The position numbers and the translations under genes are program-made. A stretch of 64,000 nt of DNA from Tautonia marina (GTDB taxonomy: Bacteria > Planctomycetota > Planctomycetia > Isosphaerales > Isosphaeraceae), in the NCBI RefSeq assembly GCF_009177065.1, contig NZ_WEZF01000002.1, forward strand, positions 1 to 64,000, in the 5' to 3' direction. This document shows positions 1 through 64,000 of this stretch, one piece after another (the first letter of the stretch is position 1; every line of letters starts with the position of its first letter). A model generated the notes under the pieces. The model saw nothing but the letters and a program-made list of their open reading frames with translations, ran no database searches and was not told where the DNA came from.

Positions 1-329
1 GACCGCTCGAGCGGCCGGAGCTCCCGAGCGGTGCCGCATTCCCGCCCCACGAAGTCTGACGTCCCTTCGGCATGTCCCTCCAGTGTCGGGGCAATTCGTG
101 CTGGTTCCTCGCCGGCGCCATGGCAGATTCTCGCGAACGGTCATGGTGTTGGCAAGCGTGCCACGCCGGGCGCGCTTCGCCTGGGCCCTGGAGGACCCGG
201 TCCCTGCGTCACTCAGGGCAGATCACACGTCAGATGGCATGCTTTTCCGACTCAACGACAGATGACCGCGTGGGAGCGGGCAACCGGCAAGAGGCCACGT
301 CGCTCCGCGATCGCGCTGCGGGACCGACC
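1..329. other. Gene-free left edge with a short inverted repeat
   Basis: No reading frame in this stretch resembles a known protein. The very start contains an 8-bp inverted repeat (ACCGCTCG at 2-9, CGAGCGGT at 25-32) around a GC-rich spacer. It could be part of a terminator or simply chance in GC-rich DNA. The stretch lies downstream of the decayed oxidoreductase on the minus strand. Confidence 0.4.
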
Positions 330-1115
330 TCAGGCGAACTCTGCCAGGCCGGGGATCGCCACCGGCGGGACCGGCAGCGAGAGCCCCCAATCGTACCGCG
401 GCGACGAGCGCTTCTCCTCGCAACTCAGGGCCTGCTCCCAAGTGATCACCTCGCCCGTAGACGTCGCCATCCGACCCATGATCGCCCGCCGCGTGCTCCT
501 GGCCATGGACCCGCCGTTGTTGATCGGCTTGCCCCGCCGGATACTGGCGAACAGCGCGTCATGCTTGGCCTGATGCACGTCCGTCGGCGGGCCGTCGTGG
601 TGCCAGGTCTCGCCGGCCTCGATCCGAGGGCCGAGCCCCCGGCGACTGCTGTTCAGGGCGGCCCGCCCCCTCATGCCGACCGCCTGGGTGCTGATGTCGT
701 TGGCGCAGCCCGCCTGCTGCCGGCAGGTGGCGAAGCGCTTCGCCCCGTCCTCATCCCCGGAGGTGATCGCCAAGGGGTCGTAGATGTGCCCGGAATACGG
801 CCCGGTGCGCGGGCTCCGGCCGCCGGTGTCGACGGTCCTCGCCGGGTCGCAGTGCCCCATTGCCCACGAGCAGGTGGACGTGCTGCTGCTCGACGTCGAA
901 GTCGCCGGAGAGCCAGGTGAAGTCGTACCAGTTGCGCACCTGGTAGGTCATGTCGCTCCAGTCGCTCGAGCGCGGCTTGCCCCGGATCGGGCCGCGGGAG
1001 TCATTCGCCTGCAGGATGAGGACGTCGCCGATGGCTCCGTCATGACTCCTCCGCATGGTCTCGCACAGCCCTTGAACGTGGCGCAGGCTGAGGCCGGAGC
1101 CGACTCACAGGTCCT
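330..1115 (-). pseudogene. Degraded Gfo/Idh/MocA-family oxidoreductase (C-terminal two thirds)
   Basis: Read on the minus strand, the fragments line up with the planctomycete NAD(P)-dependent Gfo/Idh/MocA oxidoreductase C-terminal domain. From about 1105 down they give GLSLRHVQGLCET, then HDGAIGDVLIL, then WYDFTWLSGDF and VEQQHVH. After a frame change near 855-880 they continue with GPYSGHIYDPLA, CRQQAGCANDIS, KPINNGGSMA and the typical tail YDWGLSLPVPPVAIPG, ending in TGA at 330-332. There is an in-frame TGA just before the GLSLRHV segment, and no Rossmann domain or EKP motif is recognisable upstream. At least one frameshift, one nonsense codon and loss of the 5' part mean no functional enzyme is expected. 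An intact paralogue of the superfamily lies at 36399-37853. Confidence in family and pseudogene status is high; the exact 5' limit is not certain. Confidence 0.8.
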
Positions 1116-1396
1116 TCCATGCAAGGGCGGTGCGGCCTCGCCCGATGGGATCGAAGGGCGGTCATGGCCGCATCCTTGCGTCGGTTGCCCCAGGCGGTAT
1201 GCTTGCAAAATCCCGACCGAGGCATGTCGGGTCATCATCGGACTGAGACACCGCATTCGACCTGAGGCGCCGTTAGCACGTCTGCCGAGGCGACCGATGA
1301 CGACAAGTATCCCCGAGGCCTTCCCGTCGAGAGTTGGTATTGCCCCTCGGACAGGCGATGGGCAAGGGAACGCTGAGACGTCAGCGAGCATTCATT
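1116..1396. other. Intergenic, no recognisable gene
   Basis: This stretch lies between the decayed oxidoreductase and the sulfatase fusion, which are transcribed divergently. It may contain unrecognisably decayed 5' sequence of the oxidoreductase. I see no clear promoter or RNA. Confidence 0.35.
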
Positions 1397-3589
1397 ATGA
1401 TCGGTCTTGAAAAAACGATGCTCTCATTCTTCGTCGCGTGCGTATTCAGCTTACCCTCAGATGCGTCTGCCTTCGCAGAGGATGCCACACCGATTCGTGT
1501 CGCCTGCCTGGGAGACAGCATCACTGCCGGGGCTCGGGTGGATCCGACACGCGAGTCTTATCCGGCTCGATTGCAGGAGCTCCTCGGAGGCGGCTTTGAG
1601 GTGCGCAACTTCGGGATCGGTGGGGCCACACTGATCAGAACCGGCCGGCCGAACATCTGGCGTGATCTCGACGCAGTCAAGGAGTTCCAACCGAACATCG
1701 CGGTCATTTCGTTAGGCACGAATGACACGGTTGGAGGCAGCCGCAGGAACTGGGAGCAGATCGACCGGTTTGAGGAAGACTACACTTCCTTGATTGCCGC
1801 GTTGGCGGATCTGCCGACCAGGCCACGGATCGTCGTCTGCACGCCGACCGCGATGGTGCTGACGACGCCGGGGCTCTCCGAGGATCGGCTGGCGGATCTC
1901 ACGCAGCGAAAGACGCGCTTGCAGGAGTTGTGTCGGCGGATTCGAGCACTGACCAGGAGACACGAGGACCAGAATGTCTCCTTGCTCGAACTGAACGAGG
2001 TTCTCCAAGATCGCCCCCAACTGCTCAGCGCGGGCGACGGCGTGCATCCCAATGCCAGTGGATATCTGGCAATCGCCCAAACCGTCGCGGAGCATCTTCG
2101 TCCGCAACCGAAGCGGCCCAATATCGTCTTGTTTCTGGTGGACGACATGGGCTGGCAAGACACCTCGGTGCCGTTCCATGAACAAGCCACCGAGTTCAAC
2201 CGGCGCTACCGCACGCCGCACATGGAGCAACTCGCCAGGACCGGCATGAAGTTTACGCAGGCGTATGCGTGCAGCGTCTGTTCACCGACACGAATCAGCT
2301 TGATGACTGGCCTCAACGCCGCCAGGCATCGGGTGACGAACTGGACCCTCCGGAAGAACGCCAGTAACGATCGGGCGCACCCGCAACTCGACTTTCCCAT
2401 GTGGAATGTCAATGGGCTCAGTCCGGAGCCGGGGATCGAGCGGACGATCCATGCCAAAGCCTTGCCTGCGTATCTGAGCGAAGCCGGTTATCGCACGATT
2501 CACGTCGGCAAGGCACACTTCGGAGCGATTGGCACTCCAGGGAGTGATCCAAGGAACCTCGGCTTCGATGTGAACATCGCTGGCCATGCCGCGGGTGGTC
2601 CCGGCAGCTTCTTGGGTCAGCAAAATTTCAGCGCCGTCTGGCGCGAAGGCGATCGCGTCTGGGACGTGCCCGGCTTGGAGTGTTACCACGGCAAGGACAT
2701 TTTCCTGACGGAAGCTCTCACCAAGGAAGCCAACAAGGCGGTAGACCGAGCCGTCGCAGCCGACAAGCCATTCTTCCTCTACCTGTCGCACTACGCGGTG
2801 CATGTCCCCTTCGCCGTCGATTCGCGCTTCTATCAGAAGTATCGCGATGAAGGCCTCGACCACACGGAATCCATGTACGCCGCGATGGTCGAGGGGATGG
2901 ACAAGTCGCTGGGCGACGTCCTCGCCAACGTCGAACGTCACGGGTTGTCCAACGAGACGATTGTGCTGTTCATGTCCGACAACGGCGGACTGAGTGCGCA
3001 TGGTCGGGGCGGAACGCCTCACACCCACAACACGCCGTTGTCCAGCGGCAAGGGCTCGGCCCACGAAGGTGGCATCCGGGTGCCCATGATCGTCTCGTGG
3101 CCAGGTGTGACGGAAGCCGGTTCGGTTTGCCGGCAGCCGGTGATCATCGAGGACTTCTTCCCTACGTTCCTGGAAATGGCGGGTGTCCCATCGGTCGAGC
3201 AGATCGGCGGCGTGGTCGACGGACGCAGTTTCGTGGGGCTACTGCAGGGCGATCAGGATCAGGCCCGCGAAGCTCGACCACTCGTGTGGCACTTTCCGAA
3301 CCACTGGGGGCCAGAGGGGCCTGGCATCGGTCCTTCCAGCACGATCCGCCTGGGAGATTGGAAGCTGATCTATGATCACCAGTCGCAACAATACGAACTG
3401 TTCAACCTCGCCGAGGACCTGGGGGAACAGAACAATTTGGTTGCGCAGCACCCCGAGGTGCGTGATCGCCTCGCTGGCGAACTTGCCGAATACCTGATCT
3501 CGGTTGAAGCCCAAATGCCGATCAACAAGGCCACCGCAGAGAAGGTGCCCTATCCTGGCCCCGCTGCGGTCGCAGGCGAGGATCGATGA
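1397..3589 (+). CDS. Secreted SGNH hydrolase-arylsulfatase fusion
   Basis: This is a 730-residue exported protein with two hydrolase domains. ATG 1397 is chosen because it begins MIGLEKTMLSFFVACVF, a signal peptide ending near ASAFA; ATG 1418 is an alternative. Residues about 32-235 are an SGNH/GDSL esterase domain: block I GDSIT has nucleophile Ser41, GTNDT follows, and DGVHPNASGY carries the catalytic Asp and His. From about residue 240 a complete sulfatase domain follows: PNIVLFLVDDMGW supplies the metal-binding aspartates, CSPTR has Cys295 in the position modified to formylglycine, and HVGKAH and SDNGG are also present. The arrangement suggests desulfation and deacylation of the same polysaccharide outside the cytoplasm (inference). 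The maturase for the formylglycine is not in the window. Sulfatases are very abundant in planctomycetes, but a covalent SGNH partner is uncommon. Confidence 0.9.
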   Translation: MIGLEKTMLSFFVACVFSLPSDASAFAEDATPIRVACLGDSITAGARVDPTRESYPARLQELLGGGFEVRNFGIGGATLIRTGRPNIWRDLDAVKEFQPNIAVISLGTNDTVGGSRRNWEQIDRFEEDYTSLIAALADLPTRPRIVVCTPTAMVLTTPGLSEDRLADLTQRKTRLQELCRRIRALTRRHEDQNVSLLELNEVLQDRPQLLSAGDGVHPNASGYLAIAQTVAEHLRPQPKRPNIVLFLVDDMGWQDTSVPFHEQATEFNRRYRTPHMEQLARTGMKFTQAYACSVCSPTRISLMTGLNAARHRVTNWTLRKNASNDRAHPQLDFPMWNVNGLSPEPGIERTIHAKALPAYLSEAGYRTIHVGKAHFGAIGTPGSDPRNLGFDVNIAGHAAGGPGSFLGQQNFSAVWREGDRVWDVPGLECYHGKDIFLTEALTKEANKAVDRAVAADKPFFLYLSHYAVHVPFAVDSRFYQKYRDEGLDHTESMYAAMVEGMDKSLGDVLANVERHGLSNETIVLFMSDNGGLSAHGRGGTPHTHNTPLSSGKGSAHEGGIRVPMIVSWPGVTEAGSVCRQPVIIEDFFPTFLEMAGVPSVEQIGGVVDGRSFVGLLQGDQDQAREARPLVWHFPNHWGPEGPGIGPSSTIRLGDWKLIYDHQSQQYELFNLAEDLGEQNNLVAQHPEVRDRLAGELAEYLISVEAQMPINKATAEKVPYPGPAAVAGEDR

Positions 3590-3603
3590 CCTGTCCTAAG
3601 TCT

Positions 3604-3798
3604 CCGCGGATCACGAGGCCGGCCATCCGTTCATGGCCATTTTCGTCGGAGCGCGTATTCGTACCGTCACGATCGAACGGGATTGGGACGATGGTCCGGA
3701 TGCACTGGTCCCCGAAAGTGGGCCCATCGCATTTGAGACTGATCATAGGATCATCGGCCTCGACCTGGGGGCAGGCGCAACCCCTCAGAGATCACTGA
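3604..3798 (+). pseudogene. Fragment of an M41 (FtsH-like) peptidase domain
   Basis: The plus-strand frame from 3604 to the TGA at 3796-3798 reads about 64 residues beginning with SADHEAGHPFMAIFVGARIR and continuing TVTIERDWDDG. HEAGH is the zinc-binding HExxH signature of the M41/FtsH peptidase family. The following A-x-x-x-G-x-x-I-x-x-VTI pattern also matches stand-alone M41-like proteins found in planctomycetes. The fragment starts directly after an in-frame stop, has no SD-like start (a weak ATG lies at 3633), and ends before the third metal ligand and the helical core. It is therefore read as a gene scrap next to transposase remnants. Residue 6 of the motif (Pro instead of Ala) is unusual. 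Family assignment rests on a short motif. Confidence 0.45.
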
Positions 3799-3867
3799 TC
3801 GACTGATCCGACGTCTGGGGTCCGCGAGATCAGGAGTCGACCCGGTTCCGGCGGTGACCTGCGGAGT

Positions 3868-4794
3868 GGGCCATTGTCCATCGCCTTTGCCCGGCGCGAG
3901 CGTTGGCCGATCCGGCTGATGTGCACGCTGCTGGGTGTCCCCCCGTCGGCTTCTCCGACAGGCGGCGTCGACCGCCAAGCGCCGGCGCGCAGCGACGCGA
4001 GGCCTTCGGCATCGGGATCGAGGCCATCCATGGCGAGGTCAAGGCCCGCGACGGCAGCCCGCGGATCCACGCCGAGTTGATCACCCGGGGGCAGCCCTGC
4101 TGCGTCAATACCGTGGCGCGGCTCATGCGCGAGCAGGGAATCGCCGCCAAGACGCTGCGAAAGTTCTGCGTCACGACCGACTCGAACCACGACCACCAAG
4201 TGGCTGAGAATCTGTTGACTCGTCAGTTCGAACCGCAGGCCCCGAATCGGGGCTGGACGGCCGACATCACGTACGTCGCAACCGGCGAGGGCTGGTGGTC
4301 TCTGGCGGCGGTGGAGGACCTACACACGCGGCGGATCGTCGGCTGGTCGATGCCGAAACTGATCGACATTCGCCTGGTCGTCGATACTCTGGAGATGGCG
4401 ATCGCGACGACTCCCCGGCTCCGACCTGGTGGCCCCCTCGGATCAGGGCAGCCAGTACGCCAGCGAGCATTACCGGCGCATCCTGGCCGACCACGAGATC
4501 ACCTGCAGCATGAGCCACCGGAGGAATTGCTGGGAAAATGCCCCGATGGAGAGCGTCTTCGCCTCGTTGGAAAAGGAGCTGATCCACCATGAGGACGACG
4601 CCACGAGAGCGGAAACAAAGGCGAGTCTTTTCGAATCCATCGAAGTGTTTGATCACCGAGTCCGGAGACATTCTTCCCTGGGGTATCAGTCCCCCAACGA
4701 GATCGAGCGGGCCGGATCACTGCGAACCCCGCGCTTGCCCTTCGTGGGGAAATCCACGTCCATCGTGTCGACGCTGACCAGCAGGATGGGCTGA
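3868..4794 (+). pseudogene. IS3-family OrfB transposase, frameshifted
   Basis: Three overlapping reading phases reconstruct an IS3-family OrfB integrase. The first (about 3868-3945) gives FARRERWPIRLMCTLLGV. The second (about 3950-4425) gives GSPRIHAELITRG, VARLMREQGI and the first catalytic Asp in GWTADITYVATGEGWW. The third (about 4430-4794) gives SDQGSQYASEHY with the second Asp and NCWENAPMESVFASLEKEL with the catalytic Glu. The tail HSSLGYQSPNEIERAG is typical of the C-terminus. Frame breaks near 3948 and 4428 fall inside the HTH/core and the DDE domain, so they are damage rather than the programmed OrfA-OrfB frameshift. No OrfA could be recognised upstream. The last frame reads on past its natural end into the neighbouring transposase remnant. 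Confidence 0.85.
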
Positions 4795-5144
4795 TCGTCG
4801 GGGACCAGCCGGACGACGAGCCGACAGAGGCCACAGGCTCACTGAATCGCCGACCACGAGGCCGAGGGGAGGATGCGCTGATCGGTCGTCGGAGGGCCGG
4901 CAACGAGCGGGGCGGCGGTTCGCAACAGGTTGCCGACGGTGCGACGCCCGAGGATCAGGATGGCCGAACTGGCCAGGATCAGCAACCATCGGAAGGTCGG
5001 GCGGGTGAAGGCGTTGGCCAACGCATCGTGGAGCGGCTGGGCTTCGGGCGGTAGGATCATGGCGAGTCCGTCCTCGGTCGGTGGACGAGGGAAGCCGGTT
5101 CGACTCCCCATGCGACCGCCGAGGCGGGCCCGCGAAATCTGCAT
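4745..5144 (-). pseudogene. N-terminal fragment of a second DDE transposase
   Basis: On the minus strand a start at about 5144 leads through LPPEAQPLHDALANAFTRPT, ILILGRRTVGNLLRTAAPLV and SASWSAIQ to a TGA near 4839. The same frame then continues with LCRLVVRLVPDDQPILLVSVDTMD before meeting the IS3 remnant. The GRRTV-NLLRT block followed by a P-I-L-x-x-x-D strand is the start of the IS701/IS4-like DDE transposases common in planctomycete genomes; the Asp would be the first catalytic residue. Everything beyond the first catalytic Asp is gone and there is an internal stop, so it is inactive. The family label is by pattern memory and only moderately certain. Confidence 0.6.
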
Positions 5145-5304
5145 CAGTCGAGTTCAGATGCACAGAAGCCAGGTCTAAAAATCAAGTGAAGCCCCCGTTG
5201 ACCCTGGAAGATGTTTCGCGCAAGATAACTTTGCTTCACCAGTAAGTCAGTCCCGGTTTCCGGCCTTCTCTAGGCATCTTGAAGGCTGAACTCTTGGGCA
5301 ACCC

Positions 5305-5652
5305 ATGACGGTCGCATTCCAACGAATCATCACGGCACTGCTGCTCGCCTCCTATGGGCTGACCTCGGCCTGCGGGGGTGGTCTGCACGCGCTGGTCGAT
5401 GGCTCGCATGATGGGGCTGCAAAGAGTTGCTCGACCGAGGGCGATCACCCCGCCCCCGCCTCTCCGGCATCCGACCACTCGGACTGCCTGATCTGCCACG
5501 TCGTCGCCCAGGGGCAGCTGCTCGACCTTCCAGAACCGATCTCCTCGGAATCGGTCGCCATCGGCGCGGTCATCCCGACCATTCCGATCGATCTTCGTTC
5601 GCCCGATCGCCTCTCAAGCGATCCACGGGCGCCTCCCATCTCGCTCGCCTGA
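5305..5652 (+). CDS. Small secreted protein with a CLICH motif
   Basis: This is a 115-residue protein with an N-terminal hydrophobic segment (ITALLLASYGLTSAC) that could be a signal peptide or lipoprotein signal. It continues through GGGLHALVDG to an acid/His-rich stretch and SDHSDCLICHVVAQGQLL. The C-x-x-C-H cluster preceded by D-H-x-D resembles small DUF2946-like cysteine proteins, and could bind a metal or heme, although a single small CxxCH protein without further cytochrome features need not be a cytochrome. The rest is Pro- and Ser-rich and probably disordered. It is the first gene of the 5.3-12.6 kb cluster, separated by about 210 bp from the DUF58 gene. Function unknown; the metal-binding idea is inference. 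Confidence 0.6.
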   Translation: MTVAFQRIITALLLASYGLTSACGGGLHALVDGSHDGAAKSCSTEGDHPAPASPASDHSDCLICHVVAQGQLLDLPEPISSESVAIGAVIPTIPIDLRSPDRLSSDPRAPPISLA

Positions 5653-5863
5653 CCTGCCCCGACCGACTTCCCCGCCTGGGAGGCGCGATTGCCTGCGCGA
5701 TGACCGCGTAGGAAGAATTGCCCTCCGCCAGGTTCCCGGGGCAGACGGCCTGGGGACCTGCCCTGCAACCCGGCTCCGGCGACGATTGTCGCTGGTAATG
5801 ACCCTAAGGGCTGCCCGGCCGGGCCATCCGGCCGGTGCGGTGGCATGGCGAGCACACACAGCG

Positions 5864-7153
5864 ATGACGACTCTTTCCCGAGGGGGGGCCGCGCCCGCGC
5901 GGACCCGCTCCATGTGGTTGCGTGAACTCCGATGGGCCCGGCGGCTCGACCCGATCGTCCGGCATCCGCTCGCGGTGCTCGGCACGGCGACGGTCGCGGC
6001 GGTCCTCTGCGGCCTGGTACTGCATCCGAGGGGCCTGGCGCTGGCAGGAGGCCTGGCGACGGTCATGGCCCTGGGTGTCGTCTGGCCCTGGGTCAGCCTC
6101 CGGGGGCTGCGGGGGGCCGTCTCTTTCATGCAGTCCCGAGGCCGGGAAGGGCAGCCGGTCGCCGCCCGCCTGGAGTTCCGAAACCGGGCGCCGTGGGGGG
6201 CCTGGGGGCTCGCAATCCGCTTCGGAAGCGGGACGTTCGACGATCCGAGCCCGCTGGCCGTGGCTCACGTCGGCGGCTGGCGGCGGGGGGTCGTCGAGTG
6301 GACCTTCATGCCCGATCGTCGGGGTGAGCACCCGGTCGGCGGCGCACGGCTTACGACCGGCTTCCCATTCGGCCTGCGAGAGTCAGCCCGATCGCTGGCC
6401 GTTGAGCGTCCCGTGCTCATCTGGCCGAGGACCTTCCCCGTCGGTCCGATTCCCGAGGAGGCCGGCGGCGAGGCCTCGGAGGGGACTTCCTTCTGCGACC
6501 GCCCCGGCGACGCGGGCGACCTGCTTGGCGTCCGGCCCTACCGCCGGGGGGACCCGCTTCGTCGGGTCCACTGGGCGCAGACGGCTCGGCACGGAGAGTT
6601 GATCGTCTGCGAGCGGCAGGCCGCAGCCGTGCCGAGGGTCCAGGTCGTGCTCGACCTCGACCCAATCACCCACGTCGGCCGAGGGCCCGACGGCTCGCTG
6701 GAATGGGCGATCCGGGTGGCTGCCAGCCTGCTCGACGACTGGATCGGCCAGGGGGCCGAGGCCGAACTCGTCGTCGGCGACCGCTCGCTGACGGCGAAGG
6801 GCGGGACGACCGCTGCTCGGCGTGCGGCGATGCTCGACGCTATTGCACGGCTTGATTCGGAGGGGTGCGGCCCGCTCGCCGACGCGCTTGACGGCCCGGC
6901 CTGCCTGCGGTTCGGACGGGGCTTGCGAGTGGTCGTCTGCACCGACCGAGCACGTCTCGGGGGGAGAGATCGTCCAGGAGCCACCATTGAGCGGTTCGCA
7001 GTGCTTGCGACGACGGCATTCGAGGAGGGAGGAGCGGCCGGATCGCCGATCAACCCGGCCTGGCCCACCCAACCCTGGATCGTGATTGACGACCCGACGC
7101 GCGTCCCCCGTCAGGTCTGGCGCCAGCGAAAGGAGATCGGCGATGTTCGCTGA
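5864..7153 (+). CDS. DUF58 domain protein
   Basis: This 429-residue protein has an N-terminal membrane hairpin (about residues 40-75: VLGTATVAAVLCGLVLH, then LATVMALGVVWPWVSL), followed by a beta-rich segment and the DUF58 signature RPYRRGDPLRRVHWAQTARHG. A von Willebrand A-like C-terminal half with VVLDLDP follows. DUF58 proteins are encoded with MoxR ATPases and transglutaminase-core membrane proteins and are thought to act with them in maturation or assembly of envelope complexes. All three are present here. ATG 5864 is one start; ATG 5912 (MWLRELRW) is equally plausible because neither has a good SD sequence. Its stop overlaps the next start by 11 bases, indicating translational coupling. 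Confidence 0.85.
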   Translation: MTTLSRGGAAPARTRSMWLRELRWARRLDPIVRHPLAVLGTATVAAVLCGLVLHPRGLALAGGLATVMALGVVWPWVSLRGLRGAVSFMQSRGREGQPVAARLEFRNRAPWGAWGLAIRFGSGTFDDPSPLAVAHVGGWRRGVVEWTFMPDRRGEHPVGGARLTTGFPFGLRESARSLAVERPVLIWPRTFPVGPIPEEAGGEASEGTSFCDRPGDAGDLLGVRPYRRGDPLRRVHWAQTARHGELIVCERQAAAVPRVQVVLDLDPITHVGRGPDGSLEWAIRVAASLLDDWIGQGAEAELVVGDRSLTAKGGTTAARRAAMLDAIARLDSEGCGPLADALDGPACLRFGRGLRVVVCTDRARLGGRDRPGATIERFAVLATTAFEEGGAAGSPINPAWPTQPWIVIDDPTRVPRQVWRQRKEIGDVR

Positions 7154-9464
7154 GAACCAACGGGACCGCCAGGCGGTTGGCCTGACCATCGCCCTGGCGG
7201 CGATCGGCGTGGCGAGCCTGGAACTGGCCGTCTGCGGCATGACACACTCGACCGCCCTTGCCTTGCTTCGAGCCGGAGGGCTTGTCGCCGTGATGCTCGC
7301 GGCCTTTGCCCTGCTGGGCCGGGGTCGGAGCGATCGGGGCCGATTGCCGACACGGCGGGAGACGATCGCCCTGCTCGTCCTGGCCGCCCTGCCGCTCGCC
7401 TGGCATCCGGCACGAATCGCGGTACTCGGCGGTGGGGTGATGCTGGAGACGATGCTGCTCGAGGGGCTGCGGAACCTGGGGCTCGGGCTGGCCGCCCTGT
7501 CTCGCAAGCCGATGGCGGGGCGGCTGGCGGCGGTGGTTGCGTTGTTCGGGGTGTTGGTCGGCTCGTCGCTGGTCGAGAGCCAGGCGATGACCGTGATGGC
7601 CGGGGCCTTCGCGGTCATCGGGGCCGGCTGGCTTCTGACTGGGTACTGGCTGGGGCTACCGACAGGCAGGGTGTCGGAGGGCCGTCCGCCTTTGGCTGGG
7701 GCAGCGGTGGCGCTCGGGGTCGTGGCGGCGATGCTCGCCATCGCGACCGTCGGCCCGACGACCGCCGCCACGGCGCTCGCCGGCCTCTTTCCCTCCTCGG
7801 GCGGCACCGACTGGTCGGACCCCGAGGCCCGCTCCGGCGTCGGCGACGGCCCAAACGAGGTCGACGCCCGCGACTCGGCCGACAGCGTCGGCTTCTCCCA
7901 GAGCGAGGTCTATCTGGAGACGGATCAGCCGAGCCTGTACGACGCCTTTAGCGAGACCTTCGGCGAACCCATCAAGAAGACGCAGGAGAAGGCCATCGCG
8001 CTCGGGCCGACCGAGATTCAGGAGCGTCGCGAGCACCCGTCCGAGGATCATCGCGCCGGCCGCGAGTTCTCGACGCACCGCAAGCCGCCCGGCCCCCGCG
8101 ACCCACCGGGGGCCGACGCTGACTCTCTCCTCTACGTCCGGGGCCGCGCGCCGGCCCACCTGCGACTCGTCGCCTATGACACCTTCGATGGCGCATCGTG
8201 GGTTGTGGGCCCGCCGTCTCCGAGCGATGCTCGGCTCCAGGGGGAGGGGCCGGATAGCCCCTGGCTGCGGGTCGAGATGCTGGCCCGCCCGTACCTCTCG
8301 GGACAGGTGAGGCATCGGGTCAAGGTCGGCCTGCTGGAGACGGCGAGCATCCCGAGCCCGGCCCACCTGGAGCGCTTCCGGGTCGGCAGCGTCAACCGCG
8401 TCGACTTCTACGAGTGGGCCCAGCCGGGCGTCCTTCGGATGAGAGGCCGGACGATCCCGCCGGGGACGGTGATCGACACCGAGGCGCGCTCGCCTCTCCC
8501 GGAGTCGCTGCGGCGACTCACTTTCCCGGAGCGACCTGGCGACGCGTTCCTCCGGTACAGGCAAACTCCCGAGGGCCCACCGGCCCTGCTCCGGCTTGCC
8601 TCGGAGTGGTCCGCCGGTGTCCCGAGGGGCTGGCAGCAGGTCGAGGCCGTCGTCTCCCAACTGCGTGGCCACTGCACGTTCGATCGGGCTGCGACGCCCC
8701 CCGAGGACTGCCCCGACGTGATGGCCCACTTCCTGGTGAACACCCGAAGAGGTCCCGACTACCTGTTCGCCACGGCGGCGGCCCTGATGCTGCGGTCGCT
8801 CGGCTACCCGACCCGGGTCGTCGGCGGCCTCTACGTCGATCCGAGGAGGTACGACCCGGTCGCTCGGCACGTCGCTGTGGCATCGGGCGACGCCCATCTC
8901 TGGGTCGAGGTCCAGGTCCCCGGCGGCGACTGGGTGGCGGTCGAACCGACGCCGGGCTTCGATTTGATGCCGCCTGTCCGGTCGCCGCTCGATCGCGTGC
9001 TGGCGGGCATCGCCTTGGCCGGGAGTTGGGCGGCCAGGAACGTCGCGGGACTGGCGATGGCGACGATCGGGATCGGCCTGCTGGTCTGGCGACGCCGCGA
9101 GGTGCTCGACCGCGCCTGGACGCTCGCCTGGTGCCTGGCGACGCAGGCCGGGGCGCCGTCGCAGGCGGTGCTCGCGACCCTCCGGCTGGTCGAGCGTCGT
9201 GCATCCCTGGCGGGCCGGGCCCGGACGATCGGCGAGACGCCGTCGCAGTGGTGCGGCGGCATCGTCGCCTCGGCGCCGGACCACCTGGGGGTCGACCTCC
9301 AGGCCCTCGTCCGGCTCGCCCAGTGGAGCGCTTACGCCCCCGTTCCGCTCCCGGTCGATGTCAACTGCAGGGCCCTCTGCCGCCGTGTCGTGCGGGGCTG
9401 GACGCTCCGCACCTTCCGGGCGATCGCGTCCCCAGACCATCTCACAAGGGAACTGGCATCATGA
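7143..9464 (+). CDS. Transglutaminase-fold membrane protein lacking the catalytic Cys
   Basis: This is a 773-residue membrane protein. ATG 7143 is supported by AAAGGAGA six bases upstream and by overlap with the DUF58 stop. The N-terminal ~220 residues form six or more TM helices. A long extracytoplasmic part follows, with a transglutaminase-core domain at about residues 520-620. Then come one TM helix ([10 protein letters not shown]) and a cytoplasmic DUF4129-like tail with TIGETPSQW. In active family members the nucleophile sits in R-R-G-x-C-E-H-F-A. Here the segment reads [20 protein letters not shown], placing Asp539 where Cys is expected. The His strand (DAHLWVEV) is kept and the Asp of D-x-T-P is Glu (VEPTPG). 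It is thus probably a pseudoenzyme that binds peptide substrates for the MoxR/DUF58 partners. Confidence 0.85.
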
Positions 9465-10432
9465 ACGAAGCCACCGAGGCGACACTCGTAGAGGCCGACC
9501 GCGAGGCGGTCGAGGCGATCCGCTCCGCTCTCAACACTGCATTGCGGGGCAAGGCTGACGTGATCGAGCACGTTCTGGCCTGCCTGCTTGCCCGGGGGCA
9601 CCTGCTGATCGAGGACCTGCCCGGCCTGGGCAAGACGACGCTGGCCAAGGCGATGGCCCGCGTGCTCGGCGGCCGGTTCGCCCGCGTTCAATGCACGCCC
9701 GACCTGCTGCCGGGCGACATCACCGGCTTCCGCGTCTTCGACCAGAAGACCCGCGAGTTCGAGTTCCTCCCAGGTCCCGTCTTCGCCGACGTGCTGCTCG
9801 CCGACGAGATCAACCGGGCCACCCCCCGCACCCAGAGCGCCCTGCTAGAGGCGATGGCCGAGCGGCAGGTGACGGTCGATTCGGTCCGGCATGTCCTCTC
9901 GGGGACCTTCTTCGTCATCGCCACGCAGAACCCCGTGGAGCAGCATGGCACGTATCCCTTGCCCGAGGCCCAGCTTGATCGCTTCGCCATGAAGCTTCGG
10001 ATCGGCTACCCCGGCCGGCTCGACGAACTGGCGATGCTGGCCGCCGCCGTCGGGGCCGGCGAAGACCGTGAGACGACGCCCATCGAGCCGATCGGGCACG
10101 GCCGGCTTCGGAGTTTGCAGGAGCATGTGGCCGGGGTCGCCGTCGGGCCGATGGTGTCCGAGTACCTTGTCGACCTCGCCAACGCAACGCGGGGGCACCG
10201 CCAGGTGACGCTGGGACTCAGCCCGCGCGGCCTCTTGACATGGCAGCGCCTGGCCCAGGCCCATGCCTTCCTCGACGGCCGCCCCTTCGTCACGCCCGAC
10301 GATGTGCAGGCCGTCGCCCGACCCGTGCTCGACGTGCGGCTCGGCGTCGAGCCCGAGGCCGCTGCCCGCGTCGTCTCCGAAGTCCTCGACTCGGTCCCTG
10401 TGCCCGTCTACCCCAAGGCCCGACGCGCCTGA
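9461..10432 (+). CDS. MoxR-family AAA+ ATPase
   Basis: This 323-residue cytoplasmic ATPase starts at ATG 9461, overlapping the preceding TGA in ATGA. Walker A is [13 protein letters not shown] at about residues 50-62, with [16 protein letters not shown] after it. Walker B is [10 protein letters not shown] and sensor I is [24 protein letters not shown]. The lid domain ends with [22 protein letters not shown], typical of MoxR/RavA-type ATPases (AAA_3 plus AAA_lid). MoxR proteins act as chaperone-like ATPases for insertion of cofactors or assembly of complexes, together with vWA/DUF58 partners. Here it is the third gene of the DUF58-transglutaminase-MoxR operon. Gene order and 4-base overlap indicate co-translation. 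Confidence 0.93.
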
Positions 10433-10452
10433 CCCCTACCCCGAGCGACCTG

Positions 10453-11016
10453 ATGAAGCCAATTGCCCGATCCCTCGCTTTGCTCGCCGCCCTGGCCGGA
10501 TGCGCAGACGACCACGACCACGATCATGATCACGACCACGACCACGCCGCCCACCTCGACCCGTCTCACCGGCCGGCCGACTTCCCCGACGCCGTCGATC
10601 GCATGATCGCCGGCCACGAAGCGAGCCGAGCGGCCCTCTCGGCTGGCCGGGTCGACGAGGCCCACGACAAGCTACTTCCGATTCAGCGCGATCTGGCAAA
10701 GTGGCTCCCCGAGGTCGCCGCCGACAGCGACATGCCCGAGGAACCCTGGAACCGCGTCGACGCCCTCGCGGCCCGGCTGCTTGCTGCCTACGAGTCGGCC
10801 CTCTCCGACCTTGACGACGGCATCGCTGTGGGCGGCGACCGTCTCGCCTCGGTCGAGCCCGACTTGCACGATCTCCGGCGCGTCCGCGACGAGGCCGATC
10901 CGGCATGGTTTCCAAGGCCTCGGCAGGTGATCGAGGCAGAGGCAACCGACGAGGGGACGGGCATGGCCGGGATCACAGCCGAGGGAGATGTCGCCGGAGA
11001 AGAGGCAGGGGACTGA
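10453..11016 (+). CDS. His/Asp-repeat lipoprotein, putative metal-binding
   Basis: This 187-residue protein begins MKPIARSLALLAALAGC, a lipoprotein signal with lipobox LAGC (Cys17). It is followed at once by an alternating Asp-His tract (about residues 19-31) ending HAAH. Such tracts bind Zn, Ni or Cu loosely and serve as metal sponges on exporters and chaperones. The remainder is predicted helical: HEASRAALSAGRVDEAHDKL and WNRVDALAARLLAAYESAL look like amphipathic bundle helices. The C-terminal ~30 residues are acidic and Gly-rich. It starts 21 bases after the MoxR stop and lies 40 bases before the permease gene, so one operon is likely. Function is inferred from composition and context only. 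Confidence 0.7.
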   Translation: MKPIARSLALLAALAGCADDHDHDHDHDHDHAAHLDPSHRPADFPDAVDRMIAGHEASRAALSAGRVDEAHDKLLPIQRDLAKWLPEVAADSDMPEEPWNRVDALAARLLAAYESALSDLDDGIAVGGDRLASVEPDLHDLRRVRDEADPAWFPRPRQVIEAEATDEGTGMAGITAEGDVAGEEAGD

Positions 11017-11055
11017 TCACGTCCGAGGCATCGGGAACATCGGGAGGGATCGAGG

Positions 11056-12597
11056 ATGATGGACGCAATCTTTTGGGGCGGGGTCCAGCGATTCGTCGAG
11101 GCGCTGACCGAGTCGGCACCGACCATCCTGGTGGGACTGGTGATCGCCGCCATCTTCCGGCGGTTGGTCGGACCGGAGGGGACCCGCCGGCTCTTCGGAT
11201 CCGGCACACGCTGGGCTCTGCCGAGGGCCTGGGCGATCGGCATGCTGCTGCCGGTCTGCTCGCTCGGGGTCATCCCGGTCGCCCGCGAGCTTCGTCGCGA
11301 TGGGCTCTCCGGCGGAACGATCCTCGCCTTCGCGCTGACGGCGCCGCTGTTCAACCCGCTCTCGGTGCTTTACGGCCTCTCGCTCTCGGAGCCTGTGGTT
11401 ATCTTCACCTTTGCCCTGGCCTCGCTGCTGGTGGTGACGGCCGTCGGGGTCGCCTTCGACCGCATCTTCCGGGACAATGCCTTGGCCGAGCCGGCGCCGC
11501 CGCCGGTTGCGTACGGTCCGAAGCGGATGATCGCGCTGCTGGTCTCGGCGGCCCGAGAGTTGGCAGGCCCGACCTCTGGCTACATCCTCGTCGGCCTCCT
11601 TGGGGTCGTCGTACTCAACATCGCGTTACCGGCGGGGAGCCTAATGGCCCGAATGGAGCGGGACAACCCCTTCGCGGCCCTGGAGATGACGGCCGTTGCG
11701 CTGCCCGCCTACGCGACGCCGATGGTCGCGATGGCCCAGCTTGGATCGATGTTCCAGCACGGCAACTCCGTGGCCGCCGCGTTCGTGCTGCTGACCTTCG
11801 GCGCCGGGGCGAACCTTGGCCTGCTCGCATGGGTCGCCCGCTCTTACGGGGCAAAGCGGTCGGCCTCCTGGCTCGGCGGACTGCTCGTGGTGGTGGTCGG
11901 GCTGGCCTACGCGATGGACGCCCCGCTCACCCCGCGCGGGGTCGATCCGGCTGGTCACACTCACGCCTTCGACATCTACTGCTGCCCGTTCCACCCCGGC
12001 AGCGGCAGCCTCGCGGCCGTCTCCCGGGAGCTTGCCGACGAGGTCATGCCGCACGAGATCAAAGCCCTCGGCGTGCTGTTCGGCGTTAGTCTGATTGGGC
12101 TGGCACTGCGACGGGTCGACCGCAATTGGCGGATCGAGGACTGGCTCGAACGTACCCCCGAGTTGGCCGGGGCCGAACGTCCCCGCTCGCGGTACGACAT
12201 CACGATCCCAGGCCCGGTGCTCGGCGGTGTCGGGCTGCTCGGCCTGGTCGCATTCAGCGTACTGGCCTGCTACACCTACTACCCGCCGGCTGACCAGATC
12301 ATCGACGACCTGAACATCATCAAGGCTGAGGTTCTTTCGGCCGCCACCAGTGGCGACGCCGAGCACGCCGCTTACTTCATCCCGCTCTACCAGGACTGGG
12401 TGCGCCGCCTCCAGGTGAGCGTCTACCTCCGCGAGGGCGCGCTCAGCCCCTACCGCCGGATGAAAGCCCGGGTGCTGATCGACAAGGTCGAGCGGCTCAA
12501 GCACGCGATCGAGGAGGACGACCCCGAGGAGGTCCGCCGCTACTTCGTCGGCGTTACCGACGCCCACCGCCGGATGAGGGCGTGCTTCGTCGAGTGA
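11056..12597 (+). CDS. DUF318/ArsP-type permease with helical C-terminal extension
   Basis: This 513-residue membrane protein starts at ATG 11056 behind GGGAGGGATCGAGG. It has two permease halves of the PF03773 (ArsP_1/DUF318) type: PVCSLGVIPVARELRRDG and AFALTAPLFNPLS in the first, ALPAYATPMVAMAQLGSM and GAGANLGLLAWV in the second. Relatives export organoarsenicals or Cu/Zn. A loop near residues 297-314 holds HTHAFDIYCCPFHPG, clustering three His and two Cys, which is a probable metal site. After a further TM segment (VAFSVLACYTYY) comes a ~95-residue helical tail with ALSPYRRMKARVLIDKVERL, resembling the helical part of the lipoprotein encoded just upstream. Metal export across the inner membrane is the best inference; the substrate is unknown. 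Confidence 0.82.
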   Translation: MMDAIFWGGVQRFVEALTESAPTILVGLVIAAIFRRLVGPEGTRRLFGSGTRWALPRAWAIGMLLPVCSLGVIPVARELRRDGLSGGTILAFALTAPLFNPLSVLYGLSLSEPVVIFTFALASLLVVTAVGVAFDRIFRDNALAEPAPPPVAYGPKRMIALLVSAARELAGPTSGYILVGLLGVVVLNIALPAGSLMARMERDNPFAALEMTAVALPAYATPMVAMAQLGSMFQHGNSVAAAFVLLTFGAGANLGLLAWVARSYGAKRSASWLGGLLVVVVGLAYAMDAPLTPRGVDPAGHTHAFDIYCCPFHPGSGSLAAVSRELADEVMPHEIKALGVLFGVSLIGLALRRVDRNWRIEDWLERTPELAGAERPRSRYDITIPGPVLGGVGLLGLVAFSVLACYTYYPPADQIIDDLNIIKAEVLSAATSGDAEHAAYFIPLYQDWVRRLQVSVYLREGALSPYRRMKARVLIDKVERLKHAIEEDDPEEVRRYFVGVTDAHRRMRACFVE

Positions 12598-12615
12598 ATT
12601 TGGACCCTAGTCCGC

Positions 12616-12652
12616 TTCATCTTGGGTGCAGGTTCAACTCCTGTCTGCGGCA
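12616..12652 (+). other. tRNA 3'-end-like sequence (possible attachment site)
   Basis: The bases from about 12628 form a T-arm: stem GCAGG (12628-12632), loop TTCAACT, stem CCTGT (12640-12644). A 7-base acceptor-like strand CTGCGGC and a discriminator A follow. No matching 5' acceptor strand (GCCGCAG) or D-arm exists upstream; that space is occupied by the permease gene. It is therefore a 3' fragment of a tRNA or tmRNA, not a whole gene. An intrinsic terminator follows directly, as would be expected behind a tRNA gene. Such fragments are typical of integration sites. Confidence 0.4.
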
Positions 12653-12665
12653 CTCAGTAGAGTAT

Positions 12666-12695
12666 GGGTTGCGTCGAGAGACGCAGCCCCTTTTT
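12666..12695 (+). terminator. Intrinsic terminator after the permease cluster
   Basis: GGGTTGCGTC (12666-12675) pairs over ten positions (one T-G wobble) with GACGCAGCCC (12680-12689) around a GAGA tetraloop. A C and five T residues (12691-12695) follow immediately. This is a textbook rho-independent terminator for plus-strand transcription of the 5.3-12.6 kb cluster or of the tRNA remnant. Confidence 0.85.
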
Positions 12696-12839
12696 CGTTG
12701 GTTGAGTATTCGCTGCCCAGGCTTGCGACCACGGTTGATCATCCGGCTTGAGTTCGAGAGCGCTGAGAAGTCTGGCGATCGCGTGATCACCCGTCTGGTG
12801 GGAGACTGGAGGAGCCGGGGGGCAAATCGAACTCTGAAG

Positions 12840-14795
12840 TCATTCTGAGCGATCGGATTGAACACGATCCATCAGGGTCGACCGAAGCTGGTCCAGAAGC
12901 GGCATGCTGGAGGGCGAAACGAGATTGAAGGTTTCGTTCGGGTCGCTGCCCACCGCGTAGAGTTCTTCGACGGCGACGGGGGACCGTTCGGTCCGAATGT
13001 ATTTCAGGTGTCGGTCATCCATGATCGAGATCATCGGCCCCCCGAACACGGGGGATTTCCCCTCGTTCGGGAGGAACATGTCCGGGCCTGGAACGGACGC
13101 AACCGCTGGGGACGGAACTTCGGCGTTGAGGAATGATCCCTCTCCTGGCGTTCGGTCCTCCGCCGGCTCCCAGAGGGAGGCCAGCGAGATCCCAGGGAGG
13201 GGAGCGTCGGGGTGGCCAACGAGGTCGAGAAGGGTGGCAGGGACGTCTCGAAGACTTACGACCCGGTCAATTACCTGGCCTTTTGGCGCAAGGCCGGGGG
13301 CGACCATGAGCAACGGGACGTGCAATTGGTCCTCGTAGAGGCTGACCCCGTGACCAAAGAGGTCGTGCTCGCCGAACGCCTCGCCGTGGTCGGAGGTGAC
13401 GACGACGATCAGCTCGTCGAGGAGTGCGCGGCGGTCGAGCTCTCGGAAAAGCCTGCCGAGGTGTTGGTCAAGCGAGGCGATACAGGAATCGTAGCCGTCG
13501 ATCAGCAGAGCCTCCTGTTCGGGAGTGATCTCGGACTTGTTGGACCGGAGCCACCAGTCTTTCAGGAAGGCGCGATCGGCCGGGTTGGTCGGAGCCTCAC
13601 CGAACCGGTGATCGGTCCCGGGAGGAACGAGGTACGGGTCGTGGGCATCGAAGTAATTGAGGAAGGCGAAGAACGGTCGATCTTCGGCTCGATCGTGGTC
13701 GAGCCAGTGGAGGAAGCGGCGATTGATGGAGCCGGCGTCGATCCGATCGAACCGGACCAGCGGGGGAGGTTCGTTCGGTCTCAGGGACGTTGACAAACGT
13801 CCGATCAGGTCGATCAGGCGTCCACCGACCTCGGTGCTCGCGAGAATCGTGGCGAGGTTCATGGGAAGATCTTCGTAATGAGCAAACCCCCGTGAGAGGC
13901 CCGTCGCGTAGGTGGTGTAGTAGGTGTTTGCGACGATCCCGACGGTATCGTAACCAATCGAGGCCAGGCTCCCCGCCAGGGTCGGGCCGTCGTCGGACAT
14001 CGCGCCGAAGCGTCCGAGGCAGACGTCGAAGGACCATCGGCCCGTCATAAGGCTGGCATGGGAAGGCAGGGTCCAGGGGGCGGTGGCTCGGGCGCCGGTG
14101 AAGGTGACTCCGCGAGCAGCGAGCGTTTCGAGTTCCGGCGAAGTTTGCCGAGCGGCTCCGGAGCCGGGGAGGCTCAGATGATCGGCCCGAACGGTGTCCA
14201 GGACGATGAGCAGGACACTCGGGGCCCGAACCCGATCGGAAGGCTCGGTCACAGGCTGAGGGGACGCATGTCTCCAGAACGCGAGTCCAACAAGGCCGAG
14301 AAGCAACACCGGAACGGTTGACCGGACCATTCGCGCGATGGTTTGAGGATGACGTCGGGCGATCGGGACCACAATCGAGGCTCCCCCCAGCGCAAGGATC
14401 AGCAAGGCCCCAAGGTAGAGGCCCGGTCCCAGAACAAGCAGCGTCGGCAAGAAGGCAAAGGCCACCAGGAGGTGGGGTCCGATTCGATTCCCGAGGCGAG
14501 GAGAGCGGACGGTGAGCACTGCGATCGGCACCGCAATGACCAGCAAGAGGGCGGCATTGACCGTCGGGATTGTCCAGGGATAGGCACGGATCTTTCCAAG
14601 GTAGGGCCAGACCTCGCCGGACCTTGCCCTGACGAACAGGAAGGCGGCAAGTTCCCCAGCGCCCGCCAGAAGGCCCAGCCAGGCCGCGAGGATCAGGAGT
14701 CCGATCGGCCCCGGGCCAACAACCTGCGCTGTCGGGGAACCATCCTGCATCGTTGAGCGCTTACCTAGAGTTCTGTGCATCGTTCGGCGCATCAT
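12840..14795 (-). CDS. Membrane-anchored alkaline-phosphatase-superfamily hydrolase (sulfatase-like, Thr nucleophile)
   Basis: This 651-residue protein carries about five TM helices in the first 175 residues (ILAAWLGLLAGAGELAAFLF onwards) and an extracytoplasmic sulfatase-fold domain after residue 190. SVLLIVLDTVRADHLS carries the first metal-binding Asp. The nucleophile motif is APWTLPSHASLMTG with Thr242, where a true sulfatase has Cys/Ser-x-Pro-x-Arg, so formylglycine-dependent sulfatase activity is not expected. SDHGEAFGEH is the second metal site. Its topology resembles phosphoethanolamine/phosphoglycerol transferase-like membrane enzymes, or a phosphodiesterase with a Thr nucleophile. 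Start ATG 14795 (or 14792) has GAGGA just upstream. It is divergent from the 15100 gene; substrate unknown. Confidence 0.85.
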   Translation of the reverse strand: MMRRTMHRTLGKRSTMQDGSPTAQVVGPGPIGLLILAAWLGLLAGAGELAAFLFVRARSGEVWPYLGKIRAYPWTIPTVNAALLLVIAVPIAVLTVRSPRLGNRIGPHLLVAFAFLPTLLVLGPGLYLGALLILALGGASIVVPIARRHPQTIARMVRSTVPVLLLGLVGLAFWRHASPQPVTEPSDRVRAPSVLLIVLDTVRADHLSLPGSGAARQTSPELETLAARGVTFTGARATAPWTLPSHASLMTGRWSFDVCLGRFGAMSDDGPTLAGSLASIGYDTVGIVANTYYTTYATGLSRGFAHYEDLPMNLATILASTEVGGRLIDLIGRLSTSLRPNEPPPLVRFDRIDAGSINRRFLHWLDHDRAEDRPFFAFLNYFDAHDPYLVPPGTDHRFGEAPTNPADRAFLKDWWLRSNKSEITPEQEALLIDGYDSCIASLDQHLGRLFRELDRRALLDELIVVVTSDHGEAFGEHDLFGHGVSLYEDQLHVPLLMVAPGLAPKGQVIDRVVSLRDVPATLLDLVGHPDAPLPGISLASLWEPAEDRTPGEGSFLNAEVPSPAVASVPGPDMFLPNEGKSPVFGGPMISIMDDRHLKYIRTERSPVAVEELYAVGSDPNETFNLVSPSSMPLLDQLRSTLMDRVQSDRSE

Positions 14796-15099
14796 GTTCC
14801 TCGGATCGAGTCGCGGGTCGAACCCGACGCCTGCTCGATTCGAATCGACACCTCTCGAAAAAGGTGAGCCATTCGATCAAGCATTGACGCCTACAGAGTT
14901 CAGAGAGCGTCAAGGAGACGGCATTGGGCCGTATCCATCTCACGGTTCATCGTGCCGTGAGGATGCGTACGACTCACTGCGTGAACGCATTATTCTCTCT
15001 TACGGGAAAGCTTCCCTGAATTCGAAGGAGATCGCCCCGATTCCGGGGCGATTCCGTTCGTTGTCGCTCATCGGTAACTTTCGATCGGTTGAGGTGTCC
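14796..15099. other. Divergent intergenic region with hairpin
   Basis: This 304-bp spacer separates the minus-strand sulfatase-like gene from the plus-strand small membrane protein. It contains a stem-loop ATCGCCCC (15031-15038) / GGGGCGAT (15045-15052) with a 6-base loop, and GGGAA/TTCCC around 15004-15016. These lie in the probable 5' leader of the 15100 gene. No T-run follows. The region should contain promoters for both directions, but none is clear by eye. Confidence 0.4.
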
Positions 15100-15252
15100 A
15101 TGTTCGAACCGTGCATTGCCTATATTGGGCCCGAAACGATGCTCCCCTTGACGTCCGTGGTGGCTGGAGCGGTGGGAGTGGTCATGATGTTCGGGCGCAA
15201 CGTGTTACGAGGCGTTGGACGGATCTTCCGGAGACCCCCGGGATCGGGTTGA
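15100..15252 (+). CDS. 50-residue membrane peptide (YIGPETMLPLTS family)
   Basis: ATG 15100 follows GAGGTGTCC, a usable SD sequence. The product begins MFEPCIAYIGPETMLPLTSV, followed by one TM helix VVAGAVGVVMMFG and a basic tail (RNVLRGVGRIFRR). Very similar short proteins are found upstream of type I phosphodiesterase/nucleotide pyrophosphatase-like genes in many bacteria, which matches its place 108 bases before such a gene here. No enzymatic motif is present. A role as a small membrane partner or anchor of the downstream hydrolase is inference. Confidence 0.7.
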   Translation: MFEPCIAYIGPETMLPLTSVVAGAVGVVMMFGRNVLRGVGRIFRRPPGSG

Positions 15253-15360
15253 TCCGCTCGGCGACGAATCAGACACGTCTCGGTCAACTCAGACGGCCGG
15301 CCTCCTGTTGACCGGTGCGTGTTGAGTTGCGATTTGTCGATCTCCTGGAGGTCCGAGGGA

Positions 15361-17226
15361 GTGGGAAAGCTCGGGATCGAGCGGGTAATCATTGTTGGGC
15401 TCGACGGACTCGAACCGACGATCCTTGAAGAAATGCTTGCGGCCGGTGAATTGCCGAACTTCGCCGCGCTGCGAGACCTGGGCGGCTATGGCCGGATTGG
15501 GACGACACTCCCGGCGCAGACGCCGGTTGCCTGGTCGAGCTTCGCCACGGGAACAAACCCTGGAGCGCACGGCATTTTCGACTTCGTCGGGCGGGACCCG
15601 CAGTCGTATCGGGTCCAGCTCGCCTTGAACCGATACGAGCAGTCCGGAGTCTTTCAACCCCCTCGGGTGGTGAACCTCCGGCGCGGGATCCCGTTTTGGC
15701 AGCGACTTTCCGAACAGGGAATTCCGTCGTCAGTGCTTCGGTGTCCCTGTACGTACCCGCCGGATCAAGTTGAGGGGCGGATGCTCTCGGGGATGGGAGT
15801 GCCCGACCTGCGAGGCGGTTTCGGCACCGGCACGTTCTATTCGACCGAGGAGGGTGTCACGGCCGGCGAGTCAGAGCGGGTCGTCCGGCTTGACGGAGCG
15901 GGGCCGGAGCTGATCGAGACGGTGATTCTCGGACCGATACACCCTCGGACTCGGGAGGAAATCCGGGTTCCGATCGTCCTGGAACCGGGGTCTGACTCGG
16001 GGACCATGACACTGCGATCCTCGGGTGAACCCCAAATCCTCGTCTTGAGGCAGGGGCGATGGAGCGATTGGCTGAGAGTCTCCTTCCGTATGGGACTGTT
16101 GCAATCGACCTCCGGTCTGGTGCGGTTTTTCCTGGTGGAACAGGGACCAGACCGAGTTGAGCTTTATGCCTCGCCCATCCAGTTTGATCCTCAAGCTCCC
16201 CCCTTCCCCATCAGCCACCCTGAGGGATTTGCCGACGAACTCAGCCGGGCGATCGGCCTGTATCACACCACCGGCCTGGCCGAAGACCATACGACACTGA
16301 GCAACGGACGGATCAGTGAATCGGCGTTTCTCGATCAGTGCGACGACCTGTGGCGGGAACGCGAGGCGATGTTCGAGCATGAACTCTCCAGGTTTCAATC
16401 CGGCGTGCTCTACTGCCTGTTTGGGATTCCTGATCGCATTCAACACCTGTTCTGGCGCTACAGAGATCCGGGACATCCGGCGAACCGCGGACGGCCCCTC
16501 GTTTCCGATCACCAGAACGCCATTGCCGAGGCGTATCGACGCAGTGACGCCCAGGTGGGCCGGGCGCTGAGGGGGGCGGACGATCGGACACTCATTGTCG
16601 CGCTGAGCGATCATGGTTTCGGTTCGTTCCGTCGCGGGGTGAATCTCAATACCTGGCTTCTCGACCAGGGATTACTGGCTGTCTTGCACGGCGAGCGTTC
16701 GGGTGACCCGAACGGGCCACCGCTAGGGCAGATCGACTGGTCGAAGACGAAGGCGTACGCAATCGGGCTGGGGGGCATCTTTCTCAATCTTCGAGGGCGG
16801 GAGGGTGCCGGTGTGGTCGCTCCCGAGGAGGCCGAACCGCTCAAGGTAGCCATCGCGGACACATTGGGAGGCTTGGTCGATCCGGCGACCGGGGACGTCG
16901 CGATTCGGTCGGTGAGCGCTCGGGAGCAGGTCTACTCGGGCCCTTTTGTTGAGGAGGCGCCGGACCTTCTTGTTCGGTTCGGAAAGGGGTACCGGGCCTC
17001 CTGGGGGTCGGCGATGGGGCACGTCGGAGAGACGGTCTTTGAGGACAATACGAGGCTCTGGGCAGGAGATCACATTGTTGATCCGGTGCTCGTCCCCGGG
17101 GTCGTGATGATGAATCGGCCGTTTCGATCGGATCAAGCGTCGCTGTTGGATCTCGCGCCGACGGTGCTCGACGCTCTCGGGTTGCCTGTGGACCCGGAAT
17201 TGGAAGGGAGTGCCTTGCTGCGATGA
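15361..17226 (+). CDS. Type I phosphodiesterase/nucleotide pyrophosphatase-like hydrolase
   Basis: This 621-residue alkaline-phosphatase-superfamily protein is read from GTG 15361, preceded by GGAGG nine bases upstream; an ATG at 15319 would add 14 residues of poor quality. IVGLDGLEPT gives the first metal site and AQTPVAWSSFATGTNPGAHG places nucleophile Thr54 as in nucleotide pyrophosphatases/phosphodiesterases. GIPDRIQHLFWR and LSDHGFGSFRRG supply the other metal ligands. There is no signal peptide, so it is likely cytoplasmic or associated with the 50-residue membrane peptide. Family members have been linked to exopolysaccharide or surface-polymer gene sets, but the substrate cannot be told from sequence. 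Its TGA overlaps the next ATG (ATGA at 17223). Confidence 0.85.
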   Translation: MGKLGIERVIIVGLDGLEPTILEEMLAAGELPNFAALRDLGGYGRIGTTLPAQTPVAWSSFATGTNPGAHGIFDFVGRDPQSYRVQLALNRYEQSGVFQPPRVVNLRRGIPFWQRLSEQGIPSSVLRCPCTYPPDQVEGRMLSGMGVPDLRGGFGTGTFYSTEEGVTAGESERVVRLDGAGPELIETVILGPIHPRTREEIRVPIVLEPGSDSGTMTLRSSGEPQILVLRQGRWSDWLRVSFRMGLLQSTSGLVRFFLVEQGPDRVELYASPIQFDPQAPPFPISHPEGFADELSRAIGLYHTTGLAEDHTTLSNGRISESAFLDQCDDLWREREAMFEHELSRFQSGVLYCLFGIPDRIQHLFWRYRDPGHPANRGRPLVSDHQNAIAEAYRRSDAQVGRALRGADDRTLIVALSDHGFGSFRRGVNLNTWLLDQGLLAVLHGERSGDPNGPPLGQIDWSKTKAYAIGLGGIFLNLRGREGAGVVAPEEAEPLKVAIADTLGGLVDPATGDVAIRSVSAREQVYSGPFVEEAPDLLVRFGKGYRASWGSAMGHVGETVFEDNTRLWAGDHIVDPVLVPGVVMMNRPFRSDQASLLDLAPTVLDALGLPVDPELEGSALLR

Positions 17227-18008
17227 GACGTGTTGTCATCGGAGTCGAAGGAATCAATGCCGACCAGATCCTGAATGACCCTCGTCTTATTCATGTGCAA
17301 ATGCTCGTTGGAGAAGGAATTTCTGGACGGTTGCTGGCGGAACGACATGAAGGGCTCTCGACGTTCTGGTCGGTGTTCTCACCGAAGCAAGAACGAAGCC
17401 CGACACCGTCCCTGGTGGGAGCTGATGGTGAGCCCCTCCAGAACGGAGACGATGACGGGCTCTGGATTGAAGAGCGAACCACTCGGGTTGATCGGCCTCG
17501 CGATGAATCCCATTCGGGTTCGAGGGTCCGTTCCCACTTCGAGGAACTCCGGCGGAGAATGGGAAGCGAGCCCTGGAGTCATGCAGGGCTCTGCCTTGGA
17601 TTCTCAGGTCTCGCGACGAATGCCGCTGAGGACCAGGTGAGTGACCCTTGGTTGGTGAACTTCGACATCGAACTCGGTCGGACCCTCGATTACCTGCTCG
17701 GGAGCAACGGCGAGGTCACGATCCTGCTCGTGGTTCTGGGCCGGCCGCTCGGGGACGATGCCGTGGATACGGAGGGCAAGTTCTCGACCAGAGCCTTTGT
17801 CATGTCCTCGTCCCGGGGACTGCCGGCGGGGCGGATCGAGGGGGCTCGGCTGATTGACCTTGCGCCGACGCTCCTGAAGTTGGCGGGGAAGCCGATTCCG
17901 GTATCCCTGCCGGGCACTCCTCTCGAACTGGACCTGATGTCTCCGCGATGCGATGAAGATGAGCAGGCCGTTCTGGAACGGCTCCGAGGACTCGGTTATC
18001 TGGGGTGA
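17223..18008 (+). CDS. Truncated alkaline-phosphatase-superfamily homologue without catalytic residues
   Basis: This 261-residue product is translationally coupled to the preceding gene by an ATGA overlap. The start MRRVVIGVEGINADQIL mimics the first strand of the superfamily (V-x-G-x-D/E-G), but Glu replaces the metal-binding Asp and no Thr/Ser/Cys nucleophile motif follows. The C-terminal end has the family's usual closing segments: RLIDLAPTLLKLAGKPIP and VLERLRGLGYLG. The central half of the fold, including the D-H metal site, is missing. It may be a regulatory pseudo-subunit of the upstream hydrolase or a decaying paralogue. The intact frame and coupling argue mildly for function. Confidence 0.65.
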   Translation: MRRVVIGVEGINADQILNDPRLIHVQMLVGEGISGRLLAERHEGLSTFWSVFSPKQERSPTPSLVGADGEPLQNGDDDGLWIEERTTRVDRPRDESHSGSRVRSHFEELRRRMGSEPWSHAGLCLGFSGLATNAAEDQVSDPWLVNFDIELGRTLDYLLGSNGEVTILLVVLGRPLGDDAVDTEGKFSTRAFVMSSSRGLPAGRIEGARLIDLAPTLLKLAGKPIPVSLPGTPLELDLMSPRCDEDEQAVLERLRGLGYLG

Positions 18009-18316
18009 GTCCGATCACCATTCGAGACAAGAACGGTCTTGATCTCGGGGGGACGCGGCGGTCAACTTGATCGACGTCGATCGAACGGATCGACCGCCAG
18101 GTCTGAGCATTCCGCGGATCGCCCATGATTCTCATCAGTCATCCCACGATTCATGAACGGGATTCCTGAGAGGGCGAGCGGAGAGGTTTCACAATGACGC
18201 GACACGGTCAGGCTGCGCTTCGGGACGACCGAGCCGAGGCTGACCACTCGATCGAACGCTGCATTGCGGAACTGCCGAAATTGCCACGGTTTCCATTCTT
18301 CTCAGAGGTCCCGACC
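18009..18316. other. Intergenic region with nested palindromes
   Basis: This region between the phosphatase-like cluster and the sugar dehydrogenase gene holds the inverted-repeat structure described at 18057-18098. I see no other gene or RNA. Confidence 0.4.
18057..18098. repeat. Nested inverted repeat/palindrome
   Basis: GGCGGTC (18057-18063) is mirrored by GACCGCC (18092-18098). Between them lies the perfect 14-base palindrome GATCGACGTCGATC (18069-18082). No T-run follows, so it is either a weak terminator for the upstream operon or a dimeric protein-binding site for the downstream gene. Confidence 0.5.
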
Positions 18317-20539
18317 ATGCAGCAGAGGTGTGTCATTGCGCTGTTCGTCTTGATGCTTCCAGCGACGGCGGCGCGCGGCGACGAGCGTCCCGACGCGGAG
18401 GCTCCGTTCGGCCTGGAGAAACGTCTTCCCTGGAATGACTCGCGCGTGGTGGGGTCGCCAGAGCCCCCGCGACCGTACAAGACCGTGCGAGCCTTCCCGA
18501 AACTTTACGACCCGTATCCGCTTAGCCTGACTCCCGAGCCGGGCACCAACCGGCTGTTCATCCTGTTGCACCTGACCCCTCGGTCGGGGCCGGGTCGCCT
18601 GGTGGCGATTCAGGATGACCAGAATGCAAGCGAGGCGGAACCGCTGCTTGACCTCGATGGCCTGGCGGTTGGTCTGGCCTTCCACCCCGACTATGAGCGC
18701 AATGGATACGTGTTTATTGGCCTGAATGGGCCGGAGCGAAGCCGAGAGAAGACAACGCAGGTGGTCCGTTACACGGTGGATCGAAGGACGCACCAGATCG
18801 ACCCGGCCTCAAAAACGCTGATCATTGAATGGGCCTCGAATGGACACAACGGGGGGGATCTTGCATTCGGCAATGATGGGATGCTGTTCATCTCCTCGGG
18901 GGATGGATCGAGTGATTCGGATGCGTATTTGACCGGCCAGCGCATCGATGACTTGCTGGGAGCGATCTTGCGGATCGACGTCGATCACCCCGACCCCGGT
19001 CGGCATTACTCCATTCCTGCCGATAACCCGTTCCTCGACCGACCGAACGCCCGGCCCGAGCTTTGGGCCTACGGCCTTCGGAATCCCTGGCGGCTGACGT
19101 ATGACCGGCAATCCGGTCAGCTCTGGGCGGGCAACAACGGTCAGGACCTCTGGGAACAGGTTTACCTGATCGAGAAGGGGGCCAATTACGGCTGGAGCAT
19201 CACCGAGGGCATGCAAATCTTCCATGCTCAGCGGGAGCAAGGCCCCGACCCCATTTCCCCTCCCGCCGCCGATCACCACCACAGCGAGGCGCGATCGCTG
19301 ACGGGAGGCCAGGTTTATCGAGGCACGCGACTGCCCGAGCTTGAAGGTGCTTACCTTTATGGAGACTGGTCAACCGGGAAGGTTTGGGGCATCAAGCACG
19401 ACGGGAACCGCGTGACCTGGAACGAAGAACTGGTTGATACGCCGTTCAACATCACGGGATTCGGCACCGATCATGACGGAGAGATCTATGTGATCGATCA
19501 GATTACAGGCTTCTATCGCCTCGAACCAACGACCGAGGCGGATCTGCCCCCGCATCCGTTTCCGACCCGTTTGAGTGAAGCCGGAGTGTTCGCGTCGGTG
19601 TCTGAGCATGAGCCCCACCCGGCGGCCTTGCCGTTCGACGTGGCCGCTCCCCAGTGGGCCGACGGGGCAACCATGGAACGCTTCGCCGCCCTGCCAGGGC
19701 TGGATCGCATTGTGCAGAAGCCCCAGCTCAATGCAGGGGGCTCCTGGACATTGCCCAACGGATCGGTGCTCGTGCAGACGTTGAGCCTTGATGTTGTCGA
19801 TGAGGACGGCGAGGTCGTTCGAAAACGGATCGAGACGCGCTTGCTGAATCGACAACTCGGGGAGTGGACTGGTTACTCCTATCGTTGGAACGACGAGCAG
19901 ACGGATGCCGAACTGGTCGGCTCCTCGGGTGACGTCGCCTTGCTTGAGGTGCCGGATCACAGCGATCCAGGAGCGACGAAGGAGCAAGTTTGGCGCTTTC
20001 CGGCGCGGTCGGAATGCATGGTTTGCCATTCCCGAGCGGCCGGGTTCGTGCTGGGATTCTCTCCGCTTCAGCTTGATCGGGATCGCGACTACGGAGACGT
20101 GGTTGACAACCAGCTTCGGACACTTGAACATCTCGGAGTATTCGAAGGTGACCTCCCAACCAGGGAGCACGATCGTCCCCGACTGGTAAACCCTTACGAC
20201 GACTCAGCCCCGATCGAGGCCCGAGTTCGATCGTACCTCCACGTCAACTGCTCGACCTGCCACGTGAAGGAGGGAGGCGGGAACTCACTCATGGAACTCG
20301 GGCTGAGGACTCCAATCGATCGGATGCATCTGATCAACGAGGTTCCCCAGCACACCCAGTTCGAGATCCCTGACGCTCGGCTTGTCGTCCCTGGAGAGCC
20401 CGAGCGATCGATCCTGTATCAGCGCGTGAATCGGCGATTAACGGGTCAGATGCCACCGTTGATGTCGACCGAAATTGATCGAGAGGCGGTGGATCTGATC
20501 GCGGAGTGGATTCGATCGCTGCCTTCCTCGGGTGAATAG
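18317..20539 (+). CDS. Secreted PQQ-type sugar dehydrogenase (GSDH fold) fused to cytochrome-c-like domain
   Basis: This 740-residue protein starts at ATG 18317 (MQQRCVIALFVLMLPATAARG, signal peptide), with AGAGGT upstream. Residues about 55-430 form the glucose/sorbosone dehydrogenase beta-propeller: GLAVGLAFHPDY, SNGHNGGDLAFGNDG, LRIDVDHPDPG, YGLRNPWRLTYD and GANYGWSITEG, the usual PQQ/Ca-pocket strands. The C-terminal third has two CxxCH motifs: CMVCH in RSECMVCHSRAAG and CSTCH in LHVNCSTCHVKEGGG. They could carry covalent heme to take electrons from the quinoprotein. A closing segment RLTGQMPPLMSTEID is typical of planctomycete c-type cytochrome domains. Role: periplasmic sugar oxidation linked to respiration (inference). 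A hairpin follows the stop. Confidence 0.85.
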   Translation: MQQRCVIALFVLMLPATAARGDERPDAEAPFGLEKRLPWNDSRVVGSPEPPRPYKTVRAFPKLYDPYPLSLTPEPGTNRLFILLHLTPRSGPGRLVAIQDDQNASEAEPLLDLDGLAVGLAFHPDYERNGYVFIGLNGPERSREKTTQVVRYTVDRRTHQIDPASKTLIIEWASNGHNGGDLAFGNDGMLFISSGDGSSDSDAYLTGQRIDDLLGAILRIDVDHPDPGRHYSIPADNPFLDRPNARPELWAYGLRNPWRLTYDRQSGQLWAGNNGQDLWEQVYLIEKGANYGWSITEGMQIFHAQREQGPDPISPPAADHHHSEARSLTGGQVYRGTRLPELEGAYLYGDWSTGKVWGIKHDGNRVTWNEELVDTPFNITGFGTDHDGEIYVIDQITGFYRLEPTTEADLPPHPFPTRLSEAGVFASVSEHEPHPAALPFDVAAPQWADGATMERFAALPGLDRIVQKPQLNAGGSWTLPNGSVLVQTLSLDVVDEDGEVVRKRIETRLLNRQLGEWTGYSYRWNDEQTDAELVGSSGDVALLEVPDHSDPGATKEQVWRFPARSECMVCHSRAAGFVLGFSPLQLDRDRDYGDVVDNQLRTLEHLGVFEGDLPTREHDRPRLVNPYDDSAPIEARVRSYLHVNCSTCHVKEGGGNSLMELGLRTPIDRMHLINEVPQHTQFEIPDARLVVPGEPERSILYQRVNRRLTGQMPPLMSTEIDREAVDLIAEWIRSLPSSGE

Positions 20540-20569
20540 GTTGGCAGTGTTTGGCAGGTCAGGACACGT

Positions 20570-20600
20570 CCCCCGCTCTCCACTGGCTGGAGAGCGGGGG
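20570..20600. terminator. Strong hairpin between convergent genes
   Basis: CCCCCGCTCTCCA (20570-20582) pairs perfectly with TGGAGAGCGGGGG (20588-20600) around a CTGGC loop. It lies between the stops of the dehydrogenase (20539, plus) and the isochorismatase/ThuA gene (20652, minus), so it can serve as a bidirectional terminator. There is no T-run, so efficiency is uncertain. Confidence 0.65.
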
Positions 20601-20651
20601 AACGAATCAACGGAGCAGAACCTCCGGGTGGGATTCCCTTCCTCACACGGA

Positions 20652-22319
20652 TTATCGTTCCGCGGCCACTTCGGAACTTTGAGCCGGTTGAGGGGGTGAC
20701 TGGGGAAAGGAGAGCGGTTCGAGGGACCAGTCGATCGCATTGCGAAGTAACCGGCGGAAGGAGGGTTGCTCGAAGTCTCCCCGATGACCGAGCGAGGTGT
20801 AGAAGACGCGGGAACCGGTCGGGCCTAGGTGGGTCCAGGCCACAGGCTCGGGCTCCTGGTCAGGAATTGCGCCGATGAGGAGAGGTGTCGTGGACGAGGC
20901 GAGCGGTCGGACCTTGTAGAGGGAGCCCTTCCCAATCAGGGTCGAGGCGTCAACCCCCTCCAGAATCGGGTGCCCCTTACAGGAATCCGCGACCGAGATG
21001 GCCGACTCGATTCCGTTGGGATGGTGGTTGGTGTAGCTGCCGCCGAGGACCTGGGCATCGAACTCGGGCCAGGACGCGACCCCTTCGGGCAACTCGGAAT
21101 TCCCTCGCAGGCTAAAGCCGTGACTGGCCGTTCGGATGCCGATGACCGGCTTCCCACGAGCCACGTGGTCGCGGATCCTCGCCAGTTGATCGGCTCGGAG
21201 GGGACGTCTTCGCATGCTGACGAACATGAGATCGGCATCCTCCAGGACACCGAGACTGTCCAGGGCGTGCTGGTCGTCGTCGGAGCCGAAGACGAAGCTG
21301 ACCCGGTAATCGCGGCCGAGGGATTCTTCTGCAAAAGGAGGTAGGGTTTGTTCCGTTTCGTACTCATCTTCAGCGATGAGGAAGACGACATGCGGTCGGC
21401 GGTCGTCCTGGAAGCGGAAGGGCTTGCCTCCAATGAGCTGATCGCTGGTGATGGTGGGGCAAACAAATTTCTCGATGTGTTCGACGATCCGATCCGTCCC
21501 CGTGTAGTGGCTCACGAAGGGGGGCCGGGCCGGGTTGTACATGGTGTCGGTCATGTCGCGCATCAGGACGACATTCTTGCCATTCTTCGCCATCTGGCGG
21601 AGGCCGAACGGGCGGCCGAGTACGCACATATTGGTATGAACGCCCAGAAGGATGACGTTGTCGATCGAACGATCCTCCAGGATGCTCCAGATCTCCTCCC
21701 CGTCGTCGCTGATGTAGTCGCGTTCGGGGTCAATGTGAAGCCGATCGGTTTGCGATTTCCAGGGGGAGCGGGGGTTCCGACCCATTGAGGAGAGCTTCTC
21801 GGCCCAGGCCGCATGCTCGGCGGGGTCGTCATCCTCGCCGCCGTCAGACTGGTCGATGGGGTACTGGCCCCCCTCCTCGGCGGGAATCTGGTCGCACCAC
21901 TGGCCGATGTCGGGAGGGAGCGTCCCGGATCGTGGTGTCTGAATCGCCCGATCGCGGGACGGGTGCCCCTCGTAGGCGGCCATGCAACTGCTGGGGGCGT
22001 GGATGATGGTCGCTCCTCGTCGGCGGGCATCACGGAGGACCTGATCCATCCGGGGGGCCAGTTCGGCGCCTCGGCGGGTGGCGTTCAGGCAATGGTGGAG
22101 GTCCCACATGTCGCAGACAATGACGGCCGTGGCCTCGGGCTGCCAGGTTTCTTCACGCTCGACTGCCCGATAGACACCCTCGGCCCCTGGCAGTTCCTCG
22201 CGGGAGCGGAGGGTGAGGTCCATCGGTCCCGTTTCTTGGTCTCCCCGAGCGTCTGAATGGACCGGAACGGCAAGGGTGAGCGTCACTAGCAGTGTGGTCA
22301 GGGCAATCGCTCTCGCCAT
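20652..22319 (-). CDS. Secreted isochorismatase-like/ThuA-like two-domain protein
   Basis: This 555-residue protein is read from ATG 22319, giving MARAIALTTLLVTLTLAVPV as signal peptide and GAGG five bases upstream; longer starts lack a leader. Residues about 65-310 are a cysteine-hydrolase (isochorismatase-like) domain: AVIVCDMWDLHHC has the catalytic Asp and GVHTNMCVLGRPFGLRQM has the nucleophile Cys. The second half is a ThuA-like, glutamine-amidotransferase-fold domain with MFVSMRRRPLRADQLARIRD, GGSYTNHHPNG and GSRVFYTSLGHRGDF. ThuA-like domains in planctomycetes are associated with trehalose/sugar use. The fusion suggests paired amide hydrolysis and sugar handling in the periplasm, but the substrate is unknown. 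Confidence 0.82.
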   Translation of the reverse strand: MARAIALTTLLVTLTLAVPVHSDARGDQETGPMDLTLRSREELPGAEGVYRAVEREETWQPEATAVIVCDMWDLHHCLNATRRGAELAPRMDQVLRDARRRGATIIHAPSSCMAAYEGHPSRDRAIQTPRSGTLPPDIGQWCDQIPAEEGGQYPIDQSDGGEDDDPAEHAAWAEKLSSMGRNPRSPWKSQTDRLHIDPERDYISDDGEEIWSILEDRSIDNVILLGVHTNMCVLGRPFGLRQMAKNGKNVVLMRDMTDTMYNPARPPFVSHYTGTDRIVEHIEKFVCPTITSDQLIGGKPFRFQDDRRPHVVFLIAEDEYETEQTLPPFAEESLGRDYRVSFVFGSDDDQHALDSLGVLEDADLMFVSMRRRPLRADQLARIRDHVARGKPVIGIRTASHGFSLRGNSELPEGVASWPEFDAQVLGGSYTNHHPNGIESAISVADSCKGHPILEGVDASTLIGKGSLYKVRPLASSTTPLLIGAIPDQEPEPVAWTHLGPTGSRVFYTSLGHRGDFEQPSFRRLLRNAIDWSLEPLSFPQSPPQPAQSSEVAAER

Positions 22320-22496
22320 CCCGACCTCGGTTTCCGAAATGCCTCGCATGGGCGGACTTCTCCAGCTGGGGGTGTCTTGAGGGCGAGTGCTCGGTCGCCG
22401 TCTCGCGGACACCGAGCGCGCAGAGTGCAGGCGGCCGACGTCCGTCTGAAGCGCAGGATAGCGAGCCGATGGGAAGGCGGCCAGGATGTTGACATG

Positions 22497-22559
22497 GAAA
22501 AAACCTCCTCTTGATCCCTTCCTCACTGTGATTGTGGGAGGAAAGGGATCAGGAGGAGG
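22497..22559 (-). terminator. Long-stem intrinsic terminator for the surface-protein gene
   Basis: The plus-strand segments 22504-22526 and 22534-22559 are near-perfect inverted repeats (CCTCCTCTTGATCCC against GGGATCAGGAGGAGG, continuing into CCTCAC/GTGGGAGG). On the minus strand the stem is followed by a run of seven T (complement of the A-run 22497-22503). It lies downstream of the surface-protein gene and upstream of the isochorismatase gene, so it separates their transcription. Confidence 0.85.
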
Positions 22560-22678
22560 TCCTGTTAAATTGGCGGCGAGCCATCAGCGGTTCGAATCGT
22601 TGCAGTGAGTGGAGTTGGCGGAAGTGCTCGGGGTGAGGGCAAGCCACGGAAAGAACCGCCGATTCCGTCACCGAGGGA

Positions 22679-24934
22679 TCACCAGAGATTCGGGCCGTGT
22701 TCGTCGTCGCCGTCGGTCGTGGCCTGGTTCGAATGAAAATGGGTGTCGAACATGGCCACCCAGGCCAGATTGAAGTAGGCGATGGCCCCGCCATAGCCTG
22801 TGCCGACCACGGCTCCAAGGCCGCCGAAGGCGTGGTTGGATTCGAAGTCAACGTGGGAGAGCATGAGGTTCGAGGTGGCAATGCTGAGGGCCCCGGCCAT
22901 TCCGGTGCCTCCTGCAACTCCGCCATTGCCTCCGCGAGCCTCGTTGGCTTCAAAGAGGACCTCGTTGATTGTCACCAGGGCGACGGTGGAGCTGATGCTG
23001 AGCCCGCCTCCGATCGCCAACCCACCATTCCCGAATGCTCCGTTGTTGCCGCCGAGCGCCTTGTTCTCGATCAGGTCCACATGGTCGAGATGGAAGGAGA
23101 GATTGTTCGCAACCTTCAGGGCTCCGCCATCTGCCGTGCCGCCTCCACCAAACTGGGAATGACCTCCGAGGGCGACGTTCCCCTCGATCAAACCATGAGC
23201 GATCGCCAGATGCGACGTGACACTGTAGACCCCACCGCCGTAGGCCGTTCCGCCGTTTGCCCCGCCGATGGCCTCGTTCCGCAACAGGTCTGATGCTTCG
23301 AACGATGCCGAGGTCTCGGTCAGGAAGACGCCACCACCCTGAGCCGTGCCGCCGTGATCGCCCTCACCGCCAATTGCCTGGTTGTCTCGATACGAGGTGG
23401 TGTCGGAGATCAGTTGCACCACCCCGGACGCATACAGACCGCCGCCCTTGCCATTTCCGGAGACCGAGTTGGGAACTTGAGCCGTGCCACCTTGCGCGAC
23501 GTTCTCTCGAAGGACGGAGTTTCCCGTCAGGATCAGGTTCTCTCCGGAGGCGTAGATTCCGCCGCCGAACCCATGACCAGCAGTCGTGTTCATTGCGGTG
23601 GCATGACCACCCGTGACGAGGTTGCCGGTGAAGGTCGAGTTGGAGACGAACGTATCTGACTCGGTGATCATGCCACCGCCGCGAGCCTTCCCGCCCTGGG
23701 AACCGGGCTGAGACCCACCCTTGCCTCCCTGAGCTTCGTTCATCAAGAACGTGCTGGAGACGATCATGGCAGGCGATCCGAGGACCGTTGAGACATGAAG
23801 CGCACCGCCGCTGGCGTCTCCGCCGTTGCCTTCCTGAGAGTCTCCCCCGAACGCCCGGTTTCCCACGAAGGAGACCGATTCGGACATAAAACTCGATCCG
23901 CTGCGAATGGCACCGCCCAGGGCAAGCCCACCACGATGAGGGCCGACGAAATCGAAGAGGAATCCTCGGCCACCGCTTGCCAGGTTGTCCTCGAACGCAT
24001 CGTCGAAAAGGTCGAGCGTTCCGGCCGAATAGATTGCCCCACCCTGGGCGGGGCCTCCTCGACCTCCCCAGAGGTTCATCGCCCCGTCACCCCCGAGGGC
24101 TCGGTTCGAGGCGTAGGTTGAACCGGTCGAGGTGGCCTGTGTCAGGGGTTCGAGGAAAACGCCACCACCGGACGCATATCCGCCCCGTTCATTCGGATTT
24201 TGACCGATGCTGTTGCCTCCCTCGGCGCGATTGGAGGAAACATGAGAGTTGATCACGTGAAGCTGACCAAGATCCGCGATGTAAATGCCGCCACCCTTGG
24301 CATCCCGACCGTAGCCTCTGGACGCTCGATCGCCCTTGCCCCCCTCGGCCGTATTGAAGGTGACCATGCTGTCAATCACGTGGAGAATGGAGTCGGGGCC
24401 TCCAATGCTTGCCACGCCACCGCCGCGAGCCACTCCGTTGGGGCTCTCGACCCTGTTCCGAGTCAGAGAGACGTTCTCCAGGGTGAGTTGGGCATTGTCG
24501 CTGAGAATGCCGCCACCGAGATCCTTCGAAAAACCTCCGGAGATGCCCAGGGAAGCGATGGTGACGTTGGTTGCGCCGTCGATGTGGAAGACGCGGCTCT
24601 GACCGAGGGCGTCTATGGTCAGCAGGTTCGCGCCTGGGCCGAGAATTTGCACATCTTCCGTAATCTTCATGGCCGATCCAGCGAGCTTGATGGTGCCGGT
24701 GACTCCCGGATCGAAATCGATGACATCGGCTCCGAAGGTCAGGTTCGCTTCCGAAACGGCCCACGGGAGCGAGCCGACGCCATTGGGATCGGTATTGGTG
24801 ACGGTGAAGACCGCCATCAGGGTCCGACCTTCGAGCGATTCCAGGAGTGGACGCGATCCCCGGAAGCGACGAGTGGACTTTGCGACCTGACGATCTTTCC
24901 CTCGTGACGAGGACCAACGTCGAAGCGTCATCAT
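22679..24934 (-). CDS. Large beta-helix surface protein with planctomycete LEPxExR-type leader
   Basis: This 751-residue protein starts behind GGAGA at ATG 24934. The leader RRFRGSRPLLESLEGRTLMA is the planctomycete surface-protein N-terminus (L-E-x-L-E-x-R-x-L). VFTVTNTDPNGVGSLPWAV then resembles the CSLREA-like entry of right-handed beta-helix proteins. The rest is repeats of roughly 30-70 residues alternating GGGI/GGGV-Y strands (AQGGAIYSAG, AKGGGIYIAD, ASGGGVFLE) with N-x-A-x-GG turns, as in chlamydial polymorphic outer-membrane proteins (GGAI/FxxN motifs). No C-terminal autotransporter barrel or anchor is seen. It is probably an exported adhesin or matrix protein; repeat number could vary between strains. 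Confidence 0.78.
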   Translation of the reverse strand: MMTLRRWSSSRGKDRQVAKSTRRFRGSRPLLESLEGRTLMAVFTVTNTDPNGVGSLPWAVSEANLTFGADVIDFDPGVTGTIKLAGSAMKITEDVQILGPGANLLTIDALGQSRVFHIDGATNVTIASLGISGGFSKDLGGGILSDNAQLTLENVSLTRNRVESPNGVARGGGVASIGGPDSILHVIDSMVTFNTAEGGKGDRASRGYGRDAKGGGIYIADLGQLHVINSHVSSNRAEGGNSIGQNPNERGGYASGGGVFLEPLTQATSTGSTYASNRALGGDGAMNLWGGRGGPAQGGAIYSAGTLDLFDDAFEDNLASGGRGFLFDFVGPHRGGLALGGAIRSGSSFMSESVSFVGNRAFGGDSQEGNGGDASGGALHVSTVLGSPAMIVSSTFLMNEAQGGKGGSQPGSQGGKARGGGMITESDTFVSNSTFTGNLVTGGHATAMNTTAGHGFGGGIYASGENLILTGNSVLRENVAQGGTAQVPNSVSGNGKGGGLYASGVVQLISDTTSYRDNQAIGGEGDHGGTAQGGGVFLTETSASFEASDLLRNEAIGGANGGTAYGGGVYSVTSHLAIAHGLIEGNVALGGHSQFGGGGTADGGALKVANNLSFHLDHVDLIENKALGGNNGAFGNGGLAIGGGLSISSTVALVTINEVLFEANEARGGNGGVAGGTGMAGALSIATSNLMLSHVDFESNHAFGGLGAVVGTGYGGAIAYFNLAWVAMFDTHFHSNQATTDGDDEHGPNLW

Positions 24935-25150
24935 TGCTTGATTCTCCCGGCTTGGTTACAGTTCCATCACGAGGATCATGTCCCCGTCTGAAAGGGAGAT
25001 CGTTGGAAGCCGGGTCCAGCCCCGCGCGCTGCCCCAAAAAAAATTTTCCTTTCGATCCTGCCGGTGATTCCTCGGCATTACGCACGGATGGCGATTGATG
25101 AGCCAGGTTTGATCGGTCTCGACGCGGCGGACGCTTCAGAGGGCACGACG
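24935..25150. other. Divergent promoter region of surface protein and sigma factor
   Basis: This 216-bp spacer separates the minus-strand surface-protein gene from the plus-strand ECF sigma-factor gene. It includes an A-run at about 25036-25043 in otherwise GC-rich DNA. An autoregulated ECF promoter would be expected here, but no certain -35/-10 pair is visible. Confidence 0.35.
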
Positions 25151-25741
25151 ATGCAATCGGAGGGGTCCATCACCGTCTATCTCCAGAGGCTCAGGGAGGG
25201 GGATCGCGATGCGGCCCGCGTCCTCTGGGATCGTTATTTTCGTCGCCTGGTCGGATTGGCTCGCGACCGGCTCAGGGGATTTCCGGATGGGCACGACGCC
25301 GCGGAAGATGTCGCGCTGAGTGCCTTCGACAGCGTGTATCGGCGCGCAGAGCTTGGGCAATACGAACGGCTCGACGACCGAGGGAACCTCTGGTCGTTGC
25401 TGTTCGTCGTCACCGTTCGCAAGGCGATTGACCATGCGCGTCGGGAGGTCCGACGGCCCGATCACGTGGGTCGGATCTCAGGGCTGGCCGATCTCGATGA
25501 AAACGCCGTGGCCGGCGTGCTCGGGTCGGAGCCGACCCCGGAACTGGCCGCTCAGGTCGCCGACGAGTGCCGAAGGCTGCTCGACCTGTTGCGAGACAGT
25601 TCCTTGCGATCGGTCGCGTTGTTGAAGATGGAGGGCTACACGAACCGGGAGATCGCAGGCAAGCTCGGAGTGGTCGAGGAAACGATCGAACGGAAGTTGA
25701 AACGCATCCGGAAAGCCTGGGCCGCGGAGGTACAGCCGTGA
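25151..25741 (+). CDS. ECF-subfamily RNA polymerase sigma factor
   Basis: This 196-residue protein is read from ATG 25151 (MQSEGSITVYLQRLREGD), the usual start of planctomycete ECF factors; a longer frame upstream adds unsupported residues. Region 2 is RVLWDRYFRRLVGLARDRL with DAAEDVALSAFDSV. Region 4 is LLKMEGYTNREIAGKLGVVEETIERKLKRIRKAW, the helix-turn-helix that recognises the -35 element. No anti-sigma factor is encoded nearby. Instead the kinase-TPR gene begins inside its stop codon (GTGA), the arrangement seen for planctomycete ECF factors thought to be controlled by phosphorylation. It likely directs a stress or surface regulon. Confidence 0.92.
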   Translation: MQSEGSITVYLQRLREGDRDAARVLWDRYFRRLVGLARDRLRGFPDGHDAAEDVALSAFDSVYRRAELGQYERLDDRGNLWSLLFVVTVRKAIDHARREVRRPDHVGRISGLADLDENAVAGVLGSEPTPELAAQVADECRRLLDLLRDSSLRSVALLKMEGYTNREIAGKLGVVEETIERKLKRIRKAWAAEVQP

Positions 25742-28700
25742 GCGAGGAATGGACCGGGATCGACGGGAGATCTCCCCTGGGGGACGACCTGATCGACGAG
25801 CGTTGCGACCGCTTCGAGGCCGCCTGGATGCGGGGTGATCGACCCAGGATCGAAGACTATCTGACCGACGTTCCCGAGTCGGATCGATCGGGCCTGATCC
25901 GTGAGTTGCTGGCCGTCGAACTGGCCTATCGACGTCGATTCGGGGAATCCCCCACCTCGGAAGACTACCTGAGCCGCTTTCTCGACGGGGACAGTGATAC
26001 CCTGCTCGACCTGTTTCGAAACCAAAACGGCTCTGACCTGGCACCGGACGTCGAAGACTGGGTCTCTGCGTCGGAGCCTCGTTACGCGAACCTCCGTTGG
26101 CATCATCGCGGCGGCCTGGGCGTGGTGTATCGCGCGCACGACCGCGAGCTGGACCGAGACGTCGCGCTGAAGCAAATCCGCGATCATTTCGCCGACCGGG
26201 ACGCAAGCCGCAAGCGGTTCGAGCGAGAGGCACGGATCACCGGGATGTTGCAGCATCCTGGAATCGTTCCGGTCTACAGTCTCGGCCGAGACGAGCTGGG
26301 GCGCCCCTTCTACGCCATGCGCTTCATCGAGGGCAAAAGCCTGAAAGAGGCCCTGGCCGACGAGTACGCCACGGCCGGAGGCAACGACGATCCTTCCGCT
26401 CGCCTGCTTCGTCTCCGAGAACTGCTCGGCCGATTTCTTGCGGCCTGCGATGCGATTGCCTACGCTCACAGCCGAGGCGTGATTCATCGGGATCTTAAAC
26501 CCGCAAATATCATGCTGGGTCCGTTCGGAGAGACGCTCGTCGTCGATTGGGGCCTGGCGAAGCTGATGAACGCCACCGAGGATCTGACGGCCGAGGACGC
26601 CACGTCGGAGATGCCCCCGATCGATCATGCGTTCGACGAAACCGAAACCGGGGAGATTCTCGGGACTCCCGCTTACATGAGCCCCGAGCAGGCGTCTGGG
26701 CAACCGGATCAGATTGAGCCCGCGACCGACATCTACGGCCTGGGGGCGACCCTCTACAGTCTCCTCACGGGGCGTGTGCCGGTCGAGGCTGCGTCTCCGC
26801 GAGACGCCATCGAGCAGATTGGGAAGGGAGCAATCGCCGGTCCTCACTCGGTGGACCCGACCGTCCCGAAGGCTCTCGACGCGATCTGCCGCAAGGCGAT
26901 GGCCTTGAAGGTCGAGGACCGTTACCCCTCAGCCGATGCACTGGCGGAGGATCTGAAACGATGGCTGGCCGGAGCGCCCGTGTCTGCCTATCGGGAACCG
27001 ATCGGGCTTCGGGCTCGTCGATGGGTGCGACGGCATCGAACGATCGTGACCACCGCCGCCGGAATCGCGCTGGTCGTGGTGGTGATGGGAGCCGGAGTCG
27101 GCCTCTGGCAGGCTCGGCAAGCGGCCACGCAACGGATGAGGCTAGATCGATCCTTGCTGGGAATTCGGGTCCTGTTTGATCGGGCCCGAGCCTTCCCGAC
27201 CGAGATGACCGGCTGGCAGACGGCGCTGGCCGTCGCGCGGCGCGCACGGAGCGATGTGAGTGACTTGCCCGACTCGGATCGTGTCCGTCAAATCCGCAAC
27301 CTTGCTGACCGGATCGAGTCGGACGCCCTTGAAGCAGAGCGGGTTCAACACCTTCTCAACACGCTGGCCGACGTCCGACTCGCTCGAGAAGCCGAAGGGC
27401 TTTCCGAAACCAACGACCTCTATGCCAGGGCACTTCAGCGGTTCGGGGCGGACATCGACACGATGCCGTGGGAGGACATTGCCAACCGGTTGAAGAACCA
27501 TCCCCCCGAGATCCTTCTTGAGATTTCGAGCTTCCTCGACGACTGGACCACCATCTGTCTTCGGCTCGACTCGGCTCCCGATCGGCAAGAGCGGTTGCTG
27601 AAGCTGACACGAGTGATCGACCCGGACCCCGATCGAAATCGGATCCGCGATGCGTTGAAGGTAACACCCAAGGAGGATCGGCTGACCGTCCTGCGACTTC
27701 TGGCCGACAACGTGGGAGGGGAAGACTTGCCAGTGCCGAGTGCATTGTTGCTGGCCGAAGCATTGGTCGGGGTCGATGCGCATGACGAGGCCGCGGCCCT
27801 GTTGCGAAGAACTGTCGAACGAAATCCATCAGACCTGTGGGCAAATTTCGATCTGGCACAGAACCTTCAACATCATCATCCGAGGCGCTGGGACGAGGCG
27901 ATTCGTTACTATTCAGTCGCCCGAGCGTTACGGCCGGACTCGGCACACAACCTGGCGGACCTGCTCGCGGATCGGGGGCAAGCGGCCGAGGCAATTGCGC
28001 TGTTCCAGGACCTGATCCGACTTCGCCCCGAGGAGCCCAGGCACCTGGGCTGCCTCGGAAGGGTGTTCAAGCGGGAGGGCAGGACCAAGGAGTCTGATGA
28101 AACCCTCGATCGGGCGATCTCAGCCTATCGGAATGCTCTTCAGGAATCTCCGAACGACGCAAACCTTCACAACAACCTCGGGCTTGCCCTGCACGACGCT
28201 GGGAATCCGAACGAAGCCCTCGCCGAGTTTCACGCCGCAATGTCGCTGAACCCGAGGCACTCCGCGGCCTCGTACAACCTCGGTCGAGCGCTGGGGGCAT
28301 TGGGCCGGCACGCGGAGGCAATCGAGGCCCTTCATCGGTCATTGGCAATCGATCCGGACAACGCAAAAGCGTGGAACCACCTTGGCATGGCGTTCGAGGA
28401 ACTCGGGCGTTCCGAAGCGGCGGTCAACGCGTATCGGAACGCCCTGAAGCTCCATCCTGACCTGATGCCCGCGCATGTCAATTTGGGAAATGCATTCAAG
28501 ACGTTGAGAAGGTATGAGGAGGCGCTGAAATCGTATCAAACCGCAATCACAATTGAACCGAATAACGCCTTGATCCACTTCAATCTGGGCAATACGCTGT
28601 TTGCCATGAAACGTTTTGAGGAGGCGAGAAAGACCTACGAAATCGCGTTGTCGATCGATCCCGAGTTGACCCACTCACTGATCGGCCTCGGCCGAAGTCT

Positions 28701-29433
28701 GTCTCAACTCGGACGAATCGAGGAGGCGCTTGCCATCTATCGGCGGGCCCTGGAAATCACCCCCGATCTGGCCGAAGCCCACTGGAACATGGGTATTCTT
28801 CTTCGCGATCAGAATCGATTTGCAGACGCTCTCGGTTTCCTGGAGACCGGCCATCGTCTGGGTTCGGTCAAGCCGGGATGGCGGATTGATTCGGCTCGGT
28901 GGGTCGAGGAATGTCGGCGGTTTCTTCAGCTTGACGAGGACCTGCCCGCCATCCTTGGCGGCGATCGCGAGCCGAACGGTTCCTGGCTCGACGTTGCCAG
29001 GCTGTGTTCGCGGAAGGGCCTGCATGGCGCCTCGGCCCGGAGTTATCGCAACGCCTTCGCCCAGACGCCAAGCCTAGCCGAGGATGTGTTGCTGAATCAC
29101 CGTTATAACGCATCGTGCAGTGCTCTGCTGGCTGCGAGCGGTCAGGGGGCCGATGACCCTCCTCCCAACGAGAAAGATCAAGCGGAGCTTCGTCAATGGG
29201 CAATCGATTGGTTACGGGCCGATCTTGCGGCATGGTCGGGCGGGCTCAAAGACAATCCCGATGCGTACCGGAGTCGCCTCCGGTCCATGCTCACCCACTG
29301 GAAATCAGACTCGGATCTTGCCTCAATTCGAGGCGAGGAGGCACTGGTCTCTCTCTCTCCCGACATTCAGACGGCGTGTCGGGAACTCTGGGAAGAAGTC
29401 GATTCCCTGCTCCGCATTGCAACAGCGGATTGA
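25738..29433 (+). CDS. Transmembrane Ser/Thr protein kinase with long TPR domain
   Basis: This 1231-residue protein starts at GTG 25738, overlapping the sigma-factor stop, with GGAGG eight bases upstream. The kinase domain spans about residues 115-415: glycine loop RGGLGVVYRA, VALKQ with Lys144, catalytic loop IHRDLKPAN with Asp252, and VDWGLAKL where Asp270 keeps the metal role but DFG is DWG. GTPAYMSPEQASG forms the activation/P+1 loop. A TM helix lies at about 435-458 (TTAAGIALVVVVMGAGVGLW). A linker follows, then an extracytoplasmic TPR array (about 660-1060) with repeated N-L-G-x-A-L units such as LHNNLGLALHDAGNPNEAL. The predicted role is signal sensing through the TPRs and phosphorylation of the partner sigma factor (inference). 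Confidence 0.92.
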   Translation: MSEEWTGIDGRSPLGDDLIDERCDRFEAAWMRGDRPRIEDYLTDVPESDRSGLIRELLAVELAYRRRFGESPTSEDYLSRFLDGDSDTLLDLFRNQNGSDLAPDVEDWVSASEPRYANLRWHHRGGLGVVYRAHDRELDRDVALKQIRDHFADRDASRKRFEREARITGMLQHPGIVPVYSLGRDELGRPFYAMRFIEGKSLKEALADEYATAGGNDDPSARLLRLRELLGRFLAACDAIAYAHSRGVIHRDLKPANIMLGPFGETLVVDWGLAKLMNATEDLTAEDATSEMPPIDHAFDETETGEILGTPAYMSPEQASGQPDQIEPATDIYGLGATLYSLLTGRVPVEAASPRDAIEQIGKGAIAGPHSVDPTVPKALDAICRKAMALKVEDRYPSADALAEDLKRWLAGAPVSAYREPIGLRARRWVRRHRTIVTTAAGIALVVVVMGAGVGLWQARQAATQRMRLDRSLLGIRVLFDRARAFPTEMTGWQTALAVARRARSDVSDLPDSDRVRQIRNLADRIESDALEAERVQHLLNTLADVRLAREAEGLSETNDLYARALQRFGADIDTMPWEDIANRLKNHPPEILLEISSFLDDWTTICLRLDSAPDRQERLLKLTRVIDPDPDRNRIRDALKVTPKEDRLTVLRLLADNVGGEDLPVPSALLLAEALVGVDAHDEAAALLRRTVERNPSDLWANFDLAQNLQHHHPRRWDEAIRYYSVARALRPDSAHNLADLLADRGQAAEAIALFQDLIRLRPEEPRHLGCLGRVFKREGRTKESDETLDRAISAYRNALQESPNDANLHNNLGLALHDAGNPNEALAEFHAAMSLNPRHSAASYNLGRALGALGRHAEAIEALHRSLAIDPDNAKAWNHLGMAFEELGRSEAAVNAYRNALKLHPDLMPAHVNLGNAFKTLRRYEEALKSYQTAITIEPNNALIHFNLGNTLFAMKRFEEARKTYEIALSIDPELTHSLIGLGRSLSQLGRIEEALAIYRRALEITPDLAEAHWNMGILLRDQNRFADALGFLETGHRLGSVKPGWRIDSARWVEECRRFLQLDEDLPAILGGDREPNGSWLDVARLCSRKGLHGASARSYRNAFAQTPSLAEDVLLNHRYNASCSALLAASGQGADDPPPNEKDQAELRQWAIDWLRADLAAWSGGLKDNPDAYRSRLRSMLTHWKSDSDLASIRGEEALVSLSPDIQTACRELWEEVDSLLRIATAD

Positions 29434-29658
29434 CGACTTCCTCGCTGCTGGATGAATCATTCCATTTTTTCATGTTTTTTTATCAAAAAATTTGAAAGTG
29501 TCCATTATCGGTCCGACTGGCCGTCCTGATCCTTGCATGGCGAGGTCGACCGCGTGATCATGAGGGACGATGTTCGGAGACGTTGACCGTGACCAGCTCG
29601 CGTGAGTGGCATGGTGCGAGAGGCTCGGTCGTCGTCACATCGTCGGAGAATCACTCAG

Positions 29659-31866
29659 ATGAACCACCGCATTGGTTGTGCCCTGGTTGCGCTGGCCGGG
29701 CTCCTGTTTTCGGGGCAGTTCGTGGTTGCCTCGGATCGTATCGACCCCGGTCAAGCGACCGTTCGACCGGATGATCCCACGCGCTGGTACGATGTCCGGC
29801 TGCTGGGCCTTGAGGGACAGGGCTGGACGGATACGAAGGCACCCTTCGACCGACTCCCGGCCCGAGCAGAGGGAGTCGTCCGCGATCCGGTCTGGAGCCT
29901 GAGCCGCCATTCGGCCGGACTCTGTGTTCGGTTCGTGACCGACGCCCCGACGATCCGGGCCCACTGGACCCTGATCTCCGATCGACTGGACATGCCTCAT
30001 ATGCCTGCCACGGGGGTCAGTGGACTCGACCTCTATGCCAGGGTCGACGACCAGTGGTATTGGGTCGGCGTCGGTTTTCCCAATGCGGTGACCAACACCG
30101 TGACGTTGGCGTCGGGACTTCCACCAGAGGCTCGCGAGTACTTGCTCTATCTGCCGCTCTACAACGGCGTGGAGTCGGTCGAGATCGGGCTTCCCGAAGG
30201 AACGTCCCTTGCCAAGGCACCCGCAAGGCCCGAGGGGCAGGAACAACCCATTGTCGTCTACGGAACCTCGATCACTCAGGGGGGCTGTGCCTCTCGACCG
30301 GGGATGGTGCACACGGCGATTCTCGGCCGCCGGTTCAACCGTCCGGTGATCAACCTGGGATTCTCGGGCAACGGGAGGATGGAAGCGGAACTGGCCGAAC
30401 TGCTCGCAGAAATCGATCCAGCTGTTTACGTGATCGATTGTTTGCCAAACATGAATGCTGAGGAGGTCGAGGCCCGCGTTGAGCCGTTTGTTCGGATTCT
30501 TCGAGCTGCGAGACCCGAGACACCCATTGTGCTGGCCGAGGATCGCACCTATACCAACGCTCGCCTGATCGCGGCTCAACGAGAGCGAAACCAAACCTCT
30601 CGCGCGGCCCTGCGAGCGGCGTTTGATCGCCTGGTTGCCTCAGGGGTCAAGGGGCTGACCTACTTGCCCGGTGACCCCCAGCTTGGGGACGACGGTGAAG
30701 CGACGGTCGACGGCTCCCATCCGACCGATCTGGGCTTTCTCCGCATGGCCAACGCTTTCGAGCCAGCCCTTCGACCGCTCCTGACGGCTCCCGAGCACTC
30801 CGATGCTCGCGAGAACCCTGCAACGGGAGCCATCAAGGTTCCCGACTCGCTCCAGGACGCCTTCCGACCCCCGACCGCATTCGAAGGGGACGAAGAGACG
30901 CATTCCTCACCGCTGATTTTTTCTGACGGTCGTCGTGTGCGGAGTGTCTCGGACTGGCGGGAACGGCGACAGGAGATTCTCGAGACCTGGCACGGCATCA
31001 TGGGGGCCTGGCCTCCTTTGATCGAGGCACCGACAACCGAAACCCTGGGGACGGAACTGCTGGATGGCTTCGAGCAACGCACGGTGCGAATCGAGGTCGC
31101 CCCCGAGGATCGGACACTGGACGGCTATCTGCTTGTTCCTGAAGGTGAGGGGCCCTTTCCAGCCATGCTGGTGGTGTTTTATGAGCCGGGAACAGCGATC
31201 GGTGAGGGAAATCCTGTACTCGACTTTGCGCGCCAGCTCGCGAAACGTGGTTTCGTCGCCCTGTCGCTCGGGATCGACCCGAGCGCGGTGACTCCGGAAG
31301 CCGGGCGGCTCGGAGTTCAGCCGCTCTCTTACCTTGCATTCATGGCGGCCAATACTTCAAACGCGATGGTAAGGATGCCGGAAATCGACCCGAAGCGGAT
31401 TGGAGTGATGGGGCACTCGTACGGCGGCAAGTGGGCCTTGTTCGCCTCTTGCCTGCACGAGCCGTTTGCCTGCGGTGTCTGGTCGGACCCTGGGATCGTT
31501 TTCGACGAGTCGCGCCCGAATGTCAATTACTGGGAACCCTGGTACCTGGGCTGGGAACCTGATCGCACTCGCCCCAGGGGGGTGATCTCACCAGAGAGTC
31601 CTCGAACGGGATCATACAAGCAACTCATCGAGGAAGGCCGCGACCTGCATGAACTTCATGCGTTGATGGCCCCTCGACCGTTTCTTGTCTCCGGGGGATC
31701 GGAAGATCCTCCCGAACGCTGGCGAGCCTTGAATCACTCGATCGCGGTGAACAGGATACTCGGTTCCGAACACCGAGTGGCCATGACCAATCGGCCGGGA
31801 CACCGTCCGACGGAAGAATCAAACGAACAGATCTTTCAATTTCTGGACTACGTTCTGAAGCCCTGA
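29659..31866 (+). CDS. SGNH hydrolase fused to alpha/beta hydrolase, secreted
   Basis: This 735-residue protein starts at ATG 29659 (MNHRIGCALVALAGLLFSG signal peptide) after CGGAGA. Residues about 30-160 form a beta-sandwich (GLCVRFVTDAPTIRAHWTL) often found before SGNH domains. Residues about 205-390 are the SGNH esterase: VVYGTSITQGG with the nucleophile Ser, INLGFSGNGRM, and DGSHPTDLGFLRMA with Asp/His. From about 450 a second enzyme of the acetyl-xylan-esterase/dienelactone-hydrolase type follows: FPAMLVVFYEPGT, IGVMGHSYGGKWALF with G-x-S-x-G, and a late NRPGHRPTEE carrying the catalytic His. Two esterase folds in one chain point to deacylation of complex glycans. It is first in a run of six plus-strand hydrolase genes. 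Confidence 0.85.
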   Translation: MNHRIGCALVALAGLLFSGQFVVASDRIDPGQATVRPDDPTRWYDVRLLGLEGQGWTDTKAPFDRLPARAEGVVRDPVWSLSRHSAGLCVRFVTDAPTIRAHWTLISDRLDMPHMPATGVSGLDLYARVDDQWYWVGVGFPNAVTNTVTLASGLPPEAREYLLYLPLYNGVESVEIGLPEGTSLAKAPARPEGQEQPIVVYGTSITQGGCASRPGMVHTAILGRRFNRPVINLGFSGNGRMEAELAELLAEIDPAVYVIDCLPNMNAEEVEARVEPFVRILRAARPETPIVLAEDRTYTNARLIAAQRERNQTSRAALRAAFDRLVASGVKGLTYLPGDPQLGDDGEATVDGSHPTDLGFLRMANAFEPALRPLLTAPEHSDARENPATGAIKVPDSLQDAFRPPTAFEGDEETHSSPLIFSDGRRVRSVSDWRERRQEILETWHGIMGAWPPLIEAPTTETLGTELLDGFEQRTVRIEVAPEDRTLDGYLLVPEGEGPFPAMLVVFYEPGTAIGEGNPVLDFARQLAKRGFVALSLGIDPSAVTPEAGRLGVQPLSYLAFMAANTSNAMVRMPEIDPKRIGVMGHSYGGKWALFASCLHEPFACGVWSDPGIVFDESRPNVNYWEPWYLGWEPDRTRPRGVISPESPRTGSYKQLIEEGRDLHELHALMAPRPFLVSGGSEDPPERWRALNHSIAVNRILGSEHRVAMTNRPGHRPTEESNEQIFQFLDYVLKP

Positions 31867-31922
31867 TTCGAAGCTCATCTCCAGGCACGCGGCTCACGAC
31901 CGCGTTCAGCCAGGCCCGAGCA

Positions 31923-34436
31923 ATGAGGTCTATCGTGCACACGCAGGATCGAGTTCGAAGCCAGGTCACCAGGATTCGGCCAACAAGGTTCGGTTTGGTG
32001 GTGTTTCTCCTCGCCGCCGTCTCCAACATCTCCCGAGGGGCCGAGGAACAACTCCTCACTCAAGGACTTGATCAGCCGGTGGAAATCCTCCGGGACTCGT
32101 GGGGAATCGCTCACATTTACGCTCGGACGGAACACGACCTGTTCTTCGCTCAGGGCTTCAATGCGGCACGAGATCGGCTGTTTCAGCTCGAACTATGGAG
32201 ACGCCAGGCGACTGGAACAATGGCCGAGCTTCGAGGGCCGGAAGCGCTCCAGGGAGACGTCGGGGCACGTCTCCTGAAATTCCGAGGTGAGATGACCAAG
32301 GAACTGGCGCATTATCATCCGCGCGGGGCGGGGATTATCACGGCCTTTGTCGAGGGGATCAACGCTTACATCGATCTCACCATTCGAGAACCGGAGCGCC
32401 TCCCGCTCCCCTTCCTGATCCTGGGAATCACTCCCGGACACTGGACGCCCGAGGTGGTCGTCTCCCGGCACAACGGTCTGTTCCGGAATGCGACCCAGGA
32501 AGTGCAATTCGCCCAACTTGTTCACCTCCTCGGCTCAGATCGGACCCGAGCGTTGTTGAACCTTCATCCAGGACAGCCGGACTTGATTCCGGACAAGGCC
32601 GTCGACACGGCCTTGATCTCCCGAGACATCCTGGAACGCTATGCTGCCTCGCGAGCCGGGGTGCAGTTTGCACCCAAGGATGTGACACCGGAATTCCGGC
32701 GGGACGATCTGCCTGACGAGGAGGAACTGTCGGCAACATCCTCATTCCTTCCAGAACTTGAGAATGACCCCGGCCTGCTCGGCAGTAACAACTGGGCGAT
32801 TGCCGGAAATCGCACCCTCTCCGGGCGGCCCTTGCTGGCGAACGATCCACACCGCTCCATGCAAATTCCCTCGCTCCGCTACTGGGTGCATCTGGTTGGG
32901 CCGGGATGGGATGTGATCGGTGGTGGAGAGCCGGCTTTGCCAGGGGTTTCCATCGGCCACAACCGGCGAGGAGCCTGGGGACTGACGATCTTCCCGATTG
33001 ACCAGGAAGATCTCTATGTCTACGAGACGAACCCAAACAACCCGCTCCAGTACCGTTATGGCGACGGTTGGGAGTCGATGCGCGTGGTGCCAGAAATCTT
33101 CACCGTCAAGGGCGAGGGTGAAACGACCGTTGATCTGAAATTCACCCGTCATGGTCCGGTCCTGTACGAAGACCCGGAGCATCACCGGGCGTACGCTTTG
33201 CGGGCCGCCTGGCTTGAGGTCGGCACGGCCCCGTACCTGGCCAGTTTGCGAATGAACCAGGCCGCGACCTGGGAGGAATTCCGCGAGGCCTGCCGGTACT
33301 CATTCACCCCTTCGGAGAACATGATCTGGGCCGACGTGGATGGTCATATTGGCTGGCAGGCGGTCGGGCTGGCACCGATTCGACGCGGCTGGGATGGCCT
33401 GCTCCCTGTGCCGGGTGACGGCCGTTATGAGTGGGAGGGATACCTGCCCGCCGAGGAACTTCCGCATCGGATCGACCCACCCGAGGGCTGGCTCGGGTCG
33501 GCCAATCAGGACAACCTGCCACCGGGATACCCTCACGCAATCGGCTTCGTCTGGGCCGACCCGTTTCGATTCGCCAGAGTGGCGGAGGTCCTGAACTCGG
33601 GCCGCCTCCTGGCGCTGGGAGACATGGTTCAGTTGCAGCAGGACGAACTGTCAATCCCCGCTCGCCTCCTCATCCCGCTGCTTCGGGGGCTTGAACCAAA
33701 GGACGATCGGACTCGGCAAGGGCTCGATCGGCTCACATCCTGGGACTTCGTGCTCGACCGCGACTCGATCGCGGCGGCAATCTATGTGACCTGGGAGAAA
33801 CACCTGAAGGATGCCGTAGGCCAAAGGTTTATGCATGAAGAGGCCCGATCGGTGCTTCCTCCGCGATCAATCTCCACGCAAAAGGTCATCCAGTGGCTCA
33901 CATCCCCTGATGGGAGGCTCGGCCCTGACCCGGTTGCCGAACGCGACGCCTTGCTGATCGACGCCCTTCAGCAGGCCCAGGTTGAGCTGACGCAACGGTT
34001 GGGGGAGGACATGAGTCATTGGAATTATGGTCAATCCCAGCTCAAACACATTCACTTATTCCACGCACTGAGCGAAGCAGTGGATGATGCGACCCGGGCG
34101 CGACTCGATCCGGAGCCTCGTCCCAGAGGAGGCAACGGGAGCACGGTCAATAACACTTCCGATGCCGACAACCAGGCGTCAGGTGCCTCGTTTCGCTTGA
34201 TCGCCGTCGTCGGTGACTGGGATCGATCGCTGGGAACAAATGCTCCCGGGCAGTCGGGTGACCCGAGCAGCCCCCACTACGATGATCTCCTGGGTCCGTG
34301 GTCGCAGGGACGCACATTTCCGGTGATTTCATCTCGATCTGGCGTGGAGAAAGTGACGGAGACGATCTTGCATCTCCTTCCAGTCACAGGCGACACGCAG
34401 ACGGATCAGGCTCAACCGCCGGACGGAACCAGGTGA
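31923..34436 (+). CDS. Penicillin acylase family Ntn-hydrolase
   Basis: This 837-residue protein has an N-terminal membrane/signal segment FGLVVFLLAAVSNISRGA. The alpha-chain region is VEILRDSWGIAHIYARTEHD with FFAQGFNAARDRLFQLELWRR. The autocatalytic cleavage site GSNNWAIAGNRTLSG makes Ser288 the N-terminal nucleophile of the beta chain. The spacer NDPHRSMQIPSLRYWVHLV, NRRGAWGLTIF and a late family block (RPRGGNGSTVNNTS) confirm the S45 family. Members cleave amide bonds of beta-lactams, N-acyl-homoserine lactones and other N-acyl compounds in the periplasm. The natural substrate here is unknown. It lies 56 bases after the SGNH/alpha-beta gene and 38 bases before the next, so co-transcription is likely. 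Confidence 0.93.
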   Translation: MRSIVHTQDRVRSQVTRIRPTRFGLVVFLLAAVSNISRGAEEQLLTQGLDQPVEILRDSWGIAHIYARTEHDLFFAQGFNAARDRLFQLELWRRQATGTMAELRGPEALQGDVGARLLKFRGEMTKELAHYHPRGAGIITAFVEGINAYIDLTIREPERLPLPFLILGITPGHWTPEVVVSRHNGLFRNATQEVQFAQLVHLLGSDRTRALLNLHPGQPDLIPDKAVDTALISRDILERYAASRAGVQFAPKDVTPEFRRDDLPDEEELSATSSFLPELENDPGLLGSNNWAIAGNRTLSGRPLLANDPHRSMQIPSLRYWVHLVGPGWDVIGGGEPALPGVSIGHNRRGAWGLTIFPIDQEDLYVYETNPNNPLQYRYGDGWESMRVVPEIFTVKGEGETTVDLKFTRHGPVLYEDPEHHRAYALRAAWLEVGTAPYLASLRMNQAATWEEFREACRYSFTPSENMIWADVDGHIGWQAVGLAPIRRGWDGLLPVPGDGRYEWEGYLPAEELPHRIDPPEGWLGSANQDNLPPGYPHAIGFVWADPFRFARVAEVLNSGRLLALGDMVQLQQDELSIPARLLIPLLRGLEPKDDRTRQGLDRLTSWDFVLDRDSIAAAIYVTWEKHLKDAVGQRFMHEEARSVLPPRSISTQKVIQWLTSPDGRLGPDPVAERDALLIDALQQAQVELTQRLGEDMSHWNYGQSQLKHIHLFHALSEAVDDATRARLDPEPRPRGGNGSTVNNTSDADNQASGASFRLIAVVGDWDRSLGTNAPGQSGDPSSPHYDDLLGPWSQGRTFPVISSRSGVEKVTETILHLLPVTGDTQTDQAQPPDGTR

Positions 34437-34474
34437 TTTCCACGTCCGCTCGATCGATAGCAGGAGAACCTTCG

Positions 34475-35335
34475 ATGACGAACTTACTAATCGGTCTGGT
34501 TCCCTTGATCGTTGGGCTGGTTCCGACTGACGATGAAACAGGAAGATCGCCTTTCCCAGTTGGTCACCGTGGCCTGTTGTCCCATGCTCCAGAAAACACC
34601 CTGGCAGGATTCAGGGCATGTATTGACTTGCAGATTGGATTTGAACTCGACGTAAGGCGCGCCGGCGACGGCACCCTGGTCTGTCTTCACGACGAGACGG
34701 TCGATCGGACGACCGATGGACACGGGTCAATTCACCAACGCACACTCGAACAGATCGAATTGCTTGATGCAGGTTCTTGGTTCGATTCCGTCTTCTCTGG
34801 CGAGCCAGTTCCAACGCTCGAAGATGTGCTCACGCTTCTCAAAGACGGTCGAGGGGACCGCATCCTGGTTGCAATCGACCTCAAAGTCGACGACGCGTCT
34901 CTGGCTGACGACGTGGTCGGAATGGCCAGGAGGCTCGGGGTCCTTGATCGTCTTGTGATGATCGGACTCGCAATCGGGAATTCCGACCTGCGTCGTCGGC
35001 TCCGGGAAGCTGATCCGGAGACTCATGTGGCCCATCTTGCCGAATCGCCGGAGCAATTCGAAGCCGCGATGTCGGACCCTCATGCGGACTGGATCTACGT
35101 CCGTACTATTCCCTCGCCCGGCGAAGTGGAGCGTGCCCATGCGATCGGCAAACAGGTGTTCATCGCCGGACCGAAGGTCGCCGGTGTCGAACCGATCAAC
35201 TGGCGGGAAGCGGCTCAATCAGGAGTGGACGCGGTGTTGACCGACCATCCGCTTGAGTTTCGGAGAACCTTCCGTGGGGATAAACGATCGAGAGATTCGG
35301 CACAGACTCGTTCACATCAGGAAGGAGCCCCTTGA
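34475..35335 (+). CDS. Glycerophosphodiester phosphodiesterase family protein
   Basis: This 286-residue protein is read from ATG 34475 with CAGGAGAA upstream and an N-terminal hydrophobic segment (NLLIGLVPLIVGLVP) that probably exports or anchors it. VGHRGLLSHAPENTLAGFRACIDLQIGFELDVRRAGDG shows in order His-Arg, the E-N-T motif, Glu and Asp metal ligands, and LVCLHDETVDRTTDGHG contains the catalytic His. PTLEDVL and VAIDLKVD are further family blocks, and DAVLTDHPLEF closes the TIM barrel. It hydrolyses glycerophosphodiesters to glycerol-3-phosphate and an alcohol. Position inside the hydrolase run suggests use of phospholipid head groups. Confidence 0.9.
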   Translation: MTNLLIGLVPLIVGLVPTDDETGRSPFPVGHRGLLSHAPENTLAGFRACIDLQIGFELDVRRAGDGTLVCLHDETVDRTTDGHGSIHQRTLEQIELLDAGSWFDSVFSGEPVPTLEDVLTLLKDGRGDRILVAIDLKVDDASLADDVVGMARRLGVLDRLVMIGLAIGNSDLRRRLREADPETHVAHLAESPEQFEAAMSDPHADWIYVRTIPSPGEVERAHAIGKQVFIAGPKVAGVEPINWREAAQSGVDAVLTDHPLEFRRTFRGDKRSRDSAQTRSHQEGAP

Positions 35336-35437
35336 TTCGATGAGAGACTCCTCTCCCGAACACAGATCCAGACTTCGGTTCGGAAGAATTGGGCCGAATC
35401 GACGCAACCACTCGTTCCGGCCTGAAGGAGGCCGTTG

Positions 35438-36325
35438 ATGACCGATCATCCCCCTCGGATTCTCCTCATTGGTGCCCATCCCGATGACGCCGACCTCAAA
35501 GCCGGTGGCACAGCGGCCAAATGGGCTGATCTGGGATTCGTGGTCCGCATGGTCAGTATGACAGACGGCCGGGCGGGTCATCATGAGATGACAGGGTCGG
35601 AACTCATCCAGCGCCGAAAGGCAGAAGCTCAGGCGGCGGCCGCGGTCATCGGGGCCTCGTATGTCGTGCTTGATTACCCCGACGGAGAACTTGATGACCG
35701 CGTGGAGATTCGACATCAGGTGATCCGGATGATCAGGGAATTCCGGCCCGACCTGATCATCACGCATCGCACTACCGACTATCATCCCGACCATCGCTTT
35801 ACCGGCTTGCTCGTCCAAGATGCATCCTACCTGCTCACCGTGCCCGCGATCTGTCCAGACGTGCCACATCTGCCCCGATCACCCGTCATTCTCTCGTTCT
35901 CGGATGCCTTCACACGCCCGTGCCGATTCGAGCCGCAAGTAGTTGTGAACATCGAAGAGGAATTTGATCGACTGGTAGCCATGTTGCACTGCCATCAATC
36001 GCAGTTTTACGAATGGCTTCCGTTCAACGCTGGTCACCCCGAGGAAGTTCCGCAAGGCGATTCGCTTCGGAAAGCATGGCTGGCTGATCGCTTTCAAGAG
36101 CGAATCACACCGCTTGCGGACCGGTATCGTGATCTGGTCGTCCAGATCTATGGTGAGGATGAGGGATTCCGAATTCGGTACATCGAGGCGTTCGAAGTAT
36201 CGGAATTCGGCGCTCCCCTTGATTCTGAGGCACGAGCAACACTGTTTCCCTTTCTACCCCGAAGTTCTGAAGTGGTCGGCCCCGTGGAACGGAGACGATG
36301 GGTCGATCTCCCGGAAGGATCTTGA
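35438..36325 (+). CDS. PIG-L family N-acetylglucosaminyl deacetylase-like protein
   Basis: This 295-residue protein starts at ATG 35438 behind AAGGAGG. ILLIGAHPDDADLKAGGTAAKW contains the A-H-P-D-D zinc/active-site motif of the LmbE/PIG-L fold. SMTDGRAGHH, RRKAEAQAAAAVIGA, DYPDGEL and HRTTDYHPDHRFTGLLV (second histidine metal site) complete the signature. No signal peptide is present, so it acts in the cytoplasm. The family removes N-acetyl or N-acyl groups from amino-sugar conjugates. It forms part of the hydrolase run and precedes the Gfo/Idh gene by 73 bases. Confidence 0.92.
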   Translation: MTDHPPRILLIGAHPDDADLKAGGTAAKWADLGFVVRMVSMTDGRAGHHEMTGSELIQRRKAEAQAAAAVIGASYVVLDYPDGELDDRVEIRHQVIRMIREFRPDLIITHRTTDYHPDHRFTGLLVQDASYLLTVPAICPDVPHLPRSPVILSFSDAFTRPCRFEPQVVVNIEEEFDRLVAMLHCHQSQFYEWLPFNAGHPEEVPQGDSLRKAWLADRFQERITPLADRYRDLVVQIYGEDEGFRIRYIEAFEVSEFGAPLDSEARATLFPFLPRSSEVVGPVERRRWVDLPEGS

Positions 36326-36398
36326 ACCGGCGTCCGAGTCGTCGAACCGTCATTGGGTTACGCCCATCGCTCATTTCAATCAAAACCAAGGAATCATC

Positions 36399-37853
36399 AT
36401 GTCAAAATCCACGCGTCGGCGATTCTTTGAAGAATCGATGATTGCTGCGGCAGCGGCGGCGGGCGTTGCGACGGCTTCTCGGCCTCAGCGGCTCCTGGCC
36501 CAGGACGCAAAAGCGGACGCTCCCAACGACAGGATCAGACATGCGGTGCTGGGCTGCCGCATTCGCGGCCGTGTTCATGCCGCGCAGTTCGGACGGCAAG
36601 AGGGAGTCGAAATCGCTTACGTGTGCGATCCCGATCGGACGCTTGCCGAAGAACTTGCCGACACGGTTGAGAAGGACCAGGGGCGCCGGCCGAAGGCAGT
36701 TCAGGACCTACGAGTCGTCAACGACGACCCCTCGGTAGATACGGTCTCGATCGCGACACCGAACCACTGGCATGCTCTGGCTGCGATCTGGGCCATGCAA
36801 GCCGGAAAAGATGTCTACGTGGAAAAGCCGGTCAGCCACACCGTCAGCGAAGGGCGCCGAATGGTTCAGGTTGCCGAGGAAACCGGCCGGATCTGCCAGG
36901 CGGGGACCCAGAATCGCTCCAGTGGCGCCCTGGCCGCCGCCGCAGAATATATCCGGGATGGCAAGCTCGGTGATGTGACCTTCGCACGAACCATTATCTA
37001 CGGCCAGCGAGGGAGTATCGGGCCACGAGGGACGTACGAGTTGCCCGCCCATGTCGATTACAACCTGTTCCTGGGGCCGGCCGCATATGAGCCGCTGACC
37101 CGTCCAAGATTGCACTATGATTGGCACTGGGACTGGAACACAGGCAACGGCGAGCTTGGCAACAACAACATTCATTATGTGGACATTTGCCGATGGCTAA
37201 TGGATCTGACCGGCCTGGGAAACTCGGTGCTCAGTCTTGGCGGCCGACTCGGTTATGAGGATGCGGGAGAGACGCCGAATACGCAGATGGTCGTTCACTC
37301 TTTCCCCTCGAGCACCATTATTCAGGAAGTGCGTGGGCTCAAGACCGATCCCTTCAGCACCAAGTTCCAGGCCGGCTCCATTGTCCACGGGAGCGAGGGG
37401 TTCATCGCGGGATCGTCGCTGTTCGACCTGGATGGGAATCTCGTCCAGACGTTTGAAGGCCCGTCGGTCAATCACTTTGCCAACTTCATCCAGGCGGTTC
37501 GAAGCGGTCGGCGAGACGAACTGAAGGCCGACATTCTGGAGGGGCATCTTTCGAGTGCGCTCTGCCATGTCGGCAACTTCTCGTACCGCCTTGGGAAGAA
37601 ACTTCCCCCGCAGGAGATTGCCAGCAAGCTCGAAACGTACGCGCTCCACGACGAGGTCCTCCGAACCTTCGAGCGGATGGTGGATCACCTTCGCGACAAC
37701 GAAGTCAACCTGGAGCAAACCCCGCTGACAGCTGGACCATTACTGTCCATCGACTCGGATCAGGAACGATTTACAGATTCTTCCGAGGCCAATTCCTTGC
37801 TCACTCGAGAGGGTCGTTCACCCTTTGTTGTGCCGGGAATCCAGAACGTGTGA
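36399..37853 (+). CDS. Gfo/Idh/MocA-family oxidoreductase with twin-arginine signal
   Basis: This 484-residue protein starts at ATG 36399. The leader MSKSTRRRFFEESMIAAAAAAGV has a twin-arginine pattern (S-T-R-R-R-F-F), so folded export with bound NAD(P) is likely. RHAVLGCRIRGRVHAAQFGR is the Rossmann segment, although the usual G-x-G-x-x-G is altered (GCRIRG). VSIATPNHWHALAAIWAMQAGKDVYVEKPVSH contains the E-K-P motif with the catalytic Lys. The C-terminal domain includes the planctomycete-typical YDWHWDWNTGNGELGNNNIHYVD block. Members oxidise or reduce sugars and inositols, or act as NAD-dependent glycosidases. It is unrelated in position to the broken copy at 330-1115. Confidence 0.92.
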   Translation: MSKSTRRRFFEESMIAAAAAAGVATASRPQRLLAQDAKADAPNDRIRHAVLGCRIRGRVHAAQFGRQEGVEIAYVCDPDRTLAEELADTVEKDQGRRPKAVQDLRVVNDDPSVDTVSIATPNHWHALAAIWAMQAGKDVYVEKPVSHTVSEGRRMVQVAEETGRICQAGTQNRSSGALAAAAEYIRDGKLGDVTFARTIIYGQRGSIGPRGTYELPAHVDYNLFLGPAAYEPLTRPRLHYDWHWDWNTGNGELGNNNIHYVDICRWLMDLTGLGNSVLSLGGRLGYEDAGETPNTQMVVHSFPSSTIIQEVRGLKTDPFSTKFQAGSIVHGSEGFIAGSSLFDLDGNLVQTFEGPSVNHFANFIQAVRSGRRDELKADILEGHLSSALCHVGNFSYRLGKKLPPQEIASKLETYALHDEVLRTFERMVDHLRDNEVNLEQTPLTAGPLLSIDSDQERFTDSSEANSLLTREGRSPFVVPGIQNV

Positions 37854-37978
37854 GCCTCGGCGCAGGAAACCGCTCTCCCTGACATTCACTCGCGTGGGTT
37901 GCGGAATCACTGATTCTCCAATTCGACAGTCCAAGATCAACGCAACAGAACCGATTCCTCTTTTTCCAAAGGCTCTCC

Positions 37979-39211
37979 ATGAACACCCTGATTCGGGATC
38001 AACAACCACGACCAGGAACCGCGTTCAGCTGGGTCGCAGCGTTCGTGTTGTTGACCGGTTCGGCCTCAACGGTTTCGGCCTCGGAGACGACCGAGGAACG
38101 TGAGTCGAAACCATCCTCGATCATGAGAGTGGCCGCGGCCCAGCCAAAGAATCGAACGATCGATTTCCGGTTGACCCCTTCGGAGGTTCTCGATCGCGTT
38201 GACGGCTCGCTTGAAGAACTGGAACAAATCGTTCATACGGCTGGTGCGAGGGGCTGCGATGTCCTGGCGTTTCCGGAAGACACCCTTGGACTTCTCAACT
38301 GGGAAGCGGCCAATTCGGAATTGCTGGAGGAAGTCCTTCCCGTTGCCGTGGCTCGGATGCTCTCGCGGCTCGGCAAGGCGGCGTCCGAGCACCGGATGTA
38401 TTTGGTCCTCTGCAATGACGCGATCGACAAAGACGGCTATTTGTATAACATGGCATTTTTGATTGGCCGAGACGGTCAGGAGATCGGCCGATATCGCAAA
38501 GTGAACCTGCCAATGGCCGAGCAATCGCGCCGTCGAGGAAATGATTTCCCGGTGTTCCCGACACCGGACCTGGGAACGGTTGGGATGCTGATCTGTTATG
38601 ACATGGTATTCCCCGAGGCGGCGCGGTGTCTTGCCTTGCAGGGAGCCGATCTTGTCTTCCATCCGACGCTCGGTGGAGCGGCCATCGGTGACGAGGAGAT
38701 CAGCCTGGCAGCGTTTCGCACGCGTGCAGTGGAAAACTTCATGTATCTGGTCGTGGCCAATCGCGGTCAGGGAAGCATGATTCTCGCTCCCACGGGCAAG
38801 ATTCTCGCGACCGCGGAGGGTCCGGATGCACTGGCGATCGCCGACATCGATCCTTTAGGCGGCCGTGAAGGCGGTGATGCCATGAACCTTCAGGCGGATA
38901 TGCGCGGGCGGTTGTTCCGAGAACGGGTTCCAGACGCTTACAAGCTCCTGACCGATCCCGAACCTCCGATCCTGGAAAAGGTTCGGTCGAACATCACGCC
39001 CGAGGAGGCGATTCGTATCATGGCAACCGTGTTGACGACGGGAGAGTCGCGATTTAACGAGGCTGTTGCCCTCGCACGATCAGGCCGCACTGAAGAGGCG
39101 ATCCGATTGTTTGAACAGCTTTGCAGCGAGTGCCGGACCTCCTGGATCGACCGCGCCGCCCAGAGGTACCTCAAGGAGCTTCGCAGACAGGAATCCTCAT
39201 CCCGTCCCTGA
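37979..39211 (+). CDS. Secreted carbon-nitrogen hydrolase (nitrilase superfamily)
   Basis: This 410-residue protein has an N-terminal segment (FSWVAAFVLLTGSASTVSAS) that looks like a signal peptide. The catalytic Glu-Lys-Cys triad is visible: Glu in DVLAFPEDTLGL, Lys in GRYRKVNLPM and Cys in GMLICYDMVFPEAARCLA. FHPTLGG and YLVVANRGQGS are further superfamily blocks. The last ~80 residues form a helical TPR-like tail (EAVALARSGRTEEAIRLFEQL). It would hydrolyse an amide or carbamoyl bond outside the cytoplasm. It is the last gene of the hydrolase run, and its stop is about 100 bases from the convergent TolC-like gene. Confidence 0.9.
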   Translation: MNTLIRDQQPRPGTAFSWVAAFVLLTGSASTVSASETTEERESKPSSIMRVAAAQPKNRTIDFRLTPSEVLDRVDGSLEELEQIVHTAGARGCDVLAFPEDTLGLLNWEAANSELLEEVLPVAVARMLSRLGKAASEHRMYLVLCNDAIDKDGYLYNMAFLIGRDGQEIGRYRKVNLPMAEQSRRRGNDFPVFPTPDLGTVGMLICYDMVFPEAARCLALQGADLVFHPTLGGAAIGDEEISLAAFRTRAVENFMYLVVANRGQGSMILAPTGKILATAEGPDALAIADIDPLGGREGGDAMNLQADMRGRLFRERVPDAYKLLTDPEPPILEKVRSNITPEEAIRIMATVLTTGESRFNEAVALARSGRTEEAIRLFEQLCSECRTSWIDRAAQRYLKELRRQESSSRP

Positions 39212-39307
39212 TCGCGGGCTCCCCCCGTTGAAAAAGCATCCAATGCTTGTCAAGCCTTCACGGAAGCACGTTTCCATTTTGCCGCGTGCTCCGTTGGTTT
39301 TCAGGAA

Positions 39308-41026
39308 TCAACGGGAGGTTTCCGGGAGGATTGGGGGGCCGATCGGGTCAGCGACATCCACCGCGGGGGGAAGGATCCACTCGGTTGGAGTCGCGGCAGA
39401 TGGCAAGGTTTCGGGCCTTCCCATCGCAGCGTAGAGGCGGAATTGGCTTCGATTGTAGTCGAGCACTGAATCGAGATATTCCTGTCTGGCTCGGGCGAGG
39501 GCCTGAATCGGCTGGAGGACCTCAATGGGGCGGGTCGCTTCGGGAAGGCCCGCTCCTCGGCGAATATTGGCCAAATTCAATTCGAGTGAGCGAATGGCGT
39601 CGGGCACCGCCCGTTCGGCCTCAGTGATCTGTCGGGCGGCTGCAAGCCGCATCTTCTCCGCCTGAATCACCTCGGCGGCCACTCGGTCCTGGATCTGGAG
39701 AACGCGAAGCTTTGCCTCCTGATTGCGGGCATTGGCCATCTTCATGTAAGCCGCGTCACCGACCCCAAGTCCCCGGAGTTCCCAGAAGACATTCACGTCG
39801 GTATCGAAGCGTCCGTCAAAATTGCCGAAAAAGTCATTTCGACCGCCGCCGTAACCGCCTCCGGAAACCCTGGTCGAGAGGCTAGGCACAAAGGGACGTA
39901 AGCGGGCCTGCTTCAAACGAATGAGGGTCGCCTCGACGAATTTGCGTTGCTCGGCCAGTTCAGGACGGTTCAACAGGGCAGTGGTGATTAACGCATCTGG
40001 TGGAGTGTCGTCAGGAATCAGGCGGAGGATCGACTCAGGAGGTTCAACGGGTGCGACAAGGATGCTCGGGTCGAGCCGGGTCCGGCGGATCAGCTCGGCG
40101 GAAGCTATTTCGAGCATTCCAACGGCCTCGGCGACTTCCCTGCGTTGGAGATCCCGCTCGACTAGGCTCCGACGATAATCCGCTTCGAGGCCAAGTCCCG
40201 ACTCGGCGAACGAACTGGTCAGTTCGACCAGGACCTCGGCATTCCTGGCAGCCTCCGATGCGATAGAGAGCCTTCCCGCGGCGGCCTGAAGATCAAAGTA
40301 TGCTTCGGCCACCCCGAGAATCGCATTGTTGACCGCGACCGAGACACCGGCCCGTTCCGCATCAACCACCCGACGGGCGGCCATGGGAAGGAAGATCGCG
40401 TCGGAGAGTCTCAGGATGGTTGAGAACCCTCCCACGTTCGGCGGTCCGCCTGCCGGAACCGGGCCGGAAATTCCGTCACCCAACGCCGCCATCCCGCCGA
40501 CAAAGAGGCTGCTTTTGCTAATGGTCTGAACCGGTCCTTCAACGATTTGCGCCTGACCGTCGTGACGCATCCATTGAGGACCGTAGAAGATGCTCGGAAG
40601 CCAGGCGGAGCGGGCCAGCTGAAGCTCTCCCAGCGCCTCGGCAACCCGTTGCCTGGCAATCTGAATTTCGATGTCGCGGGCCCCGGCCAACCGCAAGGCA
40701 TTGGCAAGATCGATCGGCAAGACGGGCTGGTCAGGGACCAGTGGCGATCCCGGATCGTCTCGTAAACGAATGTCCGTCGAACGGCTGGTGCCAACCGGCG
40801 GTAAGGGAGGGAGGTCGTTCCGAATTTCCAACGACGGGGCATCCGCGCGCACCCTGCTGAGTGCAGAGGGCATCCCCTCTCTCAATTCGATTCTCGGCGG
40901 GTCAAAGGGCTCCTGAGCGGCATGGGACGGGTCAGCCGATCCTTCGGGGAGGACACACAGCATGAGCAGGCCGAGCATCGTTCGTTTTTGAGCCGCTCGG
41001 GTTGCGTTCCGTCGAACGGATTCCAT
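39308..41026 (-). CDS. TolC-type outer-membrane efflux channel
   Basis: This 572-residue protein is read from ATG 41026, ten bases after GGAGG, giving MESVRRNATRAAQKRTMLGLLMLCVL as signal peptide. It has a Pro-rich N-terminal linker, then paired outer-membrane-efflux-protein repeats: LPIDLANALRLAGARDIEIQIARQRVAEALGELQLARSAWLPSI begins the first, and PDALITTALLNRPELAEQRKFVEATLIRLKQARLRPFVPSL the second. Both show the N/R-P-E/D-L-x-x-A-R pattern. An IFYGPQ segment and Gly-rich GGGYGGGRND should be barrel strands. It is the last gene of the padR-RND-MFP-TolC unit and provides the outer-membrane exit duct. The gap to the MFP gene is about 220 bases. Confidence 0.9.
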   Translation of the reverse strand: MESVRRNATRAAQKRTMLGLLMLCVLPEGSADPSHAAQEPFDPPRIELREGMPSALSRVRADAPSLEIRNDLPPLPPVGTSRSTDIRLRDDPGSPLVPDQPVLPIDLANALRLAGARDIEIQIARQRVAEALGELQLARSAWLPSIFYGPQWMRHDGQAQIVEGPVQTISKSSLFVGGMAALGDGISGPVPAGGPPNVGGFSTILRLSDAIFLPMAARRVVDAERAGVSVAVNNAILGVAEAYFDLQAAAGRLSIASEAARNAEVLVELTSSFAESGLGLEADYRRSLVERDLQRREVAEAVGMLEIASAELIRRTRLDPSILVAPVEPPESILRLIPDDTPPDALITTALLNRPELAEQRKFVEATLIRLKQARLRPFVPSLSTRVSGGGYGGGRNDFFGNFDGRFDTDVNVFWELRGLGVGDAAYMKMANARNQEAKLRVLQIQDRVAAEVIQAEKMRLAAARQITEAERAVPDAIRSLELNLANIRRGAGLPEATRPIEVLQPIQALARARQEYLDSVLDYNRSQFRLYAAMGRPETLPSAATPTEWILPPAVDVADPIGPPILPETSR

Positions 41027-41245
41027 GCGTGCCGGCCTCCCTGAACGATGCCGCTTCGCCCTCATCGTCCCTGGAATCGCGACCTTCAGGACGATCTGCC
41101 TTCCTTGTTCTCCTGTTATCGGTCTTCGATATTGAATGGCATGAGACGGACCAGACAATCGTTCCCAATGGTGCGATTGGCAACGTTGCTTCAATCACGT
41201 GCTGCGTGTTCTCATTGTGAGAGTACGAAGGGCTCAATCCAACGA

Positions 41246-42589
41246 TCAGAACGACGCCTCGATGACCTCGACAGCCTGACCGTCGTCGAACGCGGAGGGG
41301 TCGGAGGTGACAACCGGCTCTCCTTCCTTGAGGCCGGCTCGAACCTCAACCCGAGTCCCATCACTCAGTCCGAGTTCGAGCGCTCGCCGCTGGATTCGAC
41401 CATCGACGATCACCACGCTGGAGGACTGGCCCTCGTCATCGGTCAGTACCGCGGATAGTGGAAGCGTTAGGACCTCGTCGCGTTGTTCCGCAACAATGGA
41501 AACGTAGACGTAGAGTCCGGCCTGAAGCGTGCGATCGGAGTTTTCCAGGTCGATCTCGGCTCGGAGGGTCCGGGTGGCACGATCGAGTGCCCAGGACGCG
41601 CGGGTCACCGTTCCCTCGAATGTTCGGCCGCCGAGCGCCTGAACCCGGATCTCGGCCCGGTCTCCCACATCGACCAAGGGAGCATCGACCTCAGGCACGC
41701 CGACGACCACTCGAACGATGTCGGTTCGTGCGATCGAGAGTAACGGATCGCGGGAACCACCGGGATCCGTCAGGTGACCAGTGTCGACGAAGCGCTTCGT
41801 AACAATCCCGTTGAAGGGTGCCACGATTCGGGTGAAAGATTTCATGGCTTCGGCGTGCCGGACGTCTGCCTCGGCAACCCGAACGTGGGCCTCGCCGACA
41901 CGAACATCGGCCAGCGCTCGCGCGCGCTCAGCCTCGGCTTGAAGGAGAACCGCTTCCGCGAGTTGAATCTGGGCTTCGACCTCGTCTCGGGAGGCGCGTG
42001 CTGCTTCGAGTTTACTGAGCGTTTCGTCGCGGAGTCCCTCCGTGACGGCTCGCTCGCTGACGAGGCGGTCGATCCGATCATATTCCGCCTGCCAGCGGTC
42101 AATCTCAGCTTCGGAGCGTCGCGTGGCGGCCCTGGCCTCCTGAATCCCGGCCTGAGCGGTGGCAACAGCCGCTTGAGCAACCTCGACCATCGCCCGGGCC
42201 CGGTCGAGGTCGGCGGCGTCCTGTTCCAGGTGTGCCTGTTTGCGGTCAAGCTCCGCTTCCAGTTCCGGAGCGTCGAGTTCGGCAAGGACTTGACCGGCCT
42301 CAACCGGGTCTCCAATGTCTACGGCCAGGCTCCGAACATAGCCGGCAACTTTCGCCAGGAGGTCAGTGGTTTCGAATGCCTCGATCTGGCCAGGTTCGCT
42401 CGTGACTCGGCGAATTGTTCCCCGTTCGGGTAAGACGGTGGAGACCCGTGGCGTTGGAGCCTCAGAGGTGGTCTGGGCTTGAAGCGGGACGGCATCACCG
42501 GCGGATCCGCAACCCGTGAGTGTTGCAAGTCCAGGAACCACCATCGCAATGCTCAGCCCTCGTCTCGGGTGGAATCGCAAACGCATCAT
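41246..42589 (-). CDS. RND efflux membrane-fusion (periplasmic adaptor) lipoprotein
   Basis: This 447-residue protein starts at ATG 42589, overlapping the RND pump stop by four bases. The leader ends VVPGLATLTGCGSAG, a lipobox with Cys. It is followed by VLPERGTIRRVTSEPGQIEAFETTDLLAKVAGYV, the lipoyl/barrel-sandwich half, then a long alpha-hairpin (about residues 110-240, repeated A-E-A-x-x-R). The second half-motif FNGIVTKRFVDTGHLTDPG follows, then the beta-barrel and membrane-proximal domain ending in SDPSAFDDGQAVEVI. It links the RND trimer to the TolC channel. Substrate cannot be read from sequence. Confidence 0.93.
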   Translation of the reverse strand: MMRLRFHPRRGLSIAMVVPGLATLTGCGSAGDAVPLQAQTTSEAPTPRVSTVLPERGTIRRVTSEPGQIEAFETTDLLAKVAGYVRSLAVDIGDPVEAGQVLAELDAPELEAELDRKQAHLEQDAADLDRARAMVEVAQAAVATAQAGIQEARAATRRSEAEIDRWQAEYDRIDRLVSERAVTEGLRDETLSKLEAARASRDEVEAQIQLAEAVLLQAEAERARALADVRVGEAHVRVAEADVRHAEAMKSFTRIVAPFNGIVTKRFVDTGHLTDPGGSRDPLLSIARTDIVRVVVGVPEVDAPLVDVGDRAEIRVQALGGRTFEGTVTRASWALDRATRTLRAEIDLENSDRTLQAGLYVYVSIVAEQRDEVLTLPLSAVLTDDEGQSSSVVIVDGRIQRRALELGLSDGTRVEVRAGLKEGEPVVTSDPSAFDDGQAVEVIEASF

Positions 42590-45500
42590 GACGTGGCTCC
42601 CGTGTCGCCGTTGGTCCCGCTTGGGGGAGAAGGATGAGGCGGTTGAGAAGTCGGTTCGGTAGACGCCTGACCGAGTGGCGGAGCGGCAGGAGGCGGGGTT
42701 GAATGCGAGATCACCCTCTCGGTTTCGAGGCTCGTTCCGCCACTCAGGGGAGCAGAGCCGAGGTGAGGCGCAGGAACTCCGACGTAGTGCGGACTGTCCG
42801 GATCATCCGGATCGAGCGACGAGGAGTCGCGCCCCATCCGGCCCTGGATGAGCGTGAAAACGCTGGGGAGAACGAACAGGGTCGAGAGAGTGGCGAAGGA
42901 GAGTCCACCGATCACGGCGCGTCCCAGCGGAGCTGTCTGATCCCCTCCCTCCCCGAGTCCCAATGCCATCGGCAACATTCCGACAATCATCGTGCCACTA
43001 GTCATCAGGATTGCCCGAAGTCGAGCCTGAGCACCGGCCACGGCGGCATCCCGGGCAGAGAGCCCCTCGACGACCCGGCTTTGCTCGGCGAAGGTCACCA
43101 GGAGGATCGCGTTGGAGACCGCCACGCCGAAGACCATGATCGTTCCCAGGAATGACTGAATGTTCACCGTGGTGTCGGTCACCCACAATCCCACGACCAC
43201 TCCAGCGATGACCGCCGGCCCGGCAGCGACCGCGACCAGGGCCAGACGAACCGACTGAAAATTCGCAGTCAGCACCAAGACGATGACCACGATGGACATG
43301 CCCAGGCCAATCGAAAGGCCGCTCAGAATCTCGCGAAGTGGGACAAGTTGGCCCCGCACCGCCACCGTCACACCTTTCGGTGGTTCACCGGCTTGTTCAA
43401 TCGCGCGATCGACTGCCCCGGATGCGCGGCCGAGATCCATTCCAGCTAGATTGGCCGTCAGGGTCAGGGTCCGTTTCATATTGTAGCGATCGAACTGTCC
43501 GGGCACGGTGGAGCGCTCGACGCTGGCCACATCGCGGAGAAGGAGTGGAACTCCATCTCCCTGAGCCTGACGGATTGGAAGGGTCCTGATATCCTCAAGC
43601 GAAGTCATTTCCTGATACGGGATCTCGATCTGGACCTGATAACCGATCCCCGACTTTGGGTCGGGCCAGTAGTTCGGCACGACGAAGCGGCTGGACCAGG
43701 TCGCCGTGACCAACGACCGGGCGATTTCTTCGGGGGTGATTCCACTCAAACCCGCTTTCTCACGATCGATCGTCACCTGAACAGAAGGATAATCGAGTGT
43801 TTGGCCGTAACGCACGTCGCTTAAGCCTGGTGTTGTGCTCAGCTCGGCCCGGATCTGTTCGGCATGCTGTCGCACGTCGGCGAAGTCAGGGCCGCTGACG
43901 GCAACCTCGACCGGCGTGGGAGAGCCGAAGCTCATGACATCACTGACGATATCGGCCGGTTCAAACGAGAAGGCGACCGAGGGCATCTCGGTCTTCAGGC
44001 GTTCGCGGAGCGTGCGTTTCAACTCCTCAATTTGGATGCCGGTTCCCTGGTTCAGGGCAACTCGGAGCATCGCCTCTTCTGGACCTCCTGTCCATTGATA
44101 GATTGCATTAATTGGATAGCTTGAGGGAATCAGACCAGCATATCCGACCGAGATTTCGATTGCGTCTCGGCCCACCTCGTCTTCAATGGTCGCGAGCACG
44201 TCTCGGATGATCTGTTCGGTCTTCTCCACTCGAGTTCCGGGCGGCGCTTTCAATCTCAGTTGGAATCTGCCAGCATCGACACTTGGGAAGATCTCCAGGC
44301 CAAGGTGACGACCAACGCCATAGGCGACCACCCCGGCGCCGACGAGATAAACCATCACGACCACTGGGGCGATGCGCGTCAGCCCCCGAACCAAGCCTGC
44401 GTAGCCGCCGGCAAAGTGGTCGAAGGCGGTAGGGCGCCTCGACTGAGCATCACTCGCTCCTGTGTGCTTCTGTCGAACGATCCACGTCGTCATCACGGGA
44501 ACAAACGTGCTGGAGAGAATGTAGGACGCAATCATTGCGAAGCCGACAGCCAGCGACATCGGCACGAAAAGTGCCCTGGCAGATCCTTCCATAAAAAACG
44601 ACGGGATGAAGACAGCCAAAATGCAGAGCATCGCCAGGAACCGTGGCGCTGCCGTTTCCGAGGTCCCTCGTTTCACGGCGGTTGCAAGGGAGGAATCCTT
44701 TCTCATCCGCACATGAATATTTTCGATTGCGACTGTCGACTCATCGACCAGAACGCCAATGGCCAGGGCCAGGCCACCGAGTGTCATCAAGTTCATCGTC
44801 TGGCCGGTCAACCAGAGTGCGAACAGCGCGGCCGCGATGGCGATGGGAATGTTCAGAACAATGACGACCGCGCTCCTCCAGTCTCTCAGAAAGACCAGGA
44901 CCATCACCCCGATCAGCCCGGCCCCGAGCAACCCCTCAACCCCCACCGACTCGATCGCGTTGGTCACGGTCGGTGACTGATCGAACTCGAAGCTCACGCG
45001 GATGTCGTCCGGGAGGACTGCCTGCATCTCCGGCAGAGCATTCTTCACATTCCGAACAACGGAGAGCGTGGATGCCTCGGCCCGCTTCGTCACAAGGATG
45101 TATACCGCTCGCCTTCCATCCACAAGCGCATATCCCACCGTAAGGTCACTTGAATCGGCGACCGTCCCTACATCACGGAGGTAGACCGTTGGATCGACCC
45201 CGGGCCGGATGGGAATAGCAAGTAATTCGTCGATGTTTTTGACGAGTGAGTTCACCGGAACAATGGGCATCTCATCGTCGATCCGGATGTTTCCCGAAGG
45301 ACTGATTACATTTCCGGAGGTGAGCGCGCTGATCACTTCATTCGGCGACATCGAGTACGCCCGCAGCCGTTCTGGGTCGAGCCGAATGACCACGCTCCTC
45401 TGACTTCCTCCGAACGGCGGGGGAGCTGACACGCCCGGCAGCGCCGCGAACATGGGCCGAACCCGAAATAACGCCTGATCCTGGATGTCTCCAACCGTCC

Positions 45501-46032
45501 GAGTCTCACTCGATAGCACGAGGTAGCCCACCGGAACACTTCCCGCGTCAAAGCGGGTGATGAACGGGGAGACGGTGCCAGGGGGCATAAAGGCTCTCGA
45601 TCGCGTGACGTAGCCGATGGTTTCCGCCATCGCCTGCGCCATGTTCGTTCCGGGGTGGAAAAAGAGCTTCATGATCGCCATTCCCTGCACATTCTTGGAT
45701 TCCACGTGGTGAATTCCGTTGATGTACAGGAAGTGATACTCATAATAATTTGTGAGCAATCCCTCCATCTGGGCTGGGTCCATGCCGCCATAGGGCTGGC
45801 AAACATAGACGACGGGCAGATTCAGATTCGGAAAGATGTCGATTGGCATCCGGGATGCCGCGAGCAAACTTCCCAGAGCCACGGCAACGACCGCCACCAT
45901 CACCGTGAACGGACGTTGCATCGAGAAGGCGATCGGAGTCATGGATCGGTGGCCCGTGGGGTCAAAGGTGGCGAGATGCGACGACGGAGGCTTGGAGAGT
46001 TCACCCCCGTTAACCGTCTCGATCGGGAGCAT
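42586..46032 (-). CDS. RND-superfamily (HAE/AcrB-like) efflux pump
   Basis: This protein of about 1148 residues has the twelve-TM, two-docking-domain layout of AcrB-like pumps. [44 protein letters not shown] begins TM1 and the porter domain; the same order recurs in the second half. TM4 carries [28 protein letters not shown] with a single conserved acidic pair (D-E in place of D-D), and TM10-12 end in [21 protein letters not shown]. The start is uncertain: ATG 46032 overlaps the padR gene by 23 bases without an SD, and ATG 45942 ([11 protein letters not shown]) is the alternative. The last ~70 residues are a Pro-rich tail. It exports drugs or hydrophobic compounds, controlled by the PadR regulator encoded in front. 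Confidence 0.93.
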   Translation of the reverse strand: [1148 protein letters not shown]

Positions 46033-46372
46033 CGGCCCGTCGCGTCCAGTCTTCAGGAACCTGATCGTGCAACACCTCGGAAACCAATTCACGGAGCTTG
46101 GATTTGGCTTCCTCAAGGGCCAGGGCTCCCTCGGAAGTCGCTCTGTAATACTTGCGTTGCTTCCCATTGACCGTTTCGACGGAAACAGTCAGGAATCCCG
46201 ATTCCAGCATTTGGTGGAGCATCGGATAGAGTGTTCCAGGCCCGACCTGATAACCATGCCGGTTCAACTCCTCAATCATCTCGGCGCCGAAGATCGGTTC
46301 CTTGACGGCGTGGTACAGCACGTGCATCCGCACAAAACCGCCAAAGAAGAGTTTGGTGAGCAATTCGCTCAT
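46010..46372 (-). CDS. PadR-family transcriptional regulator
   Basis: This 120-residue protein is read from ATG 46372 (MSELLTKLFFGGFVRMHVLYH), with GAGG ten bases upstream; an upstream start would add eight residues. The winged helix shows PIFGAEMIEELNRHGYQVGPGTLYPMLHQMLESGFL, the PadR signature with G-x-L-Y-P-x-L recognition. SVETVNGKQRKYYRATSEGALALEEAKSKLRELV follows (wing and dimer helix). It is the first gene of the efflux operon, so self-repression relieved by an exported compound is the expected control. The promoter and operator should lie in the 125-bp gap to the divergent rhodanese gene. Confidence 0.93.
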   Translation of the reverse strand: MSELLTKLFFGGFVRMHVLYHAVKEPIFGAEMIEELNRHGYQVGPGTLYPMLHQMLESGFLTVSVETVNGKQRKYYRATSEGALALEEAKSKLRELVSEVLHDQVPEDWTRRADAPDRDG

Positions 46373-46389
46373 GGCATCGAACCTCGATA

Positions 46390-46418
46390 TTGACACCCGA
46401 TCCTATCGCTCCGAGAAT
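46390..46418 (+). promoter_or_regulatory. Candidate sigma-70-type promoter for the rhodanese gene
   Basis: TTGACA (46390-46395) matches the -35 consensus exactly. GAGAAT at 46413-46418 after a 17-base spacer is a moderate -10 (four of six matches). It lies 80 bases upstream of the rhodanese start, within the divergent region shared with padR. Vegetative promoters in planctomycetes are poorly defined, so this is a suggestion. Confidence 0.35.
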
Positions 46419-46497
46419 GCGGGCCGCAAGGGTACTGCCCGGTCGGAACGGAATCAGCCCGGCAGAATCCGCCCATACCATCCAGGGAGGCAAACCG

Positions 46498-47385
46498 ATG
46501 ATGAACGCCCCGCTCTTCGTTCTGATCCTGCTTGGACCGCTCACGCCGATCAACCCCCTGAACGATGGAGATCAGGGACAGGTTGCTCGGCTGCTCAGCT
46601 TCGATGAGGTTGAAGCTCGGCTCGACGATCCGGATTTCGTCCTGCTCGATGTCCGACCTCGCGAGGATTACGACGCGGGTCACCTTCCCGGGGCGGTCTG
46701 GATTGATACCAAGGAGGTTGAGCGACTGGCGGGTGAGCCGGGAGGGTTGCAGGACCCTGATCGATGGAAGACCTGGATCAAACGGCTTGGTCTGACCCCC
46801 GATTCGGCTGTTTACATCTACGATGCGAACCGTCAGAAAGATGCCGCCCGGTTCTGGTGGCTCGTCGGCTACCTGGGGGTCGATGAGGTGGGCCTGATCA
46901 ACGGAGGCTTTCCGCTCTGGGAGTCGGAAGGGCGTCCCGTTTCGACCGAATCCGTACGTGTCGAACCTCGAGACTTCCCGGTCACCCTCCGAGTGGATCG
47001 TCATGCGGATCGGGACACGGTCCTCGACGCGATCCGAACCGGATCGGCGCAGGTCATTGATGCCCGAAGCGATGCCGAATTTCTCGGCCAGGTTGCCCGC
47101 TCGAATCGAGGGGGACATGTGCCAACCGCCTGTCACATCGAGTGGAGCACGCTTGTGGATGATGAGGGGCGTTTCCTTCCCGAAGAGACCGTTCGACCTC
47201 GATTGAACGCCATCGGCCTGGAACCAGGAAAGCCGGTGATCACCCACTGCCAGGGGGGAGGTCGCGCTTCGGTTGATGCGTTTGTGCTTCAACGTCTCGG
47301 CTTTCCGAGCCGGAACTACTATCTCGGTTGGTCCGACTGGGGAAATGCTGAAGAAACCCCGGTTGCCACCAATCCTCAACCTTGA
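46498..47385 (+). CDS. Two-domain rhodanese (thiosulfate/3-mercaptopyruvate sulfurtransferase type)
   Basis: This 295-residue protein starts at ATG 46498 after AGGGAGG. An N-terminal hydrophobic stretch (APLFVLILLGPL) suggests export. Domain 1 has FVLLDVRPREDYDAGHLPGAVWI, but its active-site loop reads VYIYDANRQKDAA without Cys, as usual for the inactive half of tandem rhodaneses. Domain 2 has VIDARSDAEFLGQ and the active loop VITHCQGGGRASVDAF with the catalytic Cys. It transfers sulfane sulfur to thiol acceptors or cyanide. It is divergent from padR. Confidence 0.9.
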   Translation: MMNAPLFVLILLGPLTPINPLNDGDQGQVARLLSFDEVEARLDDPDFVLLDVRPREDYDAGHLPGAVWIDTKEVERLAGEPGGLQDPDRWKTWIKRLGLTPDSAVYIYDANRQKDAARFWWLVGYLGVDEVGLINGGFPLWESEGRPVSTESVRVEPRDFPVTLRVDRHADRDTVLDAIRTGSAQVIDARSDAEFLGQVARSNRGGHVPTACHIEWSTLVDDEGRFLPEETVRPRLNAIGLEPGKPVITHCQGGGRASVDAFVLQRLGFPSRNYYLGWSDWGNAEETPVATNPQP

Positions 47386-47580
47386 CTCCCCCCTGCTCCG
47401 CTCGCTCTCGATCGGATGATCCTGAGCCCGCCTTGTTCGGCGCAAGGCTCCCCTGTCCCAGCGTGCGAGGATCGGTTGGATGGGATGCGTGACCGATCGT
47501 GGAGCAATTAGACATTCGAACTCTGACGAGTTGAGATGAGGCACGGAGTCGGCTCTCGCCGCAGCCCCTCGGAGACGACC
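47386..47580. other. Intergenic between convergent genes
   Basis: This 195-bp spacer lies between the rhodanese (plus) and the CobW-family gene (minus), which converge here. No strong hairpin with a T-run was found. Confidence 0.35.
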
Positions 47581-48627
47581 TCACTGGGCTGCGTCGATTC
47601 GATAGGAGAGCAGCCTTGCCTCGAACTCGGGCCAGGTCAGAGACTCACCATCGCAGATCACCTCAAGGCGGCTATCGCGCCGATAGGTGGTTTGTTGAGT
47701 GCTTGTCTCGTCTTTCACGCGATTGATCGACCACCAATCGTCCTCGCAGCGGAACACCCCCTTGAGTCGAAGAATTGGGTCAACCTGGGAGAGAAACGCG
47801 AAGAGGGCGACACGATCGAACATTTCGTCCGGGTGAAGAATCCATCCGCAGGCGCTCTGGAGTCCATCGGTGTTTTCGAAGCGTCTGGGATGCCCCGGCG
47901 CAGGGGGATCATCGAGCACGACGGTGCCCACCTCATGCTCCGACTGGTCTCCCGGTGGTTCGAACGCGTTTCGCGTCTGGTCGTGGGCGTTGGGGAACTG
48001 GGGGAGACGAATTCTTGCCCCCTCAAGGTCAAGCCAGTTGAGCGAAACCTGCCCTTGATTCGTTTCTTGAACACACAGCTTCGGCGGGTCAAACTGCTCG
48101 ATCCAGTCACGACACGCTCGAACGAGTGAAGGGTCGCGCATGTCGGTCCAGTTGATGACGACGATGTCAGCCATCTGGATCTGGTCAAAGAACATGGGGC
48201 TCGATTGGAGTCGAGGATTGGCAAAGTCCTTCGGATCGACCACGCAGAGGGTCGGGCCGAGATCCAGCAGATGACCAAAGTGCTCGCCACGGAGTTGATC
48301 GATCAGCGACGCGGGATGTCCGACTCCGGTCGGCTCGATCAGGAGTCGATGGGGTTTGACCGTTCGGATCAACCGGGCCAGGAGCGGTGGCATCAAGAAT
48401 GCCGTCGAGCAGCACATGCAACCGCCCCCCAGTTCGGCAACCTCCACCTCGGAATCTTGCCCCTCGTAAAGTACCTGATCGACGGGCACCAAGCCGTATT
48501 CGTTAACAAACACGGCCCATCGTTCCGCCTCGGGACGCTGGCGAATCAAGGCGTTGATCGTGGTGGTCTTCCCGGTCCCGAGAAAGCCCGTGATCAGGTT
48601 GGTTCGAATCCGATTCAAAGCAGACAT
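47581..48627 (-). CDS. CobW/COG0523-family metal-chaperone GTPase
   Basis: This 348-residue protein is read from ATG 48627; a longer frame upstream is not credible as coding. MSALNRIRTNLITGFLGTGKTTTINALI is Walker A. VFVNEYGLVPVDQ and ELGGGCMCCSTAFLMPPLLARL give the family switch with the C-x-C-C metal motif (Cys70, 72, 73). EPTGVGHP is Walker B-like, and VVINWTDM occupies the guanine-specificity position, where NKxD is expected: N-W-T-D is a variant. The C-terminal CobW_C domain contains LRLKGVFRCEDDWWSINRV. Such proteins deliver Zn or Co to client enzymes and are often Zur-regulated. The next gene upstream, on the same strand, is a beta-lactamase-like hydrolase. Confidence 0.88.
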   Translation of the reverse strand: MSALNRIRTNLITGFLGTGKTTTINALIRQRPEAERWAVFVNEYGLVPVDQVLYEGQDSEVEVAELGGGCMCCSTAFLMPPLLARLIRTVKPHRLLIEPTGVGHPASLIDQLRGEHFGHLLDLGPTLCVVDPKDFANPRLQSSPMFFDQIQMADIVVINWTDMRDPSLVRACRDWIEQFDPPKLCVQETNQGQVSLNWLDLEGARIRLPQFPNAHDQTRNAFEPPGDQSEHEVGTVVLDDPPAPGHPRRFENTDGLQSACGWILHPDEMFDRVALFAFLSQVDPILRLKGVFRCEDDWWSINRVKDETSTQQTTYRRDSRLEVICDGESLTWPEFEARLLSYRIDAAQ

Positions 48628-48701
48628 CGTGGGGCAAATTCCGGTTCGTTGGCGGGTGCAAGAGTCGCGGGCACGATGACCCGGTCGGCCGTTATCGACG
48701 A

Positions 48702-49808
48702 TCAGCGCAAAGAGCCAGCAAGCCTCTCCGAGGCGATCGCACGAGGATGGGGTTCGACGGCTCGACCGGGTAAGGTTGTCAAAATGACGCAGATCGTTTT
48801 TGATCTTGGGTCGGCCCAGGCAAGCGTTCCCGTCGATCCGGTATGTCCGAAGGTTTGATCGGAGCAACCAGGACCGCCCAGACTCGCCCCGAGCGCAAAG
48901 CCAAGGCCCCGAGGAGGATTGGCATCCGAGCGTTGATTCCGGATCATCGCGCGAGCCGTTTCGGGACGAACCACCTTGCCCTCCTGATGGAGGAATTCGG
49001 CAAGGAACCGGGCCACGTCTGGCGCCGACGCGTGAGCGCCTCCCCAGGGAGCCCCCAGCCCTCGCCAGTAAGGGCTGTTCCAGTCCCAGGACCGGGCGTC
49101 GGGATCACCTGCTCCAGACTCTGGAGCGGCACGTTCGGTCTGGCAAGGGGTTACGGCTTCCATTGGAAAACGACCGAGCCCCAGAGCGGAATGCTCCATG
49201 CCCAGGGGCCGGAAGATGGTCTGATCCACGAATTCCGGAATCTCGATTCCGCTGATTCGCCGCGCAATTTCCGAGGCCAACAAGATCGCCATGCTTGAAT
49301 ACCCGTAGCGGGTGCCCGGCTCGAAGACGAGCGGAGTCCGGAGGGCGTGATCGACAAACTCCGAGAGCGGGGCGTGTCGGGCGCGGAGGAGATCATTCTC
49401 AGGAAGCTGATCGGGCAAGCCCGAAACATGGGTCATCAGATGTCGGATCGTGATCTTCTTGCGGTCTTCGCCCAAGAATTCCGGAAGAAATCGATGCGCC
49501 GGGTCGTCGAGCGCGAAGGCGTCCTGATCGAACAAGGTCATCACTGCCGCAACTGACATGGGCTTCGAGATCGATCCCAGCAGGAACAGATCGTTGATCG
49601 ACCGAGCCGCCCCAAAGTGACGGACGTACTCATCGTTACCCTGCCGGATGCAGAGGCTCGCCGCGCTCACCTGGCCGGTGGTCGTTGCCTGGGTAAGCAC
49701 GTCCGCAACCGCTTCGCGTGGGTCGGTGTTGTCGAGGCCATAGGCGAGGCCTGGAAGGGCGCAAGCAGTCAGACTTCCAGCCTTGAGAAACGATCGACGC
49801 GTCATCAT
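48702..49808 (-). CDS. Serine beta-lactamase-like hydrolase (class C/esterase type), Tat leader
   Basis: This 368-residue protein is read from ATG 49808 with AAAGG upstream. MMTRRSFLKAGSLTACALPGLAYG is a twin-arginine leader. The SxxK motif is GSISKP (Ser79, Lys82), the Y-x-S position is RYGYSSMA, and the KTG-equivalent box reads FGHTGSTGT (His for Lys), as in esterase/DD-peptidase-like members. RHLMTHVSGLPD is a further family block. It acts in the periplasm on an ester or amide; true beta-lactamase activity cannot be assumed. It lies 74 bases from the CobW-family gene on the same strand. Confidence 0.9.
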   Translation of the reverse strand: MMTRRSFLKAGSLTACALPGLAYGLDNTDPREAVADVLTQATTTGQVSAASLCIRQGNDEYVRHFGAARSINDLFLLGSISKPMSVAAVMTLFDQDAFALDDPAHRFLPEFLGEDRKKITIRHLMTHVSGLPDQLPENDLLRARHAPLSEFVDHALRTPLVFEPGTRYGYSSMAILLASEIARRISGIEIPEFVDQTIFRPLGMEHSALGLGRFPMEAVTPCQTERAAPESGAGDPDARSWDWNSPYWRGLGAPWGGAHASAPDVARFLAEFLHQEGKVVRPETARAMIRNQRSDANPPRGLGFALGASLGGPGCSDQTFGHTGSTGTLAWADPRSKTICVILTTLPGRAVEPHPRAIASERLAGSLR

Positions 49809-50701
49809 GAGAATACCTTTCAAAGAACCAACCGGAGATCAAGTTCGAGACCGGGTCGCCTGTGGCAAAACGAGGGCACTTCGGGTCGAGCCTGGGCTGG
49901 CCCCCTCCATCAGGTGATCGCGTCAGGAGCCATTTCTCGAAACAGGATGCCGTTCAAGGATCGGCTTTGAGCATAACCCTGACACGGCCGTCGGGGCAGT
50001 TGTCTCGTTGTCAATCTGAGAAGGCTCAATGTTGGATGTGGTACGATGGCGGGAAGAATGTGGCAATTTCACACTCTCGGGGTGATCTGTCGTGAGTGCT
50101 TATCCTCGGAAGGATGGCGTCAACGCAAGTCCGGACGTGATCAAACCCATGGCTCCACCCACGCTTGATTCGCTGCTGCAAACTGCATCCTGAGAATCAC
50201 TCACGCTCGACGACCGTGGGTCAGCGAACGTGCGGGGGACTCGCATCACGCTATATCCTGTCAGGAGGGGAAACCCTGATTCCCGGATTCGGGAAATTCG
50301 AAGACCAGTGCGATCCCTGATGGGAGGATTTCTTGAGCAACGTGGTGAGTCCCAGGGTCATAACATTCTCTCGGCACTTGGATTTCAAGCACGTGAGGCC
50401 GGGGTTTCGTGAGGCACTCTTCTCACATGGGTCGCCTCTATCAACGTCTCTGGCGAGGTCGATTCCGTGAACGGCAGAGAAACCCGTAAGGCTCCCTTGT
50501 CGGACCACGCCGTCAGAATACAATCGCCAGCATGATCGGAACTCCTTCCAAGAACATGGTTTTGAGCAAGATTAGTGTTTCGAGCCCGGTGCATCTTGAG
50601 CGACTGGATTTCACCCCATCCGGCCCTCTGACCCAAGCGGGACGCATGATGATTGAGTTTTCAGCGAACCAAGGGTTCGTTGTCCGGCGAGGAGGGAGTC
50701 C
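49809..50701. other. Long intergenic region without recognisable gene
   Basis: These ~890 bp lie between the divergent beta-lactamase-like and Lon-N genes. Open frames here are short and lack family motifs or SD sequences. A small stem-loop TTCCCG/CGGGAA sits at 50280-50295. No tRNA, RNase P, tmRNA or 6S signature was recognised. It is the longest non-coding stretch in the window and may hide an ncRNA or a decayed gene. Confidence 0.4.
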
Positions 50702-51391
50702 ATGGACCCGGATCAGGAATTGAGGGGGTTTGAGGGCGTTTGCCGGCTCTTTCCGTTGCCGGAAGTCGTCTTATTCCCGCATTGCGTCCTTCCCTTGCAC
50801 ATTTTTGAGCCACGATACCGTCAGATGACCGAGGACGCTCTGGCCGGCGATCGGTTGATTGCCATGGTCAAGCTCAAAGACGGGGCTGATTGGAATGTCG
50901 AGGAAGACCCTCCTATCGAATCCGTCGCCTGTCTCGGAAAGATTTTCGATCATCGACGGCTTGCCGATGGACGCTACAATCTGTTACTCGTCGGCATGAA
51001 ACGTGTGCGTTTGCTTCACGAACTTCCGAAGGACGAACTGTTTCGCCGCGCCCGAGCCGAGCTTCTCGACGACGAGTATCCTGACGACCCGGTCGATTCG
51101 CTCCGAGACGAACTGGTTGATCAGTTTCGGAAACTCTGTGCCCGGGAAGGGCGGGTCGAACCCGAGATCGCCCGTCTTCTCGACAAGCCCATCCCGCTGG
51201 GAGTGCTTGTCGACCTCCTCGGGCATTATTTGGGGCTTCCCGGCGCGGTGAAGCAAGCGTTTCTGAACGAAACGCACGTGGAGGAGCGAGTGAAGTCGCT
51301 GATTGACATCTTGCAAGTTCACCTGAGCAACGCAGACGATCCTCGAGATGGGAGCGACTCAGGTTTCCCTCCCCCGTTTAGCCTCAACTGA
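50702..51391 (+). CDS. Lon substrate-binding (LON-N) domain protein
   Basis: This 229-residue protein starts at ATG 50702, right after GAGGAGGGAGTCC. CRLFPLPEVVLFPHCVLPLHIFEPRYRQMTEDAL is the PUA-like LON-N signature, followed by IAMVKLKDG, VACLGKIFDHRRLADGRYNLLLVGMKRVRL and a helical C-terminal half with DKPIPLGVLVDLLGHYLGLP. No AAA or protease domain is present, so it is a stand-alone LON-N protein, which may act as an adaptor in protein quality control. Unlinked to lon in this window. Confidence 0.9.
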   Translation: MDPDQELRGFEGVCRLFPLPEVVLFPHCVLPLHIFEPRYRQMTEDALAGDRLIAMVKLKDGADWNVEEDPPIESVACLGKIFDHRRLADGRYNLLLVGMKRVRLLHELPKDELFRRARAELLDDEYPDDPVDSLRDELVDQFRKLCAREGRVEPEIARLLDKPIPLGVLVDLLGHYLGLPGAVKQAFLNETHVEERVKSLIDILQVHLSNADDPRDGSDSGFPPPFSLN

Positions 51392-51526
51392 TCGAGAATT
51401 CTCGTTCCTGTCAGCCCAATCCATCGGGGAACGAGGCTCGGCCCGTCTTCTTTCTTACCAGGGTCATCTTCCGGGTTGAGCGTGGGCAAAGCCGGCTCAC
51501 TCGGTTCGAGTTCTTGAGACGACGTT

Positions 51527-52159
51527 ATGAACGAGTTCCCTACCGATCGCTCCGACGATCGGGAGCCGATTCCCTCCGAGACCTTCCAGGTAGACCTTGA
51601 GCGGATTCGCAAGGCCGTCCGTGAAATCCTGATCGCGGTGGGCGAGGATCCGGATCGCGAAGGACTGCTTGAAACTCCCGATCGAGTTGCTCGCATGTAC
51701 GCTGAGGTCTTCCGCGGTCTTCATCAGGACCCTCGCATCCACCTCGCCAAACGGTTTACTCAGAAGTATGACGAGATGGTCACCGTACGCGACATTTCCT
51801 ATTCCAGCTTCTGCGAGCACCATTTGCTCCCCTTTTCGGGGAAGGCTCACGTCGCGTATTTACCCTCGGGAAAGGTGGTTGGTCTCTCCAAGATCCCGAG
51901 AATCGTCGACGTGCTTTCGAGACGTCCTCAGGTTCAGGAAAAGCTGACCGAACAAATCGCTGACATCCTTATGGAAGAACTCGACGTTCTTGGCGTGGCG
52001 GTCGTGATGGAAGGAACTCACAGTTGCATGACCGTTCGAGGCGTGCAGAAGCCCGGCAGTACCTACATTACCAGTGCGATGCGCGGAGCTTTTCGAGACA
52101 ATGTCGCAACGCGCATGGAAGTCCTCTCCTTAATCCACGGTGGGAGCCGAGGGGTGTAA
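51527..52159 (+). CDS. folE: GTP cyclohydrolase I
   Basis: This 210-residue enzyme of usual length starts at ATG 51527. [24 protein letters not shown] is the N-terminal signature. [20 protein letters not shown] holds a zinc Cys (Cys96) and the active-site His pair. [22 protein letters not shown] is the core, and [19 protein letters not shown] gives the second zinc Cys. It converts GTP to dihydroneopterin triphosphate, the first step of folate/biopterin synthesis. It lies 136 bases behind the Lon-N gene and may be co-transcribed with it. Confidence 0.97.
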
Positions 52160-52374
52160 GCCGGCGCCGACACAAGCACTGCGTTTTGAGAGGTCGTTCG
52201 GTATCATGGATCGCATTGTGATGGTGCGCGTGGCAATCTCGTGATCAATGCCTCTTCCACGTGTAATCGCTCGCGTTCCAACTGACCTCGCGGAATGGGA
52301 AGGCGATTTGCCCCTCCTGAACCCTCACGATCGAGTGCCTTCCTTTCTCCTTCGCCTGGAGAGTCGACACGCTT

Positions 52375-55302
52375 GTGGATGAAATCAGGGCTCGGGTTTA
52401 CGACGATCTTCGGGGGCTCGTCTCGGGATCGCTCTCCTTCGATCCGGTGTCCCGATCCCCCTACCGGAGAGACGGGAGCCTGTTCGAGGTTGATCCCCTT
52501 GGCGTGGTTGCTCCCCGTTCGCACGATGACGTCGTGGCGGTGGTCCGATATGCCGCCTCGGAGGGAATACCAATTCATGCCCGAGGCGCCGGGACGAACC
52601 CATTCGGAGCCGCGATCGGTCCGGGGCTGGTAGTGGATTTTAGCTCTGAGCTGCGCCGGATCGTGGCGATCGGCGAATCGAGTGTCACCGTCCAGCCCGG
52701 CGTCATCCTTGATGAGATCAATGCGCAGCTGACTCCACTCGGACGACGGCTGTGGCCCGATCCTTCGGGGGCCTGGAGCCGAACCCTTGGCGGACTGATC
52801 GCCCTCGGCGGCAAAGGCCCCCGTTCACTTCGGTTCGGATCACTCTCGAGGGCACTCGTTCGGGCTCGAGTCGTCTTTTCCAACGGCGAATCGGGTGAGC
52901 TTGCCTCCGAACCCATTCTTGACACGGATTCGGGCGTGCTGGACGAGCCGTTTGATCGGACGCTTCGCCGCCGTATGTCCACCCTCCTCAACTGGCAGGC
53001 GTCAACCGCGTCGCGGAACATTGATGCCGCAGACGATCCGTTCCAGGCACTTCGAGGTCAGGAACGATTGCATCTCCAGCGAGTCCTGGATGGCTCCTTC
53101 GGAGCGCTGGGCTTGATGACAGAATTGACGCTGCAAACCAGTTCGATCCCGAACGGCCAACGGGTCCTGATCCTGCCCTTCTCACGACTCTCTGATGCCG
53201 CCGCAGCAATTCCTGACTGCCTTCGGGAAGGTCCCTCGCGGTGCGAGCTTTTCGACTGGCGTACGCTCCGACTGGCTCGGGAGCACGATCCGTTCTGGGA
53301 AGGAGCGGTCCCGGCAACGGCTGAAGCCGCCTTGATTGTCGAGTTTCTCGCAGACGACCCCTCCGTCCCCGCCAGCCAGGCTCGCGCTCTGGTTCACCGA
53401 CTGGCACGCGACCCTTCCCGTCTGAACCCGGTCATCGAAATGGCCAGGGGGTCCGATTGCGAGCGGGCCCTGAACCTCCGACAGACCGTCGAACCCCGAT
53501 TGATGACAATGAAAGGCCGGGCACGTCCCACGGCGCTCGTTCCGGCCCTGAACGTCCCCCCCGAATCCTGGCGCGACCTGGTTCAGCAACTTCAGATCGT
53601 CTTTCGATCACTCGATTTCAACTGGACGATTCACGGTTGTGTGGGTTCCGGAGAACTCCGAGTCCGCCCGTTTTTGGATCTCAGCGATCCGTATTGCCGA
53701 GATCGGATGCGGCCATTGGCTGACGCGATCATTGATGTCGCCGAGAGCGTTGGTGGTCGGGTCGCCCGGCCCGGCGGTTGGGGCATCGCCTCTCCCCGAA
53801 GAACAAGCAGGGCTGACCGGGGAGCAGCTGGATACCGATCGTTGAAATCGTTGCTCGATCCGATCGACTGTTTCAACCCCGGCCTCTTGGAGGATGAAAC
53901 CCGGCGAAACGAGGTACGTCCGATCCGATCGTCCGCAACGCCCCCATCCACCAATCTGCCGATCATCGAACCCCGGCTCCAGTGGGACGATCGCGGCCCC
54001 CTTGAACATGCCATGGATTGTAATGGATGTGGTGGGTGCCGCTCGTTCGACCCTATGCTTCGCATTTGCCCCAGCTTCCGAGCCTCTCGACGCGAGGCGG
54101 AAAGCCCTCGCGCCATGGTCGGCCTCATCCGCGATGTCGCGTCCGGTCAGCTTGATCGATCAATCTGGGGAAGCGAAGCCGCCCGAAAAGCCGCAGAGCA
54201 TTGCGTTCATTGCCGACTCTGTGAGCAAGAATGCCCCTCGGGGATCGACGTGTCGTCGATGATGCTCGAAGTCAAGGCGGCCTATGCCGAGATTCACGGC
54301 CTGAATCCCTCGGAATGGTTCCTCTCTCGGATCGAGCTCTGGTCTCGCCTCGCCAGCCAGGTTCCGGAGCTCTATAACCGGATGATCGGGACACGATCGG
54401 CCCGATGGGTCCTCGATCGGATGGTCGGTCTCTCGAAGGATCGTTGCCTTCCGAAAGCCAACCGCATTTCATTCGTCAGAAAAGCCGAGAAAGTGGGGCT
54501 CGGCGAACCGGCGGGGAATCGTTCCGGTCCTCGGGTCGTTTACTTCCTCGACATCGTGGCGAATTACTACGATCACACCATTGCCGAAGGAGTGATCGCA
54601 GTCCTTCGCCATTGCGGCGTTCAGGTCTACGTCCCGAAGCGGCAACGGGGCTGTGGCATGCCAGCGATGGTGGCCGGAGATCTCGACGCTGCCCGCGAAG
54701 CGGCACTGGCAAATCTGAGGGTTCTGGGAAGCGCTGTTCGGGAAGGACACACCGTCGTGTGTTCCGAGCCGACAGCAACCCTGATGCTCCGCCGAGAATA
54801 TCTCAAACTCACCGATGACCTCGACGCCAAGCTTGTTGCGGCCAACACCATGGACGTGGGTCACTACTTGATCGGCCTTCGGTCACGCGGTCTCTTGCCA
54901 AGGCCCCATGTGCCGATTCATGCCAAGGTCGGTTATCATCTGCCATGCCATCTTCGGGCCCTGAACATCGGGATGCCCTCGTTTGACTTGATCCGTCAGA
55001 TTCCTGAACTGGAGGTCGAGCATCTCGACCGGGGATGCTCGGGAATGGCCGGGACTTACGGGATGGCCCGCACCCATTTTCGAGCCTCCCTGCGATCGGG
55101 TCGAGGACTTCGGCACCGACTTCGAGATCCTGACCTGGAACTCGCCAGCGCCGAATGTTCCACCTGTCGGATGCAAATGGAACAGGGCAACCGGAAACGA
55201 TCCTTTCACCCGATGACCCTGCTGGCCATGAGTTACGGCTTACTTCCCGGTCAGATGCGGACACTCCGCGAGCCTCGCGATCGCCGCTTTGCTCTGGGAT
55301 AA
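52375..55302 (+). CDS. FAD-linked oxidase/Fe-S reductase fusion (D-lactate, glycolate or D-2-hydroxyglutarate dehydrogenase type)
   Basis: This 975-residue protein is read from GTG 52375; no other in-frame start exists after the preceding stop. The N-terminal half is a VAO-type FAD domain (VVRYAASEGIPIHARGAGTNPFGAA, then VQPGVILDEINAQLTPLGRRL). The FAD-oxidase C-terminal region ends near residue 510. Two 4Fe-4S motifs follow: CNGCGGCRSFDPMLRICPS and CVHCRLCEQECPSGI. Then come cysteine-rich CCG domains with CGMPAMVAGDLDAA, GYHLPCHLRAL and DRGCSGMAG. The fused GlcD+GlcF layout matches E. coli YdiJ-like enzymes (about 1000 residues), which oxidise D-2-hydroxy acids and feed electrons to quinone. 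Confidence 0.9.
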   Translation: MDEIRARVYDDLRGLVSGSLSFDPVSRSPYRRDGSLFEVDPLGVVAPRSHDDVVAVVRYAASEGIPIHARGAGTNPFGAAIGPGLVVDFSSELRRIVAIGESSVTVQPGVILDEINAQLTPLGRRLWPDPSGAWSRTLGGLIALGGKGPRSLRFGSLSRALVRARVVFSNGESGELASEPILDTDSGVLDEPFDRTLRRRMSTLLNWQASTASRNIDAADDPFQALRGQERLHLQRVLDGSFGALGLMTELTLQTSSIPNGQRVLILPFSRLSDAAAAIPDCLREGPSRCELFDWRTLRLAREHDPFWEGAVPATAEAALIVEFLADDPSVPASQARALVHRLARDPSRLNPVIEMARGSDCERALNLRQTVEPRLMTMKGRARPTALVPALNVPPESWRDLVQQLQIVFRSLDFNWTIHGCVGSGELRVRPFLDLSDPYCRDRMRPLADAIIDVAESVGGRVARPGGWGIASPRRTSRADRGAAGYRSLKSLLDPIDCFNPGLLEDETRRNEVRPIRSSATPPSTNLPIIEPRLQWDDRGPLEHAMDCNGCGGCRSFDPMLRICPSFRASRREAESPRAMVGLIRDVASGQLDRSIWGSEAARKAAEHCVHCRLCEQECPSGIDVSSMMLEVKAAYAEIHGLNPSEWFLSRIELWSRLASQVPELYNRMIGTRSARWVLDRMVGLSKDRCLPKANRISFVRKAEKVGLGEPAGNRSGPRVVYFLDIVANYYDHTIAEGVIAVLRHCGVQVYVPKRQRGCGMPAMVAGDLDAAREAALANLRVLGSAVREGHTVVCSEPTATLMLRREYLKLTDDLDAKLVAANTMDVGHYLIGLRSRGLLPRPHVPIHAKVGYHLPCHLRALNIGMPSFDLIRQIPELEVEHLDRGCSGMAGTYGMARTHFRASLRSGRGLRHRLRDPDLELASAECSTCRMQMEQGNRKRSFHPMTLLAMSYGLLPGQMRTLREPRDRRFALG

Positions 55303-55638
55303 CTGGGATCGGACAGCGCTCCGCCATTTCGGTCGTGTCGCGTCCGCATGGTCTCAGTTCCCCAGGCCTTCACCTTGACGCAAGAGGCAAGGGCCGATAT
55401 TGTCCGGCCGATCTTCACGTCTCGCATCCTCTCGCGGTCTGCTCGTCCGGTTCTGAGCCCCTTCGATACCACTCCTCTTCGATATGCCGGGTTGAGCGAT
55501 CTTCGAAGGATCGAGGCGACCAATGCCGGCCCAGAGGTTCTGTCCGAGTGTTTCGATTCTCCGCCGAGGGATTGGCGAAGGGTCCACTCGGAGAGTCCTG
55601 ACTGGGCTCGGTTCTCGGGTCGAGAGAGGAGTGTAGCC
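55303..55638. other. Intergenic region upstream of the LptD-like gene
   Basis: These 336 bp lie between the oxidoreductase stop and GTG 55639. The frame of the LptD-like gene is open through it, but a signal peptide and SD sequence place the start at 55639. No RNA or hairpin is evident. Confidence 0.4.
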
Positions 55639-58600
55639 GTGCAGGGTCGCCACCAGAGCTGCGATCGGCGCCGGATCGGCGTTTGGGCCCTGATTGTGCC
55701 CCTCGCCGTACTGGCTTGCGATCGAGTCGGGGCTCAGGAAGACCCGAGTGCTGTTTCGCCTGCCAATCGTGAACCGGTCATGCTGGCTGCGGATCGGATC
55801 GCGACCTGGAACGAGGGATCGACGCGATGGGTCCGCCTCATTGGTCGAGCCGCGATCTTCCAGGGAGCCAGCGGACAGCGGTCGAAGGACGCCGTGGTCC
55901 GAATCGAGTCGCTACCCGATCCGAACGGTGCATCCTATCGTGTCCAGGTGTACGCGCAGGGAATCCCCGATCCGAACTTCTCGGCTTCATCGTCTCTCCC
56001 GTCTCCACGTCGGTCGGTACTGGAGACGAACACGGTCCAGATTCGAGAGCCGTTCACCGGGGAACCGATCCTGTCGCTCGCGCAGATCCCACCCGGCGAC
56101 ACCTTCTTCCTTCGCGCCCAATCCGAACTGACCCCGAATCCGGGTCAGGGTCAGCCGAACGTCCTCGCGACCCGATTTGACGATCTGGACGTTCCGGTGA
56201 TCGATACGCCGCCCGTGCCGCCCTCCCCTTCTGAACCGGACGCACAGCTCCAGGCCGTCACCCTCTTCCAGATTCGTCCCGAGCTCGATCAGGAGGATCC
56301 GGCACCGGCTCCCCGTCGGACTCCCTCGGTCATCGAAATCCCTCCTCCGCCCCCAGGACCCGCGGACGATTCTCCATTCCGTGATCCCTCGGCGACGCAG
56401 TTCCGTCGGGGGGAGAGTCCGGAATCGGATTTTCCTGAAGCAACGCTTCCCGAAATTCCGCTCTTGCCCGAGATCGAGATCGACATGGGGGGCTCGGCTG
56501 AAATTCCCGAAATTCTCCCACTACCCGAGGAAGAATGGGAGGATGAGGCTCCCGCCGGTGGACGCAATGGCGATGGAATCTCCGTCATGCCACTGGACCC
56601 GGGATCGCAGCGAGTTGTGAACATCTATCCGTTAAATCCGACCCTCACGAAGTTCCGTCGGCTGGCTCGTACGAGCGACGGAACGGAGACATACATCGCG
56701 ACTGGCGGCATCCAGATTGTCGTCGATGACCCGAAAATGGGACTTGTCGACATCACAGCCAGGGAAGCCGTGATCTGGACTCGCAGCAGCATGGGAGGTG
56801 GGCTTGAACTCGGAACCTCAACCCAGGCGATCGACGACCCTCTGGAAGTGTACCTCGAAGGCGATGTCGATCTTCGGCGAGACGAGCAAGAATTCGCGGG
56901 TGAGGATGATCAGGTCCGATACCAGGCCAAGCGATTTTATGCCGACTTGAAGACCGAGCGATTCCTTGCCCTCGATGCTGAGCTTGAACAATATGCGCCA
57001 GGCTTTCTCACCCCTTTACGAACAATGGCCGACTCGATCGCCCAGTATCGTGAGGTGGGGACAGGACCTGATGGTCAACCTGTACTCGGGCTTCCGACGA
57101 TTCAGGCTCGAAACGCCGTGACCACTGGCAGCCCGTTTGCCAATCCCGGATACCGATTCACAAGCAGTGTCGTCGACATGTTCAAGCTCGCCCCCAACGA
57201 TCGGCGGGGGCCCTTGCGCAGACGATTACTCAATCCGGTTGACCCACCGACGGATTCCGACCTGTTCTTGATTGACGCACGGAATAACACGTTTTTCCTC
57301 GGCCCCGTGCCGTTTTTTTACTGGCCACGATTCCTCACAACGACTGAGGACATCAACCCCCCTCTCCAACAGATCTCCTTCCGGGCCAACAACCTGTTCG
57401 GGCAGATGATCCTGACCGATTGGGACGGCTTTCGATTGCTCGGGCTCCGGCAACCCAAGTGGGTGGATAACTGGAACCTCGACATCGACTACTTGAGCGA
57501 CCGAGGACCCGCGCTCGGGAGTGAGTTCGGCTATTTCGGCGATGATTTCTCCACGGAACTGTTCGGGACCGATCTGTTCCCAAATATCGATACCAACTAT
57601 TTCGGCTACCTCGACCTCTGGGGCATTTACGACCGGGGAATCGATAACCTGGGCGGTGGTCCAGCGATTGTGACCAATGGTCCCCCCCTGTTTGTTGCCT
57701 TCCGAAACGGTGTTCCTCCGTTCCAGGACTTCCGTGGTCGGGTTCTCTACCGCCACATGCAGTCGTTCCTGGCCAAGGATGCCGATCCCCTCGACGATTT
57801 TCGAGTCCAGCTTGAAGCGGCCTACATCTCCGATCGTCACTTTCTCGAACAGTATTTCAAGCGTTTGTTCGACTCGGGGCTCGATCAACGTACCCGCGTT
57901 TACGGAATTCGCCAGTGGCGCAACCAGGCAATCACGGCGACGGCCGAGGCGATGCCACTCGACTGGTTCACCCAGTCGCAGTGGTATCCCAAGGTCGAGT
58001 ATTTCCGACTCGGTGACGCTCCACTCGGACTTGGTCGATTTTTCACGTACTACCAGCGAACCGGGGTCAGCTACGCAAACACCCATACCGCCGCCGAGGT
58101 GAACAACCCGGGAATCTTCTTCGGATTCTTGCCCTTTGACCCAACCACTTCGACCAGCGGTCCCTTCCGAACCGGCCGCTTGTACACGAATCATGAAATC
58201 GATCTGCCCCTCCAGTTTCAAGCGGTCCGCGTCACTCCGTATGTCCAAGGGCAACTGATCGGCTGGGACAATCAATATACAAATCCTCTGCCTGCGCTCG
58301 GATATGATCCCTCCCTGGCAGTACAAGACTATATCCGCGGACCCCAGGGATCGATGCTTGGACGTGCCTGGGGGGCCTACGGCGCGCGAGCCGACCTCTC
58401 CTTTTACCGTGTCTTCTCGGACGTCGAAAACGATCTGTTCAACCTTCATGGACTGATGCACAAGGTCGTCCTTTATGCGGACTACCGAAACGCATACTCC
58501 ACGCTCGGGCTCAATCGGATCGGCGTTCAGGAGGAACTGGACGACAACACGTATGAACTCGTTCGGCGGTACTTCGCACTGAACGAGTACGGAACTGGAG

Positions 58601-59334
58601 TCCTGCCCGCCCAGTATAATCCGTTGTTGCTGTCTCTCCGTCGCACAACCTCACCCATCACGGGCTCAGTTGATGTGCAGGACAGCATCCAGACAGTTCG
58701 ACTGGGCACCCTTCAGCGGCTTCAGACGAAACGAGGTCCAATTGATGATCGCAGAATCATCGATTTCATGACACTCGATCTCTCAACCTTCTACTATCCC
58801 GAAGCTCAGCGCGACAATTTCGGGGTTCCGTTTGGTCAAACGCAGTACCAATACGAGTGGTTCCTCGGCGATCGAACCAGCATCGTTTCTTCTGGATGGT
58901 TCGACTATTTCGACATCGTTGGTGATCCAAGATCTCCGAACAACAACACTGATGGGATCAGTGTTGTGACAGCCGGAGTGAACATTAGCCGCCCCCCCCG
59001 AGGAAGCATGTTTGTGGCGTACTCGATCCTGAACACCGGCCCCATTAACACTTCTGCACTCAATACAAGCTTTGGATACTGGATGAGTCCCAAGTGGTAC
59101 GGAACCTTCGGCGGACTTTACGATTTTGGCGAGGGAATGCTCTTGTCAACGACCTTCTCTCTCACACGCATTGGGGCAGACTTTCTCACAACGGTGGGTT
59201 TCAACTACACCCCGTTGCAAGACAATTACTCCTTCGTCTTTGAAATGGTCCCTCGGTTCAGCCCGAGAACTCGCATTGGCTCGGCGGCAGGGGTACCGTT
59301 CCGACCCGACCTCCGGTTCGCACCAATCCAATGA
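55639..59334 (+). CDS. LptD/OstA-like outer-membrane protein
   Basis: This 1231-residue protein starts at GTG 55639, nine bases after GAGGAG; the leader RRIGVWALIVPLAVLACDRVGAQ is a signal peptide. An OstA/LptA-like N-terminal region (MLAADRIATWNEGSTRWVRLIGRA) is followed by a Pro/Glu-rich linker (about residues 190-320). A second OstA-like segment (YIATGGIQIVVDDPKMGLVDITAREAVIW, LEVYLEGDVDL) and a C-terminal half of alternating amphipathic aromatic strands suit a beta barrel. It is larger than proteobacterial LptD (about 780 residues). If functional it would insert lipopolysaccharide-like lipids into the outer membrane. It is coupled by ATGA to the DgkA-like gene. Confidence 0.75.
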   Translation: MQGRHQSCDRRRIGVWALIVPLAVLACDRVGAQEDPSAVSPANREPVMLAADRIATWNEGSTRWVRLIGRAAIFQGASGQRSKDAVVRIESLPDPNGASYRVQVYAQGIPDPNFSASSSLPSPRRSVLETNTVQIREPFTGEPILSLAQIPPGDTFFLRAQSELTPNPGQGQPNVLATRFDDLDVPVIDTPPVPPSPSEPDAQLQAVTLFQIRPELDQEDPAPAPRRTPSVIEIPPPPPGPADDSPFRDPSATQFRRGESPESDFPEATLPEIPLLPEIEIDMGGSAEIPEILPLPEEEWEDEAPAGGRNGDGISVMPLDPGSQRVVNIYPLNPTLTKFRRLARTSDGTETYIATGGIQIVVDDPKMGLVDITAREAVIWTRSSMGGGLELGTSTQAIDDPLEVYLEGDVDLRRDEQEFAGEDDQVRYQAKRFYADLKTERFLALDAELEQYAPGFLTPLRTMADSIAQYREVGTGPDGQPVLGLPTIQARNAVTTGSPFANPGYRFTSSVVDMFKLAPNDRRGPLRRRLLNPVDPPTDSDLFLIDARNNTFFLGPVPFFYWPRFLTTTEDINPPLQQISFRANNLFGQMILTDWDGFRLLGLRQPKWVDNWNLDIDYLSDRGPALGSEFGYFGDDFSTELFGTDLFPNIDTNYFGYLDLWGIYDRGIDNLGGGPAIVTNGPPLFVAFRNGVPPFQDFRGRVLYRHMQSFLAKDADPLDDFRVQLEAAYISDRHFLEQYFKRLFDSGLDQRTRVYGIRQWRNQAITATAEAMPLDWFTQSQWYPKVEYFRLGDAPLGLGRFFTYYQRTGVSYANTHTAAEVNNPGIFFGFLPFDPTTSTSGPFRTGRLYTNHEIDLPLQFQAVRVTPYVQGQLIGWDNQYTNPLPALGYDPSLAVQDYIRGPQGSMLGRAWGAYGARADLSFYRVFSDVENDLFNLHGLMHKVVLYADYRNAYSTLGLNRIGVQEELDDNTYELVRRYFALNEYGTGVLPAQYNPLLLSLRRTTSPITGSVDVQDSIQTVRLGTLQRLQTKRGPIDDRRIIDFMTLDLSTFYYPEAQRDNFGVPFGQTQYQYEWFLGDRTSIVSSGWFDYFDIVGDPRSPNNNTDGISVVTAGVNISRPPRGSMFVAYSILNTGPINTSALNTSFGYWMSPKWYGTFGGLYDFGEGMLLSTTFSLTRIGADFLTTVGFNYTPLQDNYSFVFEMVPRFSPRTRIGSAAGVPFRPDLRFAPIQ

Positions 59335-59828
59335 GCAAACCGCATCTCTCTCTGACCGGGACCCATTCTGATGACGAAGCGATTGGCTCCGAGCCGCACA
59401 CTCGAGTTCTTGAACAAGAATTCGCGGACTCGTCCGGAGAAGCTCAGATCATTACAGAACCGAGACACGCGACCACTCGCTTAAAATTCGACGAAGGGGC
59501 TCGTGGGATCAAGCTGGCCATCCGCGCCGAGTCAAGTTTCTTCGCCCATGCTTATCGAGGGCTGCTCATCGCCATCTGTGCGGTGATCCTGGGAGTCTCG
59601 GCCACCGGATGGTGTTTTCTGATCATCTCGGCCGCATTGGTGCTCGTCGCAGAAACCTTCCGCTGTGCCATTATCGCGACTCTTGATCTGATGGCCGATC
59701 CGGGAGATCCCCGAGCGAGAGGTGCTCGGGAGATCGCCTCGGGCGGCTTGCTTTTCGCCTCCATCACCTCTGGATGTCTAACGGTGATGGTCTTGTCGGC
59801 GAAGTTGAGCGAGATGCTTGGTTGGTGA
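59331..59828 (+). CDS. DgkA-family (diacylglycerol/undecaprenol kinase-like) membrane protein, divergent active site
   Basis: This 165-residue protein starts at ATG 59331 within the stop of the LptD-like gene. After a ~50-residue soluble N-terminus, the three-TM DgkA core begins: EGARGIKLAIRAESSFFAH keeps the first metal-binding Glu (E. coli Glu28), and LVLVAETFRCAIIATLDLM aligns with E. coli VEILNSAIEAVVD. The catalytic Glu69 equivalent is kept, but Asn72 is Arg and the second metal-binding Glu76 is Ile. ARGAREIASGGLLFASI is the last block. Kinase activity is therefore doubtful. The coding end overlaps the convergent adenylate-forming enzyme gene by 65 bases. Confidence 0.7.
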   Translation: MSKPHLSLTGTHSDDEAIGSEPHTRVLEQEFADSSGEAQIITEPRHATTRLKFDEGARGIKLAIRAESSFFAHAYRGLLIAICAVILGVSATGWCFLIISAALVLVAETFRCAIIATLDLMADPGDPRARGAREIASGGLLFASITSGCLTVMVLSAKLSEMLGW

Positions 59829-61269
59829 TCGAATTCGGGCGTGGGGACTGATGTCCCGGGTCAACCCTGAGACGCTGTTCCAGATCGGAAGGAGGACCAA
59901 CCTTGCTCACAATCCTCCGGAATTTTCCAGTACTCGGATCTGGACCTAGCCGATCGACCACCTCGGTCGCGATCGAAACAATGTCTCGGAATCGGTACAT
60001 CTCTAGTTGCCGATTGAGGGCATCCTGGAGATGAAGTTCATCGAGGGTGGCGCCTGGTAGCAACTCGATCCGCAGACGAAATCGGTTGCGGTCCTCTTGA
60101 ACCGCTTGCCATTCACGGACTTCCCGGGCATAGTCAAACGCATTTTTGAACACACTTGAAATCAACTGACGGTACTGTCCCTCATCTTTGATCCAGAAGG
60201 TGTCAGCCGATCGACCGTCGATTCGTTCGATCCGAGGCAACCGACTCCCACACCCACAGGGCTCGGTCGCCATCGTGACCACATCCCCGACTTCATACCG
60301 AAGAAATGGGAGCGTTCGATTAGCAAGATTGGTGATCAGGACCTTCGACCCTGGAGTGCCTGCAGGGACCGGGCGATTCTCCGCGTCAACGACTTCGAGG
60401 ATTGCCCAGTCGCTGTTCACATGAGCGCCAGCGTCAGTCGAGCAACCGTTGCTCAGAAAGGTACATTCTCCAGTCGCGTAATTATTCATGACGTGGCATC
60501 CGAAGGCGGCTTCAATGCGCAATCGGGCGCGATCGGTCAACACCTCGCTGTTGTTGACCACCTGCGCAAGTCCGGGAGCAAGTCTGAGTTGCCCAGAATC
60601 AGCCTTCAGTGCAAGTTCTTCAAGCACGCCCGCATAGCCGGTCAAGATGGTCGGGCGAAAGTCGTTGAGCTGATCAATGACGTCCGGATCGGTCTGAGAA
60701 AGCCAGAGGACTTTCATGAACACCCGAGCCGCCCGAGGAATCGACTCGAAGACAGTCGCAGAGGGATAAAATCCTCGCTTTAACGTAACGATCGCCAGCC
60801 GAGCCGGTGAGATCACGCGCCGCATCGCTTCGATCGGGGTCGCCTTCCGAGCATTCCCGCGGGTCATCTGCAGACCAAACATCAACTCGGAAAGACGCCG
60901 GTCCTGAACGATCAGCATCGGCTGGCCCTGACTCCCCGACGTATGACTCGCAAGATATCGGCCAAGAAATGGCCGACCTTCGTTGGCGGGGTTGTCGAGA
61001 AATCGTTCAAGCTCGGCCCTTCGAATGGCCGTGTCGGTGACCACCTGATCGAAATGGGCCATCAGTTCCGACTTATTCGTAGGCGCGAGTTCCTCCAGTC
61101 GGACATTGTTCGGATCAATCCCTCGGTACTTCGAACGATAGAATGAAGAATGCGTGATCGCATGGGTTACGAGTGATTGCAGTCGCCGACGCTGAAGTTC
61201 GATCACTCGATCCTCGGGAAGCCGAGGAATTCGGTTCAGCAAGAGTGATCGTACGGTGAATCGAATCAT
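59764..61269 (-). CDS. Phenylacetate-CoA ligase-like (PaaK/CapK family) adenylate-forming enzyme
   Basis: This 501-residue protein starts at ATG 61269. QSLVTHAITHSSFYRSKYRGID is the PaaK N-terminal block, SHTSGSQGQPMLIVQD is the P-loop of adenylate-forming enzymes, and YAGVLEELALKADSG, NNYATGECTFLSNGC and LPFLRYEVGDVVTM are further core motifs. CGCGSRLPRIERIDGRSADTFW leads into the C-terminal AMP-binding domain. Family members activate aryl or fatty acids; CapK-like versions occur in polysaccharide clusters. The last ~20 residues overlap the opposite-strand DgkA-like gene. Confidence 0.88.
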   Translation of the reverse strand: MIRFTVRSLLLNRIPRLPEDRVIELQRRRLQSLVTHAITHSSFYRSKYRGIDPNNVRLEELAPTNKSELMAHFDQVVTDTAIRRAELERFLDNPANEGRPFLGRYLASHTSGSQGQPMLIVQDRRLSELMFGLQMTRGNARKATPIEAMRRVISPARLAIVTLKRGFYPSATVFESIPRAARVFMKVLWLSQTDPDVIDQLNDFRPTILTGYAGVLEELALKADSGQLRLAPGLAQVVNNSEVLTDRARLRIEAAFGCHVMNNYATGECTFLSNGCSTDAGAHVNSDWAILEVVDAENRPVPAGTPGSKVLITNLANRTLPFLRYEVGDVVTMATEPCGCGSRLPRIERIDGRSADTFWIKDEGQYRQLISSVFKNAFDYAREVREWQAVQEDRNRFRLRIELLPGATLDELHLQDALNRQLEMYRFRDIVSIATEVVDRLGPDPSTGKFRRIVSKVGPPSDLEQRLRVDPGHQSPRPNSITNQASRSTSPTRPSPLDIQR

Positions 61270-61638
61270 CGACTATCCCTCACCATTCCTCGTTCCCTCG
61301 TTTCCGAAGTCCCGTCAACCCAGGATGAAACACCCCGAGCGATGTGTACGGCTCAGACTCCAGACGGTCGGACTCGCGTCGTGATCAAGTCCCGCAATGA
61401 CTCGTCTGTGCCGAGAATGTCGTACCCTCGTTCAATCATCGGCACAATCGCGACGAAACTCGACGAGGCGAACGCTGATCCTTGGTCTTCGAGACCCCCT
61501 CGGAAGTGATGGAGCCAGAGGACACGCGTCCGAATCTCCCTTGGCCGGGAGAGGTGCAGCGAGTACCCTATCAAAGACCTCCCTCGGTGATGGAGCGAAT
61601 CGAGGAATGGTCCCTTTTCCGAATGGACGACGGCAACG
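61270..61638. other. Intergenic region upstream of metF
   Basis: This 369-bp spacer separates the divergent PaaK-like gene and metF. I looked for a SAM-type riboswitch core (the paired CTTATCAAGAG-like and GGTGGAGGGACTGGCCC-like segments) and did not see one. No short gene with family similarity was recognised. Confidence 0.4.
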
Positions 61639-62562
61639 ATGCACATCAGCGACATCCTTGATCAGCACCAGACCACCTTCAGCTTCGAGTTCTTCCCTCC
61701 GAAAACCTCCAAGGCCTCGGAAGAACTCTTTCAGACGATCAGCCAGCTCCAGGAGCTGCAACCCTCGTTTGTGTCGGTCACCTATGGCGCCGGTGGCACG
61801 ACCCGAGATCGGACTCATGAGCTGATCGTTCGAATTCAGAACGAGACGAACCTGACCGCCGTCTCGCATCTGACCTCCGTCTGCCACACCCGAGAGGAAC
61901 TGGTGGCGATCCTCGATCGCTACGCCGCCTCGGGGATCGAAAACATTCTGGCGCTTCGCGGAGATCCGCCCCGCGATCTGTCAGGATACGACCGCGCGAA
62001 CGACGCGTTCCAATACGCCGAGGAACTCGTTCGGTTTATCGCCAGCCACCCGAACCCGCCCGATCCCCGCGGCTTCGGGATTGGCGTCGCCGGCTTTCCG
62101 GAAGGCCATCCTTCAACCCCGAATCGCCTTCATGAGCTTGACTACCTGAAACGGAAGGTTGACGCCGGAGCACAATATATTTGCACACAACTTTTCTTCG
62201 AAAACCGAGACTTTTTTGACTTTCGAGAACGCTGTGAGATGGCTGGAATCACTGTGCCAATCATCGCCGGAATCATGCCGATCACGTCTCGCCAGGGAAT
62301 GATCCGGATGGCTGATCTGGCACTTGGAGCACGGTTTCCGGCCCGACTCATTCGTGCAATCGAGCGATGTGCACCCGAGTACTCGACCGAGCAGGTTTCC
62401 AAGGTCGGCATCCATTGGGCAACGGAGCAGTGTCGAGACTTACTCGATGCACACGTCCGAGGCATCCATTTTTACACACTGAACAAGAGTGACGCGACCC
62501 GTCAAATATACGAAAATCTTGGCGTGAAAGACTCGATTGCCCTCCGAAGTTCTCCGGTATAA
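61639..62562 (+). CDS. metF: 5,10-methylenetetrahydrofolate reductase
   Basis: This 307-residue enzyme starts at ATG 61639. TFSFEFFPPKTSKASEELF has the catalytic Glu region, PSFVSVTYGAGGTTRDRT is the FAD/folate barrel motif, and SHLTSVCHTREEL, ILALRGDPP and FGIGVAGFPEGHPS are typical. DYLKRKVDAGAQYICTQLFFE and PIIAGIMPITS complete the TIM barrel. It reduces methylene-THF to methyl-THF for methionine synthesis. Its 3' end is 28 bases from the convergent glycosyltransferase stop. Confidence 0.96.
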   Translation: MHISDILDQHQTTFSFEFFPPKTSKASEELFQTISQLQELQPSFVSVTYGAGGTTRDRTHELIVRIQNETNLTAVSHLTSVCHTREELVAILDRYAASGIENILALRGDPPRDLSGYDRANDAFQYAEELVRFIASHPNPPDPRGFGIGVAGFPEGHPSTPNRLHELDYLKRKVDAGAQYICTQLFFENRDFFDFRERCEMAGITVPIIAGIMPITSRQGMIRMADLALGARFPARLIRAIERCAPEYSTEQVSKVGIHWATEQCRDLLDAHVRGIHFYTLNKSDATRQIYENLGVKDSIALRSSPV

Positions 62563-62590
62563 TCGTCTCAAGTTCTACTCCACCGCTTGA

Positions 62591-64000
62591 TCAGGCTACG
62601 CCAAGCGTTCTCCGCTCTGGGAATTGCGACCGCTTGGCGTTCGTCCAAATTGCCTCTAAGGCAAGTCGCTCGTATGCCAGAATCATCTTCTCGTACTCGC
62701 GATCTTTCCTGCCTTCTCGTCTCCAAGCTTGTTCCAGTGGGGGAGAATCGAGAATCGATTCCAAGCGGGCGAGCAGAGTCTCAGGCTGGGTTGGATCAAA
62801 CACGACGACGGTGGGGTCCGCCCGTACATACTCGTCGATCCCAATCACCTCGCTCTGAATCAAGGGCTTACAAAGCTCCTTCTTGATTGAAACAATCTCT
62901 GGACTGAGATCACGCTGGGAGACATCCACAATCACATCAGCAGCAGCCAGTGCATTGTTTACGACAAAATCCTCGAACATTGAGATAAATCGAACTCGAC
63001 TCCCATGAAGCCGAGACGGTTCGGTTCGAGTGAGCCACTGCCCCAGTTCCGGAACACCAAGGATCAGAGCGACAACATCTCGATCTGAACGGACAAGTCT
63101 TGCCCTTTGATCGAGGAACATCCCGATCTGATCTTCCTCAGTATCGTGCAGACATGCCAAAACGATCGTCGATCGAGAGAGACCGAACCAACGGCGTGCG
63201 TCATCTCGTTCCGGTAACTCGGAAACAGGTCGCCCAGCCTCTCGAACGGTCTCAAAATTCCAGCACGTCTCGAGAGGCGTGTAGAGATTGCGAATTCGCC
63301 GGGCCGGGAAGACCACGCGAGACGCCTCGGAAAATGCTTGAATTGCTGTGTGCGCCCCATCGCGATCGAGTGTCAGAAAAGCATCCCGAAAATCAACTGC
63401 TTCCCGAATCGTCCAGATTGAAGGGATTCTTGCAAGCCGCGCGGCATGGAGAGTTGAATATTGATCGAGCCCGATGACGTGAATGAGATCATAATCGTGA
63501 TGGTCAAAGTGATCAGCGAGGATCTGAATCCTGTCCGCGATCGGTTGACGGTCGTCGATCGGCACGACAGAAACTGGGAAGCCTTCGTTCCGGAGCATGG
63601 TCCCCATTGCTCCGTCGATCCGACAACAGACTTCCGCAGCAAGCTTGCCCCGATGACGATATCCCTCGATCAGGTTTCTCACGAACCGTGACGACCCACG
63701 CCCATCGAGCCGACCGAGGTCGATCAGAACTCGAATTGGTTGATCCCCGAGTGACTCCGGAGCTGCCATCGGCCGCGTACTGATCCCCGGCTGATGATCG
63801 TCCCGGATCAGCGCCGGATGATAATAGGGGTCGGTTCGATGTCCCCAGCGTTCCAGAAAACGCTTCTCTTCTTGGGGGTCTAGTGTGAATCCTCGTGAGG
63901 CTCCCTCAAAATGGAACAATTCGGCCCTCGGCGCATAAACGCACCGAAGCCCAATCTCCGCAAGCCGCAAGCAAAAATCAACATCATTGAACCCAACAGC
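62591..64000 (-). CDS. GT2-GT4 glycosyltransferase, 5' end outside the window
   Basis: At least 469 residues are visible; the start lies beyond 64000. The first visible residues, AVGFNDVDFCLRLAEIGLRC followed by VYAPRAELFHFEGASRGF, are the C-terminal end of a family-2 glycosyltransferase domain (N-D-V-D acceptor motif). After a linker, IRVLIDLGRLDGRGSSRFVRNLIEGY begins a family-4-like GT-B domain: LAADHFDHHDYDLIHVIGLDQYS is in the N-lobe, while LACLHDTEEDQIGMFL, ALAAADVIVDVSQRDLSPE and LCKPLIQSEVIGIDEYV are in the C-lobe nucleotide-sugar region. It probably builds a cell-surface polysaccharide. Donor and acceptor are unknown. Confidence 0.82.
   Translation of the reverse strand, partial: AVGFNDVDFCLRLAEIGLRCVYAPRAELFHFEGASRGFTLDPQEEKRFLERWGHRTDPYYHPALIRDDHQPGISTRPMAAPESLGDQPIRVLIDLGRLDGRGSSRFVRNLIEGYRHRGKLAAEVCCRIDGAMGTMLRNEGFPVSVVPIDDRQPIADRIQILADHFDHHDYDLIHVIGLDQYSTLHAARLARIPSIWTIREAVDFRDAFLTLDRDGAHTAIQAFSEASRVVFPARRIRNLYTPLETCWNFETVREAGRPVSELPERDDARRWFGLSRSTIVLACLHDTEEDQIGMFLDQRARLVRSDRDVVALILGVPELGQWLTRTEPSRLHGSRVRFISMFEDFVVNNALAAADVIVDVSQRDLSPEIVSIKKELCKPLIQSEVIGIDEYVRADPTVVVFDPTQPETLLARLESILDSPPLEQAWRREGRKDREYEKMILAYERLALEAIWTNAKRSQFPERRTLGVA

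Follow-up and report, generated by a model that had tools for sequence, protein, structure and literature searches.

A six-gene run in Tautonia marina, possibly one transcription unit for stripping decorated carbohydrates

Results

Six neighbouring hydrolase and oxidoreductase genes

The stretch of DNA analysed here (the window, 64,000 nucleotides of Tautonia marina) carries six neighbouring plus-strand genes at 29659-39211, as seen by inspection of open reading frames and Pfam matches. The features are as follows, each gene being given from its likely start:

29526..29565, plus strand: putative promoter or other regulatory element ahead of gene 1, identical to the nearest congener (G041) at 36 of 40 bases
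29659..31866, plus strand: gene 1, exported SGNH esterase (GxDLY and GDSL_3) fused to a CE15-like alpha/beta hydrolase (Pfam, N-terminus, structural model and fold search)
31923..34436, plus strand: gene 2, exported Ntn amide hydrolase (S45, penicillin-acylase type; Penicil_amidase 664 bits; D-succinylase the closest solved relative)
34475..35335, plus strand: gene 3, glycerophosphodiester phosphodiesterase (GDPD) family, signal-like N-terminus (Pfam, by eye)
35438..36325, plus strand: gene 4, PIG-L family deacetylase without a visible export signal (Pfam; HPDD and HPDH motifs)
36399..37853, plus strand: gene 5, Gfo/Idh/MocA oxidoreductase with a twin-arginine (Tat-type) N-terminus (GFO_IDH_MocA and GFO_IDH_MocA_C2)
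37979..39211, plus strand: gene 6, nitrilase-family (CN_hydrolase) amidase with a signal-like N-terminus and a C-terminal extension (Pfam; E-K-C motifs)
39212..39307, no strand assigned: spacer between the run and a convergent efflux gene, where transcription may end (weak evidence from folding)

Of the six starts, that of gene 2 is the one most open to doubt; by eye, a Shine-Dalgarno-like stretch is clear at genes 1, 3 and 4, weaker at genes 5 and 6, and not obvious at gene 2. From gene 1 to gene 6 the gaps measure 56, 38, 102, 73 and 125 bases. Our own crude gene caller, which was trained partly on these six genes, called 39 genes in the window, and the run is the longest on one strand with gaps of at most 150 bases (the runner-up holds five genes). 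Starting at any one gene, six successive genes share a strand with a probability of about 3% (simple arithmetic), and same-strand order as such is unremarkable. The extent of the run, its gaps ("38-125") and its family names, which Pfam gives likewise, all agree with an earlier sequence-only reading, which was also right to regard the combination as unusual.

The catalytic motifs of the respective families are present in all six proteins, gene 5 having been checked for the EKP and twin-arginine motifs alone. Judged by eye from their N-termini, five of the six proteins look exported, the PIG-L protein being the one that lacks an export signal. The signal-like N-terminus of gene 1 is seen in both T. 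marina (G000) and G041, where the N-terminus of gene 5 is also similar. The run itself includes no transporter and no glycoside hydrolase.

Signals for a possible single transcription unit

Between T. marina and G041, the spacer around the block at 29526..29565 is 57% identical overall, and a 25-mer upstream of gene 1 matches at 22 of 25 positions, compared with 15-18 in eight shuffles. Weak partial matches to the block precede the SGNH gene of G040 (a third congener) and of G042, and nothing stronger was seen. Similarity in the five internal gaps hardly rises above shuffled controls, the gaps between genes 3 and 4 and between genes 4 and 5 exceeding them by one base; this footprinting used two genomes and tight gaps, the one before gene 5 stopping three bases ahead of the likely ATG. 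Because the caller had placed some starts too late, 30 of 40 matching bases ahead of gene 5 and a portion of the gap ahead of gene 2 were discarded. With a conserved block upstream and internal gaps scarcely above the shuffles, the alignments suggest that genes 1-6 share one promoter. The footprinting supports a single transcription unit, and these gaps showed no conserved signal of an internal promoter. In the two genomes, the run combines the usual marks of an operon (same strand, short gaps and one conserved upstream element), and we infer that genes 1-6 are co-transcribed.

Downstream, a 126-base stretch around 39212..39307, which includes coding ends, folds better than its shuffles (z -2.99); the terminator scan listed no terminator there. 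Overall, the sigma-70 promoter scan returned 2 hits against 2.9 expected, and the terminator scan 13 against 12.9.

Likeness of the encoded proteins to known enzymes

In gene 1, the GxDLY and Lipase_GDSL_3 domains are followed by an alpha/beta hydrolase at the C-terminus, and among the loci compared this fusion occurs only in T. marina and G041. The alignment of the N-terminal half with the GxDLY/SGNH protein 4lhs spans residues 63-375 and scores 227 bits; 4lhs has no alpha/beta half, and its only name is "uncharacterized protein". For the C-terminal half, an AlphaFold model (mean pLDDT 89.5) was used in a PDB fold search, in which the first 29 matches, many of them the same protein, were CE15/glucuronoyl esterases such as OtCE15A (7nn3), with a best E value of 4.5e-19 and 14-22% identity among the best 50 matches listed. 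According to PMC8933493, CE15 enzymes have a conserved Arg directly after the nucleophilic Ser. At this position the relatives of gene 1 carry Tyr (33 of 35) or Phe (2 of 35), never Arg. A further difference from the glucuronoyl esterases is that the CE15-like half is fused to an SGNH esterase. In one scan, 80 loci were kept, and 78 of them encode a member of this family at nearly full length. The Tyr/Phe esterases point to a widespread family; because the fold is CE15-like but the key Arg is missing, its mechanism or substrate is probably unlike that of glucuronoyl esterases.

The gene 2 protein, with its GSNNW motif at residue 287, aligns over residues 40-820 with D-succinylase (7eby, 7ea4; MEROPS S45) at 589 bits and keeps the N-terminal Ser motif; both the full-length similarity and the Ntn Ser motif agree with this enzyme, which comes from another organism and another context, the likeness being seen at the level of the full-length alignment. 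The match suggests amino-acid amides as the substrate of gene 2. Quenching of N-acyl signals, proposed in the sequence-only reading, loses ground here. In that account the acylase would degrade N-acyl-homoserine lactones, and gene 2 does belong to the PvdQ superfamily; the NCBIfam PvdQ model, however, scores 50.3 bits against a cut-off of 950, PvdQ chains reach about 37 bits compared with 589 for D-succinylase, and the other five genes would be left without a role, which makes it very improbable. In other genomes, the acylase relatives lie beside an XPB-type helicase with DUF790 (G021, G022 and, judging from gene lengths only, probably G023), parts of 2-oxoglutarate dehydrogenase (G014) or a transglutaminase (G044), and elsewhere beside secretin, AAA ATPase, sulfatase or cytochrome genes.

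Gene 4 shares its family and the HPDD and HPDH motifs with BshB1 and diacetylchitobiose deacetylase, its score against the NCBIfam BshB1 model (113.2 bits) lying below the cut-off of 182.5. The best NCBIfam match of gene 5 is the periplasmic glycoside 3-dehydrogenase of the BT2158 type, at 120 bits against a cut-off of 750; the solved structures closest to it, 8tdf and 8tdh, both carry the name dehydrogenase, and the run differs from the BT2158-type comparison in having no 3-keto-disaccharide hydrolase gene. We found no planctomycete literature on Gfo/Idh/MocA or on 3-keto-disaccharide hydrolase.

Conservation of the run among relatives

Close relatives of all six genes occur together only in G041, with 69-82% protein identity. 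The genes flanking the run are collinear there as well, so this conservation is not specific to the run, and we set aside conserved synteny in G041 as an argument. In G040, a PIG-L gene, a deletion remnant of Gfo/Idh and a nitrilase gene follow in that order at a different location, with an SGNH/beta-helix gene lying between members, while the relative of gene 1 is found about 0.87 Mb from this unit. The Gfo/Idh gene is decayed and therefore dispensable in G040. In the remaining genomes surveyed the close relatives lie apart: outside T. marina and G041, another close relative was present in the neighbourhood of gene 2 in 0 of 12 cases, of gene 3 in 0/5, of gene 4 in 1/11, of gene 5 in 0/18 and of gene 6 in 1/4, both positive neighbourhoods being those of G040. 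A cluster of close relatives was looked for in the surveyed neighbourhoods of other genera and not found. For close relatives, the synteny that the earlier reading had wished to see surveyed extends to one congener and, as a partial, damaged unit, to another.

Possibly, the six are unrelated scavenging genes that became neighbours by chance, and any co-transcription among them is without meaning for a pathway. Some of the families are abundant in the T. marina genome (at least 30 Gfo/Idh matches, with 13 nitrilase and 6 PIG-L matches), close relatives are apart elsewhere, the full run recurs in a single other genome with its flanks, and no partner recurred beside genes 2, 3 and 6 in the neighbourhoods examined. 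However, the PIG-L gene, Gfo/Idh remnant and nitrilase gene of G040 have stayed together despite the distance to gene 1, the internal gaps show little sign of conserved promoters, and the esterase, PIG-L and Gfo/Idh families come together again in an Isosphaera record (L083). We regard a chance origin as a tentative alternative, possible but not favoured.

Genomic neighbours of the relatives

In L083, a CE15-like esterase (58% identity), a PIG-L protein (43%) and a Gfo/Idh protein (32%) are encoded in one same-strand row together with a sugar-isomerase-like TIM barrel and a sulfatase. This row has three of the six families in common with the run; the sulfatase and TIM-barrel genes stand in place of genes 2, 3 and 6, which have no relatives in L083, and the shared relatives are distant, not close. 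At L044 and L052, the esterase adjoins or is fused to a heparinase II/III-like enzyme, followed by Nramp-like and Gfo/Idh genes. Across the gene 1 loci, a Gfo/Idh gene lies within 1.5 kb in 6 of 80 and a PIG-L gene in 1 of 80; none of the 80 stretches contained a relative of genes 2, 3 or 6 at any position (E 1e-10). The PIG-L relatives of G014, G016, G009 and G020 adjoin Gfo/Idh, 3-keto-disaccharide hydrolase or TIM-barrel genes, and more distant ones in G007 and G011 adjoin M20 peptidases. A second, short Gfo/Idh gene lies directly upstream of gene 5 relatives in 10 of 18 neighbourhoods; the window has no such gene. Among its neighbours in other genomes, the acylase shares no partner across genera. 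The core with the widest support is the CE15-like esterase, PIG-L and Gfo/Idh.

These neighbours also bear on lipids as substrates. The enzymes might turn over N-acylated amino lipids or glycolipids, with the acylase, nitrilase and PIG-L removing N-acyl groups, GDPD cutting the head group and gene 1 removing the ester-linked acyls; the bond types fit on paper, the GDPD and S45 acylase look exported, and PMC12493201 deals with planctomycete ornithine lipids, which bear acyls in amide and ester linkage. Against this stand the CE15-like fold of gene 1, D-succinylase as the nearest solved relative of gene 2, the sugar enzymes that partner the relatives, and the missing export signal of PIG-L, and we consider lipid turnover unlikely. 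The specific proposal that the six enzymes dismantle one N-acylated, phosphorylated glycolipid is not supported either, given the non-exported PIG-L, the CE15-like half and the sugar or polysaccharide enzymes that adjoin relatives of genes 1, 4 and 5.

Discussion

Starting from what can be read in the DNA, namely the families, their catalytic motifs, order and spacing, their conservation in one congener and the element upstream of gene 1, we postulate, with a probability of about 0.5, that genes 1-6 form one transcription unit, assembled within the genus and apparently of recent origin, which strips substituents from decorated carbohydrates mostly outside the cytoplasm; we infer the carbohydrate substrate of this operon. 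Several observations count against this view: the amino-acid amides suggested for gene 2, the absence of a transporter and a glycoside hydrolase from the run, the rarity of Gfo/Idh and PIG-L genes near the gene 1 loci, the distance of the relatives in L083, the M20 peptidases beside remote PIG-L relatives, the decay of Gfo/Idh in G040 and the shared flanks in G041. The SGNH half of gene 1 would remove O-acyl groups and its CE15-like half would cleave another ester, perhaps on a uronic-acid unit, while the S45 acylase and the exported nitrilase would cleave amide-linked groups and GDPD would open phosphodiesters. The Tat-type Gfo/Idh protein may oxidise a sugar, plausibly at C3, and PIG-L would de-N-acylate an amino sugar inside the cell. 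The six enzymes probably work side by side, attacking different substituents, and not as a fixed sequence on one molecule.

A more far-reaching version, which we offer as speculation that is rather unlikely to hold in full, is that the operon was put together within a single genus of planctomycetes to act on a particular decorated polymer, whose amino-sugar or uronic-acid units bear substituents in ester, amide and phosphodiester linkage. Stripping by the bifunctional SGNH/CE15-like esterase, the S45 acylase, GDPD and the exported nitrilase would then precede Tat-type sugar oxidation and de-N-acylation by PIG-L, and the Tyr/Phe CE15-like proteins would constitute an unnamed carbohydrate esterase family, recurring with heparinase-like, PIG-L and Gfo/Idh genes.

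Neither the assembly of the operon nor the esterase family settles a long-standing question alone. The locus does make the assembly of an operon traceable: two sister genomes carry all six genes as a run, another keeps an incomplete and decayed form of it, and close relatives are scattered elsewhere. It also points to a widespread esterase family that has a CE15-like fold but lacks the key Arg.

Results

By a simple gene caller of our own, no other same-strand run in the window is as long as genes 1-6, the second longest having five genes, and Pfam returned the same family for each of the six as had been read from the sequence. The assembly that holds them comprises 7.07 Mb in 80 contigs.

29659-31866, plus strand: gene 1, SGNH/CE15-like fusion
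31923-34436, plus strand: gene 2, S45 acylase
34475-35335, plus strand: gene 3, GDPD
35438-36325, plus strand: gene 4, PIG-L
36399-37853, plus strand: gene 5, Gfo/Idh
37979-39211, plus strand: gene 6, nitrilase

The intergenic gaps are, in order, 56, 38, 102, 73 and 125 bases. A Ser/Thr kinase with TPR repeats lies 225 bases upstream on the same strand, and genes of an RND-type efflux system lie downstream in convergent orientation. Elsewhere in the window, a same-strand run of five genes (5912-12597) encodes DUF58, transglutaminase-core and MoxR-type AAA proteins, an unknown and a permease.

For the promoter analysis, spacers of T. marina (G000) were compared with those of its nearest congener (G041) as 40-mers, and then as 25-mers against eight shuffles per spacer. 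A 40-base block 5' of gene 1 is identical at 36/40 positions; in three convergent spacers, the best 40-mers have 22, 22 and 25 identities. The best 25-mer upstream of gene 1 has 22 identities (shuffles 15-18), and three other spacers expected to hold promoters give 24, 25 and 21 (shuffles 16-19, 16-17 and 15-18). Within the run, the values are 14 for gap 1-2 (shuffles 14-16), 15 for gap 2-3 (13-15), 17 for gaps 3-4 and 4-5 (14-16 in each) and 17 for gap 5-6 (15-17); the one-base excess in gaps 3-4 and 4-5 perhaps reflects ribosome-binding sites. The conserved upstream block, together with the shuffle-like internal gaps, supports a single promoter for genes 1-6, although with two genomes compared the block is a candidate promoter and not proof of one. 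Judging from the sequence, the six genes are probably co-transcribed. Strongly conserved intergenic 40-mers were also seen at 22430 (37/40) and 24924 (39/40).

With each of the six proteins as query against 45 family genomes, T. marina included, all six close relatives occur together, among the matches listed, only in T. marina and G041 (C5:366697-376220; identities for genes 1-6 of 81, 80, 69, 82, 80 and 78%). Collinearity of these two genomes extends beyond the run, from the gene at 18194 through the gene at 48702-49808; hence, the shared run reflects common ancestry and not selection on the run. In the further congener G040, a gene 4 homologue (76%) is directly followed by a gene 5 remnant, an SGNH/beta-helix gene and a gene 6 homologue (75%). 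The remnant (L182:12351-12716) arose by in-frame deletion: the Gfo/Idh body is missing, whereas its N-terminus of Tat type and its C-terminal tail are retained. The nitrilase homologue of this locus (L182:14931-16874) carries approximately 250 additional N-terminal residues, for which no Pfam family is listed. The G040 counterpart of gene 1, an SGNH half only, is on the same contig but ~0.87 Mb distant; it is followed 3' on its own strand by a gene without a Pfam family and an acetamidase/formamidase gene. Gene 3 has only a partial match in G040 (47% over 133 residues). Congener G042 possesses the SGNH half (74%) and matches gene 3 in part (42%); its best matches to genes 4, 5 and 6 are of 47, 47 and 34%. 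Protein searches gave no match to gene 2 in G040 or G042.

At the class level, genes 2, 3, 5 and 6 were searched with strict cut-offs. Matches were found in 32/347 genomes for gene 2 (E 1e-100), 72/342 for gene 3 (E 1e-40), 126/342 for gene 5 (E 1e-130) and 6/347 for gene 6 (E 1e-60). By eye, no two of these four shared a contig at the listed places outside T. marina and G041, the exceptions being single-contig genomes in which more than about 0.6 Mb separates gene 3 from gene 5; separate contigs may still adjoin in a genome. Moreover, we searched stretches around the relatives, several on short contigs, for the other five genes. With T. marina and G041 excluded, another close relative was found in 1/11 stretches for gene 4 (matches of at least 60%) and 1/4 for gene 6, both in G040, and in 0/18 for gene 5 (at least 56%; one in G223 left out). 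The counts were 0/12 for gene 2, from 30 other matching genomes, and 0/5 for gene 3, from 70 matching genomes. Nor did the stretches of two further gene 4 relatives (50-52%, G007 and G011) hold another close relative. More distant pairs include a Gfo/Idh of 38% near a gene 2 relative (L227) and, in G009, a 62% match to the alpha/beta half of gene 1 that lies ~20 kb from a gene 4 relative.

No Pfam match to the alpha/beta half of gene 1 clearly exceeds the cut-off of the family, Peptidase_S9 just reaching its own. In a fold search of the PDB with a model of this half (mean pLDDT 89.5, from an alignment of 35 members), the first 29 rows were CE15/glucuronoyl esterase entries, many of them of one protein. 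The putative triad Ser198/Asp294/His326 is identical in 35/35 members. In CE15 enzymes, according to PMC8933493, Arg follows the nucleophilic Ser, and without it the kcat of OtCE15A falls >80-fold. Since Tyr (33/35) or Phe (2/35) occupies this position here, the half has a predicted CE15 fold, yet is not classed as CE15.

Gene 3 is an ordinary GDPD, and gene 4 belongs to the PIG-L family, scoring under all four listed NCBIfam cut-offs. Gene 5 is closest to structures 8tdf and 8tdh; its score is far under the cut-off of the family of BT2158, a periplasmic glycoside 3-dehydrogenase as described in PMC11300592. Gene 6, of the nitrilase family, is nearest to PH0642 and N-carbamoylputrescine amidohydrolase, with modest scores. 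By eye, in both T. marina and G041, N-termini are signal-like in genes 1, 2, 3 and 6 and of twin-arginine (Tat) type in gene 5, and gene 4 has no export-signal-like N-terminus.

Discussion

The sequence-only reading proposed that the run could dismantle a glycolipid or quench N-acyl signals. We found no support for the former, nor for the latter, given that gene 2 scores about 37 bits against PvdQ and 589 bits (residues 40-820) against D-succinylase, its closest solved relative, an S45 enzyme with D-amino acids as substrates (PMC11241749).

The neighbourhoods of the scattered relatives bear on a carbohydrate reading. Gene 4 relatives adjoin a 3-keto-disaccharide hydrolase and Gfo/Idh in G014 and G009 (the latter by similarity to G014), Gfo/Idh followed by a TIM barrel in G016, and a TIM barrel in G020. 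Partners are thus of sugar type for 4/11, the family search not extending to G017, G018, G019, G038 and G039; G006 is mixed (an acetyl-xylan-esterase-like gene on one side, a DPP-IV-type peptidase on the other), and G040 has the gene 5 remnant context. In G007 and G011, the neighbours of the more distant relatives are M20 peptidases, which counts against a sugar reading. A short, divergent second Gfo/Idh precedes gene 5 relatives in 10/18 neighbourhoods (L232-L234, L239-L245); in one of these (L233, genome G280), a PIG-L gene (39%) lies ahead of it, two genes before the gene 5 relative.

For gene 1, one scan found 225 relatives, from which 80 named loci were retained; in 78/80 the encoded alpha/beta half is nearly complete. 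The flanks of these loci (1.22 Mb altogether, E 1e-10) hold a Gfo/Idh relative at 14/80 loci, a PIG-L relative at 1/80 and relatives of genes 2, 3 or 6 at 0/80. At 6/80 loci a Gfo/Idh relative lies within 1.5 kb; since 30 or more such genes per 7 Mb would place approximately 1/80 there by chance, six exceeds the expected number, on no more than a rough calculation without a matched control. Three loci were picked for family search by their Gfo/Idh or PIG-L matches, other loci being left out. The most telling is that PIG-L locus, an Isosphaera sp. record (L083:9923-16252) encoding on one strand a CE15-like esterase, PIG-L, Gfo/Idh, a sugar-isomerase-like TIM barrel and a sulfatase. In the others, a heparinase II/III-like gene precedes the CE15-like esterase (L044) or is fused to its domain (L052:8192-11239), with Nramp-like and Gfo/Idh genes after.

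Among the ORFs of the compared loci, 92 have a match to the alpha/beta half and 27 to the SGNH half, and six match both halves; these six fusions come only from T. marina or G041, overlapping loci repeating some genes. The two halves are divergent neighbours on opposite strands in Candidatus Laterigemmans (L095:8403-11002), and SGNH is fused to rhodanese in genome G028. The window holds a further SGNH fusion (1358-3589), with a GDSL_2 domain and then a sulfatase in a single protein.

Collectively, genes 1-6 are a real, tight run of known enzyme families with a narrow distribution, for which a carbohydrate reading fits only loosely with genes 2, 3 and 6 and fits well with genes 1, 4 and 5.
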